From Saccharofermentans sp. (lineage in GTDB: Bacteria > Bacillota > Clostridia > Saccharofermentanales > Saccharofermentanaceae): a stretch of DNA of 64,000 nucleotides. The stretch covers positions 1 through 64,000 of the forward strand of contig JAIKVV010000052.1 of NCBI GenBank assembly GCA_024685385.1, given 5' to 3'. The position numbers and the translations under genes are program-made. A model generated the notes under the pieces. That model ran no database searches. It was not told where the DNA came from and was given only the letters and a program-made list of their open reading frames with translations. The first letter of the stretch is position 1. Every line of letters starts with the position of its first letter. Positions 1 through 64,000 of this stretch are shown one piece after another.

Positions 1-1496
1 AGGCAGTGGCCGTCAGGTCTGAAGGTGTTGTCGGCGTAGCCTGCGAGGATCTTCTTCTCGCTTGCCCAGATCGCTGCCTTGTAGTAATAATCCTTCGCTT
101 TGATATCCGTGAACTTGCTGGTCTTGGCCTTGGGCTCGGGCTTGTTCGCCATCCTCCAAAGGAATGTAACCGTCTGGGCTCTGGTGCAGATGCCCTTGGG
201 ATTGAACTTTTCCTTCGTTACTCCGGTGGTGATGCCCTTTTCGACGGCCCAGAGAACGGGCTTGTAGAAGTAGTCGGAAGTCTTGATGTCCTTGAAAGTC
301 GTCGTCTTTGATTTGGGATTAGGACTGCCTGACAGTCTCCAGAGGAATGTAACCATCTGGGCACGTGAACATTCGTTGGCGGGCTTGAAGAGGGTCTGGT
401 TGTCGTAGCCCTTGACTACTCCTGCCGCCGTAAGATAATTGGTCGGTTCGTACCAGAAATCACTATCTTTTGTGACGTCCTTATAAAGAACGAGTACCGG
501 CTGGATGATCTTCTTTTTTCCGCAAGCTACAGTGATAGAAGCTGTACCTGCCATATTGCAGGAAAATTGTCCCTTGGAATCAACGGAAACGATCTTGGCA
601 TCGGAAGTCTTCCAGGAAAGGGTGCCCGTACCGATCGTAGACGGATTATAGGAAAAAGTTTCTCCGCAAACAAATGTGAGAGGGCTGGTCAGTATCGTTG
701 CATTGGGATCATTGTAGGACAGTGAGAATGAATAATTGCCTCCATTAGCACGTGCGCCTTCATATTGTTTAAAGACCAGATAGTATGTCCCCTCTGTCAG
801 GTCATATTTCTTCTCATATTTACTTGAGTTGCCGATCAGTATTTTATCTAATTCTTTCCCGTCAGAATCAAGCAATTGAAAACGATGATTAATTTTCGAA
901 TCGAACGTGATTATGAGTTGACCTTCTTCTTCCATCTTGAATTTGTGATAATCAACCCAGTCGTTTTCCGCAAGTTGTCCGTAATAAGCGGTATCGAGTT
1001 TTACCGTAACTGCTTTTTCCATACTGTCGTCTGTGTTGGTCTTGGTAAAAGGTTTATCTGCGGCGAAGAATTTATAATAGAATCCGTAGTAATTGCTTTC
1101 AGGGGCATCGTAATAACCGCCGTTATAATCAAACTTCAGATAATATGTACCCTTAGGCAATTTAGCGGAGATCGTTCCTTTATATCCATCGGGTGAATCT
1201 ATAAACTTGTGGTTGGAATCATATATGGAATATTCAATATCCCAATCTGCAGCGTACATTTGGAATACGCCGGATTCCGGCAAAACAAACTTGAAATAAT
1301 CATCATTTGAAACCGTAAGATATCCGGTATATGTTATTCCCTCTTTGATCAGATTTGCCTGCTGAAAACTATCATTGGGCTCCTGCTCTATCTCAGACTC
1401 GTCGGCCTTAACCATATTCCCGAAAGAAAATGAGACGATCAATGCAACGGTTGCAATTCCGGCAGCCAGTAAAAATCTGCGAACGTGGTCCTTCAT
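1..1496 (-). CDS. Secreted PPC/Ig-like/SLH-domain surface protein (C-terminus cut by window edge)
   Basis: The minus frame from ATG (1494-1496) stays open to base 1. It is absent from the ORF track because its stop lies outside the window. A GGGGGA ribosome binding site precedes the ATG. The translation begins with a signal peptide (MKDHVRRFLLAAGIATVAL...) and continues with two beta-rich modules of the pre-peptidase C-terminal type (each ending in 'GTYYL'). A BIG2-like Ig segment then leads into three S-layer homology motifs ('RAQMVTFLWR' type). Only about the last 15 residues appear to be missing, judging from the SLH region of the neighbouring paralogue. By family, SLH domains anchor proteins to the cell-wall secondary polymer, so this should be a surface-attached protein. 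Its ligand is unknown. Confidence 0.85.
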   Translation of the reverse strand, partial: MKDHVRRFLLAAGIATVALIVSFSFGNMVKADESEIEQEPNDSFQQANLIKEGITYTGYLTVSNDDYFKFVLPESGVFQMYAADWDIEYSIYDSNHKFIDSPDGYKGTISAKLPKGTYYLKFDYNGGYYDAPESNYYGFYYKFFAADKPFTKTNTDDSMEKAVTVKLDTAYYGQLAENDWVDYHKFKMEEEGQLIITFDSKINHRFQLLDSDGKELDKILIGNSSKYEKKYDLTEGTYYLVFKQYEGARANGGNYSFSLSYNDPNATILTSPLTFVCGETFSYNPSTIGTGTLSWKTSDAKIVSVDSKGQFSCNMAGTASITVACGKKKIIQPVLVLYKDVTKDSDFWYEPTNYLTAAGVVKGYDNQTLFKPANECSRAQMVTFLWRLSGSPNPKSKTTTFKDIKTSDYFYKPVLWAVEKGITTGVTKEKFNPKGICTRAQTVTFLWRMANKPEPKAKTSKFTDIKAKDYYYKAAIWASEKKILAGYADNTFRPDGHC

Positions 1497-1583
1497 GTAA
1501 GTCTCCCCCTCGAATGATTATGCGTTGTGGATATTTTCTGCTATGAAAACTCCCCTCCGCTAAGCGTAGGATAGCAGAGAAAG

Positions 1584-1630
1584 ATGCAAAAAGAAAGAGG
1601 ATGTTATCTCTTGGAAGAGACGGCATCCTC
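1584..1630 (-). terminator. Rho-independent terminator after the LRR-SLH gene
   Basis: Arms GAGGATG/CATCCTC with an inner TCTCTT/AAGAGA stem are followed on the minus strand by TTTCTTTTTG. It separates the LRR-SLH gene from the downstream SLH gene, so the two paralogues are probably transcribed separately. Confidence 0.75.
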
Positions 1631-1650
1631 TTGGTCAGCATCATCTTGAT

Positions 1651-3390
1651 TTAGCCTTTACCGTTGATGTATTTATCATACTTATAAAGGAAGGTTACCA
1701 TCTGACGTCTCAGGCAGTGGCCTTTGGGCTGGAAGGTATTGTCGCTGTAGCCTGCGACGATCTTCTTCTCGGATGCCCAGATCGTTGCTTTGTAGAAGTA
1801 ATCGGAACTATTGACATCCTTGAACCTGCAGGTTGCGGATTTGGGCTCCGGCTTGTTTGCCATCCTCCAGAGGAAGGTTACCGTCTGGGCTCTTGTGCAG
1901 ACGCCTGAAGGGTCAAACTTGTCCTTGGACGCACCCGTGGTGATGCCCTTTTCGACAGCCCAGAGGACTGCCTTATAGAAGTAGTCTGAACTCTTGATAT
2001 CCGTGAAGCCGGTCGTCTTTGACTTAGGGTTCGGACTGCCGTTAAGTCTCCAGAGGAAGGTCATCATCTGAGCTCTGGTACATTCGCTGGAAGGATTGAA
2101 CTTGGTCTCGTTGTCGTAGCCTTTTACGACACCTTTGGAATGAAGATAGTAGACCGGTTCATACCAGAAATCCTTGGCACTGATGACATCCTTGAATAGG
2201 ACCTGAACTTCTATCTTTGCATCTTTGTCGCCTGCTTTTCCGGTCAGGACGGTCTTGCCTGCTTTCTTTGCAGTCAGATTGGAATTATCCATCGTCAGGA
2301 TATCGTTTTTGGAATTGGTCCATGTGCCGGCATCGCTGTAAGGCGGAATGTAATATCTCAAAGCCGTTTTCTGTCCGCAGCAGACCTTGAGCGCTTTGGG
2401 GAATTCCTGATATTCCAAAGTAACGTCTATCAGGTTCTTGCAATTGGATATATCCAGGACATCAAGAGGGCCGCTTTCAAGGAATTTCAGGTTCGTATTT
2501 GCAGAAAGGTCGATAGTCTTGATCTTGTTCTTCCTGATATTCAAACTTTCCAGTTTGCTATTCTTGGAAAGGTCGAGCTTGGTAAGAGCGTTATCGTTGC
2601 ATTTCAATGATTCCAGAATCTTGCAGCTGCCAAGATCCAGTTTTGTCAATTTGTTTTCATCGCAATTCAAAGTTACGAGATTTGGATTATTTGATGTGAC
2701 AAGCTCTGTAAGCTGATTGTTTGTACAGCCAAGAGCATGAAGTTTCGTGTTCTTGCTGACATCAAGTTTTGTCAGTTTGTTATTGGGACAGTAGAGCGTA
2801 AAAAGCGTGGTGCATGCTCCGGTATTTAAGGCCGGAAGCTGATTGTCGGAGCAATTGATGTTTTCGAGATTAATGCTCTTGGAAAGATCTATTGCAGTCA
2901 GTTGGTTATCGGAACAATTGACGGTCCTGATCTCCGGGTTCTTGGACAGATCCAGTTTTTTCAACTTGTTCCATCCGCAGGAAATACTCGAAAGCTTGGT
3001 ATTCTTGGAAAGGTCAAGACTAGTTATCTTGTTCCCTTCACACTCTATCGTCGTAAGCTTGATATTCTTGGAAACATTAAGACTCTTAAGTTCGTTATTG
3101 CTGCAGTCCAGGTAAGTGATCTGGGTGAAGTATTGGATGCCGGTAAGATCCTTTATCCCTTTTGACGGAACGGCCAGATCAATGACATCCTTTATCTCCT
3201 TAGCGGATAAGGAACCGTTGCCGTCGGTGTCGATCCTCTGACTTACATATTTCCTGAAGGTTGCGTCAGGAAAGTTAGTGCTGTTGACTGCAAGTCCCGC
3301 CGCGCTGACGGATGTCTTCGGAAGCAATGCTGCCAGCATCGCCGCAGTTAATGCAAGAGTTGTCATTCTGATCTTTGTCTTTATGTGCAT
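1651..3390 (-). CDS. Secreted leucine-rich-repeat protein with SLH anchor
   Basis: 579 aa. The N-terminus is a signal peptide (positive MHIKTKIR, then a hydrophobic stretch ending near SVSA). Residues about 40-65 hold an EF-hand/dockerin-like loop (DTDGNGSLS). About ten LRRs of roughly 21 residues follow (pattern LxxLxCxxNxLxxLDLSKN), then an Ig-like segment and three C-terminal SLH motifs ('RAQMMTFLWR', 'RAQTVTFLWR', 'RRQMVTFLYK'). The start has a GGGAGGA ribosome binding site. LRR modules usually bind protein or glycan partners, so I infer an adhesin or cell-surface binding protein held to the wall by the SLH domains. Its SLH region is closely similar to that of the truncated neighbour, indicating tandem paralogues. 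Confidence 0.88.
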   Translation of the reverse strand: MHIKTKIRMTTLALTAAMLAALLPKTSVSAAGLAVNSTNFPDATFRKYVSQRIDTDGNGSLSAKEIKDVIDLAVPSKGIKDLTGIQYFTQITYLDCSNNELKSLNVSKNIKLTTIECEGNKITSLDLSKNTKLSSISCGWNKLKKLDLSKNPEIRTVNCSDNQLTAIDLSKSINLENINCSDNQLPALNTGACTTLFTLYCPNNKLTKLDVSKNTKLHALGCTNNQLTELVTSNNPNLVTLNCDENKLTKLDLGSCKILESLKCNDNALTKLDLSKNSKLESLNIRKNKIKTIDLSANTNLKFLESGPLDVLDISNCKNLIDVTLEYQEFPKALKVCCGQKTALRYYIPPYSDAGTWTNSKNDILTMDNSNLTAKKAGKTVLTGKAGDKDAKIEVQVLFKDVISAKDFWYEPVYYLHSKGVVKGYDNETKFNPSSECTRAQMMTFLWRLNGSPNPKSKTTGFTDIKSSDYFYKAVLWAVEKGITTGASKDKFDPSGVCTRAQTVTFLWRMANKPEPKSATCRFKDVNSSDYFYKATIWASEKKIVAGYSDNTFQPKGHCLRRQMVTFLYKYDKYINGKG

Positions 3391-3448
3391 TCTCTTTTCT
3401 TCCTCCCTTAAGATCTTACGGGAATTACTATGGATATTATACTCAATA

Positions 3449-4708
3449 TCAGACTATCCTGTATCTGGTGCCGCGGCCGCGCCCTTCTATCTCAACGACT
3501 CCCTTGTCTGAAAGGCCGTTCAAAAGATTGGTAACCTTGGTCTTGCCCATGTTGATGTTTCCGGATGTCATTATCTCATTTATCTGACGGCTCCTGTTTC
3601 TGCTGAGGACATTACATATCGTTGCTTCATCTTCTGTCAGGAGTCTGTGGTCTTCCATAACCGGCAAGGTAACCTTGATCATGCTGCTGTCGACCTCAAA
3701 GGAGGGTTTGCGGCTGCTGCCCGAATAGGCGTTTCTGATCCTGCGGATCCCCGTTCCGAACATCTCGATCATGCCGAGCCTGTAGAATATCCCGGCCAGG
3801 ATGGGATTTCTCAATACCGACAGGTTTCCTGAAAGATAATTCGCTTCGCTGATACCTGAAGGAAGACCACCTGCCGAAACTATCTCAACAGAGTCATCGA
3901 ACATGGAAATCTTTACGGGAGTATTGATGTCCCAGACCCTGTGTATCAGGGCATTGGCCAGCGCTTCGCGGAAGGCCTCCTCCGGAATCATCTCCACGGT
4001 CTTCCTCTTAGTTCCTTTTACCTCTTCATATTGGTAGTAGTCCTTGAACATGGCGACTGCTTCGCCAAAACTCCTGAGGATCGACTGGTCTTCCAAAGTC
4101 AGTCTCTTGGTAAAGATATTGATCGTTTCTCCGAATCTTACGATGTCTATCCCGGGAAGAGTGTTCTTATCTGCCAGTATAAAAGCCGCATTGTTATAGC
4201 CTTCTTTGTCCGAATAGAGATTCAGCGACTTCAGGATGTCACGGGTCATTTCTTCTATCCCGACCTTATCCTTCAGTTCAGCGGCCAGGACATCAAAGTT
4301 CAGATCCTGTTCTTTGGATCTAAATCCTTCGTAATCAAGGTTATCCCCTTCCATAATGAGACGCTTAAGTTCAAGTCTGTCAACTTCAATGGTAGATGTA
4401 TCGTTGCGCTTATAGGCTTTGGACTTGTAAAAATATGGCTTGCCACTGCCGGGTCTGACTTCAAGGGTTATTGTATTCCTGGAAGAGTTGACCGAAAGGA
4501 TATAGTCAGGCTGAGGCTTGATCGTATCATTTATCTTGTTCTCGATCGCAAGACATTTCTTGTCTATGTCCTTGATCCCCACGGGCTTGCCCGAGTCATC
4601 CACACCGAAGAGGATGCGGCCTCCCTCATAGTTGGCGTAGGCGCTCACTGTCTTCAGGAAAGAATCCGAATTATCGCTCTTGAATTCCAGGTGTCTGTTC
4701 TCTTTCAT
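3449..4708 (-). CDS. AlbA_2 (Schlafen-like)/RecG-related ATP-binding transcriptional regulator
   Basis: 419 aa from the chosen start. The N-terminal AlbA_2 domain (motifs 'HLEFK', 'YANYEGGRILFGVDD') is followed by an HATPase_c_4-like central region ('EALANALIHR') and a C-terminal winged helix. The ORF track starts 18 codons earlier at 4762, but a TTGCTT/TATAAT promoter lies between 4742 and 4770, inside that extension, and GGAG precedes the ATG at 4706-4708. I therefore choose the internal Met (MKENRHLEFK). Proteins of this class are usually annotated as putative DNA-binding regulators. A palindrome abutting its promoter suggests autoregulation. The target is unknown. Confidence 0.82.
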   Translation of the reverse strand: MKENRHLEFKSDNSDSFLKTVSAYANYEGGRILFGVDDSGKPVGIKDIDKKCLAIENKINDTIKPQPDYILSVNSSRNTITLEVRPGSGKPYFYKSKAYKRNDTSTIEVDRLELKRLIMEGDNLDYEGFRSKEQDLNFDVLAAELKDKVGIEEMTRDILKSLNLYSDKEGYNNAAFILADKNTLPGIDIVRFGETINIFTKRLTLEDQSILRSFGEAVAMFKDYYQYEEVKGTKRKTVEMIPEEAFREALANALIHRVWDINTPVKISMFDDSVEIVSAGGLPSGISEANYLSGNLSVLRNPILAGIFYRLGMIEMFGTGIRRIRNAYSGSSRKPSFEVDSSMIKVTLPVMEDHRLLTEDEATICNVLSRNRSRQINEIMTSGNINMGKTKVTNLLNGLSDKGVVEIEGRGRGTRYRIV

Positions 4709-4741
4709 GTGATATCGCTCCGTATTCTTTTCGATATACAT

Positions 4742-4802
4742 ATTATAAAAAGGGTCGGGCACAAAAGCAATCGTAAATATTTACGACCGCATTTACGACC
4801 GG
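4742..4802 (-). promoter_or_regulatory. Promoter and candidate operator of the AlbA_2 regulator
   Basis: On the minus strand, -35 TTGCTT (4765-4770) and -10 TATAAT (4742-4747) are spaced 17 bp apart. Directly upstream is the perfect 16-bp palindrome TCGTAAATATTTACGA (4771-4786). Its right half overlaps a 12-bp direct repeat, ATTTACGACCGC/G (4779-4790 and 4791-4802). A weaker copy, GTTTGCGACCGC, lies at 4821-4832. Confidence 0.7.
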
Positions 4803-4885
4803 TTATTGGTACTTAATTCAGTTTGCGACCGCAAAGGATTCGACTTTCGGTACATCTTATGCGCGATAAGTGCCACAATTCCGCC

Positions 4886-4914
4886 TTGCCTTGGGGCGTT
4901 CTTTCATTTAGAAT
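4886..4914 (+). promoter_or_regulatory. Promoter of the DUF454 gene
   Basis: TTGCCT (4886-4891) and TAGAAT (4909-4914) are 17 bp apart, about 25 bp upstream of the chosen start codon. Confidence 0.6.
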
Positions 4915-4939
4915 GGTGCAAGGAATAGGGAGAAAAGAA

Positions 4940-5236
4940 ATGAGAAGATATTACAAAGACGACATTCCTGAAGAAAAGAAGCCCAAGACCATCTTCGGGC
5001 GCATCCTTTGGATCAGTCTGGGGATCGTGATGATCATCGTGGGTCTTATCGGGCTCATGATCCCCGTTGTGCCGCAGGTGCCTTTCTTCGTTGCGGGAGC
5101 TTTGTGCTTCTGCCGTGTTTCCAGGCGTTTCGGCGGCTGGTTCAGGCATCTTAGGCTCTATAAGTTGTTTGTCGGTGAGATCAAGTTCCGCGATTTCTTC
5201 AAGAAGGACATAAAGCCCCGCCAGTCGGCAGCATAA
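4940..5236 (+). CDS. DUF454 (YbaN-like) inner membrane protein
   Basis: 98 aa from the ATG at 4940, which has AGGGAGAAAAGAA in front and a promoter at 4886-4914. The ORF track start at 4823 would lie upstream of that promoter. The sequence shows a charged N-terminus, a long hydrophobic segment (WISLGIVMIIVGLIGLMIPV), a second hydrophobic stretch (VPFFVAGALCFCR) and a basic tail. The 'G.IGL.IPVVPQVPF...A..CF.R.S.RF..W' pattern is typical of DUF454. The function of the family is not established. Confidence 0.8.
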   Translation: MRRYYKDDIPEEKKPKTIFGRILWISLGIVMIIVGLIGLMIPVVPQVPFFVAGALCFCRVSRRFGGWFRHLRLYKLFVGEIKFRDFFKKDIKPRQSAA

Positions 5237-5254
5237 GGCCTGTAAGTTTTCATT

Positions 5255-5293
5255 AAAAAAACACCGCAGATAATGCAATCTGCGGTGTTTTTG
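5255..5293. terminator. Bidirectional terminator between convergent genes
   Basis: AAAAACACCGCAGAT and ATCTGCGGTGTTTTT form a perfect stem flanked by A and T tracts. It serves both the DUF454 gene (+) and the Ala/Lys-rich gene (-). Confidence 0.85.
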
Positions 5294-5315
5294 TAAGTGA
5301 ACTTATCTATTGTGA

Positions 5316-6143
5316 TCAGAACAGATCTACTGCCCCGGCGTTCATGCCGTTGATGACATAGTAGGTCTTGTTGTCCTCAGGCTTAACATAGACATCGACT
5401 GTCTTGATGGATGCATCGACCTTGTTGACCTTGTCAACGATCGTCTTGTAGTCGGTCTCGTTGCCCTTGTACTGGATAACGAACTTGTCGGGTGCCTTGA
5501 TGGCCTTGGGAGCAGCCTTCTTGGCAGCTGCTTTCTTTGCAGCGGGCTTCTTAGCAGCTGCTTTCTTTGCAACGGGCTTAACTGCAGGCTTCTTAGCGGG
5601 AGCCTTCTTCTCTTCCTTCTTTGTTTCAGCCTTTACAGCTGTCTTTGCGGGCTCAGCCTTCTTGACTTCTGCTTTCTTTGCTGCGGGCTTAGCTGCCTTC
5701 TTTGCAGCTGCCTTCTTGGCAGCGGGCTTCTTAGCGGGAGCCTTCTTCTCAGCCTTGGGTGCCTCTGCCTTTACGGGAGCTGCTGCTTTGGTTGCTTCAG
5801 CCTTAACGGGCTCAGCCTTGGGAGCCTCTGCCTTTGCTGCTGCGGGAGCTGCCTTGGGCTCTGTCTTGTCGGCAACCTTCTTTGCTACCTCGTTGACCTT
5901 GGCCTTGGAGCATGCCTTGACCTTGTCCTTCTTCTCGATGGCTTCCTTCTTGATGGTCTCGGTCTTGTCTTCTACCTTGGCCTTTGTCTCCTTGGCAACG
6001 GTCTTGGTCTTCTCGACTGCCTTGCCGGCTGCCTCTCCGACTTTCTTAGCTTCTTCCTTAACCTTCTCGGAAGCCTGTTCTACTTTAACTTCAGCGGTCT
6101 TAACGGCCTCTTTTACTTCTTTCTTGATCTCTTCAACTGCCAT
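5316..6143 (-). CDS. Ala/Lys-rich histone H1-like protein with DUF6465-type C-terminus
   Basis: 275 aa, preceded by GGAGGTG five bases before the ATG. Residues about 1-85 are a charged, probably helical region. Residues about 90-215 are low-complexity KKPAAKKAAAKK repeats resembling the basic tails of histone H1 and HU-like proteins. The last ~58 residues (from 'KFVIQYKGNETDY' to 'YYVINGMNAGAVDLF') match the compact domain I know as DUF6465 in Clostridia. The repeats suggest non-specific nucleic-acid binding, for example as a nucleoid-associated protein. That role is inference. A good sigma-70 promoter precedes it. Confidence 0.8.
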   Translation of the reverse strand: MAVEEIKKEVKEAVKTAEVKVEQASEKVKEEAKKVGEAAGKAVEKTKTVAKETKAKVEDKTETIKKEAIEKKDKVKACSKAKVNEVAKKVADKTEPKAAPAAAKAEAPKAEPVKAEATKAAAPVKAEAPKAEKKAPAKKPAAKKAAAKKAAKPAAKKAEVKKAEPAKTAVKAETKKEEKKAPAKKPAVKPVAKKAAAKKPAAKKAAAKKAAPKAIKAPDKFVIQYKGNETDYKTIVDKVNKVDASIKTVDVYVKPEDNKTYYVINGMNAGAVDLF

Positions 6144-6189
6144 AACGGCACCTCCGATCTTTCATTAAATTGTTTTTCTAAACGCACAT

Positions 6190-6218
6190 AATTTATACTT
6201 CTTTGCCTTTACAGTCAA
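6190..6218 (-). promoter_or_regulatory. Promoter of the Ala/Lys-rich protein gene
   Basis: On the minus strand, TTGACT (6213-6218) and TAAATT (6190-6195) are spaced by 17 bp. Confidence 0.6.
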
Positions 6219-6261
6219 ACACAAGCTTTTACTGTATCGGCCGCATTTTTTGTCTATATTA

Positions 6262-7035
6262 TCAAAGAGCGGCATAACCCATGTAAAGCGTTCTCATGTT
6301 CTCTTCGTTCATGATGTATGTATTATCATGCCTTGCGCCTTCAAAGACCTTATTGCCGTCCTTATACACGAACAGCTGATTACGGGAGATCTCCTCCCAG
6401 GGTCCTGTCGTCAGCGGGCGGGTCGAGAAGATCACGGAGCCCTTCTTTTCGAGCTTAAAGAGCGTGCCCTCTTCGTTCTTATGGATATAGAAATATTCGC
6501 CGTCGAAGATCACGAGATTGATCTTATTATGGGGCGACAGTTCCTGCACGATCTCATCCATCAGCCAAAAGCGAATGGCCGGATCTCCGGAGCCGTCGTT
6601 TTCGCGGTAAAGGGAATTCATGCGGTCAACGATATAAAGAAGTATCCTCTCGCTGTCTGTCGTTCCCTTCTGCAGGCACTGGTAGTGCTTGAGTTCTTCT
6701 GATTCGAATATAGTGCCGTTATGCATCAGGGTCCAGTTTCTGCCTGAATCGTCTTTGGCCGTGAAGGGATGGGTGTTGTTGAAGTTGACGTCACCCACCG
6801 TTGCGCGCCTGATGTGGGCCATCATGCGGGAAGATCTGATCTCATCAGTCAGGCGGTGCTTAAGGTAGTAACTGTCCTTGGCTCTCACAGGCTCTTTTTC
6901 GACCGATATGTTGCCTTCGTCGAAAAATGCCAGGCCCCATCCGTTCGGGTGCTCCGAACTGTGATCGAAAAAGTTCTTAAGGAACCAATTAAGCTCGATA
7001 TTATGGTCAGATGTAACTGCGAACAGTTCGCACAT
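6262..7035 (-). CDS. Class II glutamine amidotransferase-like (YafJ/EgtC type) protein
   Basis: 257 aa starting MCELFAVTSD, so Met removal exposes the Cys nucleophile of Ntn hydrolases. The ORF track start 15 codons earlier would bury it. AAGGAG precedes the chosen ATG. Visible signature pieces are 'NGWGLAFF', the Arg in 'HIRRATVG', and 'LMHNGTI', which carries the oxyanion-hole Asn-Gly. Its start overlaps the end of the glutamate-cysteine ligase gene by 29 bp, indicating translational coupling. Stand-alone members hydrolyse gamma-glutamyl amides; EgtC does so in ergothioneine synthesis. Function here is inferred as gamma-glutamyl hydrolase or amidotransferase. Confidence 0.85.
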   Translation of the reverse strand: MCELFAVTSDHNIELNWFLKNFFDHSSEHPNGWGLAFFDEGNISVEKEPVRAKDSYYLKHRLTDEIRSSRMMAHIRRATVGDVNFNNTHPFTAKDDSGRNWTLMHNGTIFESEELKHYQCLQKGTTDSERILLYIVDRMNSLYRENDGSGDPAIRFWLMDEIVQELSPHNKINLVIFDGEYFYIHKNEEGTLFKLEKKGSVIFSTRPLTTGPWEEISRNQLFVYKDGNKVFEGARHDNTYIMNEENMRTLYMGYAAL

Positions 7036-8251
7036 GATCAAGATACTCCTTATCTTCTTCGGGAAGTGTCCTGCCTGCAAGTCTTATCAGGTATTCTCCC
7101 CATTCTTCCGCCTTCTTGCCACCATATATTTCTGCATGCAGGCCGTCTCTTTCGATCTTCTCCACCGCTTCCTGAATCTCATCTGCTGTCTTGATGTCTG
7201 AAAGTGCTTCATCCAGCAACTTAAGGTTCTCATCGGAATAGATAAGTCCCTTGATCAGGGCTACATAGCCCAAAGCCTTGTTGATCGGCACTGCGTCAGC
7301 GACCCTGATCTCGATGTATTTCTTCACTCTGAAGTGGAAAAAGCCCATTGACATGAAGTGCTCAATAAGTCTTTTCCTGCGCTCTTCCGTAAGGTCCTCT
7401 TCCCTGAGGATACCTTCATCGAAGAGGTCTTTGGCGCTCTTGCCTGCAACATAAGATGTTTCGCCTTCGTCCGTAAGCAGGATAAGGGGCGTGTTGTAGA
7501 TGACATCAGCCATTTTATCGTAGCCGAACCCTTCTTCCAGCGAATAAGGCACGAAGCCTGTCCTTGAAGGGTCCAGATCGTCCCACTCCTGGATCCTGAG
7601 AAGGTGCTTCTTATCTTCGTGGCCGGGCAGGTAAGAAAGCTCATCCGTCTTGTTTTCCATAAGGATCATGAGGATAGGAGAGATCTTGGATAAGACGCGG
7701 AGCTTTCTTACCATGTCTTCCTCGTTTTTGTAATCGACCGAGATCTGGGCAGAGCCTGATGCTCTCATCATGTATCTGCCGTATTTGCCGGACTCCTGAA
7801 AGTACTTATCCATGTACTCATACCTCTTCTTTGGCGACAGGGGAATATCGTCAGGCGTTATCTCTCCCGTCTCGACTTTTGGGAGATTGCCCGCGGTTAT
7901 CAGACGGTATCCTCTCATTGCGAATATCAGGCTCCAGTTGCTGAAGAATGTATCGTAGACTCTCCTGATGGAAGCCGTATCGTGGAAAGGATTGATGCTG
8001 ATCTCGAACTGGCAGGAAGGCTCAAGGCTTATGGAATGGTCTTCCGTCACATAACCAACCGGATAGCCGTCCATATAGGTAATCTCGGCCTTAAGATATT
8101 TTCCGACATCGTAGATCAGTTTGGATATCTCATGGAATCCGATCTGATCGCCGTTGGAATCGACTACAAAATGCTCGATCTCAAGACCCAGATCCTTCGA
8201 ATCCGTCTCACCGCTCCTAAGATATTCTCTTATCTCATCTCTTATACTCAT
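7007..8251 (-). CDS. Glutamate-cysteine ligase family protein
   Basis: 414 aa from the ATG at 8249-8251, which has GGAGGATAAAGAG in front; the track start is five codons upstream with poor spacing. Family signatures are 'LGLEIEHFVV' (substrate/ATP region), 'SLEPSCQFEIS', 'ASGSAQISVDY' and 'IEIRVADAVP'. The length and motifs fit the EgtA/plant-type glutamate-cysteine ligases, which form gamma-glutamylcysteine from Glu, Cys and ATP. No glutathione synthetase is visible nearby. The partner overlapping its 3' end is a class II glutaminase-like protein, so the pair may make and then process a gamma-glutamyl compound. Confidence 0.88.
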   Translation of the reverse strand: MSIRDEIREYLRSGETDSKDLGLEIEHFVVDSNGDQIGFHEISKLIYDVGKYLKAEITYMDGYPVGYVTEDHSISLEPSCQFEISINPFHDTASIRRVYDTFFSNWSLIFAMRGYRLITAGNLPKVETGEITPDDIPLSPKKRYEYMDKYFQESGKYGRYMMRASGSAQISVDYKNEEDMVRKLRVLSKISPILMILMENKTDELSYLPGHEDKKHLLRIQEWDDLDPSRTGFVPYSLEEGFGYDKMADVIYNTPLILLTDEGETSYVAGKSAKDLFDEGILREEDLTEERRKRLIEHFMSMGFFHFRVKKYIEIRVADAVPINKALGYVALIKGLIYSDENLKLLDEALSDIKTADEIQEAVEKIERDGLHAEIYGGKKAEEWGEYLIRLAGRTLPEEDKEYLDHVRTVRSYI

Positions 8252-8351
8252 CTCTTTATCCTCCATTCCTTTTCCGGAAAAGCACTCTTTTCGGGCTTTC
8301 CGGAAGCTGCGGGGCAGGCTTTTCGCGATGAAAAACCTACAAATTTCATAG

Positions 8352-8380
8352 GTTATAACATAGTAAGTCTATCGAGTCAA
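8352..8380 (-). promoter_or_regulatory. Promoter of the glutamate-cysteine ligase operon
   Basis: On the minus strand, TTGACT (8375-8380) and TATAAC (8352-8357) have a 17-bp spacer. An imperfect dyad AACCTA...TAGGTT sits at the expected transcription start. Confidence 0.65.
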
Positions 8381-8454
8381 TAGGTTTTATAGGAATATCG
8401 GCGCCTTAAAGGGGCTCAGGCATATCTCATGCCGCGCATAACAATGTTACAAAG

Positions 8455-9600
8455 TCAATGGGAACGGGCTTTTTTCCTTCTTATGAAAGCCGTGAGGACG
8501 CGCCTGGTAAAAAGGTCGATGAGCCAGCAGACGCAGTAGACGGCCAGGACGATGAGCGCCATCTTGATGAGCCAGAAGCGGCCGTTATAGAACTTGGGAT
8601 CTGAGATGTTGAAGATATCCGTCCAGAGCAGATCCCTGACACGCGAGGATTCGGAGATCATGTAAACGCCGAGGTTTCCGGCGCTCACGAAGGCGATGAC
8701 CCTGGCTATAGACGGGTGCTTTTCGAGACGGATCATCTCGAAGATCCTGAACAGGCATACGCCCTGAAGGACGGTTATGGGGTGATCGTAGTAGTAGGCG
8801 ACCTTCTCGATCCTCTTGTCCGGGTAGTTCAGGACCAGCAGGACGTTGAGCACGAGAAGGATCAAGAAGATGAAGATGTAGATCCAGGGTTTGTCGAAGA
8901 TCTTTGTTGTCCCGTCCTCCGCCTTTGAGATAAATTTGTGCTTTCGCATGTAGGCGCCCAGGATGTACATGTAGATGAAGCCGTAGAGGCCCTTGCCCTC
9001 TTCGGTCCAGATGATGTTTTCGATCTTGAACACCTGGCGCATGGGCTCGAGCTTTGACAGGGGCTGCCATATCGAGAACAAAAAGAAGAGAACGCCGACC
9101 AGGATCAGGAAATTCCTGCGGTCGAGCTTTTCGATCATGAGGTTGAGGAAGGGAGAAAAGATGACGACCAGAAGGTAGAGCGTCATGAAATACCACTGCT
9201 TGGATACGGCGGGAAGAAGGGTCTTGATGATCAATACCGGTTTGCCGATGCCGCCGTCGGCTATGGCGAAGATGATCCTTATCACGACCGAGTAGAAGAG
9301 CATGGGGAAATAGACTTTAAGGAGTCTGTTGATGTTGATCTTCGTGCCGGCGGTGCTCAGGAAGTAGCCGGTGATCATGATGAAGATGTAGACGGGGCAC
9401 CTTGAGAACAGGAGCAGGATCCAGTAGATGACCCTGAGGGAGCCCTTGTCCCCGGCTGCCACCGACTCGAAACCGCCGTAGATAGCGAGGTGCAGATAGC
9501 AGATCTGGAGCATTATCACGACGCGCAGGAGTTCTATTCCCGCGTGTCTGGTCCTGACATTGCTGTCCTTATTAATCGCTTGTCCTTGAAGGTCCGGCAT
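8455..9600 (-). CDS. Acyltransferase-3 family membrane protein
   Basis: 381 aa with about ten hydrophobic segments. The N-terminal motif 'HAGIELLRVVIMLQICYLH' carries the Arg-His arrangement typical of acyltransferase-3 proteins, which O-acylate envelope sugars or other surface molecules. 'CPVYIFIMITGYFLS' also fits the family. The start has an AAGGA upstream. The C-terminus is strongly basic (TRRVLTAFIRRKKARSH). Substrate unknown. It stands alone between a divergent lipoprotein gene and the glutamate-cysteine ligase operon. Confidence 0.85.
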   Translation of the reverse strand: MPDLQGQAINKDSNVRTRHAGIELLRVVIMLQICYLHLAIYGGFESVAAGDKGSLRVIYWILLLFSRCPVYIFIMITGYFLSTAGTKININRLLKVYFPMLFYSVVIRIIFAIADGGIGKPVLIIKTLLPAVSKQWYFMTLYLLVVIFSPFLNLMIEKLDRRNFLILVGVLFFLFSIWQPLSKLEPMRQVFKIENIIWTEEGKGLYGFIYMYILGAYMRKHKFISKAEDGTTKIFDKPWIYIFIFLILLVLNVLLVLNYPDKRIEKVAYYYDHPITVLQGVCLFRIFEMIRLEKHPSIARVIAFVSAGNLGVYMISESSRVRDLLWTDIFNISDPKFYNGRFWLIKMALIVLAVYCVCWLIDLFTRRVLTAFIRRKKARSH

Positions 9601-9689
9601 CTTAAGTCCTTAAATCCCCTTGATCTGATGTGGATAGGATATCAGGAATGTCCGCGGGTGTAAAGAAAAACAAAGGATCTGCCCCTTTA

Positions 9690-9698
9690 TGTTATAAT
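9690..9698 (+). promoter_or_regulatory. Extended -10 promoter of the lipoprotein gene
   Basis: TGTTATAAT (9690-9698) is an extended -10 element with no convincing -35. It lies about 25 bp before the start codon. Confidence 0.5.
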
Positions 9699-9723
9699 CT
9701 CTAAAAGCAAGGGGGAAGGGAAT

Positions 9724-11124
9724 ATGAATCATCTCAAAAAGTTCACTTGTGCAATGCTCTGCGCCGTTTATGCGCTCGGTATCACGGGCCTTACGGGCTG
9801 TCAGTCCGCAAACATGGACGATACGAAACCCCAGATCTTAGAAAGCATATCGAAAGTTGCCGATTGTGTAAAAGACCGTGACTACTCATCCCTCTCGGCT
9901 TATCTTTACGAAGACAATGACAATCTCCGCGAAAAGTTCGATCTCGGAGAAGGCAAAGACGACGAAAAGACCGTTGCCGTCCGGAAAGCGATAGCTTCCA
10001 CGATCCGCCACAATATAAAGACTGAAACACTCACATATTCTTTTTTCAACAAGGTCGGTACGGTCAGTGTCGACTTTATGCTCGTCGATTACGAGAAATT
10101 CGCCGAAAACAACATATATTACGGCTCGGTTGAGAGCATGGAGAAGAGCCTCAAGGATTTTGACCGAAAGTTCATAATGGTATGTACGGTCCCCCTGAGG
10201 TTCGTCTTCAACGACGACAAGGCCGTGCTGGAAAACTCCGAGATACTGGAGCAGGTCTATTCTTTCTACGACTTCGACAAGATCGTTTTCGGAGATAACC
10301 TGCTCGAACACCTTTCAGATCCCACTTTCGTTGACAGCAAGGACGGCGTATACACGGATCCCGATTCCATTACCCTGGAACTCAAGCTTGACGAAAAAGG
10401 ACAGAAATTCGACTGGAAATACGACTACGAAGTAGCCCACACCGGAAAGGACGGAGCAGAAGAAGTGCTCTATACGGCTTCTGAAGAAGTCGGAGCGGGT
10501 TCCGAAACCATCCGGATCCGCTATTCCAGCAGCAAAGAGATGGAAAAAGGAAGTTACCGCATATCGGTATTTTTCGGTGACAAGCAGTCTGATTATGAAT
10601 GCAAGGTGGAACATTCCCCCAAGGACCCGCAGCCGGGAGAGTACTTCCGCTGTCCCGAAGGAGACAGTTTGCAGCTCGCAAATTCCGACATCAGCGTTAA
10701 AGTTTACGGCAAATATTTCTTCGTCGCCGATAATTCTTCTCTGGGAGAAGATATCCTTGCCACCTACGGCAAGAGCATGCTCGAGTTCATAGTCTCGGAC
10801 GACGACGGCGACGAGTCCAATGAGTACCTGTTCAGCCTGTACAGTTCGAATTACGGAAATGAAAGCGTTAAAGAGGTCATAGACTATTTTGCCAAGACCC
10901 GCAAAGAGTCATATGAAGGCATCGGCGACAAAGTCAAGACCAAGAAAGGCAAGGTCAAGATCGGTAAGAAAGAATACCAGTACTGCGACGCCACGATAAC
11001 GCGGGGCAAGCACTCGGTTATAAACAGACTGATCGTGGTGCCTGTCAAAAACGGCTTCCACCTCGTCATGGTCATAGCAAGATCGGAAGATTCAGTTAAG
11101 ACATATACTTCCATGCTTAAGTAA
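9724..11124 (+). CDS. Large lipoprotein of unknown function
   Basis: 466 aa. The signal peptide has a lipobox (TGLTGC, Cys about residue 26), so the protein should be lipid-anchored outside the membrane. Residues about 40-190 are helical and charged, and may be a DUF4878/DUF5105-like stress or transport lipoprotein domain. Later parts look beta-rich, with an Ig-like stretch around 'GAGSETIRIRYSSSKEMEKGSYRISVFF'. The final 150 residues form a separate module. AGGGGGAAGGG precedes the ATG. I do not recognise a specific family, and no partner gene is evident. Confidence 0.75.
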   Translation: MNHLKKFTCAMLCAVYALGITGLTGCQSANMDDTKPQILESISKVADCVKDRDYSSLSAYLYEDNDNLREKFDLGEGKDDEKTVAVRKAIASTIRHNIKTETLTYSFFNKVGTVSVDFMLVDYEKFAENNIYYGSVESMEKSLKDFDRKFIMVCTVPLRFVFNDDKAVLENSEILEQVYSFYDFDKIVFGDNLLEHLSDPTFVDSKDGVYTDPDSITLELKLDEKGQKFDWKYDYEVAHTGKDGAEEVLYTASEEVGAGSETIRIRYSSSKEMEKGSYRISVFFGDKQSDYECKVEHSPKDPQPGEYFRCPEGDSLQLANSDISVKVYGKYFFVADNSSLGEDILATYGKSMLEFIVSDDDGDESNEYLFSLYSSNYGNESVKEVIDYFAKTRKESYEGIGDKVKTKKGKVKIGKKEYQYCDATITRGKHSVINRLIVVPVKNGFHLVMVIARSEDSVKTYTSMLK

Positions 11125-11316
11125 GCCGAGCGCATCGACCCTCCGGCGGGAAATTATGCACGGGAGTACGGGCAAGAGGGCAAAACACCTGTCAAATGCC
11201 CCTAAATACCGCAGTTATCACGCATTATTATATTTATTCTGACAATAGCGCCGCAGGTGGAAAAAGAATAAAATACCACCAATAGAAAAACAGTTTTCGG
11301 CAGGAGGAATAACTCA

Positions 11317-12420
11317 ATGTCAGATAAAAAGCAGAACAAGAGCGATAAGAAGGACTCCAAGGCGAAGAAGATCTTGAACAAGATCTTTATCGACGGCTTG
11401 TCCGGTATGGCAACCGGCCTTTTCGCCACCCTCATCATCGGAACGATCATCGGTACGATCGGCGGTTACATCCCCGCTCCTGTCGGAACTTATGTCACTC
11501 TCGTAGGCAAGATGTGCCAGTGCCTGATGGGCGCGGGCATCGGTCTGGGCGTCGCGATCAAGTTCAAGGAGAGCCCGCTCGTTACGATCTCCGCTGCTGT
11601 ATGCGGCATGATCGGATCTTATGCCAAGGTATTTACCGCCGCAGCTCCCCTGCTTCAGGAAGGCAAGGTGCTCCTCCCCTCTCCCGGTGAGCCTCTGGGG
11701 GCTTTCATAGCAGCTCTGATCGGCATCACTCTGGGACATTTGGTTTCAGGCAAGACCAAGGTCGACATCATCGTAACGCCTCTCGTCACGATCGCGACCG
11801 GCGGCGCTGCAGGCATCTTCCTGGGACCTTATGTATCGGCTTTCATGACATGGCTCGGCAGCCTCGTTAACTGGGGAACCGAACAGCAGCCTCTCCTCAT
11901 GGGCATCATCGTATCCGTATTGATGGGTATCTTCCTTACCCTCCCCATATCTTCTGCCGCGATCGGCGTTGCTTTGGGACTTAACGGGATCACAGCCGGT
12001 GCAGCCACGATCGGATGCTGCTGCAACATGATCGGATTCGCCGTCATCTCCTACCGCGAAAACAAGGTCAACGGCCTCGTCGCACAGGGTCTCGGAACTT
12101 CCATGCTCCAGATGCCCAACATCATCAGAAACCCCAGGATCTGGCTGCCCTCGATCATATCGAGCGCAATCTTGGGACCCATATCGACATGCGTGCTTCA
12201 GATGACATCCAACGCCGTAGGTTCAGGTATGGGAACCGCAGGTCTCGTAGGACCTATATCGACATTCACGACCATGATCGAGACAACTCCCGCATGGATC
12301 GTAATCATAGAGATCGTTGTCATGTACTTCATCCTCCCTGCTGCAATCAGCCTGGGTCTTTCGGAGATCATGCGCAAGATCGGCTGGATAAAAGCGGGCG
12401 ACATGAAGCTCGACGACTGA
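11317..12420 (+). CDS. PTS_EIIC_2/PfoR-like polytopic membrane protein
   Basis: 367 aa with a Lys-rich cytosolic N-terminus and roughly nine membrane segments rich in Gly, Ile and Thr. Family-like stretches are 'GHLVSGKTKVDIIVTPLVTI' and 'GIFLTLPISSAAIGVALGL', as in PTS_EIIC_2 (PfoR) proteins, which resemble sugar PTS permeases but lack EIIA/EIIB. AGGAGGAAT precedes the ATG. It is followed 44 bp later by the BMP-like gene in the same direction with no visible terminator, so it probably leads an operon. I infer small-molecule transport or sensing. The substrate is unknown. Confidence 0.82.
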   Translation: MSDKKQNKSDKKDSKAKKILNKIFIDGLSGMATGLFATLIIGTIIGTIGGYIPAPVGTYVTLVGKMCQCLMGAGIGLGVAIKFKESPLVTISAAVCGMIGSYAKVFTAAAPLLQEGKVLLPSPGEPLGAFIAALIGITLGHLVSGKTKVDIIVTPLVTIATGGAAGIFLGPYVSAFMTWLGSLVNWGTEQQPLLMGIIVSVLMGIFLTLPISSAAIGVALGLNGITAGAATIGCCCNMIGFAVISYRENKVNGLVAQGLGTSMLQMPNIIRNPRIWLPSIISSAILGPISTCVLQMTSNAVGSGMGTAGLVGPISTFTTMIETTPAWIVIIEIVVMYFILPAAISLGLSEIMRKIGWIKAGDMKLDD

Positions 12421-12464
12421 TATCGGAATATATCAGACTATTGTAAGGGAAAAGAGGAATAGAT

Positions 12465-14423
12465 ATGGCTACAGGAGCCGAAGAATATGCAAAGGCGAGG
12501 AAACTCGCCGTAAAAGAACAGCATAAGGCGTTGAGCCAGGGCCGACACCCCTACCTCCACGCTCTTGACGATATGCTCACCAGCAGGACAACTCTTTCGG
12601 AAGAATCGGTGGGCACGCGTGAGATACCTCTCCCGCAGGTTGTCGGAACAGTGACCCGCGGAAGGCAGGAATCTTTCGCCAGGAACTTTATGCCCTTGTT
12701 AGGGCCTGATACTGAGTTTGCGGCCAAGTGGATCAGCTTGATCGAGTATCAGATGGAAGAGGGGATCAGCGATGCCATCAAGGTAATCGAGTTCATGGGC
12801 AAGTTCTACGTACTGGAGGGCAACAAGCGTGTGTCCGTCTTAAAGTACCTGGAACAGCCCACGATCCTCGCAACCGTAACGCGTGTCCTGCCCCCGGAAT
12901 CAGACGATCCGGAAGTTGTCATCTACTATGAATTTTTGAAGTTCTTCAAGTGCACGGGCATCTACAACATGCTCTTCACCAATGTGGGATCTTACGACAA
13001 GCTCGCGGAATGCTTAGGGCTTACATACGACGAGCCCTGGGACGATGACATCGTACTGGACTTAAAGTCCGCATTCCTCAACTTCACCAAGGCATACGAA
13101 GCAGGCGGCGGCAAGGCATTCTCCTCCATCACGGCGGCGGACGCTTTCCTCGTATATATCGAATCCTATAAATACGAGAGCCTCGTAAACACGCCCGCTG
13201 ACGAGATCAAGAAGAACTTGGGACCCATCTGGCCCGAGTTCAGGATCCTTGCAAACGGCAGTCAGATCACATTCTCCGAGGAGCCCCAGCTCCACAAGAA
13301 GAGCACGATACCGATACTGGATACCATTTTCGATAAGCCTGCTTATAATGAGCAGCACCCGCTCAAGGTCGGATTCCTTTACGACGGCTTCAAGGACAAG
13401 TCGCGCTGGATCAACGGTCACGAGATGGGCAGAGCTTATCTTGAGAGCGTATATCCCGGAGTCGTAAACACTTTCGCTCTTGAAGGCATCAGCGACGAAG
13501 AGGAGTTCGACGAGGCAGTCGAGAAGGCTGCAGCCGCAGGGACCGAGCTGATCTTCACGACTTCGCCGATCCAGATGGAGCCTGCGCTCCGCGCGGCGGT
13601 AAAGCACCCCGAGATCAAGTTCATGAACTGTTCGGTGCACTTTTCGCACGGGGCGGTCAGGACTTATTACGGAAGGATGTACGAAGCCAAGTTCATGCTG
13701 GGAATCGTTGCCGCAAGCCTTGCAAAAGACCACAGGATCGCTTATGTTTCGACCTATCCGATCTGCGGCAACATCGCCAACATCAACGCTTTCGCGATCG
13801 GCGCATCGCTCGTAGACCCCCAGGCAAAGATCCATCTTACCTGGTCCTGCCTGAAGGACGAATACTGGCGTGAATATGTGCGCGAAAACAATTTCCACAT
13901 CGTATCCGGACCTGACCTCATCAAGCCGGTCCGCGCCGACAACGAGTACGGTCTCTATGCCATAGGCGACAACGGTCAGGTAACGAACATCGCTTTCGCC
14001 GAGTGGAAGTGGGGCAAATACTATGAGCTCATCGTCAAGGCGATCCTGAACAACGCCTGGAACGCCGAGGCTGACGATGCCAAGGATTCGGCCCTTAACT
14101 ACTGGTGGGGCATGACTTCGGGAGTAATAGACATCAATCTGTGCAACGATAACATCCCCTACAGCACGAGGAAGATGATCGAGGGCTTGAGGCGCTGCAT
14201 CACGGCTGATACGATCAATCCTTTCGAAGGTGAACTCAGGAGTCAGACATCTGTTATTAAAGAAGCTGACTCACCACGGTTATCAAACTCGGATATAATC
14301 AATATGAATTGGCTCAACGACAACATCGAGGGCACCATCCCGTCGTTCGAAGAACTGACGGAGAAAGCCCAGATGACAGTCAAGGCCAACGGAATACCGC
14401 TCTTAACGGAAAGTGAAAGATAA
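12465..14423 (+). CDS. Cytosolic ParB-like/BMP-like (PBP1-fold) sensor protein
   Basis: 652 aa with no signal peptide or lipobox, so predicted to be cytosolic. Residues about 50-180 resemble a ParB/Srx-like module ('REIPLPQVVGTV', then 'VLEGNKRVSVLKYL', comparable to the ParB box II GxRRxxA). Residues about 300-560 match the basic membrane protein (BMP, nucleoside-binding) family: 'LKVGFLYDGFKDKSRWINGHEMG', 'FMNCSVHFSHGAVRTYYGRMYEAKFMLG'. BMP proteins are normally extracytoplasmic ABC-transporter receptors, so this architecture suggests an intracellular nucleoside-like ligand sensor. No ABC transporter genes are nearby. Its stop overlaps the next start (TAATG). Confidence 0.8.
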   Translation: MATGAEEYAKARKLAVKEQHKALSQGRHPYLHALDDMLTSRTTLSEESVGTREIPLPQVVGTVTRGRQESFARNFMPLLGPDTEFAAKWISLIEYQMEEGISDAIKVIEFMGKFYVLEGNKRVSVLKYLEQPTILATVTRVLPPESDDPEVVIYYEFLKFFKCTGIYNMLFTNVGSYDKLAECLGLTYDEPWDDDIVLDLKSAFLNFTKAYEAGGGKAFSSITAADAFLVYIESYKYESLVNTPADEIKKNLGPIWPEFRILANGSQITFSEEPQLHKKSTIPILDTIFDKPAYNEQHPLKVGFLYDGFKDKSRWINGHEMGRAYLESVYPGVVNTFALEGISDEEEFDEAVEKAAAAGTELIFTTSPIQMEPALRAAVKHPEIKFMNCSVHFSHGAVRTYYGRMYEAKFMLGIVAASLAKDHRIAYVSTYPICGNIANINAFAIGASLVDPQAKIHLTWSCLKDEYWREYVRENNFHIVSGPDLIKPVRADNEYGLYAIGDNGQVTNIAFAEWKWGKYYELIVKAILNNAWNAEADDAKDSALNYWWGMTSGVIDINLCNDNIPYSTRKMIEGLRRCITADTINPFEGELRSQTSVIKEADSPRLSNSDIINMNWLNDNIEGTIPSFEELTEKAQMTVKANGIPLLTESER

Positions 14424-15028
14424 TGAAAGTCCTGATAGTCGCCGACATCGAAGATAAGCGCTTATACGATTTCTACCGCAAGGAACGCACCGAGGGTGTC
14501 GAATTGATCGTAGCATGCGGCGACCTGAAACCGGACTATCTGGATTTCCTTATCACAATGGTCAACGTGCCCACCATCTATGTGCGCGGCAACCATGACG
14601 ACAGATATATCAAGGACCCTGTCTGGGGTGCGGAATGCATCGAAGACAGGGTCTTTAAGTTCAAAGGCTACACCTTCGCAGGGCTCGGCGGTTCCATGCG
14701 CTACAACCCCGACGGTCAGAATATGTACAGCGAAAAGGAGATGCGCTGGCGCGCAGCCAAGCTCGCCCCCAGGATCCGTCTTGCAGGGGGTCTCGACGTG
14801 CTCGTCACCCACGCGCCCGCCAAGGATCACGGCGACTTGGAAGACCTCCCTCACAGAGGCTTTGACACCTTCAACCGCATGATGGAAAAATATAAGCCCG
14901 CCTACATGTTCCACGGCCATGTCCATGCAAATTACGCCCGCAATGTCCAAGCGCAGACCACCCACGAATCAGGCACATTGATCTGCAACGCATACGGCTA
15001 TCAGATAATAGAACTTCCCGACAGATAA
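14423..15028 (+). CDS. Calcineurin-like metallophosphoesterase
   Basis: 201 aa. Metal-binding motifs visible in order: 'IVADIED' (D-x-E variant of DxH), 'ACGDLKPD' (GD), 'VRGNHDD' (GNHD), 'LVTHAPAKDHGD' (H) and 'MFHGHVHANY' (GHxH). Family members hydrolyse phosphomonoesters or phosphodiesters such as cyclic nucleotides. It overlaps the upstream BMP-like gene by one base and is followed one base later by the NRPS gene, so these are translationally coupled members of one operon. The substrate is not determinable from sequence. Confidence 0.88.
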   Translation: MKVLIVADIEDKRLYDFYRKERTEGVELIVACGDLKPDYLDFLITMVNVPTIYVRGNHDDRYIKDPVWGAECIEDRVFKFKGYTFAGLGGSMRYNPDGQNMYSEKEMRWRAAKLAPRIRLAGGLDVLVTHAPAKDHGDLEDLPHRGFDTFNRMMEKYKPAYMFHGHVHANYARNVQAQTTHESGTLICNAYGYQIIELPDR

Positions 15029-15029
15029 T

Positions 15030-18000
15030 ATGGCACATCTTACACCGGCACAAAAGAGCATATCGGATCTTGCGGAATTCTATAAAGACAGCGGGATAGA
15101 TACGCTCTGCGGCGCCGTCCTCTTCGATGAAAAACTCGATAAGGATCTTGTGACAAAGGCAGTAAGACATCTTCTTTCCAAGCACGAAAATTTCAATCTC
15201 CGCTTCACGCGTGAAGACGGCAGGATCGTTCAGAATGTGGTAGTGTCTGAAGATATTCAGGTCCCGCACAAGTCCTTCGACAGCATTGAAGAACTCCGTG
15301 AATACTGCAATAAAGATGCCCGTATTCCCTTCGGCTGCGACGGATCTGTCATGTACCGCATAATGACATTCGATCTTCCTTCAAGATCAGGCATAATGCT
15401 GAGCGCAAGCCACCTCATAGCCGATGCCTGGACCTACAGCCTGATCGTAAAGTATTTCTACGACAGCTATAACGCGCTCAAGAACGGTCTGCCGCTCGAT
15501 ATGTCCGCAGGCAGATACAGCGACTATATCTTAAAGTCAGATGAATATCTTGCTTCGGATTCATATCTTAAGGACAAGGAATTCTGGGAAGCTGAATATT
15601 CGGGCGGCATAAGCCCTTCTTCCCTCGGCAGGACCATTAATGAGAGCGGCATTGAATCAGCAAGATACATAACCGGCATCTCAGAGGAACTCTCGCAGGC
15701 AGCGGTAAGATTTGCAGTCGAAAACAAAAGTACCATCGCTGTTCTTTTCGAGACTGCGATATTGATATATCTCGACAGGATAAACGGCGAGGAAGGTCCC
15801 GTCACGATCGGCGTTCCGATATCCGGAAGAGGAAATGCGGAAGAAAAGAAAACAGCCGGCATGATCATCTCCACGATCCCTTTGACTGCTGCGGTCGAAG
15901 GCAGCATGAGCGTCATTTCTTTATGCCGGAAGGTAAGTTCCAAACACCGCGAGATCTTCCGCCACAGAAGACTTCCCTACGAAGACATAATCCGCGCGGC
16001 AAGACAGAATTCCGCGGGTCTCATGAGGCTCTATAACGTCATCGTGAGCTGCCAGAATTCAAGGACCGACGTGCCTTCCGTCACAGAGTGGTTTTCGGGC
16101 GGGCATTCGGAAGTGCCTCTTGCGATCCATATCGACGACCGCGACAGCAATGGCAATTACAAGATAACCATCGATCATCAGACCGGGATCTATAGCCCCG
16201 AAGAAGCAGCTCTCACCGCGGAGAGGATCAAGCACATAATCAGGCAGATGGTATCCGATAAGGACCTTATGGTAAAAGACATATCGATCCTGCCTCCTTC
16301 GGAAAAGGAGCTGATCCTGGATGGATTCAATCAGACCGCAGCAGATTACCGCAAGGATTCATGCGTGCAGGAGATGTTTTCCGAGAAAGTCATCTCTAAT
16401 CCCGACGGCATTGCGATAAGTTTTGCAGGCAAAGATCATACATTCGCCAACATCGATATGATGTCTGATACTCTTGCTTCTTCACTTATCGACAAAGGAG
16501 CAGGCCCCGGCAATATTGTTCCGATAATCGCATCAAGGAGTCATCTCGTGATAATCTCCATGCTCGCTGTTCTTAAGACCGGTGCAGCTTACATGCCCGT
16601 ATCCCCCGACTATCCGGAGTCCAGGATAAGCTACATGACTGATGCCGTAACGACATCCTGCGTGCTTACATCCGGATACGACTATGAAGGTGATAATGTC
16701 ATTGATCTTGATACTTTCGACTTCGATAAAAAAAGCGAAAAGGTTCTCTTCAGAAACTCCCCCGCTGACCTTTGTTATGTGGTCTTCACTTCAGGTTCCA
16801 CAGGCAAGCCCAAGGCGGTCGGCATCACGCATAAGAACGTTCTTAACTACTGCGCCTGCAATCAGTTCAATGTCGCAGGCGGAATAATAAAAGGATCTGA
16901 CAGGAAGATACTGTCAGTTACAAATATCGTTTTCGATATCTTCGTAACGGAAAGCATCCTAGCTCTCCTTAACGGCATTCAGATCGTAATGGCATCAGAC
17001 GATGATGTCTTCTCCGGCAAAGCCCTAGCATCGCTCATAAGATCTTCCGGCGCAAACATCATCCAGACGACGCCAACCAAGATGAAAAGCTATCTGCTCG
17101 ATAAGGAATTTGCTTCATGTCTTAAGTCGATCGGCACCGTGATCCTGGGCGGCGAAGAATTCCCCGAATCTCTTGCCGGGATAATCGCCTCAAAGACCGG
17201 CGCATCCATATATAACATATACGGTCCTGCCGAGACCACCGTATGGTCTTCTTATTCTTCTGTCGGCAAGGGCGACATCACGATAGGAAAACCCGTTGCA
17301 AACACTTCGATCTATATATTGGACGGATCTTCTGCCCCCTGCCCCGTCGGCATCACGGGCGGGATCTTCATATCAGGCGACGGCGTCGGCCCGGGCTATA
17401 TCAACAACCCGGAACTTAGTTCAGAGCGCTTCGTTCCCGATCCTTGGCACGAAGGTCAGATCATGTATGAGACCGGCGATCTCGGCTACTTCCTCCCTGA
17501 CGGAAGGATCAGGTTCTGCGGGCGCCGTGACGGTCAGATCAAACTCCGCGGGCTTAGGATCGAATTGGGCGAGATCGAGCATGCCATGACCGACATCACG
17601 GGCATCGATCTTGCTGCAGCCGTCTTAAGAAAAGACGATTCAGGCAATCCCTATCTCATCGGATTTTATACTTCCTCCATCCCGGTCTTGGAGCAGGACA
17701 TCCGCACGATCCTCCTTGGAAAACTCCCTTCTTACATGGTTCCCAACAGGATAATCCCGATCGAAAAGATGCCTCTCACCGCGAGCGGCAAGATCGAAAG
17801 GAAGAGCCTGCCGGAAGTTACTGTCATCACTGATTCCGCCAATGAATATGTTGCCCCCGGAAACGATACGGAGAAGGTCCTGTGCGAACTGTTTGCGAAG
17901 GTCTTGAAGCGCAACAGGACAGGCTGCGAAGACGACTTTTTCGAATCGGGCGGCGACAGTTTTGCAGCGATGGAACTGGTCGCTCTGGCATCCGAAAAAG

Positions 18001-18743
18001 GTCTTGAGTTCGGCGTCAGATCGATCTACGAATGCCGCAGCGTAAGAAAGCTTGCGGCAAGCATTGGATCAGTTCCTGCAGCCGAGGAAGCACCATCCTT
18101 AGATCACTCGGCCTTCCCCCTCGAAAGGACCCCGCGGGACCTCCGCTTCTTCCGCCGCTTCGCGTCTTTCTCCCGCAGACATTACAGGCTTAATGTCAAG
18201 TTTGAATCTGACGTAGACTTTAACGGGCGCTTCATCATCTGCCCCGATCACGAGACCATGTTAGACCCCCTCTGGGTCTGGGCCGCCCTTGAAGATAAGA
18301 TCGACATCAACGACTGCGCCGCCATCGGTGCCGCAGAGTTCCTGGATAAGAAACTTTCATCATCGATCTTCAGGCTGATCGGCGGCATTCCCGTCGACAG
18401 GACCGGCGACTTCCTCCCTGCTCTTACCCGCGCTGAAGAAGTGATCTTGAAAGAAAAGAAATACCTCCTGATCCACCCCGAAGGCACCCGCTCCAGAACA
18501 GGTGAATTGAGCGAGTTCAAGATAGGCGCAGGCATTATCGCAGCCAACACGGGAATCCCCGTGATCCCGGTCTCCTTGCACGGCGCAGGCGGGATCTTTC
18601 CGGTCGGTACCAAGAGGCCAAAGCTTTTCGCGCCTAAAGATCATCCCCTCACGATCCGCTTCGGCAGCCCTGTTGTTCCCGAAGGCAAGTCACCGGAAGA
18701 AATAATGGCAGAAGTCAGAGAGCAGATCGTGTCCCTGCGATAA
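15030..18743 (+). CDS. Single-module NRPS (C-A-PCP) fused to a PlsC-type acyltransferase
   Basis: 1237 aa. Condensation domain at residues about 1-420, with 'SHLIADAW' near 127-134 in place of HHxxxDG: the second His and the Asp are kept, the first His is Ser. Adenylation domain about 440-930: 'FTSGSTGKPKAVG', 'NIYGPAETTVW', 'YETGDLGYFLPDGR', 'LTASGKIERK'. Carrier protein about 945-1010, with 'SGGDSFAAMEL' holding the pantetheine Ser. The C-terminal 1050-1237 is a PlsC/LPLAT domain, with 'DHETMLD' (HxxxxD) and 'HPEGTRSRTG'. By hand alignment to GrsA the ten-residue specificity code reads D-I-T-Q-I-G-I-V-W-K, close to the Gly code. No thioesterase is present. I infer synthesis or transfer of an acylated amino acid, possibly glycine, to a lipid. 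Confidence 0.9.
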   Translation: MAHLTPAQKSISDLAEFYKDSGIDTLCGAVLFDEKLDKDLVTKAVRHLLSKHENFNLRFTREDGRIVQNVVVSEDIQVPHKSFDSIEELREYCNKDARIPFGCDGSVMYRIMTFDLPSRSGIMLSASHLIADAWTYSLIVKYFYDSYNALKNGLPLDMSAGRYSDYILKSDEYLASDSYLKDKEFWEAEYSGGISPSSLGRTINESGIESARYITGISEELSQAAVRFAVENKSTIAVLFETAILIYLDRINGEEGPVTIGVPISGRGNAEEKKTAGMIISTIPLTAAVEGSMSVISLCRKVSSKHREIFRHRRLPYEDIIRAARQNSAGLMRLYNVIVSCQNSRTDVPSVTEWFSGGHSEVPLAIHIDDRDSNGNYKITIDHQTGIYSPEEAALTAERIKHIIRQMVSDKDLMVKDISILPPSEKELILDGFNQTAADYRKDSCVQEMFSEKVISNPDGIAISFAGKDHTFANIDMMSDTLASSLIDKGAGPGNIVPIIASRSHLVIISMLAVLKTGAAYMPVSPDYPESRISYMTDAVTTSCVLTSGYDYEGDNVIDLDTFDFDKKSEKVLFRNSPADLCYVVFTSGSTGKPKAVGITHKNVLNYCACNQFNVAGGIIKGSDRKILSVTNIVFDIFVTESILALLNGIQIVMASDDDVFSGKALASLIRSSGANIIQTTPTKMKSYLLDKEFASCLKSIGTVILGGEEFPESLAGIIASKTGASIYNIYGPAETTVWSSYSSVGKGDITIGKPVANTSIYILDGSSAPCPVGITGGIFISGDGVGPGYINNPELSSERFVPDPWHEGQIMYETGDLGYFLPDGRIRFCGRRDGQIKLRGLRIELGEIEHAMTDITGIDLAAAVLRKDDSGNPYLIGFYTSSIPVLEQDIRTILLGKLPSYMVPNRIIPIEKMPLTASGKIERKSLPEVTVITDSANEYVAPGNDTEKVLCELFAKVLKRNRTGCEDDFFESGGDSFAAMELVALASEKGLEFGVRSIYECRSVRKLAASIGSVPAAEEAPSLDHSAFPLERTPRDLRFFRRFASFSRRHYRLNVKFESDVDFNGRFIICPDHETMLDPLWVWAALEDKIDINDCAAIGAAEFLDKKLSSSIFRLIGGIPVDRTGDFLPALTRAEEVILKEKKYLLIHPEGTRSRTGELSEFKIGAGIIAANTGIPVIPVSLHGAGGIFPVGTKRPKLFAPKDHPLTIRFGSPVVPEGKSPEEIMAEVREQIVSLR

Positions 18744-18750
18744 AGTAGCC

Positions 18751-18958
18751 AAGCAAGTTGCTCTGTGTTATATCTCCGCTTCGCTCCGATATAACACATT
18801 TCTCGCAACCCTTGCAAGCAAGTTGCTCTGTTTTATATCTCCGCTTCGCTTCGATATAACACATTTCTCGCAACCCTTGCAAGCAAGTTGCTCTGTTTTA
18901 TATCTCCGCTTCGCTTCGATATAACACATTTCTCGCAACCCTTGCAAGCAAGTTGCTC
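18751..18958. repeat. Tandem array of 65-bp hairpin units
   Basis: Three full 65-bp copies start at 18751, 18816 and 18881, with a 13-bp partial fourth at 18946. Copies 2 and 3 are identical; copy 1 differs at two positions. Each unit is an imperfect palindrome: GCAAG...CTTGC and GTTGC...GCAAC outside, and GTTATATC/GATATAAC inside (ten pairs in copy 1). There are no spacers, so this is not CRISPR. The array fills the gap between the NRPS stop and the tRNA promoter. Confidence 0.9.
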
Positions 18959-18965
18959 GAATATA

Positions 18966-18974
18966 TGTTATAAT
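18966..18974 (+). promoter_or_regulatory. Extended -10 promoter of tRNA-Pro
   Basis: TGTTATAAT ends 14 bp before the tRNA start. The repeat array supplies the upstream sequence, with no good -35. Confidence 0.5.
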
Positions 18975-18988
18975 CACGGTCGCGGCTT

Positions 18989-19064
18989 CGAGGTGTAGCG
19001 CAGTTGGTAGCGTACGTGCTTTGGGAGCATGGGGTCGCGGGTTCGAATCCTGTCACCTCGACCA
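18989..19064 (+). tRNA. tRNA-Pro (anticodon TGG)
   Basis: 76 nt including the encoded CCA. Acceptor arms CGAGGTG/CACCTCG. Anticodon stem CGTGC/GCATG with loop TTTGGGA gives anticodon TGG. The T arm GCGGGTTCGAATCCTGT is normal. The gene is the integration target of the prophage; its 3' 25 bp are duplicated at the right prophage end and the gene stays intact. Confidence 0.93.
19040..19064 (+). other. attL core within tRNA-Pro
   Basis: 25 bp of the tRNA 3' end (T arm through CCA) are identical to 54452-54476. The flanking bases differ on both sides. Confidence 0.9.
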
Positions 19065-19073
19065 TCGTTTCAA

Positions 19074-19126
19074 TAATGAAAAAGACTGCAAAACCCCTGA
19101 TATTAAAGGTTTTGCGGTTTTTCATT
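19074..19126 (+). terminator. Terminator-like hairpin just inside attL
   Basis: GCAAAACC (19088-19095) pairs with GGTTTTGC (19108-19115), flanked by AATGAAAAA and TTTTTCATT. It may end tRNA transcription in the lysogen, replacing the host terminator now beyond attR. Confidence 0.7.
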
Positions 19127-19166
19127 ATATGTTTCATTACTATATGATAATGAAAAAATCGATCAG

Positions 19167-19190
19167 AATTTACTTCCAAATTTACTTCCA
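19167..19190. repeat. Left candidate integrase arm-type sites (2 x 12 bp)
   Basis: AATTTACTTCCA occurs twice in perfect tandem, about 100 bp inside attL. A related pair (WTTTTACTTCTA) lies just inside attR at 54369-54392 in the same orientation. Confidence 0.6.
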
Positions 19191-19230
19191 ATAAAAAGGT
19201 CCCCGCTCGGCGAGGCTCGAACGGGGGTCC
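19191..19230 (-). terminator. Terminator of the prophage late operon
   Basis: On the minus strand the GC-rich stem GGACCCCCG...CGGGGACC is followed by TTTTTATT. It lies downstream of the endolysin gene. Confidence 0.65.
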
Positions 19231-19297
19231 TAGGGGGGATATTTTATGGATATTTTCGAAAGAAGGATTATCGGGTAGATCGAATGCCTCGCAGATA

Positions 19298-20083
19298 TCA
19301 TTTTAGATATTGGTTGAAGCAGAATCCCTGATAACAGGTATTCCCGTCTGTATACTGAACACAGTACCAAGATCCAATACGGGATCCCAGTCCCGCTACC
19401 GTCTTTCCCTTTTTAATGGTCTTCAGGACGTTATACTTTGTCCCGGGACCATCTCTTAAGTTCAGATTATCCTTATCAGTTACAACAGTATATTTCTTGT
19501 CGATACCTGGGTCTTTCGATGCCTTCGAAAGCATAGCGGCTTTGATAGTCTTAACCGCCTGAGTCGGTGTTGAAGGGGCTGGAGCTGCTGTCTGCTTCTC
19601 TTCAGTAAAGAAGGGTGATTGTGCCCAATATGGCCACGCCTTAGCATTGAACTTTGTCTTGACCACACCGTATGCATGTCCTTTCGCCTCGATCACATAA
19701 CCATCAACATATACACCAACATGTGTCTTCTTGGAATCAGAGCCCTTGAAGACAAGCCTGCCGTTCATCTTGTCAAAGGATGCAATCTTACCCTTCTTTG
19801 TGGCCTTGTTATAGAGTCCGTTAGCCCCCAGATCCTGTGATGTGTTGTACTTCGGCACAGATGTAGGAGTATCTGACCACAAAGCCCCGTTATGGAGCCC
19901 CACGCAGTCATATACTCGTTGGCCATACTGTGAAGAGAAGTCTTTAGCCGTGTAATACTTCGGGTACTGTTTCTTCTTTTCATCATAGAGCTTCTTAGAA
20001 GAAGTCTGACCAAATGTTCCAAACCAGTACGGTTTTCCTACCTGGGCCTTGGCGTATTCAACCAGATATGCATTTGATTTCAT
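19298..20083 (-). CDS. Endolysin: NlpC/P60-like peptidase with SH3 domain
   Basis: 261 aa. Residues about 1-155 form an NlpC/P60-like cysteine peptidase: Cys in 'RVYDCVGLHNGALW' and His in 'KKTHVGVYVDG'. A Thr/Pro/Ala linker leads to a C-terminal bacterial SH3 domain ('YTVVTDKDNLNLRDGPGTKYNVLKTI') that should bind the cell wall. It is the last gene of the late operon, after the holin-like genes, with GGGAG before the ATG. No signal peptide is present, consistent with holin-dependent release. It should cleave peptidoglycan stem peptides. Confidence 0.88.
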   Translation of the reverse strand: MKSNAYLVEYAKAQVGKPYWFGTFGQTSSKKLYDEKKKQYPKYYTAKDFSSQYGQRVYDCVGLHNGALWSDTPTSVPKYNTSQDLGANGLYNKATKKGKIASFDKMNGRLVFKGSDSKKTHVGVYVDGYVIEAKGHAYGVVKTKFNAKAWPYWAQSPFFTEEKQTAAPAPSTPTQAVKTIKAAMLSKASKDPGIDKKYTVVTDKDNLNLRDGPGTKYNVLKTIKKGKTVAGLGSRIGSWYCVQYTDGNTCYQGFCFNQYLK

Positions 20084-20101
20084 CGTTATTATCTCCCTTC
20101 T

Positions 20102-21676
20102 TTATTTGATCTTTATTGCCCTATACCTGACAGAGATTTCAAGTGATGCATTTGAATCTGTATGATATGCTGTGAAATATACAGGTGTTGAAGCGCTCAG
20201 ATTTAAAATGGTCCCAACATGCAAAATTGTAGAAACATTACTGGCAGTAACAGGAGGACATCTTGCCGAATTAACAACACCGCCTAAATTTTGTGATGTT
20301 GTCGATATTCCGCATGCTCTATAACCACCACTTGATGATGCAAAGATAAATCCAGCTTCAATCAACCAAACCCCTGCAGCAAAAGTTTCAGAAGCAATAT
20401 TTGTCGGAGTCGAACCCGAACTCACCTGCTTTGAGGCAGGCTCTTTATTCTCGTAATTCGTGGGAACAGTATTAGTAGCCGCTATAGTTACAGTTCCACT
20501 ACTGTTCGAAAGAGAAACGTTGCTTCCCGCCTTTAAATTCAAAGCTGTAGTATTATTCCCCAAAGCCTGCGTTCCATTAACTTGAATTGGTCTATGGGTA
20601 TTCGTATCGGTCGCTGCTATTGTAACCGTTCCACTGCTATTCGAAAGTGAAACGTTGGAGCCAGCCTTTAGGTTTAGAGCAGTATCATTATTGCCCAACA
20701 CCTGTGAATCATTTACCTGTATAGGTCTGTGCGAATTGACCAGGGGGCCGCTTAATCCGTTGCTATTATCTACAGAAACCAATGACTTTCTGGAGCCTGA
20801 TGAATTATATACAAATATTTCTTTGTTAGTTCCGCTTCCGTTTGTCGAAAAACCTATTACACCGGAATTAGAAGCAGATGGTTTGACTCCAATAACAGCA
20901 TTATTAGTTCCATTACCGACAACCGTTAAATCACCATCACCACTTGTTTTTGCTTGAATTTTTATAGATCCGCTTGCAACTCCATCAACACGATCAAGTT
21001 TATCTCCCGTTATATATCCGCTATCGTTAATCAGATCTGATACTTTAGTGGGAATGCTTGGTTTATTCTTTATAAAATCATCAGATGTATTATTACTCTG
21101 ATTCCAATCAGGCTGAACGTTGACTTCGGCTCCTGCAGCTATTCCTGCAAGTTTCGTCTTCTCGGTGGTTGTATAGTCTTCTGTAGACAACCCTTTTCCA
21201 GTTACCTTGTCAACCTTAAGTTCAAGTAAGGAGTCCACTTGTGCTTTTGTGTAATAATTTGAGAGATTAATAGAAGTATCACCTATTAATTCCCAACCGG
21301 TGCTCGTTCCTGTAATATTGATGTATTCATCGTATATATTATCTGTTTGAGCAGTTGTCTTCGGAAGAAGGTATATAGTTGATGTTGAAATATTCTGTGT
21401 CGGCAGAATCTGGACAACCAATATATTTATCGTTGATACTGCGCTGATCAAAGCATTAACTTCCGCTTGGGTGTATGTATCTGTCTTCAGATAGTAATTG
21501 GAAAGATTGTTAACAGTATTAGTGATAAATCCCGCATCATTTTGAAGATCTGAAACCTTGACAGGAATAGAAGAAGCAAGAGCGACTATATCAGCTCTTG
21601 CTTGTGCATCTCCAACTTCATATAATTCCTCTTTGGGGGTATTATAGTACTCTGTCATCAGCCCGTCATAGTTAGG
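20102..21676 (-). CDS. Phage tail fibre/receptor-binding-like protein
   Basis: 524 aa from the ATG at 21674-21676. The track start uses TTG seven codons upstream, within the ribosome binding site region GAGGAAGGTGATCC. The N-terminal 60 residues look like a baseplate-attachment segment. Repeated 'KVSDLxNDxG(F/Y)IT' and 'LSNYYxK' motifs are typical of phage fibres. Residues about 335-425 hold two near-identical units ('RPIQVN.....LGNN.TALNLKAGSNVSLSNSSGTVTIAAT'). The C-terminus is a compact beta-rich domain, probably the tip. Receptor unknown. Confidence 0.75.
   Translation of the reverse strand, partial: PNYDGLMTEYYNTPKEELYEVGDAQARADIVALASSIPVKVSDLQNDAGFITNTVNNLSNYYLKTDTYTQAEVNALISAVSTINILVVQILPTQNISTSTIYLLPKTTAQTDNIYDEYINITGTSTGWELIGDTSINLSNYYTKAQVDSLLELKVDKVTGKGLSTEDYTTTEKTKLAGIAAGAEVNVQPDWNQSNNTSDDFIKNKPSIPTKVSDLINDSGYITGDKLDRVDGVASGSIKIQAKTSGDGDLTVVGNGTNNAVIGVKPSASNSGVIGFSTNGSGTNKEIFVYNSSGSRKSLVSVDNSNGLSGPLVNSHRPIQVNDSQVLGNNDTALNLKAGSNVSLSNSSGTVTIAATDTNTHRPIQVNGTQALGNNTTALNLKAGSNVSLSNSSGTVTIAATNTVPTNYENKEPASKQVSSGSTPTNIASETFAAGVWLIEAGFIFASSSGGYRACGISTTSQNLGGVVNSARCPPVTASNVSTILHVGTILNLSASTPVYFTAYHTDSNASLEISVRYRAIKIK
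20476..20740. repeat. Two imperfect ~130-bp direct repeats in the fibre gene
   Basis: Two diverged copies (about 20476-20605 and 20613-20740) encode the same 40-odd-residue fibre unit. Differences are mainly at third codon positions, so the protein repeat is under selection. Confidence 0.7.
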
Positions 21677-21896
21677 CATCAGGATCACCTTCCTCAACAG
21701 ACTTTAGATTCTTCTGGTAATTTGATGCTAATATCGTAACGGCAACACCAATAAAGGTATCAAGAGCCGCACATGTAGCAACGATCTGTTGGCCGTATGG
21801 AATGCCCCAAATATCGACTACAGCTGTCATAAATGTAACTGCAGGAGCAACTAACAATGCAACCTTTTTGATTATGTCATATGTCTTGTTATTCAT
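21672..21896 (-). CDS. Phage holin-like small membrane protein
   Basis: 74 aa with two hydrophobic segments (VALLVAPAVTFMTAVVDIWGI and ATCAALDTFIGVAVTILASNY) and a charged tail. This layout, and the position just before fibre and lysin genes, match phi-LC3-type phage holins, which permeabilise the membrane at lysis. AGGAGGTGAAAGG precedes the ATG. Its 3' end overlaps the fibre start by five bases. Confidence 0.78.
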   Translation of the reverse strand: MNNKTYDIIKKVALLVAPAVTFMTAVVDIWGIPYGQQIVATCAALDTFIGVAVTILASNYQKNLKSVEEGDPDA

Positions 21897-22144
21897 CCTT
21901 TCACCTCCTGATTTTTCTCAAGATCTTCTATCCTGTGGTTTGCGACCTTGATTTGTTCTTCAGTAAGATCAGCTCGGCCTTCAAGCTTATACACTCGATC
22001 AATCAGGCCATTATGCTTTTCAACTTCCTTTTTGAGCTCATCGATTTTGTAATTAGTAAGTTTATTTGCTGTAAAAACTGATACGACACCGCCCAAAGCA
22101 GTTCCGGCAAGAGAAAGAACTGCAACTAATATTTCACTTGTCAT
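21893..22144 (-). CDS. XhlA-like small membrane/coiled-coil protein
   Basis: 83 aa. The N-terminal hydrophobic segment (ILVAVLSLAGTALGGVVSVFTA) is followed by a coiled coil (KIDELKKEVEKHNGLIDRVYKLEG). This is common beside phage holins (XhlA-type) and may modulate lysis. It overlaps the holin start by four bases (ATGA). The assignment is by architecture and context. Confidence 0.65.
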   Translation of the reverse strand: MTSEILVAVLSLAGTALGGVVSVFTANKLTNYKIDELKKEVEKHNGLIDRVYKLEGRADLTEEQIKVANHRIEDLEKNQEVKG

Positions 22145-22156
22145 TATCCTTCCTCC

Positions 22157-23638
22157 TTAAGACTGACTTATTGTTATCGAGTACTCAACTTGCATGGTTT
22201 GAGCAGATGTTTTTGTGATAACAGATGCCAGATTATAGACGCTGGCCGCATACATCTTGTTAAGGACTGCCGACGGATATGGACAATCAAAGTAATAAGA
22301 TCCCGACATACCGGAAAGCCAAAGTAACGGTTTGAACTTATCGGCACCAACAATGTTCATCATCACATCCCTGCTGTTCCAGCCATTCAATGCCGGTGCG
22401 TCTTTCAAACACTGATATACCGTATTGTTGTTTATGAGATGACCATTCGCCATCAGTATGCGGTTATGCCCTAAATAAACCGACCATGCCCAAGCCCTAT
22501 CCATTGTGACATTACCAGGATTTGAAATGTCCGTAGTAGTTCCGGTTGCAATATCTATCTTCAAATAGGTTGATAAATCGCCCTTATAAAGATATATATA
22601 ATCCGCTATACCATTATCGGAAGCAGGGTTTAAAGCAACATGTGCTGGTCTATAACCTGTGTTAACGTTCAGTGAGATCTGTGAAGAAAGAGTTAATGTT
22701 CGCGTTGTATTTGTTTTAGCTATCAGATCTATCTCGTTTAAATAAATCGTATTAGTAGGAGATGCTGTTATAATACCGATCGTAAGTTTCTTTGTACCAG
22801 AATTATAAAAGAAAAAATGCCTCACATTATTGATATTAGCAGCGGTGCCTGCAGAGAGATTAACGTTAAATGATTCTGCATGATCATTTTGTCCTTCTCC
22901 GACAGGGCCAAGAAGATCTGCTTTTGTAAGGATTATCGGAACCACTGAAACAGAACAAATCATATCCGTTATCGAATAACAGATCATCGTGTTTTCATCA
23001 AGCATTTCAAAAGGTTGCTTTTGGTAATAGCTGCTTATGTTATCAACATATCTCTTGGTAATAACTTTTGAGTTAATCTCTGCCAACGGACTATATGTCG
23101 GGAATGTCAGATTCGCTTTCCCTGTTCCGCAATCTCCTGTATCTGCATGAGTCAAAGTTAGGGCTCTTATGGGACCATTCCCTTGAGATGCATCCCATGT
23201 CCATACATGTTTCCAGCCGATTGCTTCTCCGCTACTGATAATCTCTTCAGAAAGATTTGAATTAGGGATACCTCGGGCAAGATCGTCAGCTGCACCACCG
23301 TGTTCCTGATCATATGTATTTTGTCCGGCATGTGCTGTCACTGAATTCGATGTTTCTGAAGGGAGAAATACATCATTGGTATCTGAAATCTCGCCACTCC
23401 ATAAACATACGCCACCCAAGAGTTTCTGGTATATGGGCAAAATTTTTGTGAAATCTATAGTTCCCGCAAGATTCTTTTCGAAAATGTTGGCAATAGCGGG
23501 AGTTATGGTATTATCTGCTTCTTCATGTCTGACAATCTTCCCAGATTTTGCATCCCGAAGAGTGAGTGCAACATGACCATGTATCTTTATGTCTCTTAAT
23601 CCATTAAGAACCTGCTTTTTAACATTATCAGTATACAT
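22157..23638 (-). CDS. Phage tail/baseplate structural protein of unknown role
   Basis: 493 aa preceded by GGAGGAATAAAA. The opening 'VALTLRDAKSGKIVRHEEADNTITPA' resembles the start of large virion surface proteins in siphoviruses of Firmicutes. The rest appears beta-rich with no enzymatic motif I recognise. Its place between a tail accessory gene and the holin genes implies an exposed tail or baseplate component. Confidence 0.65.
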   Translation of the reverse strand: MYTDNVKKQVLNGLRDIKIHGHVALTLRDAKSGKIVRHEEADNTITPAIANIFEKNLAGTIDFTKILPIYQKLLGGVCLWSGEISDTNDVFLPSETSNSVTAHAGQNTYDQEHGGAADDLARGIPNSNLSEEIISSGEAIGWKHVWTWDASQGNGPIRALTLTHADTGDCGTGKANLTFPTYSPLAEINSKVITKRYVDNISSYYQKQPFEMLDENTMICYSITDMICSVSVVPIILTKADLLGPVGEGQNDHAESFNVNLSAGTAANINNVRHFFFYNSGTKKLTIGIITASPTNTIYLNEIDLIAKTNTTRTLTLSSQISLNVNTGYRPAHVALNPASDNGIADYIYLYKGDLSTYLKIDIATGTTTDISNPGNVTMDRAWAWSVYLGHNRILMANGHLINNNTVYQCLKDAPALNGWNSRDVMMNIVGADKFKPLLWLSGMSGSYYFDCPYPSAVLNKMYAASVYNLASVITKTSAQTMQVEYSITISQS

Positions 23639-23651
23639 TTTTATTCCTCCA

Positions 23652-24026
23652 TCATATAAGATCGACTATTTTTCGGGAATCCCATAATTGATTGTCCCAG
23701 GTACCGGTAACATTATTGGAATTACATTCGTATAACAAACCATCATGTATAACAACATCGCCGGAGTTATATATGATCGTGCTATCATAATTGTCAGCGA
23801 TCAAATGTAACAACGAATTTATTGCAGCCGTTATAGTCTTTGAGGAAGTCTCAAGTTCTGAAGCATACTCAACCTCCGTCACAATTGTTACCCCCAGTGT
23901 GCTTACAGACTGAGCCTTGGTAATATATCCCGACTCCTGAGTCTCATCTACTTGTGAAGTCATTACCAGATCACTATTTGCTCCCTGTGTAGTTCTTTCC
24001 ATTTCCGACGTTCTCAAATTGCTCAT
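23652..24026 (-). CDS. Small tail-associated protein
   Basis: 124 aa. The N-terminus is Ser/Thr/Gln-rich with a putative helix 'YASELETSSKTITAAINSLLHLI'. The last 45 residues ('YNSGDVVIHDGLLYECNS...GTWDNQLWD') look like the carbohydrate-binding fold of chitin-binding type 3 / phage baseplate accessory modules. It overlaps the upstream tail protein gene by four bases (ATGA). I infer a minor tail or fibre component. Confidence 0.6.
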   Translation of the reverse strand: MSNLRTSEMERTTQGANSDLVMTSQVDETQESGYITKAQSVSTLGVTIVTEVEYASELETSSKTITAAINSLLHLIADNYDSTIIYNSGDVVIHDGLLYECNSNNVTGTWDNQLWDSRKIVDLI

Positions 24027-25912
24027 TCTTCGTCACTTCCTTCCGTGATAATATTGTTCGATCCTGTTTCATCACATATACCATCTATTCCGTTCTCGGT
24101 CACCACATTCATTAACATTCGTTCCATAATGATCATTGCAAAATCCTGTATTCTTCCCTTCAGAGGAATTCCTTTGAATCTTTCAATCTGAACTGCGTCT
24201 GATATCTGAAGCGATCTTGGAACATCTGTATTAACTGTGACTGAATCAGATAATTCTTCAGGATCGATGGATCCAATATCCAATAACTCATATTCATCTC
24301 TTGCTGGAATGACACCATCCCAGACATCATCACCGAGCATACCCTGCGCCCATACCAAAATATGAGCATCTCCAGCATCGATTATTTCAGCCCCATTCAA
24401 CCCAGTCGCAGTAACCTTCAGAACGTAGGTACCAGCAATAACACTTGGCAGATGATAATGAAAATTCACAGTATGCGCGTTATTGTTGCTCGTTCTATTT
24501 CTCTCTGTATATACAAGTGTGGTACCCCGTAACTCAAAATCAGGAACTACTCCAATATCCTCCCACTCTTCCACCGGGTGGTATTCCGTAAGCAACTCAC
24601 CATTCAAGTAGTAGTTTATTTGGATTCCTGCTTTTTGATCAGAATTAAAGGTTGTATGAATTTTCAACTCAACCCAGACTTCAACATCGGCTACTTCAGA
24701 AACTGCAAACCTAACCTGTCCGATATCCACCTCATTGCTTCTCGTAATGATTATTGCATTAGGGTTAATAAATGAAGCGAATTCGATCTTTCCGGTGCTA
24801 TCTTCCTCGTCAGACAACTTGCTCAATCTTTTGTCAGTAAGACTCTGCGTCTCACCAAGATATGGATTTTTCCCAACCGCTACAATCTGATGCTCGCCTC
24901 TCCATTTCCACTTGTTCTTCTGAACCGGGATCAGAGTCGAGTTCATAGCTGCACTTCCGGTAGCCTGGATCAAGTCACCAAGATCGATAGCAGGATCCCC
25001 ATACCAGCCGATATCAGATGGGGTATATCGCAGAGGGCTGATAGCATCAAGTATCTCCTGCAGGACATCCTCTGCCCATTCCTGTGTGTTCTTTTGAATA
25101 AAGTCATTCGCATCAAGTGCCAGATCCTGGCCACTGTCATTACCTACAGATATCAGGTCCTGTCTTCTTAAACAGCTGGCAGATGAATATACTACCTCGT
25201 AATCTGATATGCTTTCTCTTGTTCTTGCATCTGCAGGAATGGTCAATGTAACATCCGTGGTAAAACTCTGAATGAAGATCTTACCTTCTCTGTCGAGTAT
25301 CGCATTACCGGCAAGACATGCAGCCATATCACCCAGAAGATCTCGCCATGTCGTGGAACGATATTTATCACGCAGTTTGAATCCAACCTTAGTTCCGTTC
25401 GGAAGTGCACGGATCTGAGCCCTGGTCTGGGACAACGTCATACCGTTATTTACAGCTATAACTCCCAAAATATCATAAGCTTCTCCCGACAGTTCAATTC
25501 CGCCAGGATACTTCTTATCGAGCTTATCCATCTCATCAAGCGCTGTGATCTTCAGAATGTCATTAGATGTCCTGATACATTCTTTGACCTTAAACACACC
25601 AAGAGGGACATCTTCCCACGTTTCAGGATCATCTGACAGTTTTACACCATGACTCAGAGTAATGGTCGCACCATATATCTTGTATCTGTCGATATTAAGA
25701 TACAGGCCAATATCAAGCTGCGCCTGATATGCCTGGCCCAGCTTTAATTCAGTATCATTAACACACTGATTGGAGAATACCGGTGCTTCAGCCACTAATT
25801 CATTATCGATGGATACAGTAGTCCCGTTCTTAAGCCTGAGGGTTCCCGTAATCCGGGTCTCTCTTTGATCATCGAATATCGTATTCAAATAAGCATTTGA
25901 TACGGGATACAT
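24023..25912 (-). CDS. Phage tail protein (tail-hub/distal, gp18-like)
   Basis: 629 aa, GGAGGTAACAGT before the ATG. The N-terminal half ('GTLRLKNGTTVSIDNELV', 'GVFKVKECIRTSNDILKITALDEMDKLDKKY') is typical of tail-hub/gp27-like proteins located after the tape measure gene. The C-terminal 250 residues form Ig/carbohydrate-binding-like beta modules. No peptidase motif was seen. It should sit at the tail tip and connect to the receptor-binding apparatus. Confidence 0.72.
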   Translation of the reverse strand: MYPVSNAYLNTIFDDQRETRITGTLRLKNGTTVSIDNELVAEAPVFSNQCVNDTELKLGQAYQAQLDIGLYLNIDRYKIYGATITLSHGVKLSDDPETWEDVPLGVFKVKECIRTSNDILKITALDEMDKLDKKYPGGIELSGEAYDILGVIAVNNGMTLSQTRAQIRALPNGTKVGFKLRDKYRSTTWRDLLGDMAACLAGNAILDREGKIFIQSFTTDVTLTIPADARTRESISDYEVVYSSASCLRRQDLISVGNDSGQDLALDANDFIQKNTQEWAEDVLQEILDAISPLRYTPSDIGWYGDPAIDLGDLIQATGSAAMNSTLIPVQKNKWKWRGEHQIVAVGKNPYLGETQSLTDKRLSKLSDEEDSTGKIEFASFINPNAIIITRSNEVDIGQVRFAVSEVADVEVWVELKIHTTFNSDQKAGIQINYYLNGELLTEYHPVEEWEDIGVVPDFELRGTTLVYTERNRTSNNNAHTVNFHYHLPSVIAGTYVLKVTATGLNGAEIIDAGDAHILVWAQGMLGDDVWDGVIPARDEYELLDIGSIDPEELSDSVTVNTDVPRSLQISDAVQIERFKGIPLKGRIQDFAMIIMERMLMNVVTENGIDGICDETGSNNIITEGSDEE

Positions 25913-25926
25913 ACTGTTACCTCCAA

Positions 25927-26283
25927 TTAGAATTCAGTAAATGTTGCAGAATATGACCATCTCGGTTCACCGTTAGGAGCTGCCGTCATCTCCGCAGTTC
26001 CAGGAGTGAAATAACCATGTGCTTCTTTATAGGAACCAAACCAGAAACGGATATCAACACTTGCCGGGCTGATCGCCTGAACAATTGTTGCCAATTCAGC
26101 ATCGGTCAGTTCTTCCCAGGAATAATCACACTGATATACACCCTGCCTTATTCGTTCACGGTGCATCTTTCCCGTTCCGACCGACCTGGTCGTGTTCTCC
26201 GAGTCCAGGTCATTCGTTTGAATGGAGATTCCCGTAGGACAGGGCATCGCCACGTTGTTTATCTTCAAATAATCAATGCTCAT
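25927..26283 (-). CDS. Distal tail-like small protein (DUF6711 type)
   Basis: 118 aa beginning MSIDYLKINNVAMPCPTG, with 'RSVGTGKMHRERIRQGVYQCDYSWEELTD'. The sequence and its place between tape measure and tail-hub genes match the DUF6711 phage proteins I know from Clostridia prophages. It overlaps the tape measure stop by four bases (ATGA). Probably a structural tail protein. Confidence 0.7.
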   Translation of the reverse strand: MSIDYLKINNVAMPCPTGISIQTNDLDSENTTRSVGTGKMHRERIRQGVYQCDYSWEELTDAELATIVQAISPASVDIRFWFGSYKEAHGYFTPGTAEMTAAPNGEPRWSYSATFTEF

Positions 26284-29200
26284 GCCCTGCCTCCTGATCT
26301 TCCGTTATGTAACTTGTCGTACTTCTGATAGCTGTCGTAAAGGACCTGTCCGTCAAGCATCAGTGTGATGTTTGTAGCTGTATTCCCTGCGCCGGACGTT
26401 GCGACAGTGTTTGCACCCTTCAGGTATGGCAACACCTGCATCATGGCAGCTGCTACCGCTTCAGCGATCTTGCTCTCAGGCGCCACGATCTCACCTTCGC
26501 GTTTGTTATCACCGATAAGTGCGAGTTGAGGAGTGTTTGCTTCTACAAATCCACCGGTTGCCAATCGAGGAATGGATACTTTTGAGAATTTCGGAAGCCC
26601 TGTATAGGGCTTACCCATAATCTCCGCACCTTTTTTCCCGAATGCATCAAGTTTCCCGAGGAATCCGTTAAGTCCGTCAACAATATGATTGATCGCATTT
26701 TCGATCGCTCCGAGCGCAGAATTGAATGCGCCCTTCACAGCACCGACGATGCTGTCGAACGCTTCTGATATAGGCGTGACCACATTTTCCTGGAACCATT
26801 TGCTTGCAGATGCCCAAACACCACAAATATCGTCCCAAAGTTGCGAGAAGAATCCGGAAACTGAAGTCCAGACGCCCTCGAAAAATCCCTTCACAGGCTG
26901 TATGACATTGGTATCGAACCAGGTCGCGACTGAATTCCAGACGCCCTGGATATCAGACCAGAGCTGCGAGAAGAAACCTGATACTTTGGCTACTATTGGA
27001 CTGAAGAACTTTACGACCGGCTGAATAACAGTAGAATCGAACCACTCTGCTGCTGTCGCCCAGATCCCGACGATTACCATCCAAAGAGACTCGAAGACTC
27101 CACCTACTGTCTCTTCAATAGGTTCAAAGAAGCCTATTATCGGCTGAACAACGGTTTCATCGAACCATGTTGCAACCCCTTCCCAAGCCAGATGGATTCC
27201 TTCGATGATCTTGTCCCACTCGAAAATCTGAACCAGATCCGTGAAGAAATTTTCGAGGTCCTTCCACAAATCTTCGAAAAGGCCTCCAATAGCACCGACG
27301 ATATCCTGGAATCCCTTTGTTACAGTGTCCCAATCGCCACTGAATATGCCGACAATAACCTCTACAACGCCCTTTCCGACAGTGAAGATGGACTTCAATA
27401 CGGAAAGCATGTTACTGAAGGCCATGATCAATCCGGAGAAAAATGCTGCTCCATATTTCCCTAGGAAGTTCCCTATAGCCTTAATTACAGGCTTGATTAC
27501 CGGATAGATCTTATTGAACCCTTTTGCAATGGTACCTATCGTCTCACCAATAGTCTTACCAATCTCACGAGCCTTGTCAGCAACACCGGAAGATTCAAAG
27601 TTCTGTCTTACGATATCGAACTTATCTTTGATGGCACCGGTAAATGTAGCGATCGCATCCGAGATGTTGACCGCTGCATCCGAGATATCTTTCTCGAAAT
27701 TCTTGATTCCTTCGGCAAAGCCTTCCAGAGTGCCTGTTTCAAGCGCCTGCTTGAATTCAGTTATTACCGAGGTTATGTCAAAGAAAATGCCTGCAATATT
27801 TGCGCCGGCAACTTCAAGATTCTCAGAATCAAATACCGCCTGAAGGATATTTGATACAGATCCCGACAGATTGGATATTGCATCTGCTTCCCTGCTCGAC
27901 AGGTCGAACATTGTTACCAGATGATCTTTGACAGGCTGTTCATTCTGCGTCAGGAACTTATCAATCGTCCCTGTGGTTGCCTTCGTAACACCCAGAGTGA
28001 TCGTTGCAACAGTTCCGGACACAGAACCGAAAGCCTTAGCCCATTTCTCAGCACAACTGTCAGCTGCACCCTGAACCTTAGGATCAGTAAATATCCGCTG
28101 TGCTGTTTTGCCGATACTTATGACGTCATCCTTGATGCCATCAATATACTTGGATCCATTATACGTCTGATTGAATCCGTCAACGAATGCATCTTTTAAC
28201 TGTACTGCCTTTTTTACAACACCATCAAGCGCCTGCTTCCACTTATTCGTGGCTTTTGTAGCATCATTCGTTGCTGCCGCTGCCGCTTTTGTATTAGCGA
28301 GAACCTTCTTGGAAGCACCACCTCCACCGCCGCCTGAAGAATCAGAGTTCAGAGTGTTAATCTTATCGAACCCTGCAAGGTTCTGCATCATCTTCTTAGC
28401 AGCTCCGCCGGCAGACTTCATCCCCGTGCTGAGATCATCCGCGCTCTGTGCCGCACTTGCAGTAGCATCTGCCACACCACCGACATCGCCGTTCTGGGAT
28501 ACCCCCATAAGGCTTGCAGTGAAGTTTGAAAAGGCAGAAGCTGCCTGATTGGCAGCTTCCATTATCATGTTAAGCCACTGTACTATAGGTGTAAGGACAT
28601 TGATCAAACCCTGACCTATAGTAGCCTTGAACGAATCAAACTGAAGGGTCAGCACACGGATCTGGTTAGCCCAGCCTCCGGAAGTTCTTTGAAAGTCTCC
28701 TGATGCGTCAGACAGTTTATCTTGAACAAAAGCAAGTCTCAAAGAAACCTTCTCCTGTTCGCTCATACTCTTGACGGTCTTGTTCATGCCCTGAGACATC
28801 GCGAACTGGTTAAGTGCAGTCTCTGTCATTACGACACCGTACTTCTTAAGGACTTCTGTCTCACCGGAATATACGGCTTTCAATGCGTTGAAAGTCTCGT
28901 CAGTCGATTTGTTATAGAAGGATGCCATATCACCGGCCAGAGCCGTCAGGGACGATGCCTGGTCATATGCTTCCTTCTCCGAATAACCAAACGCTTTCGA
29001 CATGGCACCGAGTGTTCCCATGTAATCCTTGGCGACAGTCTCGGACAAACCATATGACTTGATCGCGGACTTGGCAAACTCGTTGACATCGTTCGCCATA
29101 TTGCCGTATACGACATCTACTACATTCTGAACCTCTGCAAGGTCAGATCCCAGCTCCACTGCTTCCTTACCGAAGGAGATGAGTCCTGCAACACTGACAG

Positions 29201-29417
29201 CTACGCCGAGAGCCCCAATAGCCTTTTTGGCAACAGACCCCAATGTGCTCAGGGCAGATGTTTCCTTACCGATGGCCGAGGTCACACTCTTTGATGCTGA
29301 CTTTGATTGCTTATTGGCTTCCGATGCCGCGTCTTTAACTGCAGATTTAACATCCGCTATAAGTTGATCCTTCAAGACCTTGATCGACAGATCAACTTCT
29401 CCGACATTTGTCGCCAT
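26280..29417 (-). CDS. Phage tail tape measure protein
   Basis: 1045 aa, GGAGGTGGTTATAG before the ATG. Residues 1-90 are helical and Ala/Ser-rich. A conserved TMP segment follows (about 100-260, 'YMGTLGAMSKAFGYSEKEAYDQASSLTALAGDMASFYN'). The centre contains hydrophobic stretches, and about 720-930 hold Trp-rich repeats of roughly 35 residues ('WFDTNVIQPVKGFFEGVWTS' type). This protein sets tail length and enters the cell during DNA delivery. A Gly run (SSGGGGGGASKK) separates head and rod regions. Confidence 0.92.
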   Translation of the reverse strand: MATNVGEVDLSIKVLKDQLIADVKSAVKDAASEANKQSKSASKSVTSAIGKETSALSTLGSVAKKAIGALGVAVSVAGLISFGKEAVELGSDLAEVQNVVDVVYGNMANDVNEFAKSAIKSYGLSETVAKDYMGTLGAMSKAFGYSEKEAYDQASSLTALAGDMASFYNKSTDETFNALKAVYSGETEVLKKYGVVMTETALNQFAMSQGMNKTVKSMSEQEKVSLRLAFVQDKLSDASGDFQRTSGGWANQIRVLTLQFDSFKATIGQGLINVLTPIVQWLNMIMEAANQAASAFSNFTASLMGVSQNGDVGGVADATASAAQSADDLSTGMKSAGGAAKKMMQNLAGFDKINTLNSDSSGGGGGGASKKVLANTKAAAAATNDATKATNKWKQALDGVVKKAVQLKDAFVDGFNQTYNGSKYIDGIKDDVISIGKTAQRIFTDPKVQGAADSCAEKWAKAFGSVSGTVATITLGVTKATTGTIDKFLTQNEQPVKDHLVTMFDLSSREADAISNLSGSVSNILQAVFDSENLEVAGANIAGIFFDITSVITEFKQALETGTLEGFAEGIKNFEKDISDAAVNISDAIATFTGAIKDKFDIVRQNFESSGVADKAREIGKTIGETIGTIAKGFNKIYPVIKPVIKAIGNFLGKYGAAFFSGLIMAFSNMLSVLKSIFTVGKGVVEVIVGIFSGDWDTVTKGFQDIVGAIGGLFEDLWKDLENFFTDLVQIFEWDKIIEGIHLAWEGVATWFDETVVQPIIGFFEPIEETVGGVFESLWMVIVGIWATAAEWFDSTVIQPVVKFFSPIVAKVSGFFSQLWSDIQGVWNSVATWFDTNVIQPVKGFFEGVWTSVSGFFSQLWDDICGVWASASKWFQENVVTPISEAFDSIVGAVKGAFNSALGAIENAINHIVDGLNGFLGKLDAFGKKGAEIMGKPYTGLPKFSKVSIPRLATGGFVEANTPQLALIGDNKREGEIVAPESKIAEAVAAAMMQVLPYLKGANTVATSGAGNTATNITLMLDGQVLYDSYQKYDKLHNGRSGGRA

Positions 29418-29440
29418 CTATAACCACCTCCTTCAGTCCC

Positions 29441-29776
29441 TTACTTCATCCCGAAAATCTTCCGTAATGCCCAATCAGCTTCCTCGAGAGAATGCGTGAC
29501 TGTACGGGAGTGGCGGGATCTCCACTCGCTATAGATCTTTCTTTCCTGTGCTGTGAACTTGTCTCTTACTTTTCTGTTTTTCTCAGAACGGATCCTGACG
29601 AGGTACCCGAGCGGTGTCTCACCATTCAGACCGGCAAGAAGAGTCGTAAACTCGTCCCAGAGCATATCATCTTCTCTTCTTAACAGGATCCCGTATTGCT
29701 GTGCAAAAGATGCTTCGATAGCATCGTAATCTTCATAGAGATCGTACCAGACCTCATTCTTCGGTGTCGGTGCGAA
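29441..29776 (-). CDS. Tail assembly chaperone C-terminal part (Gp15-like), frameshift product
   Basis: The ORF track lists 29441-29665 from an internal ATG, but the frame is open upstream and conserved-looking sequence continues there (EVWYDLYEDYDAIEASFAQQYG, then MLWDEFTTLLAGL), as in Gp15-like tail chaperones. No ATG, GTG or TTG occurs between the upstream TAG and that internal ATG. The preceding gene overlaps in another frame with TTT-C at 29774-29777. A +1 slip of the Phe tRNA from UUU to UUC would make a fused G-GT-type product. Equivalent fusions are known in many siphoviruses, usually by -1 shift. Confidence 0.65.
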   Translation of the reverse strand, partial: FAPTPKNEVWYDLYEDYDAIEASFAQQYGILLRREDDMLWDEFTTLLAGLNGETPLGYLVRIRSEKNRKVRDKFTAQERKIYSEWRSRHSRTVTHSLEEADWALRKIFGMK

Positions 29777-30071
29777 AGTCGTCCTCTATGTCTTCCAGGT
29801 CCTTGTTCATCGCTACTGCCATAGCAGCCTTCATGATCGTTACCCAGTTATCGAAGGGAAGATTCATATCCTCGATCTGCTTGATCGCTTCATTGCCAAG
29901 CAAGATCTTTAAGATCTCGTTTATCTGTTCCAAATCATCCCCGTTTTCGAGGGCCATTACCTTCAACATTGCGTTCTTGGTGCAATCGACCTTGTACTTA
30001 TGTTTCTCATCAATGATAAGGAATCTCGGCTCCCTATCCAATTTGTTGCTTATGTTTATTACTCTACCCAT
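29754..30071 (-). CDS. Tail assembly chaperone (gpG-like, N-terminal ORF)
   Basis: 105 aa from the ATG at 30069-30071, which has AAAGGAGGATTAACA before it. The track start is 11 codons upstream and lacks such a site. Acidic C-terminus (DLEDIEDDFRTDTEE). Position between tail tube and tape measure genes identifies it as a tail assembly chaperone, which holds the tape measure protein during tail assembly. Its 3' end overlaps the Gp15-like frame; a +1 frameshift is proposed at its Phe-110-equivalent TTT codon. Confidence 0.78.
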   Translation of the reverse strand: MGRVINISNKLDREPRFLIIDEKHKYKVDCTKNAMLKVMALENGDDLEQINEILKILLGNEAIKQIEDMNLPFDNWVTIMKAAMAVAMNKDLEDIEDDFRTDTEE

Positions 30072-30085
30072 TGTTAATCCTCCTT

Positions 30086-30124
30086 TAATAGAAAGGGAGA
30101 GCACTCTTCCCCGAATGCTCTCCC
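30086..30124 (-). terminator. Partial terminator between tail tube and chaperone genes
   Basis: GGGAGAGCA (30095-30103) pairs perfectly with TGCTCTCCC (30116-30124), followed on the minus strand by TTTCTATT. It may let the abundant tail tube mRNA exceed downstream transcripts. Confidence 0.6.
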
Positions 30125-30148
30125 TGTTTTGTTTGTGTTGTTTTCTGA

Positions 30149-30592
30149 TCAGCCGTTAGCATATGTAATTGTAGGCTTGCCGTTGCTCTGAACCTCAAAT
30201 TCGAGCGGAGCAACATTGGTTGAATCACCGTACTCATATGCTGTAACAGAGATGATCGCATCTGTAAGTGTGATGCTGTCACCATTCTTGAAGTTGACCT
30301 TGAAATCACCTTCAGCATCACGACCGTTCTTGAACGCATAAGAAGCAATTGCATCATTACCGGTGTCACCGACATTTCTCTTACCGGAGCAAGAGAAGGC
30401 AATGCTCTTTGCAGTCATGAGTCTTCTGACCCAGCCCTCAGCATTGTAAGGGTTCCACTCTTCGATACCGTTGTCAATGGCGATAGAGAAGCTCTCAACA
30501 TCTGCGATATCCTCAAAAGTGTTGTCCACCTTAATCTGGAACTGACCTTCGTAACAGGGAAATACACCTGTGAAAGGAGTAGGATCTGGCAT
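30149..30592 (-). CDS. Phage major tail tube protein
   Basis: 147 aa, AGGAGGAAAAAAAT before the ATG. The sequence 'GQFQIKVDNTFEDIADVESFSIAIDNGIEEWNPYNAEGWVRRLMTAKSI' with its beta-rich profile matches tail tube proteins of Firmicutes siphoviruses. The hairpin just downstream suits a strongly expressed structural gene. It polymerises into the tail tube around the tape measure protein. Confidence 0.85.
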   Translation of the reverse strand: MPDPTPFTGVFPCYEGQFQIKVDNTFEDIADVESFSIAIDNGIEEWNPYNAEGWVRRLMTAKSIAFSCSGKRNVGDTGNDAIASYAFKNGRDAEGDFKVNFKNGDSITLTDAIISVTAYEYGDSTNVAPLEFEVQSNGKPTITYANG

Positions 30593-30609
30593 ATTTTTTT
30601 CCTCCTATT

Positions 30610-30987
30610 TTATGATATTGGTTTTGCATATACCGTAACGTCCAGTGTGTACTCGCATATCCCGTTTTCATCTTTATCGACATCAACGGGAGGTCGGGGA
30701 CAGTCTATCCATCCGGTATGTTTTGTTGTAGTAAAATTCGCTCTCTTAAGTATGTTGTAGAGCGAAATAGCTTTGTCTTCGGTAACATCAAGAGCCTTTG
30801 TCCAATGAACCAAGATGGTAAGATTCTTGACCGAATACGAAGACGGTCCGTAACTTTCAGGTTGTACAGCGGGATCCCTGGAATAGACTCCAAGAACCTG
30901 CGTCTTTCCTTTGGGGATATATCCTCCATAAAGATCTGTAATGCCCTGGGATTCCAGCCACCTGATAAACTCTTTAATGGTCATCAT
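30610..30987 (-). CDS. Phage tail terminator/minor capsid-type protein
   Basis: 125 aa. Context (tail tube downstream, head-tail genes upstream) and the pattern 'LYGGYIPKGKTQVLGVYSRD...VTVYAKPIS' fit the minor capsid/tail terminator proteins of this phage type. Its start overlaps the previous stop (ATGATG with TGA). It should cap the tail tube or join it to the head. Confidence 0.7.
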   Translation of the reverse strand: MMTIKEFIRWLESQGITDLYGGYIPKGKTQVLGVYSRDPAVQPESYGPSSYSVKNLTILVHWTKALDVTEDKAISLYNILKRANFTTTKHTGWIDCPRPPVDVDKDENGICEYTLDVTVYAKPIS

Positions 30988-31355
30988 GTGATTTCCCTCC
31001 TCACCAGTTCAGCATATATCTTTGTCGGAAGATCCCCCTCTGCACCGTTCGGGAGATAATCGTCAAACCATCTTCCTCCAGCATTTGCGTTCTTACCCTG
31101 TTGGAAATTGTATTCCGGATGGTAATACAAACGTCTGGCTTGAGGTGCAATTGTCTTAATGATTATTTCTCCGGACGATACGTTGGAATCATCAACAAAC
31201 GTTCTGTTATTTTGCATCTCACCGGTATCGAACGGCATCTTCTGCTTCTGCACAAGATCTGTCAGCACGGCTTGACCAGTCTTCTTCAAGGCTTTGACCT
31301 GAGCTTCAGACAACTTCTTAAGACCATCATCATTGAATCTGTAATTAGATGCCAT
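30984..31355 (-). CDS. HK97 gp10-like/minor capsid protein
   Basis: 123 aa with helical N-terminus (LKKLSEAQVKALKKTGQAVLTDLV), 'PFDTGEMQNN' and 'ARRLYYHPEYNFQ'. The PFDTG-like motif is typical of HK97 gp10-type tail-component proteins. It sits directly after the head closure gene and overlaps the next start. Confidence 0.7.
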   Translation of the reverse strand: MASNYRFNDDGLKKLSEAQVKALKKTGQAVLTDLVQKQKMPFDTGEMQNNRTFVDDSNVSSGEIIIKTIAPQARRLYYHPEYNFQQGKNANAGGRWFDDYLPNGAEGDLPTKIYAELVRREIT

Positions 31356-31703
31356 TCAGATCACCTCGATTCTTGTATGGTTCACCGTACCGTCAGGGTT
31401 CCTCGGTCTGTAGATTCCCAGGATCTCTCTGTTAGAAAGACCTGCAATCGTAACATGACCGCCGGTAATTTCGTCGTTGATACCTGCAAGAAGATCCTGG
31501 CCAACATGGATGATCCCGGACAACTTTATCCAGTCACCATTCTTGTCCCTGACCCTTTGTGCTTTCTCCGACCAGTTCACCTTGCCGGACCACGTCAAGA
31601 GTTCAGAATCATCACCAAACTGCGACGGACCGCCTGTAAACACGATCGTGCATGGTGTCACATCCGCGAAATCGGGATACTTCAACTTCTTGATCATTGT
31701 CAT
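31356..31703 (-). CDS. Head closure/minor capsid protein
   Basis: 115 aa beginning MTMIKKLKYPDFADVTPC. Beta-rich, with 'RDKNGDWIKLSGIIHVGQDLLAGINDEI'. Position third after the capsid gene corresponds to putative minor capsid/head-tail joining proteins in related prophages. It overlaps the preceding stop by four bases. Confidence 0.65.
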   Translation of the reverse strand: MTMIKKLKYPDFADVTPCTIVFTGGPSQFGDDSELLTWSGKVNWSEKAQRVRDKNGDWIKLSGIIHVGQDLLAGINDEITGGHVTIAGLSNREILGIYRPRNPDGTVNHTRIEVI

Positions 31704-32083
31704 ATCCCCCTGTAAAGATATCCGGTCACGATGAGTTCATCATATGCACGTTGGGGAACTCCGTATGTTGCCATCATGTCAACATCAGAAGTTCCGCCTA
31801 TCTGCATATTTACATCGCCTATCGAATATCCGGAAAGACCATTTGCCGATGCACCGCTGTTGTTACCTGTTTCCAGAAGAAATTCGGCAGCAAGACATAC
31901 CGCACGTTTCAGATGCTCCTTCTGAAAGGGAGTGGGCGGTTCGAGCTCGTCCTTATACCTGATCGCTCTTCTTACGGCATCAGATGCTTTCTGAAGATAC
32001 GGCATGGCTTCTTCCGAAGTCGAAAAGTCCGTTCCGTGATATTCATCTGTATAGAATTCATAATCCGCGTAAGATATGCTCAC
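31700..32083 (-). CDS. Head-tail connector (gp6-like)
   Basis: 127 aa. The apparent start is GTG with GGAGG nine bases upstream; an intervening ATG reads into an immediate stop. 'YADYEFYTDEYHG....EEAMPYLQKASDAVRRAIRY' and 'AVCLAAEFLLETG' resemble DNA-packaging/head-tail adaptor proteins following the capsid gene. Probably forms the ring below the portal. Confidence 0.7.
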   Translation of the reverse strand: MSISYADYEFYTDEYHGTDFSTSEEAMPYLQKASDAVRRAIRYKDELEPPTPFQKEHLKRAVCLAAEFLLETGNNSGASANGLSGYSIGDVNMQIGGTSDVDMMATYGVPQRAYDELIVTGYLYRGI

Positions 32084-32101
32084 TGCTTCATTCCTCCGTA
32101 A

Positions 32102-32200
32102 TTACTTCTTTTTCTTGGGTTTCTCTTCGGAAGGAACTTCCTTCTGGGTCTTACCTTTAGGCTGTTCCTTCTTCGGAATACCACCGATCATGATACTCAT
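32102..32200 (-). CDS. 32-aa lysine-rich peptide
   Basis: ATG at 32198-32200 with AGGAGGTGCTTT upstream and stop TAA at 32102-32104; below the ORF-track cutoff. The sequence is MSIMIGGIPKKEQPKGKTQK and a tail ending PKKKK. It lies between the capsid extension and the connector gene, inside the structural operon. The strong ribosome binding site supports translation. The role is unknown, possibly a small virion or DNA-binding peptide. Confidence 0.6.
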   Translation of the reverse strand: MSIMIGGIPKKEQPKGKTQKEVPSEEKPKKKK

Positions 32201-32211
32201 AAAGCACCTCC

Positions 32212-32634
32212 TTACTCACATACAAGCGGTGACAAGTCGTACTCCTTACGGAGTGTTGCCGTACCATCAGTAGCCACGATAATGAGCTTCTGGGTATTCT
32301 TGTCATTGATGTATGCTGCAAAGTTCTTATCCTCATCCTCGATGATCTCAACAAGGCCGCTGTCATCATCAATGGGAGTGGTTCCACCCGGACCACCGTA
32401 TGTAGGTCTAAGCCCTACCTTAACGGAAGTCATATCCTCGGTGATTCCCAGAACTTTCATGGCGAGGAAGTTACCTTCACCCCAGTAGTTAACCAGAGCG
32501 CTCGGAGTATCATAATGCTTGAGTGTTCCTGTTACGGCATTCCCTACAACAGAAACACCGCTCTGAAGATCACTCACTGCCGAGTCGTAGATTGTAGCCC
32601 CACTGTCCTCGGGCTCAACCGAGGGGCTTACGAG
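32212..32634 (-). CDS. Capsid C-terminal extension domain, expressed by -1 frameshift
   Basis: The ORF track gives 32212-32577 starting with GTG, which has no ribosome binding site. The frame is open upstream through the end of the capsid gene ('PLVSPSVEPEDSGATIYDSAV...'). A slippery A-AAC-CCC heptamer and a stem-loop at the capsid stop would join it to the capsid, adding 140 residues. The domain is beta-rich (YWGEGNFLAMKVLGI, TDGTATLRKEYDLS), as expected for a head-decorating domain. Listeria phage PSA is a known case of a frameshift-extended capsid (by +1). Confidence 0.7.
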   Translation of the reverse strand, partial: LVSPSVEPEDSGATIYDSAVSDLQSGVSVVGNAVTGTLKHYDTPSALVNYWGEGNFLAMKVLGITEDMTSVKVGLRPTYGGPGGTTPIDDDSGLVEIIEDEDKNFAAYINDKNTQKLIIVATDGTATLRKEYDLSPLVCE

Positions 32635-32640
32635 GGGTTT
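32596..32640 (-). promoter_or_regulatory. Programmed -1 ribosomal frameshift signal
   Basis: On the minus strand the heptamer A AAC CCC (32634-32640) is in the capsid frame, followed by TCG and stop TAA. Five bases after the heptamer begins a structure of AGCCC/GGGCT enclosing CTCGG-TTGAGC-CCGAG (32596-32628). The heptamer follows the X XXY YYZ rule. Confidence 0.72.
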
Positions 32641-33491
32641 GATGCCACCACATGAGCATAGATACCTGCTACCTTGTTCTCATAGACATCGTTAAGGCCA
32701 TAGATCCTGTAACCGAACTTCCATGCGTCAGCATCCTGATTCTGTTCAGGTGTGATGACCTTCGGTGCCAGGTGCTTGACCGTCTGAAGAACTGCAGACT
32801 TGGCAACGATAAGGAAGTTAAGGTTCTTACCATCTGTGTGCCTGGAGTATCCGCCTGCGCCGGATGTAGCAAGAGCAACCTTGCTGTAGAAACGACTCTG
32901 CGGAACCTTGGTGATCTTGGCGAAGGATGCAAGACAAGCCTTGGACTTAGTTGTATCCATATCCTCGATATCCTTAAGACCTGCAGGTGTAATGAAGAGG
33001 TATCTCTCTTCTAAAGGAACCTCTGCGTCATCCATCTCTGCCATTGCTGCGGATACAGCTGCATACCAGCCACCTGCAGAAATGTTTGCGGAAGTACCGC
33101 CGATATTAGCTGTGCCTGCGTACTGTGCGAAACGGACAGCGTCAACCTCGGGAACAACCTTTGTTCTGATGAACTCACCTGCGAGCTTACCGAAAGCGAT
33201 ACCTGCAGTCTCCTCGTTGTCCATAGCGTCAACGTTGAACATACGACCACGCTCGTAGTTGAACTGCTTGGTCTCGTGTGTGAGTGTAACATCGCCCTGG
33301 GTATAACCGCTGTTACGGCTGTAAGCTGCAAGACCCTGCATCTCAAGCTTGGGTACGATGATCTCGTTAGCGTTAGCACCTGCCTGGAAGAGTTCAGAAT
33401 CGCCATCAAGTACAGACGTAAGAGAAGCGTTCTTATAAACTTCATCAAGCAAAGGTACATACTTCTTAAAAAGTGCAATAGAATTTGCCAT
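32628..33491 (-). CDS. Major capsid protein (HK97 fold)
   Basis: 287 aa in the short form, with GGAGGAATAATAAC before the ATG. Features of the family: 'ELFQAGANANEIIVPKLEMQGLAAYSRNSGYTQGDVTLTHETKQF', 'KVVPEVDAVRFAQYAGTAN', and the C-terminal 'YRIYGLNDVYENKVAGIYAHVV'. It follows a scaffold gene. The gene ends at a -1 slippery site, so a fraction of ribosomes should make a 426-aa form. Self-assembles into the head. Confidence 0.92.
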   Translation of the reverse strand: MANSIALFKKYVPLLDEVYKNASLTSVLDGDSELFQAGANANEIIVPKLEMQGLAAYSRNSGYTQGDVTLTHETKQFNYERGRMFNVDAMDNEETAGIAFGKLAGEFIRTKVVPEVDAVRFAQYAGTANIGGTSANISAGGWYAAVSAAMAEMDDAEVPLEERYLFITPAGLKDIEDMDTTKSKACLASFAKITKVPQSRFYSKVALATSGAGGYSRHTDGKNLNFLIVAKSAVLQTVKHLAPKVITPEQNQDADAWKFGYRIYGLNDVYENKVAGIYAHVVASNPS

Positions 33492-33512
33492 GTTATTATT
33501 CCTCCTTATGGC

Positions 33513-34187
33513 TTATTTCTTGTTGGGGGAAAGTCCGAAAGCGCGTCGTATCGCGTCATCGTTATCACCTCCCTTGTCCTTATTCCCGTCAGCTCCGATC
33601 TTGAATCCCGAAGTCTCCTTCGTATCCTTCAGTTCCGGAACATCCTTAAGGACCTGTTCAACGGCAGCCTTGATAGCCGCCTCATCCGGATTACCGTCAT
33701 CATCGATGGTGATCTTGGTAAGGTCTGCCATCTTGACCACATAATCCAGCTTGTTGCTCTTGACACCAAGGCTCGAAGCCATGATCTGTGCATTTGCCTT
33801 AATCATTACTGCATTCGCTTTTGCGATTGCTTCCTGAGCGGTCTTTTCCGCAGCATCTGCACGTTCAGCCTGTGCTTTGGCATCATTCTTTGAAGCCTCT
33901 GCCTTCTCTGCCTTTGTCTTTTTGTACTCGGCTATAGCTGCATTAGCTTCTTCCTCAGTAAGACCCTGCTGCTGGAAGAAAGACTTCAAAGCTGACTTCT
34001 CAGCTCTGCCCGTTCTCTCTGTCACAATCTTATCCAGGTCTTCCTGCGTATACTGCTTTGTACCGGTAGCAGCTCCGTCGTTACCGCCGTTACCCCCGGC
34101 GTTAGGGTTTGTGCCGTTCGTATTGTTCTCGGCACCCGAATTCTCGGCGCCGGATCTTGCGGACTGCTGTTCATTCATCTCTGACAT
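33513..34187 (-). CDS. Phage scaffold protein (DUF4355/gp20-like)
   Basis: 224 aa from the ATG at 34185-34187 with GGAGGTACATCT; the track start lies 21 codons upstream. The N-terminus is Gly/Asn/Ala-rich and disordered. A long coiled coil (EKAEASKNDAKAQAERADAAEKTAQEAIAKANAVM) follows, with a C-terminal capsid-binding-like segment (DDAIRRAFGLSPNKK). Composition and position before the capsid gene define it as scaffold, needed for head assembly and absent from virions. Confidence 0.85.
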   Translation of the reverse strand: MSEMNEQQSARSGAENSGAENNTNGTNPNAGGNGGNDGAATGTKQYTQEDLDKIVTERTGRAEKSALKSFFQQQGLTEEEANAAIAEYKKTKAEKAEASKNDAKAQAERADAAEKTAQEAIAKANAVMIKANAQIMASSLGVKSNKLDYVVKMADLTKITIDDDGNPDEAAIKAAVEQVLKDVPELKDTKETSGFKIGADGNKDKGGDNDDAIRRAFGLSPNKK

Positions 34188-34251
34188 AGATGTACCTCCG
34201 TTTATTGCCCGTCGGCTATATTCCATCCTGTAAGCCCGGATGTTGGACATG

Positions 34252-34287
34252 AAAAAGGGACCGCAGAGCTTTAGGCTCTTAGGTCCC
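34252..34287 (-). terminator. Terminator upstream of the scaffold-capsid genes
   Basis: GGGACC...GGTCCC with inner AGAGC/GCTCT and TTTTT on the minus side. A second perfect stem, GAGGGCG-ATG-CGCCCTC, lies at 34293-34310. It should limit read-through from the packaging genes into the capsid genes unless antitermination acts. Confidence 0.6.
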
Positions 34288-34372
34288 GTGTTTGAGGGCG
34301 ATGCGCCCTCGGGTTTATGCTATATTCATAATACAGGCCAACAACCGAGTAATATGAAAGGAGCAACTTGTT

Positions 34373-34558
34373 ATGAAATCTAATGTAAAGATCGAGTTCC
34401 CAGACAACTTTGATCAGCTGATCACAAATGCGGCTATCGAAGCTGTCAAGACTCAGGGCGTGGAAATTGAATGTCCAAAGTGTCAAACTAAGTTCAAAAC
34501 AAAAGGCGAATCATTTCAATGCCCACATTGCAATCAATCATTCCACATAAACTTTTAG
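34373..34558 (+). CDS. 61-aa zinc-ribbon protein, antisense to the late operon
   Basis: AAAGGAG nine bases before the ATG, with an extended -10 (TGCTATATT, 34318-34326) upstream. The C-terminal half holds two CxxC knuckles ('IECPKCQTKF', 'FQCPHCNQSFHINF'), so a zinc ribbon is likely. The N-terminus is a helix (FDQLITNAAIEAVKTQ). It is the only plus-strand gene between the endolysin and the repressor, and its 3' end overlaps the convergent 34538-34732 gene by 21 bp. It could be expressed in the lysogen. Function unknown. Confidence 0.65.
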   Translation: MKSNVKIEFPDNFDQLITNAAIEAVKTQGVEIECPKCQTKFKTKGESFQCPHCNQSFHINF

Positions 34559-34732
34559 CTTTACATCCTTGGAAGCCAGTTCGTTTACCAATGAGCTGGC
34601 TTCATTAAGTATCTCAACCAGTTTATTTGCTTTGTCAATTGTTTCATCAAGTTCTGATTTATCAACTTTGACAGTAACAGGAATTGACTTTATCTGGTCT
34701 CCGCCTACACATACTATTATGTTTTTTTCCAT
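34538..34732 (-). CDS. Small phage protein of unknown function
   Basis: 64 aa from the ATG at 34730-34732, with TTGGAGGTAAAC upstream. Begins MEKNIIVCVGGDQIKSIPVTVKVDKSELDETIDKANKLV: a beta-hairpin start, then a helix, then a beta end (KDVKLKVYVE). No family recognised. A terminator stands just upstream, so it may depend on read-through or its own promoter. Confidence 0.6.
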   Translation of the reverse strand: MEKNIIVCVGGDQIKSIPVTVKVDKSELDETIDKANKLVEILNEASSLVNELASKDVKLKVYVE

Positions 34733-34745
34733 GTTTACCTCCAAT

Positions 34746-34785
34746 GAAAAAGAGGTCTGGTACCATTTTGATACCGAACCTCTTT
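34746..34785 (-). terminator. Terminator downstream of the MuF cassette
   Basis: AAAGAGGT-tc-GGTATC...GGTACC-ag-ACCTCTTT, followed on the minus strand by a T run. It closes the terminase-portal-MuF-small ORF block. Confidence 0.65.
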
Positions 34786-34850
34786 GGTTGATTATGTTAA
34801 GTTGTCTGGTCAGTTACTGGTTGAACGATGCACCGTTTTCGGTGGGGTGG

Positions 34851-34991
34851 TCAGGAACTGTGTTCCTTTTCTTGTAAACAAGCAATATACGCATCTTGCT
34901 CCTCAGGAGACATGTTAGAAAACTGATCTATCATTCCTCCCGGTTCATACATAGAATCATCAATAATTAAGTCTTTACTATTCCCAATCAT
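34851..34991 (-). CDS. 46-aa acidic ORF following the MuF-JAB gene
   Basis: ATG at 34989-34991 with AAGGAGATGATTATAT upstream; stop TGA at 34851-34853. Below the ORF-track cutoff. Acidic sequence MIGNSKDLIIDDSMYEPGGM, ending ACLQEKEHSS. It starts 24 bp after the MuF stop and ends before a terminator, sharing the AT-rich composition of the MuF C-terminal region. It may belong to the same module, for example as an immunity or folding partner. That is inference from context only. Confidence 0.55.
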   Translation of the reverse strand: MIGNSKDLIIDDSMYEPGGMIDQFSNMSPEEQDAYIACLQEKEHSS

Positions 34992-35014
34992 ATATAATCA
35001 TCTCCTTGTAATGA

Positions 35015-36697
35015 TTATATCAGTTTTGTCACCTTAAAGCCATAATCTTCGCTTAACTTTTTTAATGCGTATTCCGCAGCTGCAACTTTATCTTGATTTT
35101 GACGAAAATAATCTTTGTAGTGATCTAAAAACTCAGAATCAGGTATTTCCCTTGTTGGCCTTGTATAATGATAAACACTCCCATTATGTCCTGCCACCAT
35201 CCCAGAAGCATTTTTCGTAGACAATAACTCATTCAAATCTGTTAAACTTGGTGGTGAACTACTGGGATGATTATGAATTATTATAATCGGAGACCCAGAT
35301 TCATCAGCTTTTTTCAATTTACCAATGAATTTTACATCTCTTCCAACTCCAAATGGTACATTTTGGTTCGTTACACGCCCGATTTCTTCTCCAACTTTTT
35401 CTCCGCTTGAAAAAACTGCATACATCTCTTCAGTATTCTTCCCATCACGGTTTGTCAATGTCCAAGTTATTCTCGTTTTTATAGCTTCTGATGCTTTTTC
35501 CGAGTCCACAACACTCCTTATTGCTTTATCATACTCCTTACTTTGAATCTTTGGCCAATTTACACCATAATCCCCTTCTGTAGCCTTTCTTGAAGACTCA
35601 GCAACCATTGGTTTTCCATTTCCTGTATACCCCGGCGCTAGCCTCTTCGGATTCTTTCTCAAATACGGGTGCTCGCTCAAGTACTCGTCATGCTTCTGTG
35701 TCCATTCCTTAACCCTGGCATCGTATTTCTGTCGATCTGCCGGATCCACAGCTCCGTCACGGAGTCTCTTGTACTTTCTTATCTCACGTTCCTGTCTCCT
35801 TTGCTCCTGTTCCGCCTTATAGTGTTCCTTGTTTTCAACATCGTTGGGAAGTTCTGCTATCTCCGTGATTCCTTCAATGTACATGAACAGCTGATGCCTG
35901 CAGTTCGGATGAAGGAAGCCAGCTGCCTTTGCTTCAGATACGAGCTTATGCTTCCCGTCAGGCTTACCTTCAGAGTACACGTCATCGATCATGACCTTCC
36001 CCTGCCACTCCTGGCAGATCGGACAGGTCATGCCGATCACATTGGATACGACCAGGTATTCACCCAGTTCGTTCCTGACATCGCCGTTTGCCTGCCTGGT
36101 GACTTCGGAAGAACTCGTCCTCAACGCCATCTCCGCATAAGATGCGATGTTTACACGATTACCGTTCCTGTACTCAACACAGTTAAGACCTGCTGCCAGG
36201 AAGTCTCTGGAAGCTATGTCCACCGCCTGAGGTATCGTATAGCTTCCTGACTGTGCGTAGATATCAGCCTTCCTTAGGAAGTCTGTATATCCGCTGTTCA
36301 TCCTGTTGATCGCTGCATATCGTTTCGTATCGATATTCTGTACTGCCTCATTGATGATGATATCCAGCTTACTGCTGTTCACTCCGAAGAAACCCGGACG
36401 GATCCTCTTTTTTCCGAACAATGCAGCAAAACCTCTGGCATCATCAACACTGCCTTTGTAGGCTTCCTTCAGGAACTCGATAATAGCTGCTTTCGCTCTA
36501 TCGAAGTAACTGTTGGTCAGTCCAGCAACATTCTTACGATATTCTCTTAATCCGGTTATCTGTTCGGCCTGCCACTGGGTCCACTTAAAGCCTTCCATCT
36601 TCTCCCAGTCTTCGTGCCTCTTCATGTTGCGAATTGCCATTGCAAAAAGGTCATCCTCCATAGCCTGGAAGATGTCGCCAATATCTTCCCAGGTCAT
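35015..36697 (-). CDS. MuF/minor capsid protein 2 with C-terminal JAB/MPN-like domain
   Basis: 560 aa, AGGAGGTACCA before the ATG. Residues about 1-290 match phage minor capsid protein 2/MuF head proteins, with the Cys/His signature 'GMTCPICQEWQGKV' and 'HPNCRHQL'. A charged linker (EQRRQEREIRKYKRLRDG) follows. Residues about 390-560 carry 'IIIIHNHPSSSPPSLTDL', resembling the JAMM/RadC metal motif HxHP...SxxD, then 'GMVAGHNGSVYHYTRP'. The C-terminal third is visibly more AT-rich. MuF proteins are packaged in heads and may be injected; variable C-terminal enzyme domains are known in Firmicutes prophages. Confidence 0.8.
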   Translation of the reverse strand: MTWEDIGDIFQAMEDDLFAMAIRNMKRHEDWEKMEGFKWTQWQAEQITGLREYRKNVAGLTNSYFDRAKAAIIEFLKEAYKGSVDDARGFAALFGKKRIRPGFFGVNSSKLDIIINEAVQNIDTKRYAAINRMNSGYTDFLRKADIYAQSGSYTIPQAVDIASRDFLAAGLNCVEYRNGNRVNIASYAEMALRTSSSEVTRQANGDVRNELGEYLVVSNVIGMTCPICQEWQGKVMIDDVYSEGKPDGKHKLVSEAKAAGFLHPNCRHQLFMYIEGITEIAELPNDVENKEHYKAEQEQRRQEREIRKYKRLRDGAVDPADRQKYDARVKEWTQKHDEYLSEHPYLRKNPKRLAPGYTGNGKPMVAESSRKATEGDYGVNWPKIQSKEYDKAIRSVVDSEKASEAIKTRITWTLTNRDGKNTEEMYAVFSSGEKVGEEIGRVTNQNVPFGVGRDVKFIGKLKKADESGSPIIIIHNHPSSSPPSLTDLNELLSTKNASGMVAGHNGSVYHYTRPTREIPDSEFLDHYKDYFRQNQDKVAAAEYALKKLSEDYGFKVTKLI

Positions 36698-36715
36698 TGG
36701 TACCTCCTGATGTTA

Positions 36716-38200
36716 TTACACTGCGTATTCTTCCGGGGCAGGCGGTTCGATACCACCGTCTGCTATCCCCTTCTCTGCCTTTATCCTCTCGACCTCCGCT
36801 TTCTTCCACTCTTCGTCCTTCGTATCACCCCAGAGTTCCTCGACCTGTGTCTCCGTGCTCATCAGGTTGGAAGATGCGGCCTTACCCAGAGTCTCGACCT
36901 GAGCCTCGAACGACGGGTTCGCATACTCGCCGAACGTCACGGCAACATCCGTGTCCTCGATCCCCATGTCATAGAGGGTCGCATAGACAGCCAGGACATT
37001 CTTTACGAGCTCCGGTAAGACATCGTTAAGTGTATCGATTATGGTATCTCTCGTGTAGAGAGTAGCCTTCTCTTTCTCGCGTTGCGCTTCAGCATTGTCG
37101 AGTTTCTTCACATCGATACCCAACGTGCTGGGACTGATGATCCCCTGTAAGCACATATCCAGGGTATTGATATACGTGGCCAGAAGTCCGTCGTAATCGA
37201 TATGCGGAGCTTCAACCGTGATCGTATCCTTAGAGTTCTCTGACATGGAGCTCTTAAGTGCTATAAATTGATTGTCGAAAGCATTCGGCTCCATAGCCTT
37301 TCCGGTGTTCGGATCTCTCGGGATCATCGTCTCCGGGATATATGTCTTGACTCTTCCGATCCTCAATGCATCCTGCCACTGTGATATGGCTTCATCAAAC
37401 GCATCAAAGGCGTCCGTCTTCCTGTCGAAGATGGAACGGCCACGACCGGGGAACTTGGCTGACTTGTAAAACATCATCGGGAGAGCCATTACAAAATCAT
37501 CTTCCCAGGTGATCGTCTTCAGGCCCTTAAGATCCGGAACACTATCGAGGCTGACCTCGTTCCCGTTTTCATCGAAGAGGTGATACTCGATCATGCCCTT
37601 GGTGTAGTGTTCCTCTAGGTAATAGACCTTACGTGTCGCTTCTACATAGTAACGGGTGTTGAAGATAATCTTGTTTATCCTTCCGCGTTTCTTCTCGAAC
37701 TTAACACGGTCTGCCGGATAGAATTCTATAATGGGATAGTCCGAGATATCCTTATCGAATGATATCTTCCAAGCCCCGTCCCCCTGAACAAGAACATCAC
37801 CGATCGCCTGTGATACCGTATCGACAAAGTTATTGTCTTCACTGATCTCCTGCCAGGTATCGTTCCAGACATCCGGATCCGTTACTTCAATAGCATTAAG
37901 ATCTGTAATGACTATCGATGTCAGCATATCCACCATAAGCCCCGGAAGGCCGCTGTGGATCTTCCTCAGCCTGTTACCTCTTGACGGTACAGCTGCCCAG
38001 AACTTAGCTCTGACCACATCATCATGCACCGTAGTTAAGCTCTTATAGAACTGATCAAGTTCTGAAGCGCTGCCACGATACCAGAGATTGTACTCAAAGC
38101 ACGCATCTTGATGTGACATATCAGCATCGATCGTTATACGCTGATTCTCTGCAGGCTTGATGTCAAGCCACCGCTTGATCATCTCTTTTACTGCGCCCAT
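36716..38200 (-). CDS. Phage portal protein
   Basis: 494 aa, AAGGAGGAGAGC before the ATG. SPP1 gp6-like features: 'LPGLMVDMLTSIVITD', 'SQAIGDVLVQGDGAWKISFDKD', 'FPGRGRSIFDRKTDAFDAFDEAISQWQDALR' and 'GISPSTLGIDVKKLDNAEAQREKEK'. It forms the dodecameric DNA channel and lies between terminase and MuF genes as expected. Confidence 0.92.
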   Translation of the reverse strand: MGAVKEMIKRWLDIKPAENQRITIDADMSHQDACFEYNLWYRGSASELDQFYKSLTTVHDDVVRAKFWAAVPSRGNRLRKIHSGLPGLMVDMLTSIVITDLNAIEVTDPDVWNDTWQEISEDNNFVDTVSQAIGDVLVQGDGAWKISFDKDISDYPIIEFYPADRVKFEKKRGRINKIIFNTRYYVEATRKVYYLEEHYTKGMIEYHLFDENGNEVSLDSVPDLKGLKTITWEDDFVMALPMMFYKSAKFPGRGRSIFDRKTDAFDAFDEAISQWQDALRIGRVKTYIPETMIPRDPNTGKAMEPNAFDNQFIALKSSMSENSKDTITVEAPHIDYDGLLATYINTLDMCLQGIISPSTLGIDVKKLDNAEAQREKEKATLYTRDTIIDTLNDVLPELVKNVLAVYATLYDMGIEDTDVAVTFGEYANPSFEAQVETLGKAASSNLMSTETQVEELWGDTKDEEWKKAEVERIKAEKGIADGGIEPPAPEEYAV

Positions 38201-38210
38201 GCTCTCCTCC

Positions 38211-39560
38211 TTACGCCGCTAGCAGAAGCTGCTTAAACGGCTGTATTGAATATTCGTCCGAGTCGAGGCAGTCAACAGGATAGCTCCCGTCATCCACTCT
38301 GACCCAATCCTTCTCTAAGTATTCCTTCTCATCCCAGCACGCCTGTTCGTATGCATCGAGCCACTGCCGCATATGGGATGCGATCTTCTTTCTGCCCTGG
38401 TTGATCAGGATCTCCTGAAGGTGGATCCTGTCAACTATGCCTTCCTTCTTATAGGACGGCACTATGATCATGCTCTGAAGGCCGACATCATCCAGAGCCT
38501 TTCTCAAGGCCTGTCTGAATAGCTTGTCTGCCGATTCGCAGAACACGGTACATGTCTTAAGCTTCGGGTAAACCTTCGTCCACTTCAGGACGAATTGTGC
38601 GATCGCAGCTGCGTACTGAGCATGGTCCATTCCGTGCTCAATCCCCTGCTTATGGTAATACCCGTCTATCGCTACGACCTGACTATATCCGGATGTGAAT
38701 CCGTTCAACGTGGCTACCGTCGCATCCGTACCACCGACATCGACTCCTACCGAGAAGTCAATAAACGATATCTTACGGTCATAGGTACCTTCAGGAAGCT
38801 TTTCGACGATATCCTTCAGGTCTATCTCCACCGCCTTACTAAAGCCCGTGTAGATGATTCCTGAAGCCGTCGTGCGCTTTCCGAGAATATCAGCCTTGAA
38901 CCACTGGCTCTTCTGATCGTACGTCTTGATGATCTCTCTTATTCTGTCATCAGAGATCGAGAGGTTATCGGCTATCGTGAAGTGCTGGTAGTTATAACCG
39001 TAATTAGGATCCTTGCTTTGATTCTCCTTGTGTACGGATTCTATCTCCTGATAGAACCAATGTCTGGGCGGCTTCGGATTCAGGTCCATGAAGATCCTTC
39101 GTCTGCCTGCTGCCAGCGTACGATCGAAGCATTCCTGTATGAATGTCTTGTGACACTCGTTAGCCTCTGTTATATACACGCATCCGAGCGAGAATCCTTT
39201 GATACGAGCTGCATCATTTATCTTCTGACCGCCCGCGATCAGTACGATCTTCTCGCCCTTGGCCGTCATTATGAACAGAGCATCTAACCCTTCATACTTT
39301 CCTTCCCGGCATCTTCCGCGGAAGTAATGCTTCAGTCCGAACCCGTTCGAGTCGATGATGTTCATCCTCGCCGTACCATGCGTAACTCCGGCAGCTAAGT
39401 GGATCTTGTCTGTCGTGACCTCAATATTCATCGCGAATGCAATGATATTGATCACGTTCTTTCCGGCACGCTTACCGCCTTCGGCCACGTTGAGCCAGCA
39501 GGATCCGCTCCGTCTGATGTATGCGGCCTGCTTCTTTGTAAACGGTGCATACTTACTCAT
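38211..39560 (-). CDS. terL: Terminase large subunit
   Basis: 449 aa from the ATG at 39558-39560 preceded by GGAGAAGGTG; the track start is 15 codons upstream, inside terS. ATPase motifs: unusual Walker A 'VAEGGKRAGKNV', then 'IKGFSLGCVYITEANE' (Walker B-like with catalytic Glu). Nuclease domain with 'FSVGVDVGGTDATV' and a C-terminal acidic 'DCLDSDEY'. It packages DNA into the prohead. The start overlaps the small-subunit stop by eight bases. Confidence 0.92.
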   Translation of the reverse strand: MSKYAPFTKKQAAYIRRSGSCWLNVAEGGKRAGKNVINIIAFAMNIEVTTDKIHLAAGVTHGTARMNIIDSNGFGLKHYFRGRCREGKYEGLDALFIMTAKGEKIVLIAGGQKINDAARIKGFSLGCVYITEANECHKTFIQECFDRTLAAGRRRIFMDLNPKPPRHWFYQEIESVHKENQSKDPNYGYNYQHFTIADNLSISDDRIREIIKTYDQKSQWFKADILGKRTTASGIIYTGFSKAVEIDLKDIVEKLPEGTYDRKISFIDFSVGVDVGGTDATVATLNGFTSGYSQVVAIDGYYHKQGIEHGMDHAQYAAAIAQFVLKWTKVYPKLKTCTVFCESADKLFRQALRKALDDVGLQSMIIVPSYKKEGIVDRIHLQEILINQGRKKIASHMRQWLDAYEQACWDEKEYLEKDWVRVDDGSYPVDCLDSDEYSIQPFKQLLLAA

Positions 39561-40068
39561 GCGTGTCACCTTCTCCCAGGAACGCACCAAGATCTCTGTC
39601 ATCATCTGCGGAGAACACCTTGCAAGTCAGATCATCTATCTTGCTGAGTTCTGAAGAGTTCTCCGTAAGGACCTCGCGCTTGTCACGCCACTGATCCGGT
39701 TTCCTGTTCTTGAGCCAGAAGATCTGAGCTGTCGTATCCGGAGCTACATCCTTCTCGACTTCTTTTACAGTGACCATTTCATACTGACCTGTAGTACGGT
39801 TCCACTGCTTTTCCCGTATGACCTCTTTCGCCTTATAACCGGTTGCCTTACGGAAGAGTGCCTGCTCGACCTCTCGATCGGCTACTTCCTTGTTCTTTTT
39901 TATGGCCTCGCAAATCTCGCAATAAGAATGTTGCCATCGATAAAGAGTAGCAACATTTATTCCCATGTTCTTAGCAATCTCTTCATCGGTCAGGCCGTCT
40001 CTGGCCCATCCTTCGATCAGAAGTAATCCTTCAGGCGTAAGCCAGCGTTGATACTTGCCTTTCGCCAT
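39553..40068 (-). CDS. terS: Terminase small subunit
   Basis: 171 aa with AGAGGAGGTAACCT before the ATG. The N-terminal HTH ('LTDEEIAKNMGINVATLYRWQHSYCEICEAIKKNKEV') should bind the packaging site. 'QALFRKATGYKAKEV' and 'APDTTAQIFWLKNRKPDQWRDKREV' are typical of phage small terminases. Translationally coupled to the large subunit. Confidence 0.9.
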   Translation of the reverse strand: MAKGKYQRWLTPEGLLLIEGWARDGLTDEEIAKNMGINVATLYRWQHSYCEICEAIKKNKEVADREVEQALFRKATGYKAKEVIREKQWNRTTGQYEMVTVKEVEKDVAPDTTAQIFWLKNRKPDQWRDKREVLTENSSELSKIDDLTCKVFSADDDRDLGAFLGEGDTHE

Positions 40069-40082
40069 AGGTTACCTCCTCT

Positions 40083-40478
40083 CTAAGAGTCCCACCTCAA
40101 TCCGTACTCCTTGATAATATCGTCGAATTCTTCAACATCATGAGGTTTGACATAAGGCTCTCCTTTATCATCGATCCCGATATGCAGCAGCTCGTGCCAC
40201 ATCAGTATCTTCATTTGTTTGTCATCGAGGTGTTCACAGTTGAGATCGTAAATAATGATCACGAAATCATATGGGCAGTACAGCTTCCAGATTTCCGGAA
40301 CCTTCTTGCACTCCCCGTACACGAGTTGTGTTTTCCCTCTGGTCTTCTTCTTGGAAGATGATATGAATCCTACGGCTACACCCAGATCAAGCAGATCCTG
40401 TCTCTTAAGTTGCAGGACCTCAGCTCCCAGAACGCCATACTCCTCTGATATGCAGTATATCGGTTCAGAATCAATCAT
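40083..40478 (-). CDS. Putative phage metallopeptidase
   Basis: 131 aa from the ATG at 40476-40478, with GGGAG upstream; the longer track ORF starts with GTG. The zinc motif 'MWHELLHIGIDDKG' (HExxH) lies near residue 100, preceded by a beta stretch 'YDFVIIIYDLNCEHLDDKQM'. This matches the putative phage metallopeptidases often found beside terminase genes. Substrate unknown. Confidence 0.75.
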   Translation of the reverse strand: MIDSEPIYCISEEYGVLGAEVLQLKRQDLLDLGVAVGFISSSKKKTRGKTQLVYGECKKVPEIWKLYCPYDFVIIIYDLNCEHLDDKQMKILMWHELLHIGIDDKGEPYVKPHDVEEFDDIIKEYGLRWDS

Positions 40479-40560
40479 ATTCAAACTCCCAAAGGAAAAG
40501 GGCACCGCTTTTCGGCGATACCCTCAATAATTAGACACTATCAGGATAACATTATTTTTA

Positions 40561-40590
40561 CTCTCATTTACTCTCATTTTCTCTCATTTT
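40561..40590. repeat. Three 10-bp phased repeats
   Basis: CTCTCATTTA, CTCTCATTTT, CTCTCATTTT run head to tail with exactly one helical turn each, in the gap between the lipoprotein stop and the metallopeptidase/terminase genes. Possibly a protein-binding site (packaging or regulatory). Confidence 0.6.
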
Positions 40591-40612
40591 GTGTTTTTTG
40601 TTGTCCGACTTC

Positions 40613-41023
40613 TTAATCAATCGTTTCTGCATCAACAGGAATCCACATCTTGGGATTGAAGTTGATCGTATATCTGTAGTTGCTGACATCATTGGCTCCA
40701 AGGTTCAGATCTTCGATAACATATGTAACGTTATCAGACAGTCCAATAATGTGCTTCTGATAAGTTCCATCATCCTCAACCGTTATCTCAAGCTGATTAT
40801 CATCGGTATCAGCCATGATCGAAAGCTTCCCGACCATCTGAAAGAGTGTGTCTCCGGTAATACAGTCGATTACCGTCACCCTTCTAACGATGTTGAAGTT
40901 GTCAGCTTCCTTAGACAGATTATAACTTGCTCTCTCTGCCTGTGTAGTACAACCAACAAGGAAGCCCATGATAAGGCATGTAATGCATACTGTGTTAATT
41001 ACTAATGCTATTTTGTTTTTCAT
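40613..41023 (-). CDS. Prophage-encoded beta-rich lipoprotein
   Basis: 136 aa with AGGAGGTAGATAAAA before the ATG. Signal peptide with lipobox 'GFLVGC' (Cys about 25), then a beta-rich body ('RRVTVIDCITGDTLFQMVGKLSIMAD', 'EITVEDDGTYQKHIIGLSDNVTYVIEDL'). It resembles phage-encoded beta-sandwich lipoproteins. Surface lipoproteins from prophages can block superinfection; that role is inferred. It lies in the early/middle part of the lytic operon. Confidence 0.75.
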   Translation of the reverse strand: MKNKIALVINTVCITCLIMGFLVGCTTQAERASYNLSKEADNFNIVRRVTVIDCITGDTLFQMVGKLSIMADTDDNQLEITVEDDGTYQKHIIGLSDNVTYVIEDLNLGANDVSNYRYTINFNPKMWIPVDAETID

Positions 41024-41025
41024 TT

Positions 41026-41214
41026 TTATCTACCTCCTAGAAAATTGGTAATATCTGTAGTGTCCTCTGTTACGACCTGCCACTTCGGAATAGATATAGT
41101 GTGCTCCTTGGTGTTTTTATCTGGGAATACCCGAACCATGTAATAAAAGTCTGTTTCCTTTACCACTTCACCAAGGTATTCACTTCTGCCCATATATCTG
41201 GCAAGCGTGCTCAT
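41026..41214 (-). CDS. Small phage protein, unknown function
   Basis: 62 aa from the ATG overlapping the upstream stop (ATGA, 41211-41214), with GAGGAAGGTC upstream. The track start is 18 codons earlier, inside the preceding gene. Beta-rich: 'EYLGEVVKETDFYYMVRVFPDKNTKEHTISIPKWQVV'. No family recognised. Confidence 0.65.
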   Translation of the reverse strand: MSTLARYMGRSEYLGEVVKETDFYYMVRVFPDKNTKEHTISIPKWQVVTEDTTDITNFLGGR

Positions 41215-41654
41215 GATGACCTTCCTCTGTATAACCGATACAAAGTCTCTCTCCAGAGTCTCCAGCAATGACTGGTTGAATAGTTCAGCCTTTTGCTTAC
41301 CTGTTCCATTGACAGGCTTTCCAGATAGTAGAGTCTCAGGACTTCCCTTCCTATCCCGTCCAGAGAATAGATCATCTCTTCAGCCCATGCATTCTGTTCC
41401 TTCAGGTATGACAAACGTGCAAGCATGATCCTCTTCTCTTCATCGATCCGGTATATCGCATTGATAATTGCTGCATCCGGTTCAGTCTGATGCTGAATCC
41501 GATCCTTGCTGTAGTCGACAGCTCCGGAAGTTACTGTCCCGAGAATATCATCAGCTATCGTATCCAATGATTTCTTAAGGGAATTGATCTCTCTGGAGTT
41601 GATCCTGACGTCATAGAATCTGGATTTAAATTCGTAGAAAGACATATCTCTCAT
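41211..41654 (-). CDS. ArpU/RinA-like late transcription regulator (sigma-70 region 4-like)
   Basis: 147 aa. The start has the anti-SD match GGTGATC. A helical N-terminus is followed by 'LDGIGREVLRLYYLESLSMEQVSKRLNYSTSHCWRLWRETL', a sigma-70 region 4-type HTH. Such proteins (ArpU, RinA, DUF1492) sit before the terminase genes in Firmicutes phages and control late genes. Location fits. Confidence 0.78.
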   Translation of the reverse strand: MRDMSFYEFKSRFYDVRINSREINSLKKSLDTIADDILGTVTSGAVDYSKDRIQHQTEPDAAIINAIYRIDEEKRIMLARLSYLKEQNAWAEEMIYSLDGIGREVLRLYYLESLSMEQVSKRLNYSTSHCWRLWRETLYRLYRGRSS

Positions 41655-41660
41655 TGAAGA

Positions 41661-41753
41661 TCACCCTTTCTTCCTTTTGTTGAAACCGCCGATGATCGCC
41701 AAAATGATGATCGTTCCGCAAATGATAAATGTGATCTGTACAGCTGTTGACAT
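41661..41753 (-). CDS. 30-aa single-pass membrane peptide
   Basis: ATG at 41751-41753 with AGGAGGTGTAAAT and stop at 41661-41663; below the ORF-track cutoff. One hydrophobic helix (ITFIICGTIIILAIIGGF) and a basic end (NKRKKG). The strong ribosome binding site and fit between neighbouring stops and starts support it. Role unknown. Confidence 0.6.
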   Translation of the reverse strand: MSTAVQITFIICGTIIILAIIGGFNKRKKG

Positions 41754-41755
41754 AT

Positions 41756-42148
41756 TTACACCTCCTCTCTATTGTTGACTTTTATGTAGATGCCTTCTGT
41801 TCCTGTAGTCCAGTACTTGCCGATAATCTCGTAAGTAACGTGTGCGTCGTCCTTCCAAAATCCCTTCTTAGTCATGCAGTCCTTCAGGAGCTTGATCATA
41901 TTATCCGTATCAGGTTTAGTGATCTTAGGAGATTTGTCTGGGTGCTCATCCGAATGAAAGTAAAATATGACCATGAGCATGATCGGAGCTTTTATGCGGG
42001 TATCCGGTTTGAACCTGTCCAGATGTGCTAAGTATTTTTCCTTGGCTGCCTTAACGGAAGCATCCGGATATATAGTTCCGGTCTTGGTGTTGATCTTCTT
42101 CTCCTGAGCTGTAGCGGTAGGGATACGCATAGGCATAAAGAATTCCAT
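41756..42148 (-). CDS. RusA-family Holliday junction resolvase
   Basis: 130 aa, AGGAGGCGTAAT before the ATG. The RusA signature is clear: 'ITKPDTDNMIKLLKDCMTKKGFWKDDAHV', with the catalytic Asp residues. Resolves branched phage DNA before packaging. It follows the ParB-like gene by one base. Confidence 0.9.
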   Translation of the reverse strand: MEFFMPMRIPTATAQEKKINTKTGTIYPDASVKAAKEKYLAHLDRFKPDTRIKAPIMLMVIFYFHSDEHPDKSPKITKPDTDNMIKLLKDCMTKKGFWKDDAHVTYEIIGKYWTTGTEGIYIKVNNREEV

Positions 42149-42149
42149 A

Positions 42150-43547
42150 TTACGCCTCCTCTTCGTCTTCAGGTTCGTACAAAGCCGAAGAACCTTCGAG
42201 AATCATCTCAAATTCATTGGAAAGCCTTAATCCCATTCCGTACAAAACATCATAGAAGTCATCGAAGATCTTAAGGCGATTCTTCTCCGGCTTATTCTGC
42301 CAATCGCAGAAATCCTTACCATGCCTGTCGCTTAAATTAATCACGATCCGAGTCATCATCTTCTGGACTATATGAAGATCTTCATACTTTTCCACTAAGG
42401 GCATCAGCTCAGCTTTACAGAGTGATTGTTCCAACTTCATCGTGTATGAATAGAAACTTATCTCTGCCCTTTCCATGAGTTTCCAAAGAGCTGTAATCAT
42501 AGGAATCAGAGTCTGATCTTTCTCGAGTTTCCTGAACCGATCGGGATCGATATCGAGGATGGCATTTGCGAACTCGGTGCAGATCTGCTTCCTGGCATCT
42601 GTGAGAGCTTTCTCGTTCTCTTTTAATCTGTCGCGCTCAAGCTCAGCCTTCGTCTTTTTATTGTCCTTCTTCTTGCCCAGCTTCTCGGCGATATAGAGAC
42701 AGGAATATGAGAACTGGCAGACTATCTCGTTCTTCGTCTTAGTTTTCCGGCTCTTGATCGTGCTCTCAAGATCTTCATAATCAACATCTTCACTGAGATA
42801 GATGAAGTTGCTTTTATCTTTCCCAAATTGCAACTTCTTATACTCATCGTTCCAGTTAAGATTTACTTTTACTTCCTTAATCCCAAGTTTATTCATGAGC
42901 GTTCTGGTCTTTTCCGTGTTGTCCTCGATAAGTTTGTCTCTTAAATATCTCGATACGTTATACTTGAGATCATCGGAGCTGGAAGACTCCTCAAGGATCT
43001 CGGATCTTTCCTTTATATCCTTGACTTTCTCGAGCTCGATATAGTCATTAATGCCTATCTGCCACGAGGTCTCCTTCTGAACTTCATCGATGATTTTTTT
43101 GTCCAGCTTCGCGATCTCCAATCTGTGGCGGACTGTGGTAGTTGAGAACCCGGTCTTCTCGCTTATTGATTCAACCGTGTCACCAAGATCAATCATCATC
43201 TGGAATCCGTGAGCCTGCTCGATAAAGGTCAGATCAGCACGCTGCAGATTCTCACAGAGCATTATTCCGATCTGTTCACGGTCTGACAGCCCCTCAACTA
43301 TCACACAGGGAAGTTCTGTAAGTATTCCTTCAGATGCTGCGTAACGTCTGTGACCTATCAGAATATAAAATTCATCGATGCACGGCAGCGGCTTTGGAAT
43401 AACTGTCAGATTCTGCATAACACCATGCTCACGAATAGACTCTCTTAACTCATCCAGATCCCCTAAGTCCTTACGCGGGTTATCCGGGTGCGGATGCAGC
43501 CGTGATCTTGATATCATTACTACTGAACTGCACTTATTATTTTTCAT
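42150..43547 (-). CDS. ParB/Spo0J-family protein
   Basis: 465 aa, CGGAGGTACCAAAC before the ATG. ParB N-terminal domain with 'LHPHPDNPRKDLGDLDELRESIREHGVMQNL', box II 'LIGHRRYAASEG', 'CENLQRADLTFIEQA', then an HTH ('ESISEKTGFSTTTVRHRLEIAK'). The C-terminal 230 residues are phage-specific and helical. No ParA is present, so it may act in replication or transcription rather than partition. A 73-bp inverted repeat lies directly upstream and may be its binding site. Confidence 0.85.
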   Translation of the reverse strand: MKNNKCSSVVMISRSRLHPHPDNPRKDLGDLDELRESIREHGVMQNLTVIPKPLPCIDEFYILIGHRRYAASEGILTELPCVIVEGLSDREQIGIMLCENLQRADLTFIEQAHGFQMMIDLGDTVESISEKTGFSTTTVRHRLEIAKLDKKIIDEVQKETSWQIGINDYIELEKVKDIKERSEILEESSSSDDLKYNVSRYLRDKLIEDNTEKTRTLMNKLGIKEVKVNLNWNDEYKKLQFGKDKSNFIYLSEDVDYEDLESTIKSRKTKTKNEIVCQFSYSCLYIAEKLGKKKDNKKTKAELERDRLKENEKALTDARKQICTEFANAILDIDPDRFRKLEKDQTLIPMITALWKLMERAEISFYSYTMKLEQSLCKAELMPLVEKYEDLHIVQKMMTRIVINLSDRHGKDFCDWQNKPEKNRLKIFDDFYDVLYGMGLRLSNEFEMILEGSSALYEPEDEEEA

Positions 43548-43590
43548 GTTTGGTACCTCCGTAATTATTCGCTCTTTGCTGATTGCGTAT

Positions 43591-43663
43591 AGCTTATGTA
43601 TGGTGTCCGTAGTAGTCGTCGTGCGTGAGCGTTACGCACGACTACGTTCGGTACACATAAGCT
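43591..43663. repeat. 73-bp imperfect inverted repeat near the ParB gene
   Basis: Outer arms AGCTTATGT/ACATAAGCT enclose GTAGTCGTCGTGCGT...ACGCACGACTAC. An AT-only-like tract (AAATTTATATATTTATATATAAG) follows at about 43692-43715. The region 43548-43738 has no credible gene. Candidate origin, parS or operator. Confidence 0.65.
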
Positions 43664-43738
43664 GGATGTTGTTGGAACCATGAATCAAAATGAAATTTAT
43701 ATATTTATATATAAGTTTTTGTTGATGGCTGGTTCTGA

Positions 43739-46006
43739 CTACTTTTTTCGTCGGACAAATGACATATCATATTTGCCGTCTTTGCCCCTATTTTTAATCA
43801 TCTCGAATGATTCTGACTCTTTTACTCGGCGTATTATCGTTTGCGAAGAACATCCAAGATAATCCACAAGATCCTGCACCGTGACCTCACCACCATCGTT
43901 CAGGGAACTGACTGCCTCGAAAGCGTTCTCGAACTCTTGCTGGCGTTTCTTTTTCTTGACTTCGGGATCCTTGCGCTTCTCCATAGCTTTCTGCCAGGGA
44001 AGCTTTGAACCTTCTGCATCAAGATCGGAGAGCACGCCGATATCATCGATCTGATGTACGGGATAGTTGAACCAGAGATTAACCGGAGCGAACTTCGGAA
44101 ACTCACGAAGAGTGCCTTCAATACGCCATGCGGTACGGGCATCGAGTTCCTTGTTCTTCTCGTTGATCGCGATCTGGATCTCGCTCTTCTGGGCCCAGGA
44201 GCACTTATCATCGATAAACTTCTGCATCTTATGGAATGACAGCTTATCGTCTTCAGAAATAAATCCTTGGTCTTCCCAGTCCGGCATTTTTTCTGCCAAA
44301 TAATTGCAGATAATATTGCACGCTGCAGATTCGCGCTGCTGTTTGGCCAAAGCGTCCGTTATCTCCAGTTCAATAAGATCGATGAGGGCATCCGGATCAC
44401 GTGCAAACACACCGGATCCTGACGCACGGTCCATAGACCTTTTCTCGCCCTGGTGTCCCTTTGAGTGATGGTGACAGTAGATCACCGCACATCCGAGTTC
44501 ATTACAGACCTTATCGAACTGGTTACAGAAGTGTGCCATCTGGTCTGCAGAGTTCTCGTCACCCGTGATTACCTTGTAGATGGGATCGATAATTACAGCT
44601 ATGTATTCCTTCTTCTGGGCACGACGTATAAGTTTCGGAGCGAGTTTGTCCATAGGCAAGGAAGATCCTCTCAGATTCCATATATCGATATTGGAAACAT
44701 TCTGAGGACGCCATCCCAGGCTCTCATATACATCATGGAAACGATGCAGGCACGAAGCCCTGTCGAGCTCCAGATTGACATAGAGGATCTTACCCTGAGC
44801 GCACTTCCATCCTAACCAGTCTCTGCCTTCAGCAATTGCGCAGCACAGTTCGATCAGTGCGAATGACTTACCCGCTTTCGAAGGACCGGCAAGAAGCAGC
44901 TTGTGACCTTTTCGCAGTACACCATCGATAAGAGGATCTGCAAGAGGCGGCATGTCTATCCATACATCAGACAATGCTTCAGGATCCGGAAGATCGTCGT
45001 TGACTGCCTCGATCCACTCTTTCCATTCATCGAAATCCTTCTTACCGATATTGGTAGCGATAAGAAACTGTTTATGGCCGTTACGCATAACGCCCGGCAT
45101 ACGTGACAGCCTTGACGGATTCCTGTTCTGTGTATCTATCTTCAGACCGTTCTTCTTACAGACATCGTAGATGAAGTCCACACGCTTCCTGTACTCCTCG
45201 TACGATGCTGCATCGACCCGGACAATGGCATGGATGGATTTCTTGCCGGAATGCACGAGACACGCCACAGGAAGCTCCAGATCACGAATAATAGTATTCT
45301 GCTGCGCAAGATCCATTGTGTCTGATTCGACCAACGCATACCTGAACTCAGTAACGTTATCGTTCTTGACACCCTGACCGTCCAGAGGATTGAACCGGAT
45401 CCAGGCACCTACTTCATCGTTGTAGTCGCCCAGAGCCTCGCCGATATTCTTATACTTCTTAAGATCCCGGATGATATCTCCGGCCGTTCTGGTATATGCT
45501 CCCTTGGACGGAAGATGCTTACCCTCGGTGTTCTGCCAAGTATCGGTAACATATCCGACTATCTCATCAGGCTGAAATAGAGTTTCAAGATAATTGGTAA
45601 GGTCAGATATCGGGTCCCAGTTATTCGGCTCCTCTATCTCTTTGATCTCCATCCAGTTCTTGTTAATGATGGTAAGATCGTCACCGTCATCCGTAATGAC
45701 ATCGTCCCAGTCAAGCTCATGACCTTCGTCATCGTCGCGACGATGTGGCATCCAACCACTCTCCTTGGCCATCTGGGTGATTGTCGCACCGGATACACCG
45801 GTACCGCCATAAGAGCCGAAAGAAGACCACTTCTTATCACACTCTCCCGGATGATATCTGGAAGAGTCCCTCTGCGACCACATATCCCAGACAGAACAGG
45901 AATAGCCTTCAGAATGAAGTGCCATGCCTACCTGAACCCATTCTTGATAATTGCATTGAGACGGATCGATATAATCCAGCAATTCGGTAAGATTTATCTC
46001 ACTCAT
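43739..46006 (-). CDS. Phage primase-helicase (PriCT_2, primase-like, AAA ATPase)
   Basis: 755 aa, GGGAGGTGCTGC before the ATG. PriCT_2-like N-terminus (1-85, 'YQEWVQVGMALHSEGY'). A primase-like core at about 215-310 has 'YALVESDTMD', 'SGKKSIHAIVRVD' and 'NPSRLSRMPGVMR'. A RepA/AAA_25 ATPase follows, with Walker A 'AGPSKAGKSF' (about 373-382) and Walker B 'AVIIDPIYK'. A winged helix lies at the end. It should prime and unwind phage DNA; its start overlaps the helicase stop. Confidence 0.85.
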   Translation of the reverse strand: MSEINLTELLDYIDPSQCNYQEWVQVGMALHSEGYSCSVWDMWSQRDSSRYHPGECDKKWSSFGSYGGTGVSGATITQMAKESGWMPHRRDDDEGHELDWDDVITDDGDDLTIINKNWMEIKEIEEPNNWDPISDLTNYLETLFQPDEIVGYVTDTWQNTEGKHLPSKGAYTRTAGDIIRDLKKYKNIGEALGDYNDEVGAWIRFNPLDGQGVKNDNVTEFRYALVESDTMDLAQQNTIIRDLELPVACLVHSGKKSIHAIVRVDAASYEEYRKRVDFIYDVCKKNGLKIDTQNRNPSRLSRMPGVMRNGHKQFLIATNIGKKDFDEWKEWIEAVNDDLPDPEALSDVWIDMPPLADPLIDGVLRKGHKLLLAGPSKAGKSFALIELCCAIAEGRDWLGWKCAQGKILYVNLELDRASCLHRFHDVYESLGWRPQNVSNIDIWNLRGSSLPMDKLAPKLIRRAQKKEYIAVIIDPIYKVITGDENSADQMAHFCNQFDKVCNELGCAVIYCHHHSKGHQGEKRSMDRASGSGVFARDPDALIDLIELEITDALAKQQRESAACNIICNYLAEKMPDWEDQGFISEDDKLSFHKMQKFIDDKCSWAQKSEIQIAINEKNKELDARTAWRIEGTLREFPKFAPVNLWFNYPVHQIDDIGVLSDLDAEGSKLPWQKAMEKRKDPEVKKKKRQQEFENAFEAVSSLNDGGEVTVQDLVDYLGCSSQTIIRRVKESESFEMIKNRGKDGKYDMSFVRRKK

Positions 46007-47592
46007 GCAGCACCTCCCGGAACATATTCCTTAGGTACCACACCATTAGGAATCCTCCACCCGTTGGCTGAGATTCGCGAGATCATCTTATTCGCAGAAA
46101 CAAATGTCCAAGTTCCGACGTGATTGAATCCTCTTGCCTCAAGAAATCGTATCTGCTTAGGAGTAGCCAGACCTTCATCACGACGTTTGGCCAATCGGTT
46201 AAGAAGCATGGACGCTTTGCCGGAGTTCTCAACGACATCCGGCAGAATACCGAACTTCTCTAAAGCTTTAAGCTGCTTGTCCGAGGGTGGTGCCATCTCG
46301 GCCGGAAACACCGGAACATAGTTCACAAGGTCCTCCGCCTGGATCGACATTTCATACTGGAGCGGATCCACGAGTTTCTGTTTCCTTCTCTTCATCTCTT
46401 CCAGTTTTTTCGCAAGCGCTTCCTCCCTGGCCGCAACGACATCCTCAGCTGCAGCCTGCTCAGCTGCTTCGATATCTTCAGGCATACCTGTCATCTCAAG
46501 ATTCTTGGTCATGCGTCTGGCCACTTCATCGTTCTCACATATCAAGTGTGCCGGATGACAAAGCTCATGCCTTTCGGTATGCCAAAGGAAGTCCAGCAGA
46601 AGAAGATGATCCTTACCGGGATGCAGCCTGGTGCCTCGCCCGACCATCTGGCAATACAGTGATCTGATCTTGGTAGGCCGGAGCACGATGATACAGTCAA
46701 CAGATGGACAGTCCCAGCCTTCTGTCAGGAGCATAGAGTTGCAGAGCACGTTATACTCACCACGATCGAATGCGGCAAGCTTTTCTGAACGGTCAACAGA
46801 CTCGCCGTTTACTTCAGCTGCACTGAATCCTTTCTTACGGAGGATCGCGCAAAACTTCTGAGAAGTCTTTATGAGGGGCAGGAACACGACAGTCTTCCTG
46901 TCCCGGCAATGCTCCAGCATGACGTCCGCTATTTGCTCCAGATACGGGTCCAGAGCTGTTCCGATATCGCCGACAGAGAAATCTCCCTGACTTATCTTGA
47001 CGTGACTGAGATCGAGCTTCAGAGGGACCGTAAGCGCCTTTATCGGTGACAGATACCCTTCTTTGATTGCTCTCGGCAAAGTGTATTCATATGCCAGAGT
47101 GTTGAAGAACTGGCCGAGGTTCTTCATATCACCGCGATCGGGTGTAGCCGTAACTCCCAAAATGTTCGCTTGAGGGAAGTGTTCCATAACGCGTTGGTAC
47201 CCGTCAGAGAGAATATGGTGAGCCTCGTCAACGATAATGGTTCCAAAGTAATCTTCTGAAAACTGCTTGAGGCGATTCTCACGCATCATGGACTGAACGG
47301 ACCCAACCACGATCTGATACCAGGATCCGATACAAGACTCTTCTGCCTTCTCGACAGCTGTCATGAGACCGGTCACTGAATAGATCTTATCCGAAGCCTG
47401 TTGCAGGAGCTCACCACGGTGTGCAAGAACAAGTACTTTTCTACCTTCACGAACCTGATCTTCAGCGACCTTGGCGAATACGACCGTTTTGCCGCATCCT
47501 GTCGGAAGAACCAGGAGAGTCTTACGATTCCCGGAATCCCATTCTTCCTCTATCCGAACTCTGGCCTCATCCTGATAAGGTCTTAATTCCAT
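46003..47592 (-). CDS. DEAD/DEAH-box helicase (SSL2/Res-like)
   Basis: 529 aa. Motifs: 'LRPYQDEARVRI', Walker A 'LPTGCGKTVV', DEAH box 'TIIVDEAHHIL', motif III 'GVTATPDR', and 'QMVGRGTRLHPGKDHLLLLDF' (motif VI). The C-terminal ~130 residues are a phage-specific tail ending in a short helical domain. Typical of the replication cluster of Firmicutes prophages; remodels replication or recombination intermediates. Confidence 0.9.
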   Translation of the reverse strand: MELRPYQDEARVRIEEEWDSGNRKTLLVLPTGCGKTVVFAKVAEDQVREGRKVLVLAHRGELLQQASDKIYSVTGLMTAVEKAEESCIGSWYQIVVGSVQSMMRENRLKQFSEDYFGTIIVDEAHHILSDGYQRVMEHFPQANILGVTATPDRGDMKNLGQFFNTLAYEYTLPRAIKEGYLSPIKALTVPLKLDLSHVKISQGDFSVGDIGTALDPYLEQIADVMLEHCRDRKTVVFLPLIKTSQKFCAILRKKGFSAAEVNGESVDRSEKLAAFDRGEYNVLCNSMLLTEGWDCPSVDCIIVLRPTKIRSLYCQMVGRGTRLHPGKDHLLLLDFLWHTERHELCHPAHLICENDEVARRMTKNLEMTGMPEDIEAAEQAAAEDVVAAREEALAKKLEEMKRRKQKLVDPLQYEMSIQAEDLVNYVPVFPAEMAPPSDKQLKALEKFGILPDVVENSGKASMLLNRLAKRRDEGLATPKQIRFLEARGFNHVGTWTFVSANKMISRISANGWRIPNGVVPKEYVPGGAA

Positions 47593-48116
47593 GATTCGAA
47601 GCCTCCGAAGCCATTTGCCTGAGGTTGTGCAGGAGCGGTCGGGGCCTGTGAAGCCATGGTGGTATTATCCGCCTTCTCGGGATCACAGAAGCTCTTAATC
47701 TTATTGGCTTTATGCTTCTCACCGTCATTGCCGGTATATTCATCGATATAGACTTTGCAGATGCCGGTAGCACCGGTAACCTTGTTCCACTGCATCTTCA
47801 GTGTCTCACCGTGCTTCTTAAGGCCAATCGATACAAAGAACTGCGAAAGAAGACCTTCTGTCTTTGAGTGTAGATAAAGCCTGTGCTTGATCAGTGTTTC
47901 ATCACCAGTTTGAGGATCCCACACGATGATCTCCAGCTCACACATCTTACAAGCCGGAAGCTTGGCCCCTCCGTTATACTGTCCTCTGTTCCAAGTCTTT
48001 ACCTTGAACGGATACTTACCGGGCTGCAACAAAGAGAATTCTGTAGAGTCTTTGGTGATCTCATCATCCCAATCCAGTTCGTGTCCCTGATCGTTTACAT
48101 TATCAAATCCTGCCAT
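47583..48116 (-). CDS. DUF669 protein (phage SSB-like)
   Basis: 177 aa from the ATG at 48114-48116, preceded by GGCAGGATGATAAT; the track start is 17 codons upstream. 'PGKYPFKVKTWNRGQYNGGAKLPACKMCELEIIVWDPQTGDETLIKHRLYLHSKTEGLLSQFF' is diagnostic of DUF669, usually found with Sak4-like ATPases. Its flexible Ala/Pro/Gln C-terminus resembles SSB tails. Overlaps the helicase start by ten bases. Confidence 0.85.
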   Translation of the reverse strand: MAGFDNVNDQGHELDWDDEITKDSTEFSLLQPGKYPFKVKTWNRGQYNGGAKLPACKMCELEIIVWDPQTGDETLIKHRLYLHSKTEGLLSQFFVSIGLKKHGETLKMQWNKVTGATGICKVYIDEYTGNDGEKHKANKIKSFCDPEKADNTTMASQAPTAPAQPQANGFGGFESWN

Positions 48117-48120
48117 ATTA

Positions 48121-49197
48121 TCATCCTGCCTTTCTGTTAATAAGAATCTGGTCGTATACTTTGTCAAACTGTGCTATCAACATTCCGTCGATAAACTGTG
48201 GCGGATACTTGCTGACGAGCATGTCTTCCGGGCAAATGCCCTTAGAGGCAACCGCCTTTCTGATGTCCGCTTCCGTGACCTCTTTGGCCATCATGAGCGG
48301 AAGAAGTTTCTCCGGGAAATTCGGATCTGTGATCTGAGGATCGAAGCACGTTTTTTCAGCATCATCTGTTATTTCAAACGGAAGATCATCTGATATCTCG
48401 AACGGGAGCGCATCATTGTCAAATGAAGATACTTCCTTAACGGGTTTCTGCTCGTGCTTCGGATTTGAATCCGATATCAAAAACAACCTGGCTATCTGGT
48501 CGAATTCGAACGGAAGTTCATCCGGAAGACCAAAACGGTTTTTCGCATCCCAAGCGGGGTGATGTGTCGTGTACATTACCCTCTGACCACCCTGAGCCTT
48601 CTTTTTCCCCTCGACGTCGACCACATAGGTCTTATAGTTCGCAAACAGCACAAGATCTGCCCATTCGCGCACCATATTTGCTATTGATGTCTTAGGCGTA
48701 TCGTTGAGTTTCAGCGTGTATCTGTCGTAAGCACCGTTCTCATCCGGCTGTTCAAACTTTTTCAGAGCAGCATGTGCAATAAGAATTACATTGATACCCT
48801 TGTTGACGATATCTGTAAGGGCATTAAGAAGCTTGCCGAACTCTTCATAGACATATGTATAACCCTTGCCATATCCCCAGTCCTCTATGCCGGACTTCTG
48901 GTTCTTGTCACATATGTGCTTGATACACATACGCTCTGCCCAATCAGCTGTATCGATTACCAAAGTCTTGCAAAGTTCAACGTCAGAATTTCTTACTTCC
49001 ATAACATAGTTAGCAAGTTCCATCCAAGTCTTAGGGGAAGGATCTACGCGTCTTACGTTAATGTCTTTGGTCGACTCCTCTGTATCAATAAAAAGTGGAT
49101 ACGGTGCCTTCGATGCAAAAGTCGTCTTCCCTATACCATCAGTACCATAGAGTACAGCCTTAATGGCATGCGGCTTTATTCCGTTAGATATATTCAT
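48121..49197 (-). CDS. Sak4-like RecA-fold ATPase (AAA_24)
   Basis: 358 aa, GAAAGGAGAACCAGATTC before the ATG. Walker A 'LYGTDGIGKTTFASKAP', Walker B 'CKTLVIDTADW', and 'VNVILIAHAALKKFE'-type sensor region ('GINVILIAHAALKKF'). These match phage ATPases of the Sak4/AAA_24 group, which anneal single strands with the SSB-like partner. The C-terminal region after about 230 is variable and acidic. Confidence 0.85.
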   Translation of the reverse strand: MNISNGIKPHAIKAVLYGTDGIGKTTFASKAPYPLFIDTEESTKDINVRRVDPSPKTWMELANYVMEVRNSDVELCKTLVIDTADWAERMCIKHICDKNQKSGIEDWGYGKGYTYVYEEFGKLLNALTDIVNKGINVILIAHAALKKFEQPDENGAYDRYTLKLNDTPKTSIANMVREWADLVLFANYKTYVVDVEGKKKAQGGQRVMYTTHHPAWDAKNRFGLPDELPFEFDQIARLFLISDSNPKHEQKPVKEVSSFDNDALPFEISDDLPFEITDDAEKTCFDPQITDPNFPEKLLPLMMAKEVTEADIRKAVASKGICPEDMLVSKYPPQFIDGMLIAQFDKVYDQILINRKAG

Positions 49198-49215
49198 GAA
49201 TCTGGTTCTCCTTTC

Positions 49216-50517
49216 TTACCATTTCCAATCTTCTTTTGTATCCGGAGGTGCACAGTGCTTCACAGACTCCGGATCAACATCTCCGCCATAACCGTCGGTG
49301 ATAATGATGCTGCATTCATCTCCGGTCGAGACTCGGGTGGCTATAGCCTGCAGGCCTTCTGATTCAAGCCACTTGCCAAACTCGTTCATGGTGTCGATGT
49401 CCATCTGCTCAAGCTTGTCGATGAGAACAAAACCGCATTCCGGGTTAAGCTTCCTTACGATTGCGGTGGCGACACGGAGCTGTTCTGAAGAACTCATATC
49501 TCCCCAGGTGAAACCTTTATATGTCAGCTCGCCATCTTTGACAGATAATCCTTCGAGCGGAAGATCTGCTCCATTAAGAAGGTCTATCTTATCCTTACGG
49601 ATCTGTTCGATCTTGACGGTAAGATCGTCATATAGTGCCTGACCTTCCTTCGCAATCTGATCCGCACGCTCTTTATCCTGATTAGCGCGGATCTTTACAT
49701 TGATCTCATCGATGTTTTTGATATTCGCCTCAAGTTCCACTGTAGATTCATCTTGCAGATCTTTTGCATCTGTCTCGGCAATCTTCAGATCAGCTTCAAG
49801 GTTTTTATGCTTCTGTTTTGCTTCGGCAAGTTTTTGTTCAAGTGCCTTGACCTCACCATATGCAAATGCACACTCGTGCAACAGCTGTTCGACACGGTCC
49901 CGCTTTCGCTGGTTCTCACCGTTTTTAGCAAGAATATCCTGTTGCTGCTTAATCAGTTCTGAGGGAGACATAAGGTCCTTCGGTACATCCGGATAGTATG
50001 TTAGTTCTGCTGCGAGAGCTTTCTTCTTTTCGACATCTCTACCGAGAACCAACCTCTCCTGATATAGTTCCTGTTCCTCGCGATCAAGTTTCTCGAGTTC
50101 TTCTTCTACCCCGATAATCTGAAGAAGCGTCTTGGCCTTCTCCTTACCGGAGCTCTCCATGAACTTGGGAAGGTCCAGCGCAAGCTTGCTAATGAAGCTG
50201 TCAAGCAAAGTCTGACCGGACTTCTGACCCGAGGGATCAGTAATCTTCAGATCAGAGTTCTTTCCCTTCCTCTCCACGATAAGTCCGTTTGAGAGAACTA
50301 CCTTCAATGTTGGGGGGAGAACAGAGTCCGCGTTCTTGGCGTCTGCAGGACGGTACTTGTCGCCGCCAAGAGCCCAGGCGATAGAGTCAAGTACAGATGT
50401 CTTACCCTGTCCATTCTTACCGCCGATAACGGTGAGACCTTCCTTGCCGGGTTCGATCTTGACAGCTTTGACGCGCTTGACATTCTCTATCTCCAACTTG
50501 TTGATCTTAATGCTCAT
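49216..50517 (-). CDS. SbcC/RecF-like AAA ATPase with coiled coil
   Basis: 433 aa. Walker A 'GGKNGQGKTSVLDSIAWALGGD' near residue 35. A long coiled coil occupies about 130-310. The signature-like 'WGDMSSSEQLRVATAIVRKLNPECGFVLIDKLEQMD' carries the ABC-type C-loop and Walker B. It may support recombination as a small SMC-like protein. Part of the early recombination cluster. Confidence 0.85.
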   Translation of the reverse strand: MSIKINKLEIENVKRVKAVKIEPGKEGLTVIGGKNGQGKTSVLDSIAWALGGDKYRPADAKNADSVLPPTLKVVLSNGLIVERKGKNSDLKITDPSGQKSGQTLLDSFISKLALDLPKFMESSGKEKAKTLLQIIGVEEELEKLDREEQELYQERLVLGRDVEKKKALAAELTYYPDVPKDLMSPSELIKQQQDILAKNGENQRKRDRVEQLLHECAFAYGEVKALEQKLAEAKQKHKNLEADLKIAETDAKDLQDESTVELEANIKNIDEINVKIRANQDKERADQIAKEGQALYDDLTVKIEQIRKDKIDLLNGADLPLEGLSVKDGELTYKGFTWGDMSSSEQLRVATAIVRKLNPECGFVLIDKLEQMDIDTMNEFGKWLESEGLQAIATRVSTGDECSIIITDGYGGDVDPESVKHCAPPDTKEDWKW

Positions 50518-50523
50518 ATATAA

Positions 50524-50655
50524 TCATTCCTTTCTTATCTGCGTCCCGAATACCGGGAATCTGTATGGTTCAACTCTTCTCAGATCTTCAACACGACGCT
50601 GGTGTTTACGACGCTCCAACCCGATAAGTTCCTTAATGAGTTCTATGAATGTCAT
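50524..50655 (-). CDS. 43-aa basic early protein
   Basis: ATG at 50653-50655 with CGGAGGGTTCTG, stop at 50524-50526; below the ORF-track cutoff. Sequence begins MTFIELIKELIGLERRKHQR and is rich in Arg. It overlaps the preceding stop (TGATG) and sits just before the SbcC-like gene. Unknown, possibly nucleic-acid binding. Confidence 0.6.
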   Translation of the reverse strand: MTFIELIKELIGLERRKHQRRVEDLRRVEPYRFPVFGTQIRKE

Positions 50656-50834
50656 CAGAACCCTCCGATCTGGATCTTTCGTTCCTCAACCTTGTTCTCA
50701 GCTACGTCCAGAATGGCATGGAGAGAATTCAGCATGAGTTCATCGACTTCTATCTTGTCTCCGGGTGCCAAACCGTAAATAACATCACCCATGTGAGCTG
50801 TAGCATCCTCTAGTGAGATTCCGAATATGTTCAT
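50655..50834 (-). CDS. 59-aa early protein
   Basis: ATG at 50832-50834 with GGAGGAGAGGAG, stop at 50655-50657; just below the ORF-track cutoff. Acidic, helical sequence beginning MNIFGISLEDATAHMGDVIY. It overlaps both neighbours by a few bases, as in tightly packed early operons. Unknown function. Confidence 0.65.
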   Translation of the reverse strand: MNIFGISLEDATAHMGDVIYGLAPGDKIEVDELMLNSLHAILDVAENKVEERKIQIGGF

Positions 50835-51208
50835 CTCCTCTCCTCCTTCTTGCCGATATCGAAGTACTTCCTTTTGTTCTCTGCTGTAGGTTCGATACCC
50901 TTGTTACGAAGCAGAAGTTCCTTCTCCCTGACCGTAAATGCTATTTTCCCGGTCATGCGGCTGTTTACCGCTGCCACACCCTTGTTAATCACATTTCCGA
51001 TTTCTTCATAGGACCTGTAGATCCTGCGAAGTCTCGGATATGTGCAATACTTACTCGATCTCATGGTTTTGATTACTTCTCTGTTTCTTCCAACCTTTTT
51101 CTCTGACTCAAGCTCTTTCTGTGAAGCTCTTACTGCCTCTTGAATCATCGGCCGGAAGATCGATGCCAGAACTTCTGCTTGTTGTGGTGTAATAACTAGT
51201 CCGTTCAT
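50831..51208 (-). CDS. Phage early protein, possible DNA-binding
   Basis: 125 aa from the ATG at 51206-51208 with AAAGGAGAAACA; the track start is six codons upstream. Begins MNGLVITPQQAEVLASIFRPMIQEAV. The middle is rich in Arg/Lys ('SSKYCTYPRLRRIYRSYEEIGNVINKGVAAVNSRMTGK') and may be an HTH. No family assigned. Confidence 0.65.
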   Translation of the reverse strand: MNGLVITPQQAEVLASIFRPMIQEAVRASQKELESEKKVGRNREVIKTMRSSKYCTYPRLRRIYRSYEEIGNVINKGVAAVNSRMTGKIAFTVREKELLLRNKGIEPTAENKRKYFDIGKKEERR

Positions 51209-51222
51209 TGTTTCTCCTTTCT

Positions 51223-51435
51223 TCACATTTCGTGAGTGTCGTGGGCAAAAAATAAATCCCCAATAGGCGTCTGATAAAAATTAGATATTCTAACTTTAAT
51301 CTCATCCCTGGGGATCCTCTGGTCCAGCTCATACATCGAAAGCGCTGAAACGCTTATTCCAATTGCTTCAGCGACTTCTCTTTGTGATCTGTCTCCTCTA
51401 AGTGAAGATAACTTCTGTCCTATTGTCTGTGCCAC
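51223..51435 (-). CDS. Cro-like XRE-family regulator
   Basis: 70 aa from a GTG at 51433-51435 with AAAGGAG; the track start is another GTG seven codons upstream. XRE HTH: 'TIGQKLSSLRGDRSQREVAEAIGISVSALSMYELDQRIPRDE'. First gene of the leftward lytic operon, divergent from the CI-like repressor, with the TTGACA/TAAACT promoter in between. Likely the lytic-switch regulator. Confidence 0.82.
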   Translation of the reverse strand: MAQTIGQKLSSLRGDRSQREVAEAIGISVSALSMYELDQRIPRDEIKVRISNFYQTPIGDLFFAHDTHEM

Positions 51436-51453
51436 TTGGATTTCTCCTTTCTT

Positions 51454-51541
51454 CACGTTTTGTGATTAGAGTTTAAATCATGCCTGAAAGTTTGTCAACA
51501 CACTTTGTGAATTTTGTTATTGTATTTTTCACAATTCGTGT
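51454..51541. promoter_or_regulatory. CI/Cro switch: divergent promoters and operators
   Basis: Leftward promoter: TTGACA (51493-51498) and TAAACT (51470-51475), 17-bp spacer on the minus strand. Rightward promoter: TTGTAT (51520-51525) and TATACT (51543-51548), 17-bp spacer. Three near-palindromic 12-mers: CACGTTTTGTGA (51454-51465), CACACTTTGTGA (51499-51510) and CACAATTCGTGT (51530-51541). A fourth, CACATTTCGTGA (51223-51234), is downstream. One overlaps the repressor promoter spacer, so autoregulation is likely. Confidence 0.78.
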
Positions 51542-51577
51542 ATATACTTGATTTATTACATAAGAAAGGAATGTCAT

Positions 51578-52222
51578 ATGAACAAATTCAAAGATATGTT
51601 GAAATACTTCCGAGAAAAGGAAGAACTATCTCAGGCTGAACTTGCCAGTAAGATTGGAGTAAAACCCTCTACTATTGGTATGTACGAAACCGGCGAACGA
51701 CAGCCGAATTTCGAGACTGAAGAAAAAATAGCAGATTATTTCAACGTTAGTCTTGATGTTTTAAGGGGGAAAAGGGAGTACTCAGCTCAACCCATTATTC
51801 TTTTGGAAACAATCGGTAGCAAGGCCTCTTCTGTAAAGATCCCTGTTCTTGGCGATGTTGCAGCAGGCATTCCTCTCAATGCTATCGAAAATATAATCGA
51901 TTATGAGGAAATTCCTGAAGAGCTCGCTTCCCAGGGAGAGTTTTTCGGTCTGAGAATAAAGGGGGATTCAATGGAGCCCAGGATCTGCGATGGTGATGTG
52001 GTAATCGTCAGGAAGCAAGAAGATGCTGATTCCGGTGACACTATCATCGCCTGTGTAAATGGTGACTATGCTACCTGCAAAAGATTGGTTAAGCAGTCAG
52101 ACTGCATCATGCTGGTATCCTTGAATAGCAAATATGCACCCATGATATATACCAAAGATGATGTTATCAACATGCCGGTAACGATCATCGGCAAGGTGGT
52201 TGAACTCAGGGGGAAGTTATGA
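51578..52222 (+). CDS. CI-like repressor with S24 autoprotease domain
   Basis: 214 aa from the ATG at 51578 with AAAGGAATGTCAT; the track start would precede the -10 box. N-terminal XRE HTH ('LSQAELASKIGVKPSTIGMYETGERQPN'). The C-terminal LexA/S24 domain has cleavage region 'LGDVAAGIP', Ser in 'KGDSMEPRI' and Lys in 'ATCKRL'. RecA-stimulated self-cleavage should induce the prophage after DNA damage. Confidence 0.92.
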   Translation: MNKFKDMLKYFREKEELSQAELASKIGVKPSTIGMYETGERQPNFETEEKIADYFNVSLDVLRGKREYSAQPIILLETIGSKASSVKIPVLGDVAAGIPLNAIENIIDYEEIPEELASQGEFFGLRIKGDSMEPRICDGDVVIVRKQEDADSGDTIIACVNGDYATCKRLVKQSDCIMLVSLNSKYAPMIYTKDDVINMPVTIIGKVVELRGKL

Positions 52223-52250
52223 ATAAAATGTGGCATTTCTGAATGGTTGC

Positions 52251-52279
52251 TTGACGGGATCCTCGGGTGATTATAGAAT
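52251..52279 (+). promoter_or_regulatory. Promoter of the NYN-domain gene
   Basis: TTGACG (52251-52256) and TAGAAT (52274-52279) with a 17-bp spacer. It is outside the CI operators, so likely active in the lysogen. Confidence 0.65.
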
Positions 52280-52285
52280 ATACAT

Positions 52286-52371
52286 ACAAAAGCTTCGGCT
52301 TTTGTTAATAAGTTTAACCGCCCAGGACAGTAAGCGCCCTAACTATCAGAGGGAGAGCAGAATTCCTGGGC
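52286..52371 (+). ncRNA. Structured leader of the NYN gene
   Basis: The predicted transcript begins with a perfect 8-bp hairpin with TTCG loop (ACAAAAGC-TTCG-GCTTTTGT, 52286-52305). A second element pairs GCCCAGGA (52320-52327) with TCCTGGGC (52364-52371) around an inner CCCT/AGGG. The ribosome binding site GGAGG follows. The first hairpin could alternatively end CI transcription. Confidence 0.45.
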
Positions 52372-52393
52372 ATTACTATTTGTGGAGGTCGAT

Positions 52394-53080
52394 ATGATTA
52401 GGACAGCTATTTTAGTAGATGGTGGTTTTTACAGGAAGAGAGCCAAAGTATTAAAGGGTGAGCTTTCAGGAAAAGATCGCGCAAAAGAATTATTTCAATA
52501 TTGCATGTCGCATATAAACGGCAAGAATTACGATGGTAGCAAAAATGAAGAAAAACAAACACTTTATCGCATTTTCTATTATGATTGTATGCCATTGAAT
52601 AAGCGTTATGTCTTTCATCCTCTAAGCAAACAAAATGTAGATCTTGGTAAATCTGATTCATTTGACTGGACGGAATCAATGTTTAATGAACTTAGGAAAA
52701 CTCGAAAAGTTGCATTAAGGTTGGGAGAATTATCTACTTATTCTAATTACAATCTTAAACCTTCAGTAACAAAAAACTTGTTTTTGGGGAAGATCAAACT
52801 TGAAGATATTAAAGTGAACGATTTTGAATTAAATATCAAGCAGAAGGGCGTTGATATGAAGATTGGTATCGATATTGCTTCTCTAGCATATAAGAAGCAG
52901 GTTGATCGAATAATATTGATTGCAGGCGATAGCGATTTTGTTCCTGCAGCAAAAACGGCTCGAAGAGAAGGCATTGATTTCATATTGGATCCGATGTGGA
53001 CTAAAATAAACGACAATTTATTTGAACACATTGATGGATTAATGAGTGTTTGGCCCGATCCTTCGAAAACTACAAAATAA
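52394..53080 (+). CDS. NYN-domain (LabA/DUF88-like) putative RNase, prophage cargo
   Basis: 228 aa from the ATG at 52394 with GGAGGTCGAT. NYN signature: 'TAILVDGGFYRKR' (first Asp), 'QKGVDMKIGIDIA' and 'IILIAGDSDFVPAAKTARREGIDFIL', i.e. the acidic residues of the PIN-like fold. The gene is AT-rich compared with neighbours, has its own promoter and lies between repressor and integrase, the usual site for lysogenic cargo. NYN proteins are RNA-directed nucleases, and some act in defence or toxin systems; that role here is inferred. Confidence 0.82.
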   Translation: MIRTAILVDGGFYRKRAKVLKGELSGKDRAKELFQYCMSHINGKNYDGSKNEEKQTLYRIFYYDCMPLNKRYVFHPLSKQNVDLGKSDSFDWTESMFNELRKTRKVALRLGELSTYSNYNLKPSVTKNLFLGKIKLEDIKVNDFELNIKQKGVDMKIGIDIASLAYKKQVDRIILIAGDSDFVPAAKTARREGIDFILDPMWTKINDNLFEHIDGLMSVWPDPSKTTK

Positions 53081-53130
53081 AAACCTTCCCCAATGCACCA
53101 CCATCGGAGAAGGCAAGAAAGGAATCGTGT

Positions 53131-53172
53131 GTACAGTGAACGAACGTACTGGCAATTCCACGTTCATTGTAC
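53131..53172. repeat. Inverted repeat upstream of the integrase gene
   Basis: GTACAGTGAACG (53131-53142) and CGTTCATTGTAC (53161-53172) pair at 11 of 12 positions, ending 40 bp before the integrase start. Likely a regulatory hairpin or binding site. Confidence 0.55.
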
Positions 53173-53211
53173 CACATTCCTACATATTTTAATAACGAGG
53201 AGGAATGTACA

Positions 53212-54369
53212 ATGTATCAACATCACGATATCCCACAACCCAAGTGGGATGCAAAAAACAAGAAATGGATCCTGTCCATTATGATCAAAGGCAGAAGAAA
53301 GCAATTCACGTCCAGCCTGAAGGGTATGCCGGGCAAACGGATCTGCCGTGAGAAAGCAGCAGAGTGGATTGAATCAGGTTGTGAAAACACGAACAATTCT
53401 ACTGTCAGCAAAGCTTTCGATATCTATATTAAGGAATACCGAGCACGATTTGGGGATAATGAGCAGCTGGTAAATATCGAGAGTGTGGGAAGAGTATTTA
53501 TTCTACCTGCTATCGGCAATTACAAATGTTCCAGGATAACTCTGGATGATTGGCAGGATATCATCAATAACGCTAAGCCTACTGTATTTGTTCGTAAGGA
53601 CGGTACTACATATCAGAGGACTGAGAAACTCTCCAAGAAATATTTGAACAATATAAGGGGTGTTATCATGACCTTCTGCAAATGGGCAGTTCCGAGGCAT
53701 TACTTCAAAGACTATCCCAATGGTTTATACATTCCATCAGGAGCTCCTACGAAGGGAAAGGAAATACTCCAACTGTCAGATATAGAGAAACTGTTTAAGA
53801 ATCCTACAGGCCTGTGGTACGAGCGAGCCCTGATGATCGAGGTCCTTACCGGATGGCGTCCGGGGGAAGTACTGGGGCTCCAGAAAAGCGATTACGACCC
53901 GGAGACCGGACTCGTCGTGATAAACAGATCCGTTAATGCCAGAGGAATGATCACTCCCGGCAAGAACAAGAACGCACATCGAGCAATGGAGTTAACTCCG
54001 GAAGTTAAGAGGATCCTCGATGAACAAATCGCAGAAACGGAATATCTTGACTCCGAATGGATATTCTGCAATCAGATCGGATGTAAGGCAAGACAGGAAG
54101 CCGTCCGAAGATGCTGGAGAGCTATAGTAAAACGCAAAGGACTCCCGGAGAATACCTCTCCCTACTCCCTGCGTCACACTTTCTACACGCATACCGAAGC
54201 ATATCTACCTGACAGAGTGATTAAATCGGTCTTCGGACATAGCGAGAAAACTGATGGACACTCAATATATGGTTCACATGTTATCTCCGAGGAAGCACAC
54301 GAGGCAGCACAGAAGCTTTCTATCACACCGATATATCAAACTGCTTTCAACAAGAAAAAAGCGGAGTAA
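53212..54369 (+). CDS. int: Tyrosine recombinase (phage integrase)
   Basis: 385 aa from the ATG at 53212 with GGAGGAATGTACA; the track start is 15 codons upstream. N-terminal arm-binding domain ('PKWDAKNKKWILSIMIKGRRKQFTSSLKG'), SAM-like core-binding domain about 60-185, catalytic domain with Arg in 'LTGWRPGEVLGLQ', 'YSLRHTFYTHTEA' (Arg-His) and 'FGHSEKTDGHSIYGSH' (His, Tyr nucleophile). Stands 80 bp from attR. No excisionase gene was recognised. Confidence 0.93.
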   Translation: MYQHHDIPQPKWDAKNKKWILSIMIKGRRKQFTSSLKGMPGKRICREKAAEWIESGCENTNNSTVSKAFDIYIKEYRARFGDNEQLVNIESVGRVFILPAIGNYKCSRITLDDWQDIINNAKPTVFVRKDGTTYQRTEKLSKKYLNNIRGVIMTFCKWAVPRHYFKDYPNGLYIPSGAPTKGKEILQLSDIEKLFKNPTGLWYERALMIEVLTGWRPGEVLGLQKSDYDPETGLVVINRSVNARGMITPGKNKNAHRAMELTPEVKRILDEQIAETEYLDSEWIFCNQIGCKARQEAVRRCWRAIVKRKGLPENTSPYSLRHTFYTHTEAYLPDRVIKSVFGHSEKTDGHSIYGSHVISEEAHEAAQKLSITPIYQTAFNKKKAE

Positions 54370-54392
54370 TTTTACTTCTATTTTTACTTCTA
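54369..54392. repeat. Right candidate integrase arm-type sites (2 x 12 bp)
   Basis: ATTTTACTTCTA and TTTTTACTTCTA in tandem, overlapping the integrase stop. They match the left-end pair (AATTTACTTCCA) in core WTTTACTTCYA and orientation. Confidence 0.6.
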
Positions 54393-54451
54393 ACAATGTT
54401 ACACAGCTTGGAAACGCAGTAATATCAATCATTTCGAAGAAGGCTTCCACA

Positions 54452-54476
54452 GGTTCGAATCCTGTCACCTCGACCA
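54452..54476 (+). other. attR core (tRNA-Pro 3' duplication)
   Basis: The 25 bp are identical to the tRNA-Pro 3' end (19040-19064). The rest of the tRNA is absent here. Confidence 0.9.
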
Positions 54477-54491
54477 AAACAAATTAAAGGA

Positions 54492-54532
54492 CCCTCAAAC
54501 ACGGTACGACCGGTGTTTGAGGGTTTTCTTTT
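54492..54532 (+). terminator. Original tRNA-Pro terminator, displaced by the prophage
   Basis: CCCTCAAACAC (54492-54502) and GTGTTTGAGGG (54513-54523) form a stem followed by TTTTCTTTT, 15 bp beyond attR. Before integration it would have stood just after tRNA-Pro. Confidence 0.8.
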
Positions 54533-54576
54533 CGAAGTCAGGAAACTGTTGTCTTTATTTCGAATACCAGTTCTGA

Positions 54577-55086
54577 TTATTTCTTCATCTTCGATTCTAT
54601 ATACTTGCAGGCCTGATAGACAGTAACATCCTGATCCGGCATGGGTATGCGCTCACCGGTTACAAATCCTGCGAAACCGTTGACCTCAGATGCATTGTCT
54701 TTGAGGACGAGTTTTTTGCCGCCTGCATAAAAGATGGTCAGCTTCATTCTGTATTCGGTGCTGCGAATAACTCTTCTTTGGTAATCTTCGATCTCCATAT
54801 CCTCGATCTCATCGATCGCGATCTTCTTCCTCACAAACAGTGACGATACCTTTACTGTCGTATCGTCCACTTTGATGACGGCACCGATCGCTTTATCAAC
54901 GAAATAAAGGATCAAAGCCAGAGCAAGCAATACCATCAAAACTACGCATACGATCAGCGCGATCCCGTGAAGCTCGACATTCGCAGAAGTTAAAGGTAAA
55001 AACAGAATTGAAATAAACCACAACACGGGCAATATGATCAAGCTTATCCATATAGGCGTGAATTCGTTTCTGATCTTAAATTCCAT
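54577..55086 (-). CDS. Membrane protein with PH-like cytosolic domain
   Basis: 169 aa from the ATG at 55084-55086 with GGGGGATATT; the track start is four codons upstream. Two hydrophobic segments (WISLIILPVLWFISILFLPL and ALIVCVVLMVLLALALILYFV) precede a beta-rich domain ('VDDTTVKVSSLFVRKKIAIDEIEDMEIED') that resembles bacterial PH-like domains. Function unknown. Confidence 0.72.
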   Translation of the reverse strand: MEFKIRNEFTPIWISLIILPVLWFISILFLPLTSANVELHGIALIVCVVLMVLLALALILYFVDKAIGAVIKVDDTTVKVSSLFVRKKIAIDEIEDMEIEDYQRRVIRSTEYRMKLTIFYAGGKKLVLKDNASEVNGFAGFVTGERIPMPDQDVTVYQACKYIESKMKK

Positions 55087-55167
55087 AATATCCCCCAATT
55101 ATTCTCAATGTTTTGGTTTCCCTTATCCGCGATTATATCATACCGGGAGCGGAAACTCCTCTTTTCG

Positions 55168-55197
55168 AAAAAAAGGACTGCCCCGCGGGACAGCCCT
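55168..55197 (-). terminator. Terminator of the Ser/Glu-rich lipoprotein gene
   Basis: On the minus strand GGGCTGTCCC and GGGGCAGTCC pair, followed by seven T residues. Confidence 0.75.
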
Positions 55198-55230
55198 AAA
55201 TATATTCTCTATATCCTGTTGTTAAATCGA

Positions 55231-56067
55231 TCAGTCCTTGCCGTAGAAATCGTTGAAGGATACGGCCTTGTCGAACTCGTAGATATCGTCTGCGATCTGG
55301 AATTCCTCGTAAGGGCCTACGTTCTCGTCGCTGCCGTCAAAAGAAGGAGCTGCGGGATTCTTGGCCTTGTACATGATGAGGTTGCCGTCTGCATCCTTCT
55401 CGCCTGTCGTGTAGTAGCACTCGGTGCTTTCAACAGTCTTCTTCTCGGGATTATACTTCTGGAACTCAATAACTGTTGTGCTGGCTCCGCCGGAACCTGT
55501 ACGGTAGAATGTGCCGTCCTTCATGTACTGGAGGCGGTTGCGTGCCCAGCCTGCGGTAACGGGAACGATCTTGCCGTCAGAATCGAGAGTGAAGATGCTC
55601 AAAACGCTGATGATGTGGTAGGAACCGTTTTCGACCTTCGCCTCAACATCGCTGATAACGAAGAGCTCTTCTGTGCCGTCCTTGTCAATATCGATGAGTT
55701 CATACTTCAAAACAGAATAGGGATCTTCTGTCAGCTGTGCTGCCTCGAGGATTCCGGAAGGATCTGCGAAATCAGCATAATCTCCGACTTCCTTGGTGTC
55801 AGCCAGAGTCTTGATCTTGTCTGTGATGTCCTTATACTTGTCAAAACCTGTCTTGCCGGCATCAGCCTTGGATTCCTTGCTCTCCTTGCTCTCCTCGGAA
55901 TCCTTGCTTGCCTCGGTGTCCTTGGACTCGGAAGAGGAAGCCTCTGTTGCCTGAGTCGTAGTCGTTGTTGTAGCGTCCGTAGCGGATGTCTCAGCGGGCT
56001 TATCAGCATTGCATGCAGTAAGAGCAAGAGCAGCTACGAGGACTGTGCTTACTAAAGTCTTTTTCAT
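55231..56067 (-). CDS. Lipoprotein with Ser/Thr/Glu-rich linker
   Basis: 278 aa from the ATG at 56065-56067 with GGAGATTTTAAAT; the track start is five codons upstream. The signal peptide ends in a lipobox (ALTAC). A low-complexity linker (TTTTTTQATEASSSESKD...) leads to a globular domain of about 190 residues from 'FDKYKDITDKIKTLAD'. 'YELIDIDKDGTEELFVIS' in it resembles an EF-hand-like DxDxDG loop. Such lipoproteins are frequent in Clostridia. Specific function unknown. Confidence 0.78.
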   Translation of the reverse strand: MKKTLVSTVLVAALALTACNADKPAETSATDATTTTTTQATEASSSESKDTEASKDSEESKESKESKADAGKTGFDKYKDITDKIKTLADTKEVGDYADFADPSGILEAAQLTEDPYSVLKYELIDIDKDGTEELFVISDVEAKVENGSYHIISVLSIFTLDSDGKIVPVTAGWARNRLQYMKDGTFYRTGSGGASTTVIEFQKYNPEKKTVESTECYYTTGEKDADGNLIMYKAKNPAAPSFDGSDENVGPYEEFQIADDIYEFDKAVSFNDFYGKD

Positions 56068-56116
56068 ATTTAAAATCTCCATTCATTTACTATTAGTGTC
56101 TTTCGACAACCGTGTT

Positions 56117-56144
56117 ATTTTACCCGTTTGGCTTCTTTTTGCAA
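56117..56144 (-). promoter_or_regulatory. Promoter of the Ser/Glu-rich lipoprotein gene
   Basis: TTGCAA (56139-56144) and TAAAAT (56117-56122), 16-bp spacer on the minus strand. Confidence 0.55.
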
Positions 56145-56181
56145 TAAACTTTTGCGTTTTGCCTAGAGATAGCCACAACTT

Positions 56182-56216
56182 AAAAAAGCAGCCCCGGACG
56201 TCCGGTCCGGAACTGC
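56182..56216 (-). terminator. Terminator of the deacetylase gene
   Basis: GCAGTTCCGGAC and GTCCGGGGCTGC form a 12-bp stem (two G-U pairs) followed by TTTTTT on the minus strand. Confidence 0.8.
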
Positions 56217-56238
56217 CCTGCTGAATATGTTTCCGTTG

Positions 56239-56934
56239 TCAGATAAATGCCGGCTTATCGAAAACGACTCCTCCTTCGATCAGGCGGTCGATAAAATGCT
56301 TATAGTACTCAGGGATCAGCTCCTCTGTCTCATCGTGCGCATGCAGGAGCAAAAGCTGATGCGAGCCATCCTTGAAGAGCGGTGCCCCGTAAGGCGGCTT
56401 TGGATCTTCGATCCTCTTAAAGACATCTTCTTCGGTAAAGCCGCTCCCCTTCCTTATCTTGTATTCCTCAAAATCGAAAGTCCAGAAAGTATCGATATCC
56501 TTATCAAGTTCCATCTCCTGCCAGAAAGGAAAACCGATCTTCCTGTCGTCAACCTTGTCGAATCCCTTCTCCTTCAGATAGTCCTGCAGAAAGGCTTTAT
56601 TCTCCCCGCCCTTGTTGCCGTATGGGAACCTGAAAGACCTGAACCTGCGCTCAACTCCCGCCTCATCGTAAAGGCGGTCCAAGAACTCCTCGTTCTTCTC
56701 TATCTCGCTTATTGCCTCTTCCCTTGTAAGTTCCGAGAACTGCGGATGCGAAAAGCTGTGATTGCCGACTATCATGCCATTCTGCAGAGCATATATCGCA
56801 TTGGCGCGGCACTCCTCATTCCAGGAGCCGACGGCAAACATTATGACTTCTATGTTTTTCGAGACAAGGTAATCAACTATCGCCTTTGTGTTCCGGGACG
56901 GGATGTCGTCGATCGTAAGCGTTGCGGTTATCAT
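56239..56934 (-). CDS. Polysaccharide deacetylase (NodB homology)
   Basis: 231 aa, AAGGAGGC before the ATG. NodB motifs: 'LTIDDIPS' (catalytic and metal Asp pair), 'GNHSFSHPQF' (metal His pair), 'RSFRFPYGN' and 'HQLLLLHAHDETEE' (distal His). No signal peptide, so it may act in the cytosol or on a soluble substrate. Removes N- or O-acetyl groups from sugars. A TATAAT lies at 56966-56971 and BlaI-like dyads lie farther upstream. Confidence 0.85.
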   Translation of the reverse strand: MITATLTIDDIPSRNTKAIVDYLVSKNIEVIMFAVGSWNEECRANAIYALQNGMIVGNHSFSHPQFSELTREEAISEIEKNEEFLDRLYDEAGVERRFRSFRFPYGNKGGENKAFLQDYLKEKGFDKVDDRKIGFPFWQEMELDKDIDTFWTFDFEEYKIRKGSGFTEEDVFKRIEDPKPPYGAPLFKDGSHQLLLLHAHDETEELIPEYYKHFIDRLIEGGVVFDKPAFI

Positions 56935-57134
56935 GTGATGCCTCCTTGGGATCTATATGATATAGATTATAACTTTTCGCGCGCAAAATATTTAAACATC
57001 CTTTTCGATCGGCAGCAAAACTGTAAATGGGATTTTTGCTAACTGTACAGTTTACGGATTTGCACGTTACAGTTTTGCCGTAAAGATAATCTTCGCCAGA
57101 TGGCGAAGTTTTAAGGCTGTTTTGGAGAAATCCG

Positions 57135-57165
57135 CGAAAAAACAGGCGGACCGGAGTCCGCCTGT
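57135..57165 (-). terminator. Terminator of the hydrogenase operon
   Basis: ACAGGCGGAC and GTCCGCCTGT form a perfect stem, followed on the minus strand by TTTTTTCG. Confidence 0.85.
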
Positions 57166-57187
57166 CTGAAGCTTTAGCTTATTGTGA

Positions 57188-58960
57188 TCAGATCTCGTTG
57201 AAGCCTTCTCTTGCAGCGTATGTTGTGTGCAGGAGCTCGTGGGACTTGTGGCTGTTGGGCTCGCCCAGGAACTTCTCGTAGAGCTCGATGATCTGAGGGT
57301 TGTTGTGAGACTGACGGAGAACAAGTCTCTCGTCCTCGGAGTAGAGGGCCTTAGCTCTCTTCTCTTTGTATGTATCCATGATGTCATCGGACTCGCCGTG
57401 GAGGAAGCACTCTCTGACGTAAGGCTGGCCGCCGCCGTTGATACAGCCGCCGGGGCAACCCATGATCTCGATGAACTGGTACTTGGACTTGCCTTCGCGG
57501 ATCTCGTCGAGGAGGACCTTAGCGCTCTTCATGCCGGATGCGATAGCAACGTTGACTGTTGTACCGTTGATGTCGATGGAAGCTTCTCTGATGCCTGCAT
57601 CGTGGCCACGGACTGCCGTGAACTCGATGGGCTCGGACTCCTTGCCTGTGAGCTTGAAGTAAACAGTTCTGAGTGCAGCTTCCATAACGCCGCCCGTAAC
57701 ACCGAAGATAACGCCAGCACCGGTGTAATCACCCATTATGTCCTGATCCCAATCTTCGTCGGGAAGTCTGTCGAAGAGGATACCGGCACGCTTGATCATG
57801 CGGGCAAGCTCTCTTGTTGTGATGACTGCATCAACGTCGTCAATGCCGTTGACCTTGAGCTGGTCACGCTGACGCTCGAACTTCTTTGCTGTACAAGGCA
57901 TAACGGATACAACGAAGATGTCTTCGGGAGCGATGCCGTTCTGCTCTGCCCAGTAAGACTTGATGATCGCGCCCTGCATCTGGTGAGGAGACTTGCAGGA
58001 GGACAGGTGAGGGAGAAGATCTCCGTAGTTGTACTCTGCATAGTTGATCCATCCCGGTGAGCAGGAAGTGATCATGGGGAGTGTTCCGCCGTTTGTAAGT
58101 CTGCCTAAGAGCTCTGTGCCCTCTTCCATGATGGTGAGGTCGGCACCGAAGTTTACGTCGTAAACTCTGGTGAAGCCGAGTCTTCTCATAGCAGCTGCCA
58201 TCTTGCCCGTAACGGGTGTGCCGATGGGGAAGCCGAACTCTTCGCCAAGAGCTGCTCTGACTGCAGGAGCTGCCTGAGCGATAACTGTCTTGCCTGCTGC
58301 GAGAGCAGCGTCGATCTTGGAGATCTCGGAGTGCTCCATGAGAGCGCCCGTAGGACAAACGTTAACGCACTGACCGCACTGGATGCAGGGGGAGTCAGCG
58401 AAGGAGCGGTTCTCTGCAGGAGATACGAATGTGTTGAAGCCGCGGTTTTCGAAACCTAAGATTCCAAGTCCGTGAGCGTTCTTACATCTCTCGATGCAGC
58501 GGCCGCAGAGGATACACTTGGATGTATCTCTTACGAGTCCGGGAGCCAGCTCGTCGTAGTGAGTCTCGGAATGAACGCCCTGGAAAGCGCCTTCTCTTGC
58601 GCCCGTTACGTTAGCAACGTGGAGAAGCTCGCACTGGCCGTTCTTGTCGCACTGCTGGCAGTTCATGTTGTGGTTGGAAAGAAGCAGCTCTACGCTGTGT
58701 CTTCTTGCGGCTGTAGCAGCGGGAGAAGAGATCTTGATCTCCATACCCTCGGAAACGGGGTAAACGCAGCTTGCTACAAGGCCTCTTGCGCCGGTTGCCT
58801 CAACGAGACATACACGGCAGGATCCCTGGTTGCACTCACCGTGGTTGAATGCACAGAGTGAAGGGATCTCATATCCGCACTTCTTTGCAGCTTCGAGGAT
58901 AGTAAGTCCTTCCTCGACCTGATAGGAGATGCCTTCTATTTTAATATTGATCATCGCCAT
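57188..58960 (-). CDS. hydA: [FeFe] hydrogenase catalytic subunit (HydA/HndD type)
   Basis: 590 aa, AAAGGAGGTTACTACT before the ATG. N-terminal [2Fe-2S] ferredoxin fold (Cys of 'PSLCAFNHGECNQGSCRVC'), His/Cys cluster segment ('HNMNCQQCDKNGQCELL'), two [4Fe-4S] motifs ('CILCGRCIERCK', 'CIQCGQCVNVCP'), then the H-cluster: L1 'ITSCSPGW', L2 'VMPCTAKKFE', L3 'EIMGCPGGCINGGGQP'. It reduces protons or oxidises H2, coupled with HydB and HydC in electron bifurcation. Last gene of the operon. Confidence 0.96.
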   Translation of the reverse strand: MAMINIKIEGISYQVEEGLTILEAAKKCGYEIPSLCAFNHGECNQGSCRVCLVEATGARGLVASCVYPVSEGMEIKISSPAATAARRHSVELLLSNHNMNCQQCDKNGQCELLHVANVTGAREGAFQGVHSETHYDELAPGLVRDTSKCILCGRCIERCKNAHGLGILGFENRGFNTFVSPAENRSFADSPCIQCGQCVNVCPTGALMEHSEISKIDAALAAGKTVIAQAAPAVRAALGEEFGFPIGTPVTGKMAAAMRRLGFTRVYDVNFGADLTIMEEGTELLGRLTNGGTLPMITSCSPGWINYAEYNYGDLLPHLSSCKSPHQMQGAIIKSYWAEQNGIAPEDIFVVSVMPCTAKKFERQRDQLKVNGIDDVDAVITTRELARMIKRAGILFDRLPDEDWDQDIMGDYTGAGVIFGVTGGVMEAALRTVYFKLTGKESEPIEFTAVRGHDAGIREASIDINGTTVNVAIASGMKSAKVLLDEIREGKSKYQFIEIMGCPGGCINGGGQPYVRECFLHGESDDIMDTYKEKRAKALYSEDERLVLRQSHNNPQIIELYEKFLGEPNSHKSHELLHTTYAAREGFNEI

Positions 58961-58974
58961 AGTAGTAACCTCCT

Positions 58975-60864
58975 TTAAGCTTTGGATATCGCGCTGAACT
59001 TACAGTTGCTCATGCACAGGCCGCACTTAACGCACTTGTCGGGATCGATCTCGAAAGATGCGAGCTTGTGGCCCTCGGGGATGTACTCGGTCCTCGTGAT
59101 GCAGGAAGCAGGACAGTTCTTGGCACACATGCCGCAGCCGATACACTTATCCTTGTCGATCTTGTACTGCATAAGGCTCTTGCAGACGTGAGCCGGGCAC
59201 TTCTTGTCAACGATGTGAGCGATGTACTCGTCACGGAAGTGAGCGAGTGTCGAGTTAACAGGGTTGGAAGCTGTCTGGCCGAGAGCGCAGAGGGAGTTTG
59301 TCTTGATCGTCTTGGAGAGTTCTTCGAGCTCATCCAAGTCTTCCATTGTGCCCTTGCCTTCGCAGATCTTTGTGAGGATCTCGAGGATCCTCTTTGTGCC
59401 GATACGGCAGGGTGAGCACTTACCGCAGGACTCGTCGCAGATGAATTCCATGTAGAACTTTGCAACGTCGACCATACAGTTGTCTTCGTCCATGACGATG
59501 GCTCCGCCGGAACCCATCATGGAACCCTTCTGTACGAGGTTATCGAAATCGATGGGCTCGTCCAGATATTCTTCTGTCAAGCAGCCGCCCGAAGGACCAC
59601 CGGTCTGGATGGCCTTGAATTTCTTGCCGTTCGGGATGCCGCCGCCGATATCGTAGATCAGCTCGCGGAGTGTTGTACCCATAGGTACCTCAACGAGTCC
59701 TACGTTATTAACCTTACCGCCCAAAGCGAAAACCTTTGTTCCCTTGGACTTCTCTGTTCCTACTGCTGCGAACTCAGCTGCGCCTTCGCGAAGAATGAAA
59801 GGTACGCATGCCAGAGTCTCAACGTTATTAACACAGGTAGGCTTGCCCCACAGACCCTTGACTGCCGGGAAAGGAGGTCTCGGTCTCGGCATACCGCGCT
59901 TACCTTCGATGGAATTAAGGAGAGCTGTCTCCTCACCGCAAACGAAAGCGCCGGCACCGAGTCTGATGTGACAGTCAAAGTTGAAGCCCGTGCCCATGAT
60001 GTTCTCACCAAGGAGACCTGCTTCTCTTGCCTGAGCGATCGCGATCTTAAGACGGGATACTGCGATAGGATACTCGGCACGTACATAGAAGTAACCCTCC
60101 GATGCGCCGAAAGCGTAACCTGCGATCATCATGCCTTCGATAACGGCCAAGGGGTTACCCTCGAGGATGGAACGATCCATGAATGCACCCGGGTCGCCCT
60201 CGTCACCGTTACATACGACATACTTCTGATCAGCGTTGACGTTGAGAGCGAACTGCCACTTTCTTCCTGTGGGGAATCCGCCGCCGCCACGGCCTCTTAA
60301 GCCGGATGCCAATACTTCGTCGATAACTTCCTGCTGCGTCATGGACAGAGCCTTCTTCAAGCCCTGGAAAGCACCCATGCCTACTGCCTCATCGATATCC
60401 TCGGGATTGATGACGCCGCAGCCGTGAAGTGCAACACGGCGCTGCTTCTTGTAGAAGTTGATGTCTTCCTGCTTTGTTACTTTATTCTGGGAAGCGGGAT
60501 CAACATAGAGAAGTCTCTCTACGATCTGACCGCCCGCAATATCTGTGTCAATGATCTCTTCAACATCGTCAAGTGAGACCATACGATAGAGAGTATCTTC
60601 GGGATAGATCTTTACGAAAGGTCCCTGTGAACAGAAACCGAAACAACCTACCTGGTTGACTGTTGCCTTATCGGAAAGGCCTTTTGCTTCGAGGAGTTCC
60701 TTGAACTTCTCCATTATCTCTTTGGAGTTACTGGACAGACATCCCGTACCGCCGCAGAGAACGATATGGCGCTTATCATCTGCGCCCTTGAGCTTATCAT
60801 CGAGACACTTGGTACAAGCTGCACATGTCTCGTCAAGCTGAGCTACTGATGTAATCTTGTTCAT
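58975..60864 (-). CDS. hydB: NADH-binding hydrogenase subunit (NuoF/HydB type)
   Basis: 629 aa, AGGAGGCAACGGC before the ATG. N-terminal thioredoxin-like [2Fe-2S] domain ('CGGTGCLSSNSKEI', 'NQVGCFGFCSQGP'), then the NuoF FMN/NADH domain ('GLRGRGGGGFPTGRKW', 'NGDEGDPGAFMDR'), SLBB segment, [4Fe-4S] 'ESCGKCSPCRIGT', and two C-terminal ferredoxin clusters ('CIGCGMCAKNCP', 'CVKCGLCMSNCK'). It oxidises or reduces NAD(H) and hosts the flavin used for bifurcation. Start overlaps hydC by four bases. Confidence 0.95.
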   Translation of the reverse strand: MNKITSVAQLDETCAACTKCLDDKLKGADDKRHIVLCGGTGCLSSNSKEIMEKFKELLEAKGLSDKATVNQVGCFGFCSQGPFVKIYPEDTLYRMVSLDDVEEIIDTDIAGGQIVERLLYVDPASQNKVTKQEDINFYKKQRRVALHGCGVINPEDIDEAVGMGAFQGLKKALSMTQQEVIDEVLASGLRGRGGGGFPTGRKWQFALNVNADQKYVVCNGDEGDPGAFMDRSILEGNPLAVIEGMMIAGYAFGASEGYFYVRAEYPIAVSRLKIAIAQAREAGLLGENIMGTGFNFDCHIRLGAGAFVCGEETALLNSIEGKRGMPRPRPPFPAVKGLWGKPTCVNNVETLACVPFILREGAAEFAAVGTEKSKGTKVFALGGKVNNVGLVEVPMGTTLRELIYDIGGGIPNGKKFKAIQTGGPSGGCLTEEYLDEPIDFDNLVQKGSMMGSGGAIVMDEDNCMVDVAKFYMEFICDESCGKCSPCRIGTKRILEILTKICEGKGTMEDLDELEELSKTIKTNSLCALGQTASNPVNSTLAHFRDEYIAHIVDKKCPAHVCKSLMQYKIDKDKCIGCGMCAKNCPASCITRTEYIPEGHKLASFEIDPDKCVKCGLCMSNCKFSAISKA

Positions 60865-61346
60865 GCCGTTGCCTCCTGTCTGTAAGAATCAATGATCTCT
60901 GATACCTGACCTACGGTAACCTTGGGATAAACCTTACCGTTGATACTTACTGCCGGTGCGATACCGCATGCACCGATGCATCTTAACGCATCGAGAGTAA
61001 AAAGTCCGTCCTCCGTCGTCTCACCGGGCTTGATTCCCAGAAGTTCGGAGAACTTGTCGATAACAGTCTGTGCTCCCTTAACGTAGCACGCTGTTCCGAG
61101 ACAGCATCCGATTACGTACTTTCCCTTCGGTGTCAAAGAGAAGAAAGAGTAGAACGTAACCACACCATAGATTTCTGCGACCGAAATACCGGTCTTTGCG
61201 GATACCAGCTCCTGAACTTCAAGCGGGATATAACCGTATTCGTTCTGGATGTCGCTGAGTATCATCATGAGAGGAGTCTTCTCATCCGTGTATCTCGCAC
61301 AGATCTCCTCGATCTTCGCTGCTGCAGCAGCATTCAGCTTAGCCAT
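60861..61346 (-). CDS. hydC: NuoE-like [2Fe-2S] hydrogenase subunit
   Basis: 161 aa, AAGGAGGTCAGGT before the ATG. Thioredoxin-like [2Fe-2S] ligands: 'CLGTACYVKGA' and 'RCIGACGIAP'. It is the small electron-transfer partner of HydB. First gene of the hydCBA operon. A possible TAGAAT -10 lies at 61390-61395; I saw no clear -35 or Rex operator. Confidence 0.94.
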   Translation of the reverse strand: MAKLNAAAAAKIEEICARYTDEKTPLMMILSDIQNEYGYIPLEVQELVSAKTGISVAEIYGVVTFYSFFSLTPKGKYVIGCCLGTACYVKGAQTVIDKFSELLGIKPGETTEDGLFTLDALRCIGACGIAPAVSINGKVYPKVTVGQVSEIIDSYRQEATA

Positions 61347-61592
61347 ACCTGACCTCCTTGCTAAAAATACTCGATTTTGAGCCGTTAATATTCTACCACG
61401 GCGGCCCCCCTCTAAGAGACTCTTCTTTAGGGTATTTTAGGCGATATTCCGCTCTCAAAACGACATTAGCCGCTTTCATTTTTTATTATTTTTTACACAC
61501 ACGCGAAAATAGATTAACGAAAAGATATCATTTTTCGAAAAGTCACTTCCTCATAAAAAATCGGGTAAAAATCAGGCAATCTGCAGAAATGG

Positions 61593-61644
61593 TTGACAAT
61601 TACGGTTTACAACTGTAAACTAAGCACAGTTTATGATCGTAAAC
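61593..61644 (+). promoter_or_regulatory. Promoter and operators of the BlaI/M56 operon
   Basis: TTGACA (61593-61598) and TAAACT (61616-61621), 17-bp spacer. Dyad GTTTACA-AC-TGTAAAC (61605-61620) overlaps the -10; second dyad GTTTATGATCGTAAAC at 61629-61644. Both resemble BlaI/MecI TACA/TGTA operators, so autorepression is expected. Confidence 0.82.
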
Positions 61645-61659
61645 CACGGAGGAACAATG

Positions 61660-62025
61660 ATGGCAGAATTATTGTTAAGCGAGAGCGAATACCGTCTGAT
61701 GGACGTGATCTGGAGAAACGCGCCGGTCGAATCAGGCAAGCTCGTAAAGCTTTGTGAAGCTGAGCTGAACTGGAAAAAATCAACGACCTACACGATGCTC
61801 CGCAGGGTCATGACCAAGGGCATGGTCCGTAACGACGATTCGCTGGTGTCCGTGCTTATCCCGAGAGACCGGGTTCAAAGGTTCGCATCCGAAAGGATCG
61901 TATCCAATACCTTCGGCGGATCTCTTCCTTCATTCCTCACCGCCTTTTTGGGGGACAGGACTTTGTCGGACAGTGAAGCTGACGAACTCATAGGACTCAT
62001 CGATAAGTACAGACAGGAGAACTGA
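61660..62025 (+). CDS. BlaI/MecI-family repressor
   Basis: 121 aa from the ATG at 61660, seven bases after GGAGG; the track start is nine codons upstream, inside the operator. Begins MAELLLSESEYRLMDVIWRNAPVESGKL, then 'CEAELNWKKSTTYTMLRRVMTKGMV', the BlaI winged helix. C-terminal dimerisation region is typical. It should be cleaved or released through the adjacent M56 protein. Confidence 0.92.
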   Translation: MAELLLSESEYRLMDVIWRNAPVESGKLVKLCEAELNWKKSTTYTMLRRVMTKGMVRNDDSLVSVLIPRDRVQRFASERIVSNTFGGSLPSFLTAFLGDRTLSDSEADELIGLIDKYRQEN

Positions 62026-62041
62026 TCCGGGAGGAGATTAG

Positions 62042-63721
62042 ATGAGTGAATTTATCTCGACGATCCTTAACATGAGCCTGACCGGCAGCATCGTAATATT
62101 AGTGGTGCTCGCCGCAAGACTTCTGATGAGGAAGCTCCCCAAGAAGTACCTCTATCTTTTGTGGGCCGTTGTAGGCTTCAGGCTCCTGTGTCCCGTAACA
62201 CTTGAATCGAGCCTTTCGATCTTCAACATCAAGCCCCTGAAAGAATCCGTGAACACCGTAAAAGAACTGCCTATGGCAAATTTTGCCGACAGGACTCTGC
62301 CGGCAGGCAAGGCGGTTGAGAGAGCCGCTGCAGCTGCAGATGTTTCCGCAGTCAGCATCGTCCCTTCTCAGATCGTGATCTTGCTCTGGGCAGCAGTTGC
62401 GGCCGCTATCGTAATATACATAATCCGCCAGTATTTCCTCCTGCGGAAGGACCTTAAGAATGTGACCGAACTGGAACCCGGCCTCTGTGTCGGAAGCCAG
62501 ATCGACTCTCCGTTCGTAATGGGATTACTGAAGCCTGTGATCTATATGCCCGACGGGTTGGCTGATGATGAGATGAAATATCTTCTCCTCCATGAGAAGA
62601 CTCACATCAAACGCAGGGATACAGTTTTCAAGGCTATAGGACTTATTACAGTCGCCCTTCATTGGTTCAATCCATTAGTATGGCTGGCTTATAAGCTTTT
62701 CGTACAGGATATGGAGATGAGCTGCGATGAGGAGGTTATCTCAGAACTCGGCGCGAACGTCAAAGCTGATTACAGCATGTCACTCGTCTCTTTCGCATCA
62801 AGAAACCATCAACCCAAGTACATTGTGGTGCCGGTAACCTTCAGTAAGGCGGTTTTCGGCAGAAAGGAAGTAAAGATGAGAATCAAGAATATCTTAAGTT
62901 ATAACGGAACATCTAAGCTGATCGCAACCCTTTCTCTCGTACTGGTTGCAGCTATCGGACTTGTATGTATGTTCAATGCAACAACACACGCAGACGCCCA
63001 GGCTGACGGGCAGCTCGCTACAGCTCCCACAACAGTGGAAGAAGATAATGATGATGCACTTCAGATCACGGCTACCGAGGCTCCTGCAGAAGACAAAGAC
63101 GCAGATGATGCCAACGTACCCTACGAAGGAACAGAGCCTGCTGCAGATGCAGATGCAAATGCAAACGTACCCTTCGAAGCAAAAGATGCAGAAGAAGGTT
63201 CGGCAGTCCGCAAATATCTGGCTGAACAGCCCACAGAAAGCGGAAAAAAGATCGACCAGGATGATATCGATGCAGTAGATAAGTACATTGCAGAACAGGA
63301 AGCTGACCAGACATCAGGAGATAAACTTGCAATGATCACCCCCGGTTGCTTCGGCATCGAACTTCCCATCATCGACAGTGAGCACATCTTCAACAAGGTC
63401 GATCTCGGCAAGGGCAAGCACACCACAAAGGAAAGCCCTGAACTCGGATTCTCAATGGGCCCCAAGGAGGTTTTCAAGGGCAGAGTATTCGAGATCCGCT
63501 CTGACAAGAAAGTAGCCGATAACCTTTTCAATGCTCAGGTCGAAACGCTCGAAAATATGGGCTTCGAAAAGTTCCTCGATGAAGTCAGCGGTACATACTA
63601 CGGCTACAACAAAGATCTCAAGATCGCCGTAGTCATCGAGAACTGCACGGGAATCTACAGGACATCCTACTTCGATATGGCTTCCACTAACGAAGTGACT
63701 CCCTTCATGTGCCTCGGCTGA
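62042..63721 (+). CDS. M56/BlaR1-like membrane metallopeptidase with long acidic C-terminal domain
   Basis: 559 aa, 16 bp after the repressor, with GGGAGGAG before the ATG. N-terminal M56 domain with membrane helices, zinc motif 'LLLHEKTHIKRRD' and 'FNPLVWLAYKLFVQDMEMSCDEEVI'. A fourth hydrophobic helix (about 297-318) leads to an acidic, low-complexity linker (about 325-430), then a globular domain of ~125 residues ending 'VTPFMCLG'. No penicillin-binding serine motif, so the signal is unlikely to be sensed as in BlaR1. Confidence 0.88.
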   Translation: MSEFISTILNMSLTGSIVILVVLAARLLMRKLPKKYLYLLWAVVGFRLLCPVTLESSLSIFNIKPLKESVNTVKELPMANFADRTLPAGKAVERAAAAADVSAVSIVPSQIVILLWAAVAAAIVIYIIRQYFLLRKDLKNVTELEPGLCVGSQIDSPFVMGLLKPVIYMPDGLADDEMKYLLLHEKTHIKRRDTVFKAIGLITVALHWFNPLVWLAYKLFVQDMEMSCDEEVISELGANVKADYSMSLVSFASRNHQPKYIVVPVTFSKAVFGRKEVKMRIKNILSYNGTSKLIATLSLVLVAAIGLVCMFNATTHADAQADGQLATAPTTVEEDNDDALQITATEAPAEDKDADDANVPYEGTEPAADADANANVPFEAKDAEEGSAVRKYLAEQPTESGKKIDQDDIDAVDKYIAEQEADQTSGDKLAMITPGCFGIELPIIDSEHIFNKVDLGKGKHTTKESPELGFSMGPKEVFKGRVFEIRSDKKVADNLFNAQVETLENMGFEKFLDEVSGTYYGYNKDLKIAVVIENCTGIYRTSYFDMASTNEVTPFMCLG

Positions 63722-63761
63722 TGTTCGTGACCAATAGGGGATCAGCTTAGAAAGATCTTGC

Positions 63762-63793
63762 GGGGGCTGCCTTGACGGGCGGCCCCCTTTTTG
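63762..63793 (+). terminator. Terminator of the BlaI/M56 operon
   Basis: GGGGGCTGCC and GGGCGGCCCCC form a stem followed by TTTTT. Confidence 0.8.
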
Positions 63794-63826
63794 ATTGCCG
63801 GTGCGGCTGCCTCCTGCTCGTGAATC

Positions 63827-63952
63827 TGTTCACAAAACTGCTCACAAATTCCATTAAATTGTGAACAGTTTTGTGAGCAAAAGGGTTAAAAAGCTGTTTG
63901 TTCACAGTTTTGCTCACAATCTACATAAAATTGTGAGCAAATTTGTGAACAG
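63827..63952. repeat. Inverted-repeat array of GYTCACAA half-sites
   Basis: Two consecutive inverted repeats (about 63827-63882 and 63899-63952). The second pairs TGTTCACAGTTTTGCTCACA with its complement at about 20 of 22 positions. Together they hold eight copies of GTTCACAA/GCTCACAA in alternating order. No ORF was identified in 63722-64000. Confidence 0.75.
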
Positions 63953-64000
63953 AAGCCCGAAGCAGTGATCACTAAGGCAGCGGAACCCGGCTGTGATATA

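What the first reader, a model, noticed from the sequence alone, without database searches (positions are those of the whole stretch)
34851..36697. MuF head protein with JAB/MPN-like C-terminus plus a 46-aa companion ORF
The C-terminal third has a JAMM/RadC-like HNHP...SxxD motif and is more AT-rich than the MuF part. A small ORF with a good ribosome binding site follows before a terminator. This resembles modular MuF effector cassettes that could be packaged and injected. The small ORF could be a partner or immunity protein.
Basis: partly seen in the sequence, partly recalled or inferred. Interest (0 to 1): 0.7.

Follow-up and report, generated by a model that had tools for sequence, protein, structure and literature searches.

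The report
Phage-head JAB effector with tiny partner
A prophage head protein carries a swappable zinc-enzyme-like (JAB) tail that travels through gut Clostridia with a conserved ~50-residue partner, as a toxin travels with its antidote; neither the JAB tail nor the partner is in the protein-family libraries searched.

Summary
The 560-aa ORF is a MuF2 minor capsid protein (PF06152) whose last ~190 residues fold as a JAB/MPN domain (AlphaFold pLDDT 96). A 46-aa ORF with a good RBS follows, then a terminator. Three same-genus prophages have 76-79% identical MuF parts but unrelated C-termini: two HExxH types and a CdiA_C toxin. DNA homology stops at the domain junction and resumes just after the small ORF, so JAB plus 46-aa ORF is one swapped cassette. 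About 120 related JABs, mostly in Clostridia, are fused to MuF1, MuF2, VG15 or portal domains, or stand alone, usually away from phage genes. Nearly all are followed directly by a 40-60-aa companion with the pattern DDRxxIPxxIKxMTxEE; the window's ORF belongs to it. JAB and companion distances correlate (r=0.79), JAB and MuF distances do not (r=0.00). Broken JABs keep a companion; no intact JAB with readable downstream DNA lacks a small ORF. Best reading: a MuF polymorphic toxin/effector with a cognate immunity protein, of a JAB clade absent from the libraries and papers searched. Toxicity, delivery and substrate are inferred.

The parts
35015..36697 (-). MuF2 minor capsid protein with C-terminal JAB effector domain, 560 aa
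   Evidence: ORF; PF06152 155 bits
35610..36697 (-). MuF backbone, residues 1 to ~362, conserved in same-genus prophages (76-79% aa identity over residues 1-340)
   Evidence: blastn homology ends at 35609-35626
35018..35587 (-). JAB/JAMM domain, residues 371-560; predicted metal ligands E423, H475, H477, D487, with S484
   Evidence: AF2 pLDDT 96; Foldseek to RadC and JAMM1; motif retained in 120 of 127 sites selected without it
34832..35609 (-). swapped cassette: JAB coding region plus companion ORF; right edge at 34831 against L015, 34784 against L016 and L017
   Evidence: DNA homology breakpoints against three same-genus prophages
35002..35007 (-). ribosome-binding site AAGGAG, 10 nt before the ATG of the companion
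   Evidence: sequence
34851..34991 (-). 46-aa companion, member of the DDRxxIPxxIKxMTxEE family, putative immunity protein
   Evidence: hit by companion HMM built without it, adjacent to JAB; 56% identity over 34 aa to the companion of a broken JAB in G031
34746..34785 (-). intrinsic terminator; the block is retained in the three same-genus prophages
   Evidence: fold -19.9 kcal/mol, z -4.4; shared DNA 34730-34784
36716..38200 (-). portal protein
   Evidence: phrog_533 E=1.8e-85
38211..39605 (-). terminase large subunit
53167..54369 (+). phage integrase, marks a temperate prophage
   Evidence: PF00589 66 bits
51548..52222 (+). CI-type repressor (HTH_3 plus Peptidase_S24)

Best explanation
The 560-aa protein is a MuF polymorphic toxin or effector of a temperate phage. 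The MuF domain places it in the phage head (inferred from the family). The C-terminal JAB/JAMM domain is a metal-dependent hydrolase (supported by predicted fold and conserved ligand motif only) that is ejected into the recipient with the DNA (inferred). My first choice of activity is a zinc (iso)peptidase on a bacterial protein, about 55%; a nuclease or nucleotide hydrolase, as proposed for RadC and Tox-JAB, remains possible. The 46-aa ORF is the cognate immunity protein. It most likely binds the JAB active site, perhaps by its extended acidic DDRxxIP segment as a pseudo-substrate followed by a helix, and protects the lysogen while virions are made. Domain and companion move between phages and chromosomes as one cassette.
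For: Swap: three same-genus MuF genes 76-79% identical, C-termini unrelated, breakpoints at the domain junction and just after the small ORF; one replacement is a CdiA_C toxin above its Pfam cut-off. AT-rich cassette. Linkage: 119 of 140 JAB ORFs have an adjacent companion-HMM hit, most others a divergent small ORF. Scan of 391 genomes: strong JAB hits in 7, strong companion hits in 8, all 7 shared (Fisher p 3e-14). Co-travel: JAB-companion Mantel r 0.79 overall, 0.82 in fusions; JAB-MuF r 0.0007. Asymmetry: broken JAB with intact companion in G031 (L018), L203 twice, L077, L138 and L118, and an orphan companion in G397; no intact JAB with readable downstream DNA lacks a small ORF. Catalytic motif kept in 120 of 127 sites chosen without it. 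Small ORFs behind MuF toxins, and proven immunity for Bxa and Apk2, are precedent (PMC5576092, PMC11699363).
Against: No toxicity, protection, packaging or enzymatic data. Standalone JAB-companion pairs in chromosomes have no delivery domain, so the module may not be primarily a delivered toxin. The companion is very small for an immunity protein. Some JABs (Coriobacteria, several Streptococcus and Levilactobacillus phages) have other small ORFs that the HMM does not recognise. Selection by motif biases the family towards intact copies. The swap partner in G033 (L017) has no clear immunity ORF behind its CdiA_C domain.
Confidence: 0.74

Rival explanations
1. The injected JAB is not a toxin but a counter-defence or host-takeover enzyme, for example one that removes ubiquitin-like conjugates made by Bil/Bub or CBASS systems. 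The companion keeps it inactive in the producing cell.
For: Fold matches include ubiquitin-pathway JAMMs: PfJAMM1 with SAMP2, BubCD. The variable C-terminus fits an arms race. MuF and portal fusions are proposed as early effectors (PMC5512222).
Against: Orphan and tandem companions behind broken JABs suggest protection against the JAB itself. Standalone chromosomal pairs are not explained by a phage counter-defence role. No PADLOC family was hit.
Confidence: 0.2
2. The JAB-companion pair is primarily an autonomous toxin-antitoxin or defence module of Clostridia chromosomes that phages capture as a C-terminal cassette; the phage use is secondary.
For: 55-67 standalone JAB genes, only 8 of 67 with phage-like neighbours, no conserved neighbour, all with the metal motif and nearly all with the companion.
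Against: Standalone genes begin at the cassette junction of the fused forms (QRYGRNK block), as displaced orphan cassettes would. Gene order toxin then small ORF is that of polymorphic toxins.
Confidence: 0.3
3. The JAB is an ordinary capsid-maturation protease or structural head domain, and the small ORF a morphogenesis helper.
For: It lies in the head operon in frame with the minor capsid protein; some MuF proteins are annotated as capsid maturation proteases.
Against: Replaced by unrelated domains in close relatives; attached to portal proteins and free of phages elsewhere; JAB history independent of MuF history.
Confidence: 0.05

Closest known systems
MuF polymorphic toxins of temperate phages (Jamet 2017, PMC5576092; Zhang 2012, PMC3482391)
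   Same: N-terminal MuF domain in the DNA-packaging module of a prophage, variable C-terminal domain, small downstream ORF
   Different: JAB does not occur as a word in the text of the 2017 survey held and MuF is not listed as a carrier of Tox-JAB in 2012; here the JAB clade also rides portal proteins and stands alone
Tox-JAB-1 and Tox-JAB-2 (DUF4329) toxins (PMC3482391)
   Same: JAB fold, E, HxH, S, D motif, used as a toxin domain with an immunity gene
   Different: no Pfam hit to DUF4329; those have Imm65 or Imm-NTF2-2 and are on RHS/T6SS/T7SS-type carriers; here a ~50-aa companion family
RadC / JAMM proteins
   Same: closest solved folds, RadC 2qlc and PfJAMM1 5ld9; profile finds only RadC in PDB, E=0.011
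   Different: far below RadC family cut-offs; extra helices before and after the JAB core; one-residue shorter metal loop
Bxa and Apk2 MuF toxins with immunity proteins (PMC11699363)
   Same: MuF N-terminus, C-terminal enzyme, adjacent immunity genes that block it
   Different: ADP-ribosyltransferase and alarmone synthetase, not JAB; immunity proteins unrelated by description

Membership tests
MuF polymorphic toxin | MuF domain (PF04233, PF06152 or related) at the N-terminus | tested here: met
   PF06152 155 bits
MuF polymorphic toxin | C-terminal domain varies among close relatives with the same MuF | tested here: met
MuF polymorphic toxin | small ORF under 150 aa directly downstream | tested here: met
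   46 aa; family-wide
MuF polymorphic toxin | encoded in head/packaging module of a temperate phage | tested here: met
   terminase, portal, scaffold, major head protein; integrase and S24 repressor
MuF polymorphic toxin | C-terminal domain is toxic and the small ORF protects | not testable with these tools
   needs expression assay
JAB/MPN+ (JAMM) domain | JAB fold | tested here: met
   (Foldseek E 2.6e-3 at best, prob 0.87-1.00 for RadC and JAMM1)
JAB/MPN+ (JAMM) domain | E, HxHP, S/T, D metal-site motif | tested here: met
   HxHPx5SxxD, one residue shorter than usual
JAB/MPN+ (JAMM) domain | metal-dependent hydrolase activity | not testable with these tools
   needs assay
Tox-JAB-2 (DUF4329) | match to the family profile | tested here: not met
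   no hit for window or nine relatives
RadC | match to RadC profile above cut-off | tested here: not met
   NCBIfam 11.7 bits against 180; Pfam RadC only sub-threshold in two distant FSxxD-type relatives
known anti-phage defence family | PADLOC profile match | tested here: not met

The most novel reading that the evidence does not exclude
The ~190-aa JAB and its ~50-aa DDRxxIPxxIKxMTxEE companion are an undescribed autonomous toxin-antidote module, spread over chromosomes of gut Clostridia and captured by phages as a warhead on MuF or portal proteins. The companion is a miniature pseudo-substrate inhibitor of a JAMM-type hydrolase.
Probability: 0.38. Interest if true: 0.75.

Novelty: new variant of a known kind. 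Interest (0 to 1): 0.62.

Why it matters
MuF toxins are a known idea with few tested members (Apk2 and Bxa are the characterised ones in PMC11699363). A common JAB effector clade with a tiny conserved partner, found on several kinds of head protein and as free chromosomal pairs, gives a compact, testable toxin-immunity pair and a chance to settle whether bacterial toxin JABs cut proteins or nucleic acids. It also marks two protein families, JAB clade and companion, that Pfam, NCBIfam, PHROGs and PADLOC did not recognise.

Tried and rejected
The companion is not found in the phage records by tblastn. Promoter scan not above chance. Companion search hits with E above about 1e-4 look like ribosomal protein L29-type helices and long unrelated frames and were discarded. 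Most weak JAB hits of ~235 aa look like host RadC. A conserved neighbour of standalone JABs was looked for and not found. The invariance of the metal ligands in A9 is partly by construction (the search motif holds the E and a filter held HxHP), so the unbiased count is used instead.

Full report
Observation. The window's minus strand carries, in order, terminase large subunit (38211-39605), portal (36716-38200), the 560-aa ORF (35015-36697), the 46-aa ORF (34851-34991), a 68-aa ORF (34538-34744), scaffold (33513-34250) and major head protein (32628-33491). An integrase (53167-54369), an S24-type repressor (51548-52222) and an NlpC/P60-like lysin with SH3 domain (19298-20083) frame a temperate prophage. 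The 560-aa ORF matches PF06152 over residues 5-340 at 155 bits. Residues 371-560 match no Pfam or NCBIfam family above cut-off, but hold E423, H475-N-H477-P, S484 and D487.

Composition. GC falls from 0.486 (GC3 0.571) in residues 1-340 to 0.367 (GC3 0.258) in residues 371-560 and 0.362 in the small ORF. This fits recent acquisition of domain and small ORF together.

Fold. AlphaFold2 with the window domain and 81 relatives gives pLDDT 96, pTM 0.91. Foldseek finds RadC (2qlc), P. furiosus JAMM1 (5ld9, TM 0.59 by target) and bacterial BubCD; the E-values are weak (2.6e-3 to 1.6e-2) but the top list is JAB/MPN proteins. A sequence profile of the family finds only RadC in the PDB, E=0.011. In predicted viral structures the best matches are phage minor capsid proteins.

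Swap in close relatives. Among 115 genomes of the same family, four (the window's own included) carry this MuF. The other three (G081, G057, G033) are 76-79% identical over the MuF part, then differ completely: an HExxH (HEFQH) domain plus a 101-aa ORF, another HExxH (HELGH) domain plus a ~52-59-aa ORF, and a CdiA_C domain at 27.7 bits, cut-off 26.6. Blastn homology with the window stops at 35609-35626 and resumes at 34831 or 34784, in the terminator region. So the unit exchanged is C-terminal domain plus small ORF. In G033 (L017) no convincing immunity ORF is seen. Streptococcus phage Javan351 and Solobacterium phage SMO_1P also carry PF06152 proteins without a JAB; Javan351 has an HExxH-like C-terminus.

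Relatives of the JAB. Anaerostipes phages AC844P1-P3 carry the same JAB (47% identity); AC844P2 was read and has a 45-aa ORF behind it. Streptococcus phage MissF carries it on a different MuF with a 52-aa ORF. A DNA pattern on the glutamate side of the motif found 26 viral and 102 genome loci; with the earlier loci this gave 124 distinct JABs: 47 with a large N-terminal part, 55 standalone, mostly ~190-210 aa, 12 with short extensions, 10 cut by contig ends. Of 45 fused N-termini, 22 match PF04233, 17 PF06152, 2 a portal family, 2 VG15. Of 67 standalone or near-standalone loci only 8 have phage-like neighbours, and no neighbour family is widespread. Named hosts are mostly Lachnospiraceae, Oscillospiraceae and Ruminococcus, with some Olsenella and Levilactobacillus.

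Is the metal motif really conserved? The search motif contains the glutamate, so its invariance is by construction. Of 127 distinct sites chosen by that motif alone, 120 carry HxH[PS]x5[ST]xxD downstream. The rest are one contig end, two chance matches and four broken copies (L077, L118, L138, L203).

The companion. Nearly every JAB is followed, median gap 0 nt, by a 42-60-aa ORF (5th-95th percentile) with the pattern (Y)(F)xDDRxxIPxxIKxMTxEExxxEIxxLE. A profile built from 75 of them, without the window's ORF, hits next to 119 of 140 JAB ORFs (counts include repeat copies of some loci); the window's own ORF scores 13.5 bits and is 56% identical over 34 residues to the G031 companion. JABs without a hit mostly have divergent small ORFs (MissF, G261, Olsenella with an 83-aa ORF), or end at contig ends. 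In a scan of 391 genomes of the class, strong companion hits occur in 8 genomes and strong JAB hits in 7, all 7 shared, p = 3e-14; the model contains some of these sequences, so this shows co-occurrence and not blind discovery. Neither partner matches Pfam, NCBIfam, PHROGs or PADLOC convincingly.

Co-travel. Over 98 non-redundant pairs, JAB and companion distances correlate at r=0.79 (0 of 2000 permutations). In 33 fused genes, JAB-companion r=0.82, JAB-MuF r=0.0007, companion-MuF r=0.05. JABs 85% identical sit on N-termini with no detectable similarity (L083, L086). The companion therefore belongs to the JAB, not to the head.

Toxin-immunity asymmetry. Broken JABs keep a companion: G031 behind a dprA-like gene (HNHP part deleted), L203 (two tandem truncated copies), L077 (loop deletion), L138 (frameshift, two companions), L118 (frameshift, divergent companion); G397 has a companion with no recognisable JAB. 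No intact JAB with readable downstream DNA lacks a small ORF, though in Olsenella it is of another type. Cassette stacking is also seen: behind the portal-JAB and companion of L019 lies another HTHP-containing toxin-like ORF with a 94-aa partner, and the same cassette ends a MuF protein in L210.

Mechanism. Shown by sequence and prediction: MuF head domain, JAB fold, conserved metal motif, cassette swap, coupled companion. Inferred: presence in the head, ejection with DNA, hydrolysis of a host target, and inhibition by the companion. The pseudo-substrate idea rests only on the conserved extended acidic segment before a predicted helix.

Comparison. The architecture and logic are those of MuF polymorphic toxins (PMC5576092, PMC3482391), for which small downstream ORFs are the rule (89.4% of 191 MuF toxin genes) and for which Bxa and Apk2 have proven immunity proteins (PMC11699363). 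Tox-JAB-1 and -2 are described toxins on other carriers with other immunity proteins, with a nuclease role proposed (PMC3482391). I found no paper that joins JAB, MuF and this companion; the library held is open-access only. Verdict: a new variant of a known kind.

Noticed in passing
window 34373-34558 (+): A 61-aa zinc-ribbon gene (phrog_9188, unknown function) lies on the opposite strand inside the head operon, between the terminator and scaffold gene.
   Followed up: no
window 34538-34744 (-): A 68-aa ORF (phrog_19236) behind the terminator is identical in protein over its C-terminal 64 residues in the G081 prophage although the cassette beside it differs.
   Followed up: partly
window 52382-53080 (+): NYN-domain (PIN-like) protein between the repressor and the integrase, a possible lysogeny-expressed accessory gene.
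   Followed up: no
window 18989-19064 (+): tRNA-Pro(TGG) lies directly beside the lysin end of the prophage, a possible attachment site.
   Followed up: no
window 15030-18743 (+): 1237-aa protein with condensation, AMP-binding, carrier and acyltransferase domains in one chain, next to the prophage.
   Followed up: no
L019 4890-5631; L210: A second toxin-like cassette (SPIEQ...GHTHPG..., possibly another JAB-like domain) with a 94-aa partner, stacked behind a portal-JAB in L019 and fused to MuF in L210; no Pfam match.
   Followed up: partly
L203 minus strand, ~6680-7210 (reverse-complement coordinates): Two tandem truncated JABs each followed by an intact companion, like an immunity array.
   Followed up: yes
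L107, L115, L129, L155 (Olsenella and relatives): Coriobacterial JABs of this clade have a different, 83-aa companion that overlaps the JAB stop codon.
   Followed up: partly
L024-L027: A second JAB type (HNHPxxxxFSxxD) at MuF C-termini, closer to RadC, also followed by 51-60-aa ORFs.
   Followed up: no
L017 (G033) oriented 4124-4230: MuF with CdiA_C toxin domain but only a 27-aa ORF before the terminator, so no obvious immunity gene.
   Followed up: partly
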